23,862 nucleotides of DNA from contig NEEC01000280.1 of NCBI GenBank assembly GCA_002189035.1, positions 1-23,862 of the forward strand, in the 5' to 3' direction. Origin of the DNA: Utricularia gibba (Eukaryota > Streptophyta > Magnoliopsida > Lamiales > Lentibulariaceae). Within the stretch, counting starts at the first letter, position 1. Each line of letters opens with the position of its first letter. Made by a program: the position numbers and the translations under genes. A model generated the notes under the pieces. It worked only from the letters and a program-made list of their open reading frames with translations, made no database searches and was not told the DNA's origin. This document shows, in pieces, positions 1-23,862 of this stretch.

Positions 1-20
1 ATCAAATAGCCACTAGAGAC
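1..20 (+). repeat. Last 20 bases of an M1 or M2 monomer (cut by window start)
   Basis: This stretch ends in the invariant junction GCCACTAGAGAC, which precedes every monomer start. These bases are shared by M1 and M2, so the class cannot be read directly. An M1 is expected because an M2 follows. Confidence 0.85.
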
Positions 21-205
21 ATGGTGTATGGGAATGGTGCATCAAGAATCAGAAGTATCATAGCAACTAATTGAATCAATCAACAGCCAAAACATATGGT
101 GTCAAACTTCATCGGATATGCGATCAAGATGGAAAAAAGTCACATGTTACATCATGAATTTCGTGGCATCACTATCCCAACACTGTTGTATACTCAGGAT
201 ATGCG

Positions 206-239
206 TAAATATTTATTTTTAACAAATCCGGTGCACGTG
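206..239 (+). other. AT-rich stretch followed by GTGCAC/CACGTG palindromes (example copy)
   Basis: A 22-base stretch containing only two bases other than A and T-rich runs (206-227, TAAATATTTATTTTTAACAA then AT) is followed closely by overlapping palindromes GTGCAC (231-236) and CACGTG (234-239). CACGTG is the G-box core bound by plant bHLH and bZIP factors, but a 6-mer alone is weak evidence. The pattern recurs once per monomer. The M2 tail adds a second CACGTG. Confidence 0.5.
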
Positions 240-245
240 TGATTT

Positions 246-262
246 TTCGGCTGCATCCCGAA
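246..262. repeat. M2-specific short inverted repeat TTCGG ... CCGAA (example copy)
   Basis: TTCGG (246-250) and CCGAA (258-262) flank a 7-base loop. M1 has TTAGG at the first arm, so the hairpin is a feature of M2 copies only. Stem length is 5 bp, short enough that chance is a fair explanation. Confidence 0.55.
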
Positions 263-266
263 TGGT

Positions 267-308
267 GATGCGCAATGAAATGACTACGTCGCACATCCTG
301 GTCCGCGA
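267..308 (+). other. CpG-rich block, near-invariant in all monomers (example copy)
   Basis: This 42-base block (GATGCGCAATGAAATGACTA then CGTCGCACATCCTGGTCCGC and GA) contains five CpGs and is the same in M1 and M2. It survives intact in the scrambled segment (15,662-15,701) and beside the deletions at 13,970. The only changes I see are GGTACGCG near 12,990, loss of GGTCCGC near 14,999 and one lost C near 20,106. It may be a protein-binding or homogenisation core, or simply a region without hits. Confidence 0.6.
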
Positions 309-374
309 AACACCTCTTGCATAACATGCAGATCCTTGCTCTTCATAGCACACTGTTGGGAAGCCCTTTTCGAG

Positions 375-396
375 CTCCAAGTATTATAATTTGGAG
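375..396. repeat. Conserved inverted repeat CTCCAA ... TTGGAG (example copy)
   Basis: A perfect 6-bp inverted repeat (375-380 and 391-396) encloses the 10-base AT loop GTATTATAAT. It extends by one G-T and one A-T position on the outside. It lies in the ~110-bp region identical in M1 and M2 and so recurs in nearly every monomer. It is broken in the copies near 14,601 and 15,072, and shortened in the one near 16,545. It could form a small cruciform or hairpin; no function is demonstrated. Confidence 0.8.
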
Positions 397-555
397 TTAC
401 GTTTGTCCGATAACTGTGGACATATTAAAAAAGGGCCACAACGAAAGGTGTCTCACGTGGCATTCCGTGGTGACTGCATTTAATAATGTGCTTCATGTTC
501 TCGAAATTGATGCGAACAACATACAAGGCAAAAGAATCAAATAGCCACTAGAGAC

Positions 556-1077
556 ATGGTATACGGGAATGGTGCATCAAGAATCAGAAGTATCATAGCA
601 ACTAAATGCATCAACATATGGTGTCAGAATTCATCTACTATGCGATCAAGTTGGAAAAAAGTCACATGCTACATCATGAATTTCGTGGCATCACTTATCC
701 CAACACTGTTATACACTCTGGATATGCGTAAATATTTATTTTTAATGAATCCCGTGCACGTGTGATTTTTAGGATGCACCCCGAATGATGATGCGCAATG
801 AAATGACTACGTCGCACATCCTGGTCCGCGAAGCACCTCTTGCATAACATGCAGATCCTTGCTCTTCATAGCACACTGTTGGGAAGCCCTTTTCGAGCTC
901 AAGTATTATAATTTGGAGTTACGTTTGTCCGATAACTGTGGACATATTAAAAACAAGCCACAACGAAAAGTGTCTTAGGTGTCCTTTCTTGGTGGCTGCG
1001 TCTAAGAATGTGCTTCTCGTTCTCGACATTGATGCAAATGGGATACACGGCAAAAGAATCAAATAGCCACTAGAGAC
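556..1077 (+). repeat. M1 monomer, type example (523-bp class)
   Basis: In order the monomer holds: head ATGGTATACGGG; invariant GTGCATCAAGAATCAGAAG; the short M1 linker (AAATGCATCAACATATGG); an EcoRI site GAATTC at 627-632 found only in M1-type heads; the AT-rich stretch; GTGCACGTG; the CpG-rich block; the CTCCAA/TTGGAG inverted repeat; then the M1 tail. About 110 bp from CATAACATGCAG to ACATATTAAAAA is identical between M1 and M2. Divergence is concentrated in the last ~115 bp and in the linker. This copy is one base short of canonical. Confidence 0.95.
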
Positions 1078-2134
1078 ATGGTGTATGGGAATGGTGCATC
1101 AAGAATCAGAAGTATCATAGCAACTAATTGAATCAATCAACAGCCAAAACATATGGTGTCAAACTTCATCGGATATGCGATCAAGATGGAAAAAAGTCAC
1201 ATGTTACATCATGAATTTCGTGGCATCACTTATCCCAACACTGTTGTATACTCAGGATATGCGTAAATATTTATTTTTAACAAATCCGGTGCACGTGTGA
1301 TTTTTCGGCTGCATCCCGAATGGTGATGCGCAATGAAATGACTACGTCGCACATCCTGGTCCGCGAACACCTCTTGCATAACATGCAGATCCTTGCTCTT
1401 CATAGCACACTGTTGGGAAGCCCTTTTCGAGCTCCAAGTATTATAATTTGGAGTTACGTTTGTCCGATAACTGTGGACATATTAAAAAAGGGCCACAACG
1501 AAAGGTGTCTCACGTGGCATTCCGTGGTGACTGCATTTAATAATGTGCTTCATGTTCTCGAAATTGATGCGAACAACATACAAGGCAAAAGAATCAAATA
1601 GCCACTAGAGACATGGTATACGGGAATGGTGCATCAAGAATCAGAAGTATCATAGCAACTAAATGCATCAACATATGGTGTCAGAATTCATCTACTATGC
1701 GATCAAGTTGGAAAAAAGTCACATGCTACATCATGAATTTCGTGGCATCACTTATCCCAACACTGTTATACACTCTGGATATGCGTAAATATTTATTTTT
1801 AATGAATCCCGTGCACGTGTGATTTTTAGGATGCACCCCGAATGATGATGCGCAATGAAATGACTACGTCGCACATCCTGGTCCGCGAAGCACCTCTTGC
1901 ATAACATGCAGATCCTTGCTCTTCATAGCACACTGTTGGGAAGCCCTTTTCGAGCTCCAAGTATTATAATTTGGAGTTACGTTTGTCCGATAACTGTGGA
2001 CATATTAAAAACAAGCCACAACGAAAAGTGTCTTAGGTGTCCTTTCTTGGTGGCTGCGTCTAAGAATGTGCTTCTCGTTCTCGACATTGATGCAAATGGA
2101 TACACGGCAAAAGAATCAAATAGCCACTAGAGAC
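1078..2134 (+). repeat. HOR unit 2: M2 (1078-1612) + M1 (1613-2134)
   Basis: M2 is 535 bp with one base missing at the site where copies vary between GCGAAACACC and GCGAAGCACC; here it reads GCGAACACC near 1365. M1 is 522 bp with one G missing near 2098 (AAATGGATACAC for AAATGGGATACAC). Otherwise canonical. Confidence 0.95.
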
Positions 2135-3193
2135 ATGGTGTATGGGAATGGTGCATCAAGAATCAGAAGTATCATAGCAACTAATTGAATCAATCAACAG
2201 CCAAAACATATGGTGTCAAACTTCATCGGATATGCGATCAAGATGGAAAAAAGTCACATGTTACATCATGAATTTCGTGGCATCACTTATCCCAACACTG
2301 TTGTATACTCAGGATATGCGTAAATATTTATTTTTAACAAATCCGGTGCACGTGTGATTTTTCGGCTGCATCCCGAATGGTGATGCGCAATGAAATGACT
2401 ACGTCGCACATCCTGGTCCGCGAAACACCTCTTGCATAACATGCAGATCCTTGCTCTTCATAGCACACTGTTGGGAAGCCCTTTTCGAGCTCCAAGTATT
2501 ATAATTTGGAGTTACGTTTGTCCGATAACTGTGGACATATTAAAAAAGGGCCACAACGAAAGGTGTCTCACGTGGCATTCCGTGGTGACTGCATTTAATA
2601 ATGTGCTTCATGTTCTCGAAATTGATGCGAACAACATACAAGGCAAAAGAATCAAATAGCCACTAGAGACATGGTATACGGGAATGGTGCATCAAGAATC
2701 AGAAGTATCATAGCAACTAAATGCATCAACATATGGTGTCAGAATTCATCTACTATGCGATCAAGTTGGAAAAAAGTCACATGCTACATCATGAATTTCG
2801 TGGCATCACTTATCCCAACACTGTTATACACTCTGGATATGCGTAAATATTTATTTTTAATGAATCCCGTGCACGTGTGATTTTTAGGATGCACCCCGAA
2901 TGATGATGCGCAATGAAATGACTACGTCGCACATCCTGGTCCGCGAAGCACCTCTTGCATAACATGCAGATCCTTGCTCTTCATAGCACACTGTTGGGAA
3001 GCCCTTTTCGAGCTCCAAGTATTATAATTTGGAGTTACGTTTGTCCGATAACTGTGGACATATTAAAAACAAGCCACAACGAAAAGTGTCTTAGGTGTCC
3101 TTTCTTGGTGGCTGCGTCTAAGAATGTGCTTCTCGTTCTCGACATTGATGCAAATGGGATACACGGCAAAAGAATCAAATAGCCACTAGAGAC
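2135..3193 (+). repeat. HOR unit 3, canonical 1059 bp: M2 (2135-2670) + M1 (2671-3193)
   Basis: Both monomers have full canonical length (536 and 523). I used this copy as the reference for judging indels elsewhere in the array. Confidence 0.96.
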
Positions 3194-4243
3194 ATGGTGT
3201 ATGGGAATGGTGCATCAAGAATCAGAAGTATCATAGCAACTAATTGAATCAATCAACAGCCAAAACATATGGTGTCAAACTTCATCGGATATGCGATCAA
3301 GATGGAAAAAAGTCACATGTTACATCATGAATTTCGTGGCATCACTTATCCCAACACTGTTGTATACTCAGGATATGCGTAAATATTTATTTTTAACAAA
3401 TCCGGTGCACGTGTGATTTTTCGGCTGCATCCCGAATGGTGATGCGCAATGAAATGACTACGTCGCACATCCTGGTCCGCGAACACCTCTTGCATAACAT
3501 GCAGATCCTTGCTCTTCATAGCACACTGTTGGGAAGCCCTTTTCGAGCTCCAAGTATTATAATTTGGAGTTACGTTTGTCCGATAACTGTGGACATATTA
3601 AAAAAGGGCCACAACGAAAGGTGTCTCACGTGGCATTCCGTGGTGACTGCATAATGTGCTTCATGTTCTCGAAATTGATGCGAACAACATACAAGGCAAA
3701 AGAATCAAATAGCCACTAGAGACATGGTATACGGGAATGGTGCATCAAGAATCAGAAGTATCATAGCAACTAAATGCATCAACATATGGTGTCAGAATTC
3801 ATCTACTATGCGATCAAGTTGGAAAAAAGTCACATGCTACATCATGAATTTCGTGGCATCACTTATCCCAACACTGTTATACACTCTGGATATGCGTAAA
3901 TATTTATTTTTAATGAATCCCGTGCACGTGTGATTTTTAGGATGCACCCCGAATGATGATGCGCAATGAAATGACTACGTCGCACATCCTGGTCCGCGAA
4001 GCACCTCTTGCATAACATGCAGATCCTTGCTCTTCATAGCACACTGTTGGGAAGCCCTTTTCGAGCTCCAAGTATTATAATTTGGAGTTACGTTTGTCCG
4101 ATAACTGTGGACATATTAAAAACAAGCCACAACGAAAAGTGTCTTAGGTGTCCTTTCTTGGCTGCGTCTAAGAATGTGCTTCTCGTTCTCGACATTGATG
4201 CAAATGGGATACACGGCAAAAGAATCAAATAGCCACTAGAGAC
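3194..4243 (+). repeat. HOR unit 4: M2 (3194-3723) + M1 (3724-4243)
   Basis: At 1050 bp this is the shortest unit of the regular left block. M2 lacks one base near 3482 (GCGAACACC) and five bases near 3651 (GACTGCATAATG, losing part of TTTAATAATG). M1 lacks three bases near 4160 (CTTGGCTGCG for CTTGGTGGCTGCG), consistent with loss of one copy in the short GGTGG/TGG repetition. Confidence 0.95.
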
Positions 4244-5302
4244 ATGGTGTATGGGAATGGTGCATCAAGAATCAGAAGTATCATAGCAACTAATTGAATC
4301 AATCAACAGCCAAAACATATGGTGTCAAACTTCATCGGATATGCGATCAAGATGGAAAAAAGTCACATGTTACATCATGAATTTCGTGGCATCACTTATC
4401 CCAACACTGTTGTATACTCTGGATATGCGTAAATATTTATTTTTAACAAATCCGGTGCACGTGTGATTTTTCGGCTGCATCCCGAATGGTGATGCGCAAT
4501 GAAATGACTACGTCGCACATCCTGGTCCGCGAAACACCTCTTGCATAACATGCAGATCCTTGCTCTTCATAGCACACTGTTGGGAAGCCCTTTTCGAGCT
4601 CCAAGTATTATAATTTGGAGTTACGTTTGTCCGATAACTGTGGACATATTAAAAAAGGGCCACAACGAAAGGTGTCTCACGTGGCATTCCGTGGTGACTG
4701 CATTTAATAATGTGCTTCATGTTCTCGAAATTGATGCGAACAACATACAAGGCAAAAGAATCAAATAGCCACTAGAGACATGGTATACGGGAATGGTGCA
4801 TCAAGAATCAGAAGTATCATAGCAACTAAATGCATCAACATATGGTGTCAGAATTCATCTACTATGCGATCAAGTTGGAAAAAAGTCACATGCTACATCA
4901 TGAATTTCGTGGCATCACTTATCCCAACACTGTTATACACTCTGGATATGCGTAAATATTTATTTTTAATGAATCCCGTGCACGTGTGATTTTTAGGATG
5001 CACCCCGAATGATGATGCGCAATGAAATGACTACGTCGCACATCCTGGTCCGCGAAGCACCTCTTGCATAACATGCAGATCCTTGCTCTTCATAGCACAC
5101 TGTTGGGAAGCCCTTTTCGAGCTCCAAGTATTATAATTTGGAGTTACGTTTGTCCGATAACTGTGGACATATTAAAAACAAGCCACAACGAAAAGTGTCT
5201 TAGGTGTCCTTTCTTGGTGGCTGCGTCTAAGAATGTGCTTCTCGTTCTCGACATTGATGCAAATGGGATACACGGCAAAAGAATCAAATAGCCACTAGAG
5301 AC
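4244..5302 (+). repeat. HOR unit 5, 1059 bp: M2 (4244-4779) + M1 (4780-5302)
   Basis: Full length. The M2 copy carries the M1-type variant CTCTGG near 4418, where other M2 copies have CTCAGG. This is a one-site class switch consistent with a small conversion. Confidence 0.95.
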
Positions 5303-6361
5303 ATGGTGTATGGGAATGGTGCATCAAGAATCAGAAGTATCATAGCAACTAATTGAATCAATCAACAGCCAAAACATATGGTGTCAAACTTCATCGGATA
5401 TGCGATCAAGATGGAAAAAAGTCACATGTTACATCATGAATTTCGTGGCATCACTTATCCCAACACTGTTGTATACTCAGGATATGCGTAAATATTTATT
5501 TTTAACAAATCCGGTGCACGTGTGATTTTTCGGATGCATCCCGAATGGTGATGCGCAATGAAATGACTACGTCGCACATCCTGGTCCGCGAAGCACCTCT
5601 TGCATAACATGCAGATCCTTGCTCTTCATAGCACACTGTTGGGAAGCCCTTTTCGAGCTCCAAGTATTATAATTTGGAGTTACGTTTGTCCGATAACTGT
5701 GGACATATTAAAAAAGGGCCACAACGAAAGGTGTCTCACGTGGCATTCCGTGGTGACTGCATTTAATAATGTGCTTCATGTTCTCGAAATTGATGCGAAC
5801 AACATACAAGGCAAAAGAATCAAATAGCCACTAGAGACATGGTATACGGGAATGGTGCATCAAGAATCAGAAGTATCATAGCAACTAAATGCATCAACAT
5901 ATGGTGTCAGAATTCATCTACTATGCGATCAAGTTGGAAAAAAGTCACATGCTACATCATGAATTTCGTGGCATCACTTATCCCAACACTGTTATACACT
6001 CTGGATATGCGTAAATATTTATTTTTAATGAATCCCGTGCACGTGTGATTTTTAGGATGCACCCCGAATGATGATGCGCAATGAAATGACTACGTCGCAC
6101 ATCCTGGTCCGCGAAGCACCTCTTGCATAACATGCAGATCCTTGCTCTTCATAGCACACTGTTGGGAAGCCCTTTTCGAGCTCCAAGTATTATAATTTGG
6201 AGTTACGTTTGTCCGATAACTGTGGACATATTAAAAACAAGCCACAACGAAAAGTGTCTTAGGTGTCCTTTCTTGGTGGCTGCGTCTAAGAATGTGCTTC
6301 TCGTTCTCGACATTGATGCAAATGGGATACACGGCAAAAGAATCAAATAGCCACTAGAGAC
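5303..6361 (+). repeat. HOR unit 6, 1059 bp: M2 (5303-5838) + M1 (5839-6361)
   Basis: Full length. M2 has the M1-type base in TTCGGATGCATCCC near 5530 (others TTCGGCTGCATCCC). It is the first M2 in the window with GCGAAGCACC, the M1-like form, instead of GCGAAACACC. Most M2 copies from here to about 12 kb share that form. Confidence 0.95.
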
Positions 6362-7419
6362 ATGGTGTATGGGAATGGTGCATCAAGAATCAGAAGTATC
6401 ATAGCAACTAATTGAATCAATCAACAGCCAAAACATATGGTGTCAAACTTCATCGGATATGCGATCAAGATGGAAAAAAGTCACATGTTACATCATGAAT
6501 TTCGTGGCATCACTTATCCCAACACTGTTGTATACTCAGGATATGCGTAAATATTTATTTTTAACAAATCCGGTGCACGTGTGATTTTTCGGCTGCATCC
6601 CGAATGGTGATGCGCAATGAAATGACTACGTCGCACATCCTGGTCCGCGAAGCACCTCTTGCATAACATGCAGATCCTTGCTCTTCATAGCACACTGTTG
6701 GGAAGCCCTTTCGAGCTCCAAGTATTATAATTTGGAGTTACGTTTGTCCGATAACTGTGGACATATTAAAAAAGGGCCACAACGAAAGGTGTCTCACGTG
6801 GCATTCCGTGGTGACTGCATTTAATAATGTGCTTCATGTTCTCGAAATTGATGCGAACAACATACAAGGCAAAAGAATCAAATAGCCACTAGAGACATGG
6901 TATACGGGAATGGTGCATCAAGAATCAGAAGTATCATAGCAACTAAATGCATCAACATATGGTGTCAGAATTCATCTACTATGCGATCAAGTTGGAAAAA
7001 AGTCACATGCTACATCATGAATTTCGTGGCATCACTTATCCCAACACTGTTATACACTCTGGATATGCGTAAATATTTATTTTTAATGAATCCCGTGCAC
7101 GTGTGATTTTTAGGATGCACCCCGAATGATGATGCGCAATGAAATGACTACGTCGCACATCCTGGTCCGCGAAGCACCTCTTGCATAACATGCAGATCCT
7201 TGCTCTTCATAGCACACTGTTGGGAAGCCCTTTTCGAGCTCCAAGTATTATAATTTGGAGTTACGTTTGTCCGATAACTGTGGACATATTAAAAACAAGC
7301 CACAACGAAAAGTGTCTTAGGTGTCCTTTCTTGGTGGCTGCGTCTAAGAATGTGCTTCTCGTTCTCGACATTGATGCAAATGGGATACACGGCAAAAGAA
7401 TCAAATAGCCACTAGAGAC
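6362..7419 (+). repeat. HOR unit 7: M2 (6362-6896) + M1 (6897-7419)
   Basis: 1058 bp. The only length change is one T missing from AGCCCTTTTCGAG near 6708. The same T-run contraction recurs near 9891, 14058, 18118 and 22818. Confidence 0.95.
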
Positions 7420-8478
7420 ATGGTGTATGGGAATGGTGCATCAAGAATCAGAAGTATCATAGCAACTAATTGAATCAATCAACAGCCAAAACATATGGTG
7501 TCAAACTTCATCGGATATGCGATCAAGATGGAAAAAAGTCACATGTTACATCATGAATTTCGTGGCATCACTTATCCCAACACTGTTATATACTCAGGAT
7601 ATGCGTAAATATTTATTTTTAACAAATCCGGTGCACGTGTGATTTTTCGGCTGCACCCCGAATGGTGATGCGCAATGAAATGACTACGTCGCACATCCTG
7701 GTCCGCGAAGCACCTCTTGCATAACATGCAGATCCTTGCTCTTCATAGCACACTGTTGGGAAGCCCTTTTCGAGCTCCAAGTATTATAATTTGGAGTTAC
7801 GTTTGTCCGATAACTGTGGACATATTAAAAAAGGGCCACAACGAAAGGTGTCTCACGTGGCATTCCGTGGTGACTGCATTTAATAATGTGCTTCATGTTC
7901 TCGAAATTGATGCGAACAACATACAAGGCAAAAGAATCAAATAGCCACTAGAGACATGGTATACGGGAATGGTGCATCAAGAATCAGAAGTATCATAGCA
8001 ACTAAATGCATCAACATATGGTGTCAGAATTCATCTACTATGCGATCAAGTTGGAAAAAAGTCACATGCTACATCATGAATTTCGTGGCATCACTTATCC
8101 CAACACTGTTATACACTCTGGATATGCGTAAATATTTATTTTTAATGAATCCCGTGCACGTGTGATTTTTAGGATGCACCCCGAATGATGATGCGCAATG
8201 AAATGACTACGTCGCACATCCTGGTCCGCGAAGCACCTCTTGCATAACATGCAGATCCTTGCTCTTCATAGCACACTGTTGGGAAGCCCTTTTCGAGCTC
8301 CAAGTATTATAATTTGGAGTTACGTTTGTCCGATAACTGTGGACATATTAAAAACAAGCCACAACGAAAAGTGTCTTAGGTGTCCTTTCTTGGTGGCTGC
8401 GTCTAAGAATGTGCTTCTCGTTCTCGACATTGATGCAAATGGGATACACGGCAAAAGAATCAAATAGCCACTAGAGAC
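7420..8478 (+). repeat. HOR unit 8, 1059 bp: M2 (7420-7955) + M1 (7956-8478)
   Basis: Full length. M2 has M1-type alleles at two places: TGTTATATACTC near 7583 and GCTGCACCCCG near 7650. Confidence 0.95.
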
Positions 8479-9537
8479 ATGGTGTATGGGAATGGTGCAT
8501 CAAGAATCAGAAGTATCATAGCAACTAATTGAATCAATCAACAGCCAAAACATATGGTGTCAAACTTCATCGGATATGCGATCAAGATGGAAAAAAGTCA
8601 CATGTTACATCATGAATTTCGTGGCATCACTTATCCCAACACTGTTGTATACTCAGGATATGCGTAAATATTTATTTTTAACAAATCCGGTGCACGTGTG
8701 ATTTTTCGGCTGCATCCCGAATGGTGATGCGCAATGAAATGACTACGTCGCACATCCTGGTCCGCGAAGCACCTCTTGCATAACATGCAGATCCTTGCTC
8801 TTCATAGCACACTGTTGGGAAGCCCTTTTCGAGCTCCAAGTATTATAATTTGGAGTTACGTTTGTCCGATAACTGTGGACATATTAAAAAAGGGCCACAA
8901 CGAAAGGTGTCTCACGTGGCATTCCGTGGTGACTGCATTTAATAATGTGCTTCATGTTCTCGAAATTGATGCGAACAACATACAAGGCAAAAGAATCAAA
9001 TAGCCACTAGAGACATGGTATACGGGAATGGTGCATCAAGAATCAGAAGTATCATAGCAACTAAATGCATCAACATATGGTGTCAGAATTCATCTACTAT
9101 GCGATCAAGTTGGAAAAAAGTCACATGCTACATCATGAATTTCGTGGCATCACTTATCCCAACACTGTTATACACTCTGGATATGCGTAAATATTTATTT
9201 TTAATGAATCCCGTGCACGTGTGATTTTTAGGATGCACCCCGAATGATGATGCGCAATGAAATGACTACGTCGCACATCCTGGTCCGCGAAGCACCTCTT
9301 GCATAACATGCAGATCCTTGCTCTTCATAGCACACTGTTGGGAAGCCCTTTTCGAGCTCCAAGTATTATAATTTGGAGTTACGTTTGTCCGATAACTGTG
9401 GACATATTAAAAACAAGCCACAACGAAAAGTGTCTTAGGTGTCCTTTCTTGGTGGCTGCGTCTAAGAATGTGCTTCTCGTTCTCGACATTGATGCAAATG
9501 GGATACACGGCAAAAGAATCAAATAGCCACTAGAGAC
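8479..9537 (+). repeat. HOR unit 9, 1059 bp: M2 (8479-9014) + M1 (9015-9537)
   Basis: Full canonical length in both monomers, with no obvious class switching apart from the GCGAAGCACC form in M2. Confidence 0.95.
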
Positions 9538-10594
9538 ATGGTGTATGGGAATGGTGCATCAAGAATCAGAAGTATCATAGCAACTAATTGAATCAATCAA
9601 CAGCCAAAACATATGGTGTCAAACTTCATCGGATATGCGATCAAGATGGAAAAAAGTCACATGTTACATCATGAATTTCGTGGCATCACTTATCCCAACA
9701 CTGTTATATACTCTGGATATGCGTAAATATTTATTTTTAATGAATCCGTGCACGTGTGATTTTTCGGATGCATCCCGAATGGTGATGCGCAATGAAATGA
9801 CTACGTCGCACATCCTGGTCCGCGAAGCACCTCTTGCATAACATGCAGATCCTTGCTCTTCATAGCACACTGTTGGGAAGCCCTTTCGAGCTCCAAGTAT
9901 TATAATTTGGAGTTACGTTTGTCCGATAACTGTGGACATATTAAAAAAGGGCCACAACGAAAGGTGTCTCACGTGGCATTCCGTGGTGACTGCATTTAAT
10001 AATGTGCTTCATGTTCTCGAAATTGATGCGAACAACATACAAGGCAAAAGAATCAAATAGCCACTAGAGACATGGTATACGGGAATGGTGCATCAAGAAT
10101 CAGAAGTATCATAGCAACTAAATGCATCAACATATGGTGTCAGAATTCATCTACTATGCGATCAAGTTGGAAAAAAGTCACATGCTACATCATGAATTTC
10201 GTGGCATCACTTATCCCAACACTGTTATACACTCTGGATATGCGTAAATATTTATTTTTAATGAATCCCGTGCACGTGTGATTTTTAGGATGCACCCCGA
10301 ATGATGATGCGCAATGAAATGACTACGTCGCACATCCTGGTCCGCGAAGCACCTCTTGCATAACATGCAGATCCTTGCTCTTCATAGCACACTGTTGGGA
10401 AGCCCTTTTCGAGCTCCAAGTATTATAATTTGGAGTTACGTTTGTCCGATAACTGTGGACATATTAAAAACAAGCCACAACGAAAAGTGTCTTAGGTGTC
10501 CTTTCTTGGTGGCTGCGTCTAAGAATGTGCTTCTCGTTCTCGACATTGATGCAAATGGGATACACGGCAAAAGAATCAAATAGCCACTAGAGAC
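9538..10594 (+). repeat. HOR unit 10: M2 (9538-10071) + M1 (10072-10594)
   Basis: 1057 bp. The M2 middle is M1-like from about 9705 to 9745 (TTATATACTCTGG, TTAATGAATCC) while its head, linker and tail stay M2. The site where M1 has AATCCCGTG and M2 has AATCCGGTG reads AATCCGTG, one base short. One T is missing from the run near 9891. Confidence 0.95.
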
Positions 10595-11651
10595 ATGGTG
10601 TATGGGAATGGTGCATCAAGAATCAGAAGTATCATAGCAACTAATTGAATCAATCAACAGCCAAAACATATGGTGTCAAACTTCATCGGATATGCGATCA
10701 AGATGGAAAAAAGTCACATGTTACATCATGAATTTCGTGGCATCACTTATCCCAACACTGTTGTATACTCAGGATATGCGTAAATATTTATTTTTAACAA
10801 ATCCGGTGCACGTGTGATTTTTCGGCTGCATCCCGAATGGTGATGCGCAATGAAATGACTACGTCGCACATCCTGGTCCGCGAAGCACCTCTTGCATAAC
10901 ATGCAGATCCTTGCTCTTCATAGCACACTGTTGGGAAGCCCTTTTCGAGCTCCAAGTATTATAATTTGGAGTTACGTTTGTCGATAACTGTGACATATTA
11001 AAAAAGGGCCACAACGAAAGGTGTCTCACGTGGCATTCCGTGGTGACTGCATTTAATAATGTGCTTCATGTTCTCGAAATTGATGCGAACAACATACAAG
11101 GCAAAAGAATCAAATAGCCACTAGAGACATGGTATACGGGAATGGTGCATCAAGAATCAGAAGTATCATAGCAACTAAATGCATCAACATATGGTGTCAG
11201 AATTCATCTACTATGCGATCAAGTTGGAAAAAAGTCACATGCTACATCATGAATTTCGTGGCATCACTTATCCCAACACTGTTATACACTCTGGATATGC
11301 GTAAATATTTATTTTTAATGAATCCCGTGCACGTGTGATTTTTAGGATGCACCCCGAATGATGATGCGCAATGAAATGACTACGTCGCACATCCTGGTCC
11401 GCGAAGCACCTCTTGCATAACATGCAGATCCTTGCTCTTCATAGCACACTGTTGGGAAGCCCTTTTCGAGCTCCAAGTATTATAATTTGGAGTTACGTTT
11501 GTCCGATAACTGTGGACATATTAAAAACAAGCCACAACGAAAAGTGTCTTAGGTGTCCTTTCTTGGTGGCTGCGTCTAAGAATGTGCTTCTCGTTCTCGA
11601 CATTGATGCAAATGGGATACACGGCAAAAGAATCAAATAGCCACTAGAGAC
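10595..11651 (+). repeat. HOR unit 11: M2 (10595-11128) + M1 (11129-11651)
   Basis: 1057 bp. M2 has two single-base deletions close together at about 10,981-10,993, reading TTTGTCGATAACTGTGACAT. The normal form has TTTGTCC and TGTGGAC. These sites are identical in M1 and M2, so these losses are not at class-diagnostic positions. Confidence 0.95.
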
Positions 11652-12709
11652 ATGGTGTATGGGAATGGTGCATCAAGAATCAGAAGTATCATAGCAACTA
11701 ATTGAATCAATCAACAGCCAAAACATATGGTGTCAAACTTCATCGGATATGCGATCAAGATGGAAAAAAGTCACATGTTACATCATGAATTTCGTGGCAT
11801 CACTTATCCCAACACTGTTGTATACTCAGGATATGCGTAAATATTTATTTTTAACAAATCCGGTGCACGTGTGATTTTTCGGCTGCATCCCGAATGGTGA
11901 TGCGCAATGAAATGACTACGTCGCACATCCTGGTCCGCGAAGCACCTCTGCATAACATGCAGATCCTTGCTCTTCATAGCACACTGTTGGGAAGCCCTTT
12001 TCGAGCTCCAAGTATTATAATTTGGAGTTACGTTTGTCCGATAACTGTGGACATATTAAAAAAGGGCCACAACGAAAGGTGTCTCACGTGGCATTCCGTG
12101 GTGACTGCATTTAATAATGTGCTTCATGTTCTCGAAATTGATGCGAACAACATACAAGGCAAAAGAATCAAATAGCCACTAGAGACATGGTATACGGGAA
12201 TGGTGCATCAAGAATCAGAAGTATCATAGCAACTAAATGCATCAACATATGGTGTCAGAATTCATCTACTATGCGATCAAGTTGGAAAAAAGTCACATGC
12301 TACATCATGAATTTCGTGGCATCACTTATCCCAACACTGTTATACACTCTGGATATGCGTAAATATTTATTTTTAATGAATCCCGTGCACGTGTGATTTT
12401 TAGGATGCACCCCGAATGATGATGCGCAATGAAATGACTACGTCGCACATCCTGGTCCGCGAAGCACCTCTTGCATAACATGCAGATCCTTGCTCTTCAT
12501 AGCACACTGTTGGGAAGCCCTTTTCGAGCTCCAAGTATTATAATTTGGAGTTACGTTTGTCCGATAACTGTGGACATATTAAAAACAAGCCACAACGAAA
12601 AGTGTCTTAGGTGTCCTTTCTTGGTGGCTGCGTCTAAGAATGTGCTTCTCGTTCTCGACATTGATGCAAATGGGATACACGGCAAAAGAATCAAATAGCC
12701 ACTAGAGAC
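11652..12709 (+). repeat. HOR unit 12: M2 (11652-12186) + M1 (12187-12709)
   Basis: 1058 bp. One T is missing near 11,948 (CACCTCTGCAT for CACCTCTTGCAT). Otherwise canonical. Confidence 0.95.
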
Positions 12710-13764
12710 ATGGTGTATGGGAATGGTGCATCAAGAATCAGAAGTATCATAGCAACTAATTGAATCAATCAACAGCCAAAACATATGGTGTCAAACTTCA
12801 TCGGATATGCGATCAAGATGGAAAAAAGTCACATGTTACATCATGAATTTCGTGGCATCACTTATCCCAACACTGTTATATACTCAGGATATGCGTAAAT
12901 ATTTATTTTTAACAAATCCGTGCACGTGTGATTTTTCGGATGCATCCCGAATGTGATGCGCAATGAAATGACTACGTCGCACATCCTGGTACGCGAACAC
13001 CTCTGCATAACATGCAGATCCTTGCTCTTCATAGCACACTGTTGGGAAGCCCTTTTCGAGCTCCAAGTATTATAATTTGGAGTTACGTTTGTCCGATAAC
13101 TGTGGACATATTAAAAAAGGGCCACAACGAAAGGTGTCTCACGTGGCATTCCGTGGTGACTGCATTTAATAATGTGCTTCATGTTCTCGAAATTGATGCG
13201 AACAACATACAAGGCAAAAGAATCAAATAGCCACTAGAGACATGGTATACGGGAATGGTGCATCAAGAATCAGAAGTATCATAGCAACTAAATGCATCAA
13301 CATATGGTGTCAGAATTCATCTACTATGCGATCAAGTTGGAAAAAAGTCACATGCTACATCATGAATTTCGTGGCATCACTTATCCCAACACTGTTATAC
13401 ACTCTGGATATGCGTAAATATTTATTTTTAATGAATCCCGTGCACGTGTGATTTTTAGGATGCACCCCGAATGATGATGCGCAATGAAATGACTACGTCG
13501 CACATCCTGGTCCGCGAAGCACCTCTTGCATAACATGCAGATCCTTGCTCTTCATAGCACACTGTTGGGAAGCCCTTTTCGAGCTCCAAGTATTATAATT
13601 TGGAGTTACGTTTGTCCGATAACTGTGGACATATTAAAAACAAGCCACAACGAAAAGTGTCTTAGGTGTCCTTTCTTGGTGGCTGCGTCTAAGAATGTGC
13701 TTCTCGTTCTCGACATTGATGCAAATGGGATACACGGCAAAAGAATCAAATAGCCACTAGAGAC
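12710..13764 (+). repeat. HOR unit 13: M2 (12710-13241) + M1 (13242-13764)
   Basis: 1055 bp. The M2 copy loses four single bases: AATCCGTGC near 12,917, GAATGTGATG near 12,950, GCGAACACC near 12,992 and CACCTCTGC near 13,000. It also has one substitution (GGTACGCG for GGTCCGCG). Three of the four losses fall where M1 and M2 differ or where M2 copies vary. This is the last unit of the regular left block. Confidence 0.95.
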
Positions 13765-14749
13765 ATGGTGTATGGGAATGGTGCATCAAGAATCAGAAGT
13801 ATCATAGCAACTAATTGAATCAATCAACAGCCAAAACATATGGTGTCAAACTTCATCGGATATGCGATCAAGATGGAAAAAAGTCACATGTTACATCATG
13901 AATTTCGTGGCATCACTTATCCCAACACTGTTCTCAGGATATGCGTAAATATGGTGCACGTGTGAAAAATGCGCAATGAAATGACTACGTCGCACATCCT
14001 GGTCCGCGAGCATAACATGCAGATCCTTGCTCTTCATAGCACACTGTTGGGAAGCCCTTTCGAGCTCCAAGTATTATAATTTGGAGTTACGTTTGTCCGA
14101 TAACTGTGGACATATTAAAAAAGGGCCACAACGAAAGGTGTCTCACGTGGCATTCCGTGGTGACTGCATTTAATAATGTGCTTCATGTTCTCGAAATTGA
14201 TGCGAACAACATACAAGGCAAAAGAATCAAATAGCCACTAGAGACATGGTATACGGGAATGGTGCATCAAGAATCAGAAGTATCATAGCAACTAAATGCA
14301 TCAACATATGGTGTCAGAATTCATCTACTATGCGATCAAGTTGGAAAAAAGTCACATGCTACATCATGAATTTCGTGGCATCACTTATCCCAACACTGTT
14401 ATACACTCTGGATATGCGTAAATATTTATTTTTAATGAATCCCGTGCACGTGTGATTTTTAGGATGCACCCCGAATGATGATGCGCAATGAAATGACTAC
14501 GTCGCACATCCTGGTCCGCGAAGCACCTCTTGCATAACATGCAGATCCTTGCTCTTCATAGCACACTGTTGGGAAGCCCTTTTCGAGCTCCAAGTATTAT
14601 AGTTACGTTTGTCCGATAACTGTGGACATATTAAAAACAAGCCACAACGAAAAGTGTCTTAGGTGTCCTTTCTTGAAGAATGTGCTTCTCGTTCTCGACA
14701 TTGATGCAAATGGGATACACGGCAAAAGAATCAAATAGCCACTAGAGAC
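13765..14749 (+). repeat. HOR unit 14, shortened: M2 (13765-14245, 481 bp) + M1 (14246-14749, 504 bp)
   Basis: Head and linker of M2 are normal. From 13,931 to 14,012 several blocks are missing: GTATA after CACTGTT, about 17 bases of the AT-rich stretch, about 25 bases after GTGTGA with AAA at the join, and 10 bases between CCGCGA and GCATAAC. M1 lacks 7 bases near 14,601, which removes the right arm of the CTCCAA/TTGGAG inverted repeat, and 12 bases near 14,675 (TTTCTTGAAGAATG). The flanking sequence is otherwise exact. Confidence 0.93.
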
Positions 14750-15230
14750 ATGGTGTATGGGAATGGTGCATCAAGAATCAGAAGTATCATAGCAACTAAT
14801 TGAATCAATCAACAGCCAAAACATATGGTGTCAAACTTCATCGGATATGCGATCAAGATGGAAAAAAGTCACATGTTACATCATGAATTTCGTGGCATCA
14901 CTTATCCCAACACTGCGGATATGCGTAAATATTTATGAATCCGGTGCACGTGTCTCCCGAATTGATGCGCAATGAAATGACTACGTCGCACATCCTGAAA
15001 CACCTCTTGCATAACATGCAGATCCTTGCTCTTCATAGCACACTGTTGGGAAGCCCTTTTCGAGCTCCAAGTAGGAGTTACGTTTGTCCGATAACTGTGG
15101 ACATATTAAAAAAGCCACAACGAAAGGTGTCTCACGATTCCGTGGTGACTGCATTTAATAATGTGCTTCATGTTCTCGAAATTGATGCGAACAACATACA
15201 AGGCAAAAGAATCAAATAGCCACTAGAGAC
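14750..15230 (+). repeat. Shortened M2 monomer, 481 bp
   Basis: It has the same overall length as the shortened M2 of the preceding unit, but the missing blocks lie at different places. It has CACTGCGGATATG near 14,912, ATTTATGAATCC near 14,932, GTGTCTCCCGAATTG near 14,950 and CATCCTGAAACACC near 14,993. GTAGGAG near 15,072 loses most of the inverted-repeat loop, AAAAAGCCAC near 15,110 loses GG, and CTCACGATTCC near 15,131 loses TGGC. The equal lengths are therefore coincidental rather than a shared ancestral deletion. Confidence 0.92.
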
Positions 15231-15970
15231 ATGGTATACGGGAATGGTGCATCAAGAATCAGAAGTATCATAGCAACTAAATGCATCAACATATGGTGTC
15301 AGAATTCATCTACTATGCGATCAAGTTGGAAAAAAGTCACATGCTACATCATGAATTTCGTGGCATCACTTATCCCAACACTGTTATACACTCTGGATAT
15401 GCGTAAATATTTATTTTTAATGAATCCCGTGCACGTGTGATTTTTAGGATGCACCCGAATGATGATGCGCAATGAAATGACTACGTCGCACATCCTGGTC
15501 CGCGAAGCACCTCTTGCATAACATGCAGATCAATTGCTGGCACACTGTCACATGTTACATCTGTTATACACTCTGGATACTTATCGTAAAACATTTTGTA
15601 TTTTCAGGATATGCAATCAAATATGCATTTTGTGATTTTTATCCGATGCACGTGAATTTATGATGCGCAATGAAATGACTACGTCGCACATCCTGGTCCG
15701 CGCGCACCTCTTGCATGAACATGTCGCAGATCCTGGTCCGCATAGCACACTTGCATAGGACATGCCATCTTTGCGAGCATAGCACACAATGTTGGAGTTA
15801 CGTTTGTCCGAGCTGTGGCCACTTATAATTTGGAGCCACAACGTTTGTCCGTATAACTAGACATATTAAAAAAGTCCTTTCTTGGTGGCTGCGTCTAAGA
15901 ATGTGCTTCTCGTTCTCGACATTGATGCAAATGGGATACACGGCAAAAGAATCAAATAGCCACTAGAGAC
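15231..15970 (+). repeat. M1 monomer expanded to 740 bp by a scrambled internal segment
   Basis: The first 300 bp are normal M1, apart from one C missing near 15,453. From about 15,531 the sequence becomes a patchwork of fragments of the same satellite, and it returns to a normal M1 tail at about 15,875 (TCCTTTCTTGGTGGCTGC). The excess over canonical length is 217 bp. The block GATGCGCAATGAAATGAC occurs twice, at 15,464 and 15,662, so the excess includes a degraded partial duplication with a 198-base offset. Confidence 0.9.
15531..15875 (+). repeat. Scrambled satellite mosaic
   Basis: Short fragments of the monomer follow one another out of order, with small novel joins. Recognisable pieces are CACATGTTACATC, TGTTATACACTCTGGA, the intact CpG-rich block (15,662-15,701), GCAGATCCTGGTCCGC (a fusion of two separate monomer motifs), CATAGCACAC twice, TTGGAGTTACGTTTGTCCGA and TATAATTTGGAGCCACAACG. 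Every piece can be traced to the satellite; I see no foreign insert. It could be template-switching repair or a misassembled or low-accuracy consensus patch. Confidence 0.85.
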
Positions 15971-16204
15971 ATGGTGTATGGGAATGGTGCATCAAGAATC
16001 AGAAGTCATAGCAACTAATTGAATCAATCAACAGCCAAAACATATGGTGTCAAACTTCATCGATATGCGATCAAGATGGAAAAAAGTCACATGTTACATC
16101 ATGAATTTCGTGGCATCACTTATCCCAACACTGTTATACACTCTGGATATGCGTAAAATGATTTTAATGCAACCCGTGCACGGCAAAATTTCAGGAGCCA
16201 CTAC
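15971..16204 (+). repeat. Truncated M2 monomer, 234 bp
   Basis: The head and linker are normal M2, except that two bases are lost near 16,007 (AGAAGTCATAGC) and one near 16,062. The middle turns M1-like (TTATACACTCTGG). After ATGCGTAAAATG the sequence jumps from the GTGCACG motif straight into GGCAAAA of a monomer end, omitting roughly 300 bp. The join at 16,179-16,182 shares CACG between the two parents. It is followed by a rearranged version of the monomer junction (AGGAGCCACTACATGAATA). Confidence 0.88.
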
Positions 16205-16730
16205 ATGAATATACGGGTGAATGCATCAAATGACTACAGTCGCACTAGCATCCAAAGGCATCAACATGCATGGTGTCAGAATTCATCTACTATGCGATCA
16301 AGTTGGAAAAAAGTCACATGCTACATCATGAATTTCGTGGCATCACTTATCCCAACACTGTTATACACTCTGGATATGCGTAAATATTTATTTTTAATGA
16401 ATCCCGTGCACGTGTGATTTTTAGGATGCACCCCGAATGATGATGCGCAATGAAATGACTACGTCGCACATCCTGGTCCGCGAAGCACCTCTTGCATAAC
16501 ATGCAGATCCTTGCTCTTCATAGCCCTTGTCGAGCTCTTTTCGATCCATAATTTGGAGTTACGTTTTGGAGTTACGTTTGTCCGATAACTGTGGACATAT
16601 TAAAAAAGGGCCACAACGAAAGGTGTCTCACGTGGCATTCCGTGGTGACTGCATTTAATAATGTGCTTCATGTTCTCGAAATTGATGCGAACAACATACA
16701 AGGCAAAAGAATCAAATAGCCACTAGAGAC
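16205..16730 (+). repeat. Chimeric monomer: rearranged M1 head, M2 tail (526 bp)
   Basis: The first ~65 bases are a scrambled M1 head (ATGAATATACGGGTGAATGC, then AAATGACTAC, CGCACTAGCATCC). A normal M1 body with the EcoRI site follows. The segment 16,520-16,565 is shortened and contains a 13-bp tandem duplication. The tail is clearly M2 class (AAAGGGCC, TCTCACGTGGC, ACATACAAGG), so an M1 head is joined to an M2 tail and another M1 follows, breaking strict alternation. Confidence 0.88.
16553..16578 (+). repeat. 13-bp tandem duplication
   Basis: The unit TTGGAGTTACGTT occurs twice in direct succession (16,553-16,565 and 16,566-16,578). Every other copy of the monomer has it once. It lies immediately after a shortened, reordered stretch (TAGCCCTTGTCGAGCTC, TTTTCGATCC), so it is part of the same local rearrangement. 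Confidence 0.92.
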
Positions 16731-17251
16731 ATGGTATACGGGAATGGTGCATCAAGAATCAGAAGTATCATAGCAACTAAATGCATCAACATATGGTGTC
16801 AGAATTCATCTACTATGCGATCAAGTTGGAAAAAAGTCACATGCTACATCATGAATTTCGTGGCATCACTTATCCCAACACTGTTATACACTCTGGATAT
16901 GCGTAAATATTTATTTTTAATGAATCCCGTGCACGTGTGATTTTTAGGATGCACCCGAATGATGATGCGCAATGAAATGACTACGTCGCACATCCTGGTC
17001 CGCGAAGCACCTCTTGCATAACATGCAGATCCTTGCTCTTCATAGCACACTGTTGGAAGCCCTTTTCGAGCTCCAAGTATTATAATTTGGAGTTACGTTT
17101 GTCCGATAACTGTGGACATATTAAAAACAAGCCACAACGAAAAGTGTCTTAGGTGTCCTTTCTTGGTGGCTGCGTCTAAGAATGTGCTTCTCGTTCTCGA
17201 CATTGATGCAAATGGGATACACGGCAAAAGAATCAAATAGCCACTAGAGAC
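16731..17251 (+). repeat. M1 monomer, 521 bp
   Basis: A near-canonical M1 with one C missing near 16,953 (GCACCCGAATG) and one G missing near 17,055 (CTGTTGGAAGCCC). Its tail is M1 class. It is a regular copy between the rearranged segment and the hybrid block. Confidence 0.94.
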
Positions 17252-17779
17252 ATGGTGTATGGGAATGGTGCATCAAGAATCAGAAGTATCATAGCAACTA
17301 ATTGAATCAATCAACAGCAAAACATATGGTGTCAAACTTCATCGGATATGCGATCAAGATGGAAAAAAGTCACATGTTACATCATGAATTTCGTGGCATC
17401 ACTTATCCCAACACTGTTATACACTCTGGATATGCGTAAATATTTATTTTTAATGAATCCCGTGCACGTGTGATTTTTAGGATGCACCCCGAATGATGAT
17501 GCGCAATGAAATGACTACGTCGCACATCCTGGTCCGCGAAGCACCTCTTGCATAACATGCAGATCCTTGCTCTTCATAGCACACTGTTGGGAAGCCCTTT
17601 TCGAGCTCCAAGTATTATAATTTGGAGTTACGTTTGTCCGATAACTGTGGACATATTAAAAAAAGCCACAACGAAAAGTGTCTCAGGTGCCTTTCGTGGT
17701 GACTGCATTTAAGAATGTGCTTCTCGTTCTCGAATTGATGCAAACATACAGGCAAAAGAATCAAATAGCCACTAGAGAC
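17252..17779 (+). repeat. Hybrid monomer: M2 head, M1 middle, mixed tail (528 bp)
   Basis: The head and long linker are M2 (one C missing, CAACAGCAAAAC). The middle from about 17,417 is M1 (TTATACACTCTGG, AATCCCGTG, AGGATGCACCCC). The tail mixes classes base by base: GAAAAGTG is M1, TCTCAGGTGCC is intermediate, GACTGCATTTAAGAATG mixes both. CTCGAATTG and CATACAGGC each lack a base at a diagnostic site. Confidence 0.9.
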
Positions 17780-18299
17780 ATGGTATATGGGAATGGTGCA
17801 TCAAGAATCAGAAGTATCATAGCAACTAATGCATCAATCAACAAACATATGGTGTCAGAATTCATCGGATATGCGATCAAGTTGGAAAAAAGTCACATGC
17901 TACATCATGAATTTCGTGGCATCACTTATCCCAACACTGTTATACACTCTGGATATGCGTAAATATTTATTTTTAATGAATCCCGTGCACGTGTGATTTT
18001 TAGGATGCCCCGAATGATGATGCGCAATGAAATGACTACGTCGCACATCCTGGTCCGCGAAGCACCTCTTGCATAACATGCAGATCCTTGCTCTTCATAG
18101 CACACTGTTGGGAAGCCCTTTCGAGCTCCAAGTATTATAATTTGGAGTTACGTTTGTCCGATAACTGTGACATATTAAAAAAGCCACAACGAAAGGTGTT
18201 CACGTGGCATTCCGTGGTGCTGCATTTAATAATGTGCTTCATGTTCTCGAAATTGATGCGAACAACATAAGGCAAAAGAATCAAATAGCCACTAGAGAC
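17780..18299 (+). repeat. Hybrid monomer, 520 bp, M2-like tail
   Basis: The head reads ATGGTATATGGG, intermediate between the two classes. The linker CTAATGCATCAATCAACAAAC is intermediate in length. It has GAATTC followed by M2-type ATCGGATATGCG. The tail is M2-like but with bases missing (GGTGTTCACG, GGTGCTGC, ACATAAGGC). GGATGCCCCGAATG near 18,003 lacks two bases. Confidence 0.9.
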
Positions 18300-18809
18300 A
18301 TGTATACGGGAATGGTGCATCAAGAATCAGAAGTATCATAGAACTAAATGCAATCAACATAGGTGTCAAATTCATCTACTATGCGATCAAGTTGGAAAAA
18401 AGTCACATGCTACATCATGAATTTCGTGGCATCACTTATCCCAACACTGTTATACACTCTGGATATGCGTAAATATTTATTTTTAATGAATCCCGTGCAC
18501 GTGTGATTTTTAGGATGCACCCCGAATGATGATGCGCAATGAAATGACTACGTCGCACATCCTGGTCCGCGAAGCACCTCTTGCATAACATGCAGATCCT
18601 TGCTCTTCATAGCACACTGTTGGGAAGCCCTTTTCGAGCTCCAAGTATTATAATTTGGAGTTACGTTTGTCCGATAACTGTGGACATATTAAAAACAAGC
18701 CACAACGAAAGTGTCTTACGTGTCCTTTCTTGGTGGCTGCGTTAAGAATGTGCTTCTGTTCTCGAATTGATGCAAAATACAGCAAAAGAATCAAATAGCC
18801 ACTAGAGAC
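18300..18809 (+). repeat. Hybrid monomer, 510 bp, M1-like tail
   Basis: The head is ATGTATACGGG, M1-like with a G missing. GTGTCAAATTCATC has lost the base that separates M1 and M2 and with it the EcoRI site. The body is normal. The M1-type tail lacks single bases at several diagnostic columns: GAAAGTGTC, GCGTTAAGAATG, CTTCTGTTC, CTCGAATTG and CAAAATACAGC. Confidence 0.9.
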
Positions 18810-19318
18810 ATGTGTATGGGAATGGTGCATCAAGAATCAGAAGTATCATAGCAACTAATTGAATCAATAACATATGGTGTCAAATTCATCTATATGCGAT
18901 CAAGATGGAAAAAAGTCACATGTTACATCATGAATTTCGTGGCATCACTTATCCCAACACTGTTATACTCTGGATATGCGTAAATATTTTTTTTATGAAT
19001 CCGTGCACGTGTGATTTTTAGGATGCACCCCGAATGATGATGCGCAATGAAATGACTACGTCGCACATCCTGGTCCGCGAAGCACCTCTTGCATAACATG
19101 CAGATCCTTGCTCTTCATAGCACACTGTTGGGAAGCCCTTTTCGAGCTCCAAGTATTATAATTTGGAGTTACGTTTGTCCGATAACTGTGGACATATTAA
19201 AAAAGCCACAACGAAAGTGTCTCACGTGGCTTTCCGTGGTGCTGCGTTTAATAATGTGCTTCTGTTCTCGAATTGATGCAAACATACAAGGCAAAAGAAT
19301 CAAATAGCCACTAGAGAC
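18810..19318 (+). repeat. Hybrid monomer, 509 bp, M2-like
   Basis: The head is ATGTGTATGGG (M2-like, one G missing) and the linker CTAATTGAATCAATAACATA is an M2 linker with about 12 bases missing. GTGTCAAATTCATC and CATCTATATGCG are each one base short at diagnostic columns. A T-run replaces ATTTATTTTTAA near 18,988. The tail (AAAAAGCCAC, GGTGCTGCG, CTTCTGTTC, CTCGAATTG) drops further diagnostic bases. Confidence 0.9.
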
Positions 19319-19841
19319 ATGGTATACGGGAATGGTGCATCAAGAATCAGAAGTATCATAGCAACTAAATCAATCAAACATATATGGTGTCAAATTCATC
19401 TATATGCGATCAAGATGGAAAAAAGTCACATGTTACATCATGAATTTCGTGGCATCACTTATCCCAAACTGTTATACACTCTGGATATGCGTAAATATTT
19501 ATTTTTAATGAATCCCGTGCACGTGTGATTTTTAGGATGCACCCCGAATGATGATGCGCAATGAAATGACTACGTCGCACATCCTGGTCCGCGAAGCACC
19601 TCTTGCATAACATGCAGATCCTTGCTCTTCATAGCACACTGTTGGGAAGCCCTTTTCGAGCTCCAAGTATTATAATTTGGAGTTACGTTTGTCCGATAAC
19701 TGTGGACATATTAAAAAAGGGCCACAACGAAAGGTGTCTCACGTGGCATTCCGTGGTGACTGCATTTAATAATGTGCTTCATGTTCTCGAAATTGATGCG
19801 AACAACATACAAGGCAAAAGAATCAAATAGCCACTAGAGAC
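19319..19841 (+). repeat. Hybrid monomer: M1-like head, M2 tail (523 bp)
   Basis: The head ATGGTATACGGG is M1. The linker (CTAAATCAATCAAACATATA) is intermediate. GTGTCAAATTCATC and CTATATGCG repeat the one-base losses of the previous copy. The middle is M1 with CCCAAACTG near 19,465. The tail is a perfect M2 class tail (AAAGGGCC, TCTCACGTGGC, ACATACAAGG). The next monomer is M1-headed, so this copy stands where an M2 would be expected. Confidence 0.9.
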
Positions 19842-20358
19842 ATGGTATACGGGAATGGTGCATCAAGAATCAGAAGTATCATAGCAGAAAAAAAAAACAT
19901 GGTGTCAGAATTCATCTACTATGCGATCAAGTTGGAAAAAAGTCACATGCTACATCATGAATTTCGTGGCATCACTTATCCCAACACTGTTATACACTCT
20001 GGATATGCGTAAATATTTATTTTTAATGAATCCCGTGCACGTGTGATTTTTAGGATGCACCCCGAATGATGATGCGCAATGAAATGACTACGTCGCACAT
20101 CCTGGTCGCGAAGCACCTCTTGCATAACATGCAGATCCTTGCTCTTCATAGCACACTGTTGGGAAGCCCTTTTCGAGCTCCAAGTATTATAATTTGGAGT
20201 TACGTTTGTCCGATAACTGTGGACATATTAAAAACAAGCCACAACGAAAAGTGTCTTAGGTGTCCTTTCTTGGTGGCTGCGTCTAAGAATGTGCTTCTCG
20301 TTCTCGACATTGATGCAAATGGGATACACGGCAAAAGAATCAAATAGCCACTAGAGAC
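19842..20358 (+). repeat. M1 monomer with an A10 patch, 517 bp
   Basis: The M1 head, body and tail are normal apart from one C missing in GGTCGCGAAG near 20,106 and the linker. There ACTAAATGCATCAACATATGG is replaced by a G, ten A residues (19,888-19,897) and CATGG. No other copy in the window shows a run like this. Confidence 0.92.
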
Positions 20359-21416
20359 ATGGTGTATGGGAATGGTGCATCAAGAATCAGAAGTATCATA
20401 GCAACTAATTGAATCAATCAACAGCCAAAACATATGGTGTCAAACTTCATCGGATATGCGATCAAGATGGAAAAAAGTCACATGTTACATCATGAATTTC
20501 GTGGCATCACTTATCCCAACACTGTTTTATACTCAGGATATGCGTAAATATTTATTTTTAATGAATCCCGTGCACGTGTGATTTTTTCGGCTGCACCCCG
20601 AATGATGATGCGCAATGAAATGACTACGTCGCACATCCTGGTCCGCGAAGCACCTCTTGCATAACATGCAGATCCTTGCTCTTCATAGCACACTGTTGGG
20701 AAGCCCTTTTCGAGCTCCAAGTATTATAATTTGGAGTTACGTTTGTCCGATAACTGTGGACATATTAAAAAAAGGGCCACAACGAAAGGTGTCTCACGTG
20801 GCATTCCGTGGTGACTGCATTTAATAATGTGCTTCATGTTCTCGAAATTGATGCGAACAACATACAAGGCAAAAGAATCAAATAGCCACTAGAGACATGG
20901 TATACGGGAATGGTGCATCAAGAATCAGAAGTATCATAGCAACTAAATGCATCAACATATGGTGTCAGAATTCATCTACTATGCGATCAAGTTGGAAAAA
21001 AGTCACATGCTACATCATGAATTTCGTGGCATCACTTATCCCAACTGTTATACACTCTGGATATGCGTAAATATTTATTTTTAATGAATCCGTGCACGTG
21101 TGATTTTTAGGATGCACCCCGAATGATGATGCGCAATGAAATGACTACGTCGCACATCCTGGTCCGCGAAGCACCTCTTGCATAACATGCAGATCCTTGC
21201 TCTTCATAGCACACTGTTGGGAAGCCCTTTTCGAGCTCCAAGTATTATAATTTGGAGTTACGTTTGTCCGATAACTGTGGACATATTAAAAACAAGCCAC
21301 AACGAAAAGTGTCTTAGGTGTCCTTTCTTGGTGGCTGCGTCTAAGAATGTGCTTCTCGTTCTCGACATTGATGCAAATGGGATACACGGCAAAAGAATCA
21401 AATAGCCACTAGAGAC
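20359..21416 (+). repeat. HOR unit: M2 (20359-20896, 538 bp) + M1 (20897-21416, 520 bp)
   Basis: Regular alternation resumes. M2 is two bases longer than canonical (an extra T in GATTTTTTCGG near 20,581 and an extra A in TTAAAAAAAGGG near 20,766). It carries M1 alleles in the middle (AATGAATCCCG, GCACCCCGAATGATG), and GTTTTATACTCAGG is unique to it. M1 lacks two bases near 21,043 (CCCAACTGTT) and one near 21,090 (AATCCGTGC). Confidence 0.94.
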
Positions 21417-22472
21417 ATGGTGTATGGGAATGGTGCATCAAGAATCAGAAGTATCATAGCAACTAATTGAATCAATCAACAGCCAAAACATATGGTGTCA
21501 AACTTCATCGGATATGCGATCAAGATGGAAAAAAGTCACATGTTACATCATGAATTTCGTGGCATCACTTATCCCAACACTGTTGTATACTCTGGATATG
21601 CGTAAATATTTATTTTTAACAAATCCGTGCACGTGTGATTTTTAGGATGCATCCCGAATGTGATGCGCAATGAAATGACTACGTCGCACATCCTGGTCCG
21701 CGAAACACCTCTTGCATAACATGCAGATCCTTGCTCTTCATAGCACACTGTTGGGAAGCCCTTTTCGAGCTCCAAGTATTATAATTTGGAGTTACGTTTG
21801 TCCGATAACTGTGGACATATTAAAAAAGGGCCACAACGAAAGGTGTCTCACGTGGCATTCCGTGGTGACTGCATTTAATAATGTGCTTCATGTTCTCGAA
21901 ATTGATGCGAACAACATACAAGGCAAAAGAATCAAATAGCCACTAGAGACATGGTATACGGGAATGGTGCATCAAGAATCAGAAGTATCATAGCAACTAA
22001 ATGCATCAACATATGGTGTCAGAATTCATCTACTATGCGATCAAGTTGGAAAAAAGTCACATGCTACATCATGAATTTCGTGGCATCACTTATCCCAACA
22101 CTGTTATACACTCTGGATATGCGTAAATATTTATTTTTAATGAATCCCGTGCACGTGTGATTTTTAGGATGCACCCGAATGATGATGCGCAATGAAATGA
22201 CTACGTCGCACATCCTGGTCCGCGAAGCACCTCTTGCATAACATGCAGATCCTTGCTCTTCATAGCACACTGTTGGGAAGCCCTTTTCGAGCTCCAAGTA
22301 TTATAATTTGGAGTTACGTTTGTCCGATAACTGTGGACATATTAAAAACAAGCCACAACGAAAAGTGTCTTAGGTGTCCTTTCTTGGTGGCTGCGTCTAA
22401 GAATGTGCTTCTCGTTCTCGACATTGATGCAAATGGGATACACGGCAAAAGAATCAAATAGCCACTAGAGAC
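21417..22472 (+). repeat. HOR unit: M2 (21417-21950) + M1 (21951-22472)
   Basis: M2 (534 bp) has M1-type CTCTGG and TTTTTAGGATG plus two one-base losses at diagnostic sites (AATCCGTGC, GAATGTGATG). M1 (522 bp) lacks one C in GCACCCGAATG near 22,173. Confidence 0.95.
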
Positions 22473-23526
22473 ATGGTGTATGGGAATGGTGCATCAAGAA
22501 TCAGAAGTATCATAGCAACTAATTGAATCAATCAACAGCCAAAACATATGTGTGTCAAACTTCATCGGATATGCGATCAAGATGGAAAAAAGTCACATGT
22601 TACATCATGAATTTCGTGGCATCACTTATCCCAACACTGTTGTATACTCAGGATATGCGTAAATATTTATTTTTAACAAATCCGGTGCACGTGTGATTTT
22701 TCGGATGCATCCCGAATGTGATGCGCAATGAAATGACTACGTCGCACATCCTGGTCCGCGAAGCACCTTGCATAACATGCAGATCCTTGCTCTTCATAGC
22801 ACACTGTTGGGAAGCCCTTTCGAGCTCCAAGTATTATAATTTGGAGTTACGTTTGTCCGATAACTGTGGACATATTAAAAAAGGGCCACAACGAAAGGTG
22901 TCTCACGTGGCATTCCGTGGTGACTGCATTTAAAATGTGCTTCATGTTCTCGAAATTGATGCGAACAACATACAAGGCAAAAGAATCAAATAGCCACTAG
23001 AGACATGGTATACGGGAATGGTGCATCAAGAATCAGAAGTATCATAGCAACTAAAATGCATCAACATATGGTGTCAGAATTCATCTACTATGCGATCAAG
23101 TTGGAAAAAAGTCACATGCTACATCATGAATTTCGTGGCATCACTTATCCCAACACTGTTATACACTCTGGATATGCGTAAATATTTATTTTTAATGAAT
23201 CCCGTGCACGTGTGATTTTTAGGATGCACCCGAATGATGATGCGCAATGAAATGACTACGTCGCACATCCTGGTCCGCGAAGCACCTCTTGCATAACATG
23301 CAGATCCTTGCTCTTCATAGCACACTGTTGGGAAGCCCTTTTCGAGCTCCAAGTATTATAATTTGGAGTTACGTTTGTCCGATAACTGTGGACATATTAA
23401 AAACAAGCCACAACGAAAAGTGTCTTAGGTGTCCTTTCTTGGTGGCTGCGTCTAAGAATGTGCTTCTCGTTCTCGACATTGATGCAAATGGATACACGGC
23501 AAAAGAATCAAATAGCCACTAGAGAC
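22473..23526 (+). repeat. HOR unit: M2 (22473-23004) + M1 (23005-23526)
   Basis: M2 (532 bp) reads CATATGTGTGTC near 22,546 (one extra base). It lacks a base in GAATGTGATG, two in GCACCTTGCAT, one T in GCCCTTTCGAG and one base in TTTAAAATGTGC. M1 (522 bp) has an extra A in CTAAAATGCATC near 23,054 and lacks one C in GCACCCGAATG and one G in AAATGGATACAC. Confidence 0.95.
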
Positions 23527-23862
23527 ATGGTGTATGGGAATGGTGCATCAAGAATCAGAAGTATCATAGCAACTAATTGAATCAATCAACAGCCAAAACA
23601 TATGGTGTCAAACTTCATCGGATATGCGATCAAGATGGAAAAAAGTCACATGTTACATCATGAATTTCGTGGCATCACTTATCCCAACACTGTTGTATAC
23701 TCAGGATATGCGTAAATATTTATTTTTAACAAATCCGTGCACGTGTGATTTTTCGGCTGCATCCCGAATGGTGATGCGCAATGAAATGACTACGTCGCAC
23801 ATCCTGGTCCGCGAACACCTCTTGCATAACATGCAGATCCTTGCTCTTCATAGCACACTGTT
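23527..23862 (+). repeat. Partial M2 monomer (first 336 bp, cut by window end)
   Basis: The M2 head, long linker, CTCAGG and TTTTTCGGCTGC are all present, with one-base losses at AATCCGTGC and GCGAACACC. The array continues beyond the window. Confidence 0.95.

Follow-up and report, generated by a model that had tools for sequence, protein, structure and literature searches.

The stretch analyzed here, hereafter the window, comprises positions 1 to 23,862 of contig C292 of Utricularia gibba, in an assembly of 100,091,633 bases on 516 contigs. It holds a satellite array in which a 523-bp monomer (M1) alternates with a 536-bp monomer (M2). The consensus sequences of the two types, each built from 12 monomers lying below position 13000, are about 89% identical and differ at 57 diagnostic columns, which comprise 44 substitutions and a 13-column gap. 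The array is absent from the output of a tandem-repeat tool whose longest period is 500. Between two regularly alternating parts lies a block, at 17501-19555, of four monomers that are neither M1 nor M2, the states of the two types being mixed column by column (Table 1). Together these hybrid monomers miss 53 bases. The register across the block, from an M2 through the four hybrids to an M1, is kept.

Table 1. Coordinates of the hybrid monomers and of the regular parts of the array in the window
Feature	Position	Strand	Length (b)	Observations
Regular alternation of M1 and M2	270..13478	+		M1 about 523 bp, M2 about 536 bp; source of both consensus sequences
Hybrid monomer 1	17501..18021	+	521	19 M1 / 14 M2 states (34 substitution columns, ties against); 10 bases missing
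Hybrid monomer 2	18022..18533	+	512	Mostly M1: 29 M1 / 5 M2 states; 12 bases missing
Hybrid monomer 3	18534..19041	+	508	9 M1 / 21 M2 states; 18 bases missing
Hybrid monomer 4	19042..19555	+	514	19 M1 / 11 M2 states; 13 bases missing; 3 private bases
Regular alternation again	19556..23775	+		M1 first, at 19556

The array is irregular at other places as well. Over 13479-15466, monomers are short by runs of 3 to 10 absent columns, several of these runs lying in the M2 tail. The segment at 15510-16260 is scrambled, with small satellite fragments out of order and regular monomers on either side; BLAST against an M1/M2 dimer, with overlapping hits culled, gave partial matches of 85% only in this segment and no listed match over 14954-15630 and 16158-16245. 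In an M1 monomer that is regular elsewhere, a run of A at 19885-19900 replaces the expected CATAGCAGAAAAAAAAAACATGG. Over their last 10 diagnostic columns, the M2 monomers of the window have tails that are M2-like, M1-like, or mixed, a variation that may reflect either real M2 subtypes or partial mixing.

Five short hybrid strings had been quoted in an earlier, sequence-only reading of this DNA, and the window contains all of them: GAAAGTG at 18707 and 19213; GGTGCTGC at 18216 and 19238; CGAATTG at 17731, 18763, and 19269, with one copy beyond the block at 14958; GTGTCAAATTC at 18363, 18877, and 19387; and CATCTATATG at 18887 and 19397. The M1 and M2 forms of the same strings occur 19 to 22 times each.

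To relate losses to the diagnostic columns, each monomer was aligned to a two-row M1/M2 profile, and losses were counted on the 34 substitution columns that precede the M2 tail. Losses of ambiguous position were assigned in one count to diagnostic columns (ties for) and in another to invariant columns (ties against); for the null, the same number of losses was placed at random and re-aligned identically. Over the 136 cells that the four hybrid monomers of the window contribute, we counted 35 diagnostic losses with ties for and 8 with ties against, versus null values of 5.0 (SD 2.5, largest 12) and 1.4 (SD 1.2, largest 4). None of 73 shuffles reached the observed count under either placement; therefore, the enrichment in the window is far above chance. 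The sequence-only reading had held that bases are missing exactly where M1 and M2 differ. The tabulation bears out a strong enrichment, but "exactly" is too strong, because the placement of most losses is ambiguous and a base is still present at most disputed columns. GAAAGTG, GGTGCTGC, and CGAATTG, for instance, can be read equally well as a parental base retained and a base lost from the adjoining run.

Hybrid monomers are not confined to the window. Together with eight other fetched stretches (L001 to L008), it yielded 167 monomers of 480 to 560 b, the range within which monomers were classed, and these divide into 24 hybrid and 143 clean monomers. A hybrid was required to show at least 3 of the 34 columns of each type, which excluded weaker cases such as those of L002 at 2437 and L004 at 2812. 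Segments outside the length range were left out (15467-15664 and 15665-16444 in the window, 7876-8341 in L006, and 3306-4362 in L008), and two related arrays, L009 and L010, were handled separately. The hybrids number 4 in the window, 4 in L002, 1 in L004, 3 in L005, 7 in L006, 2 in L007, and 3 in L008, with none among the classed monomers of L001 and L003. Thus, 20 hybrids with differing mosaics lie beyond the window, in six stretches on five contigs. A hybrid block comprises between 1 and 4 monomers. One 22-base hybrid string carrying losses occurs exactly at two sites on C292 and at a single site on each of C97, C293, and C295; copies with 1 or 2 mismatches lie on C80, C214, C293, and C185. 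Another stretch of the assembly, L014 (C515:183400-186000, on a contig of 267,500 b), holds a mitochondrial cox1 gene split in two by an intron, the frame of its first part continuing into LAGLIDADG endonuclease domains (Pfam). A cox1 intron with such an endonuclease is common in flowering-plant mitochondria.

The enrichment extends to the whole set of hybrids. Under a uniform null, 30.9 ± 5.2 diagnostic losses with ties for and 7.5 ± 2.7 with ties against are expected in the 24 hybrids, versus 215 and 56 observed, counts reached by none of 300 shuffles. With ties for, the empty cells are 215 among 816 diagnostic and 71 among 11,496 invariant ones; with ties against, there are 56 diagnostic and 245 invariant losses. 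Among the disputed substitution cells, 26% are empty when ties are placed for and 7% when they are placed against, and every non-empty one holds the M1 or the M2 base except 2 cells with another base. Regardless of whether they fall on a diagnostic column, 242 of 302 losses lie within 2 columns of one, versus 88 ± 8 under the uniform null and 132 ± 8 under a null whose placement weights come from the losses seen in clean monomers. Since L005 to L008 had been fetched because they carry or adjoin a hybrid string, the test was repeated with only the hybrids of L002 (four) and L004 (one), loci that were not picked for hybrid sequence; these gave 35 and 7 diagnostic losses versus null values of 4.2 and 1.1, reached by none of 49 shuffles. 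In the M2 tail, whose 10 columns vary among M2 monomers, we counted with ties for 33 losses in 28 mixed, 18 in 16 M1-like, and 17 in 28 M2-like tails, and with ties against 7 losses in 36 mixed, 0 in 14 M1-like, and 0 in 22 M2-like tails. That the losses are mostly ambiguous in placement, their diagnostic count falling from 215 to 56 when ties are reversed, counts against reading the hybrids as an artefact.

At a fine scale, the hybrids are mosaics of the two known templates, and few of their bases belong to neither. Each switches between parental states 4 to 14 times among its 29 to 34 informative columns, and the 24 hybrids together show 245 switches versus 303 expected for random order, so adjacent columns tend to agree. 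Private substitutions number only 8 in the 24 monomers (6 at invariant and 2 at diagnostic columns), next to 302 losses and 12 insertions. No two hybrids are identical: the closest other hybrid lies at a median of 16 edits, with a minimum of 6. Among 24 M1 and 24 M2 clean monomers sampled, the nearest-neighbor medians are 1 and 3 and the largest values 21 and 9.

A collapsed consensus would account for this combination. Long, error-prone reads of both monomer types would have been piled onto a single template, the second set of reads coming from the same array one monomer out of register, from another copy of the array, or from the other allele. At columns shared by the two types, the consensus would be correct; where they differ, neither base would be clearly supported, and the caller would, at each column in turn, either take one parental base or emit nothing. 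An empty column would arise because, where insertions are cheap, it is less costly to call no base and charge every read an insertion than to accept mismatches in roughly half of them. The mosaic, the enrichment, its recurrence on other contigs, the register breaks described below, and the simulated losses of this kind are shown by the analysis; the mixing of reads, the program responsible, and the source of the second reads are what we infer from them. Alignments of the O(ND) type generally contain no mismatches. The Canu paper describes falcon_sense for read correction and pbdagcon for contig consensus, both working on O(ND) alignments (PMC5411767), and a review gives the PacBio assembly of Utricularia gibba as made with HGAP at 88x, for a genome size of 82 Mb (PMC5793159).

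We simulated the process with 20 noisy reads of M1/M2 windows (9% insertion, 4% deletion, 1% substitution), taking as consensus the sequence of least total cost, with error rates and costs of our own choosing. With insertion-cheap costs, 14% (n = 13), 60% (n = 14), and 73% (n = 16) of disputed columns were dropped at minor read shares of 0.3, 0.4, and 0.5, respectively. The corresponding values were 4% (n = 12), 31% (n = 8), and 67% (n = 4) with intermediate costs; 0.6% (n = 14), 5% (n = 13), and 16% (n = 17) when a mismatch cost as much as an insertion plus a deletion; and 0% (n = 18), 0.5% (n = 18), and 3.2% (n = 16) with unit costs. In the real hybrids, 26.5% of the same 33 columns are dropped and 1.4% of bases at invariant columns (ties for), to which the nearest simulated setting was intermediate costs at a share of 0.4, with 31% of disputed and 0.7% of invariant columns dropped (ties for). 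This shows that mixing and an insertion-tolerant consensus are enough to produce the pattern, though not which program produced it. Column by column, simulated and observed losses correlated with rho values of 0.06 to 0.75 (ties for) and -0.04 to 0.64 (ties against), rho being undefined where zero losses occurred. Random losses correlate with the observed profile about equally (0.47 and 0.54), the simulation doing no better at most settings, and the column-by-column profile is therefore not counted as evidence.

Judging from the assembled sequence, the block is very probably a consensus artefact of mixed M1 and M2 reads, and its four repeat units are most likely an assembly error, not real DNA. 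The proposal of a collapsed M1/M2 consensus, put forward in the sequence-only reading, draws its support from the enrichment of losses, the number of switches, the rarity of private substitutions, mosaics that differ from block to block, and the simulation. Similar effects have been described for alleles. In an early FALCON assembly of PacBio reads, merged haplotypes gave indels at differing nucleotides (Korlach et al. 2017, PMC5632298). There, as here, two similar sequences were merged in a long-read assembly, with indels where they differ; the published statement concerns alleles of unique regions and is given as data not shown, whereas here two satellite monomer types are involved and losses are counted against a null from the assembled sequence alone. 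The HiCanu paper states that the collapse of heterozygosity yields a mosaic consensus that may match no allele, with possible frameshifting errors (PMC7545148). A consensus unlike any real allele and open to such errors is what we propose as well, but the passage concerned names the effect in passing, for alleles, and its account does not include loss at diagnostic columns. Satellite arrays are listed among collapsed high-copy repeats in the vertebrate genomes paper (PMC8081667), where collapse is defined by excess read coverage, while here it is judged from sequence. Among the literature matches listed, no title concerns base loss at paralogue-diagnostic satellite columns, although the effect may be in print.

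The alternation of M1 and M2 is broken at 5 of the 9 hybrid blocks with clean flanks and at 1 of 118 junctions between clean monomers. For these junctions, as for the cells of the related arrays discussed below, Fisher values would assume independence of dependent data, and we therefore use the ratios alone. Many hybrids may thus mark spots where reads lay one monomer out of register. At the other 4 blocks, the one in the window included, the register is kept, which counts against reading the hybrids as an artefact. The mixed reads may also have come from the two alleles of a diploid sample, with arrays out of register, a variant of the consensus artefact that we regard as possible but, within that reading, as less likely than not. 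The published precedent concerns merged haplotypes, and two alleles whose monomer counts differ by an odd number would align M1 over M2, with register breaks as the result; nothing in this analysis, however, tells this variant apart from mixing inside one long array.

Real unequal exchange would break the register too, and the hybrids could in principle be true M1/M2 recombinants that arose through unequal crossing-over or gene conversion and decayed later through small deletions. The breaks at 5 blocks and the agreement of adjacent columns, with switches somewhat below random, are both in keeping with such an origin. Nevertheless, we consider it very unlikely. Most hybrids show about ten switches per 34 columns, far beyond a few exchange tracts: a few recombination events would not yield 245 switches, and the contiguous single-parent tracts with few breakpoints expected from gene conversion or crossing-over were not found in the 24 hybrids. 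Moreover, decay would neither single out diagnostic columns nor leave 302 losses beside 8 private substitutions, and the clean monomers beside the hybrids in these arrays hardly differ from one another.

Ordinary indel errors in a thinly covered stretch, arising without any mixing of M1 and M2, are a highly improbable source of the pattern. Clean monomers do lose bases too (319 in the 143), and the damage by runs of absent columns at 13479-15466 fits such errors, although that segment may perhaps represent a worse breakdown of the same mixed consensus. Yet, errors of this kind leave the mosaic unexplained, and in clean monomers they are rare at diagnostic columns: 35 of 4,862 diagnostic cells with ties for (next to 204 of 68,497 invariant cells) or 10 with ties against (next to 301 invariant losses), versus the 215 or 56 of 816 in hybrids. 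With random placement weighted by clean-monomer losses, the null gave 27.8 ± 4.9 (ties for) and 8.2 ± 2.6 (ties against) in the 24 hybrids and fell short of the observed counts in all 300 shuffles.

A real third monomer class, older than or intermediate between M1 and M2, seems scarcely credible. Related arrays with mixed states are known on C214 (L009) and C185 (L010), both nearer to M2 than to M1 (BLAST identities of about 93-95% and 90-92% in nearly all hits), and the sharing of one exact 22-base hybrid string by C97, C293, and C295 would suit such a class. The two arrays carry 15 (C214) and 27 (C185) bases that differ from M1 and M2 alike, but none of these appears in the hybrids (0 of 360 and 0 of 648 cells), and a third class was rejected on this ground. 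Own substitutions would be expected of such a class, whereas the 24 hybrids have 8, none is identical to another, and their median nearest neighbor is 16 edits away; shared substitutions together with a closer likeness to each other than to M1 or M2 were not found. The closest pair, on two contigs (L002 at 1407 and L006 at 3222), is 6 edits apart, a relatedness that counts against the artefact reading, although both monomers are nearly pure M1. Within the related arrays themselves, columns varying within the array lose bases in 24 of 221 cells on C214 and 22 of 216 on C185, and invariant columns in 77 of 6,526 and 62 of 5,856, so that, in cells that are not independent, the rate of loss at varying columns is about 9 times that at non-varying ones in the two arrays, which speaks for the artefact reading.

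It is hardly tenable that the losses are real and stem from M1/M2 heteroduplexes formed during intra-array exchange, with repair stripping the mismatched bases from both strands; if this were true, real hybrid monomers would lose bases just where their parents differ.

If the hybrids are instead the product of a consensus drawn from mixed M1 and M2 reads, satellite arrays in noisy long-read assemblies may hold invented monomers that could be mistaken for new repeat variants or recombinants. Where bases are lost at paralogue-diagnostic columns and private substitutions are very few, the signature can be recognized without the reads, and it could therefore be used to screen public assemblies before the evolution of their repeats is inferred.
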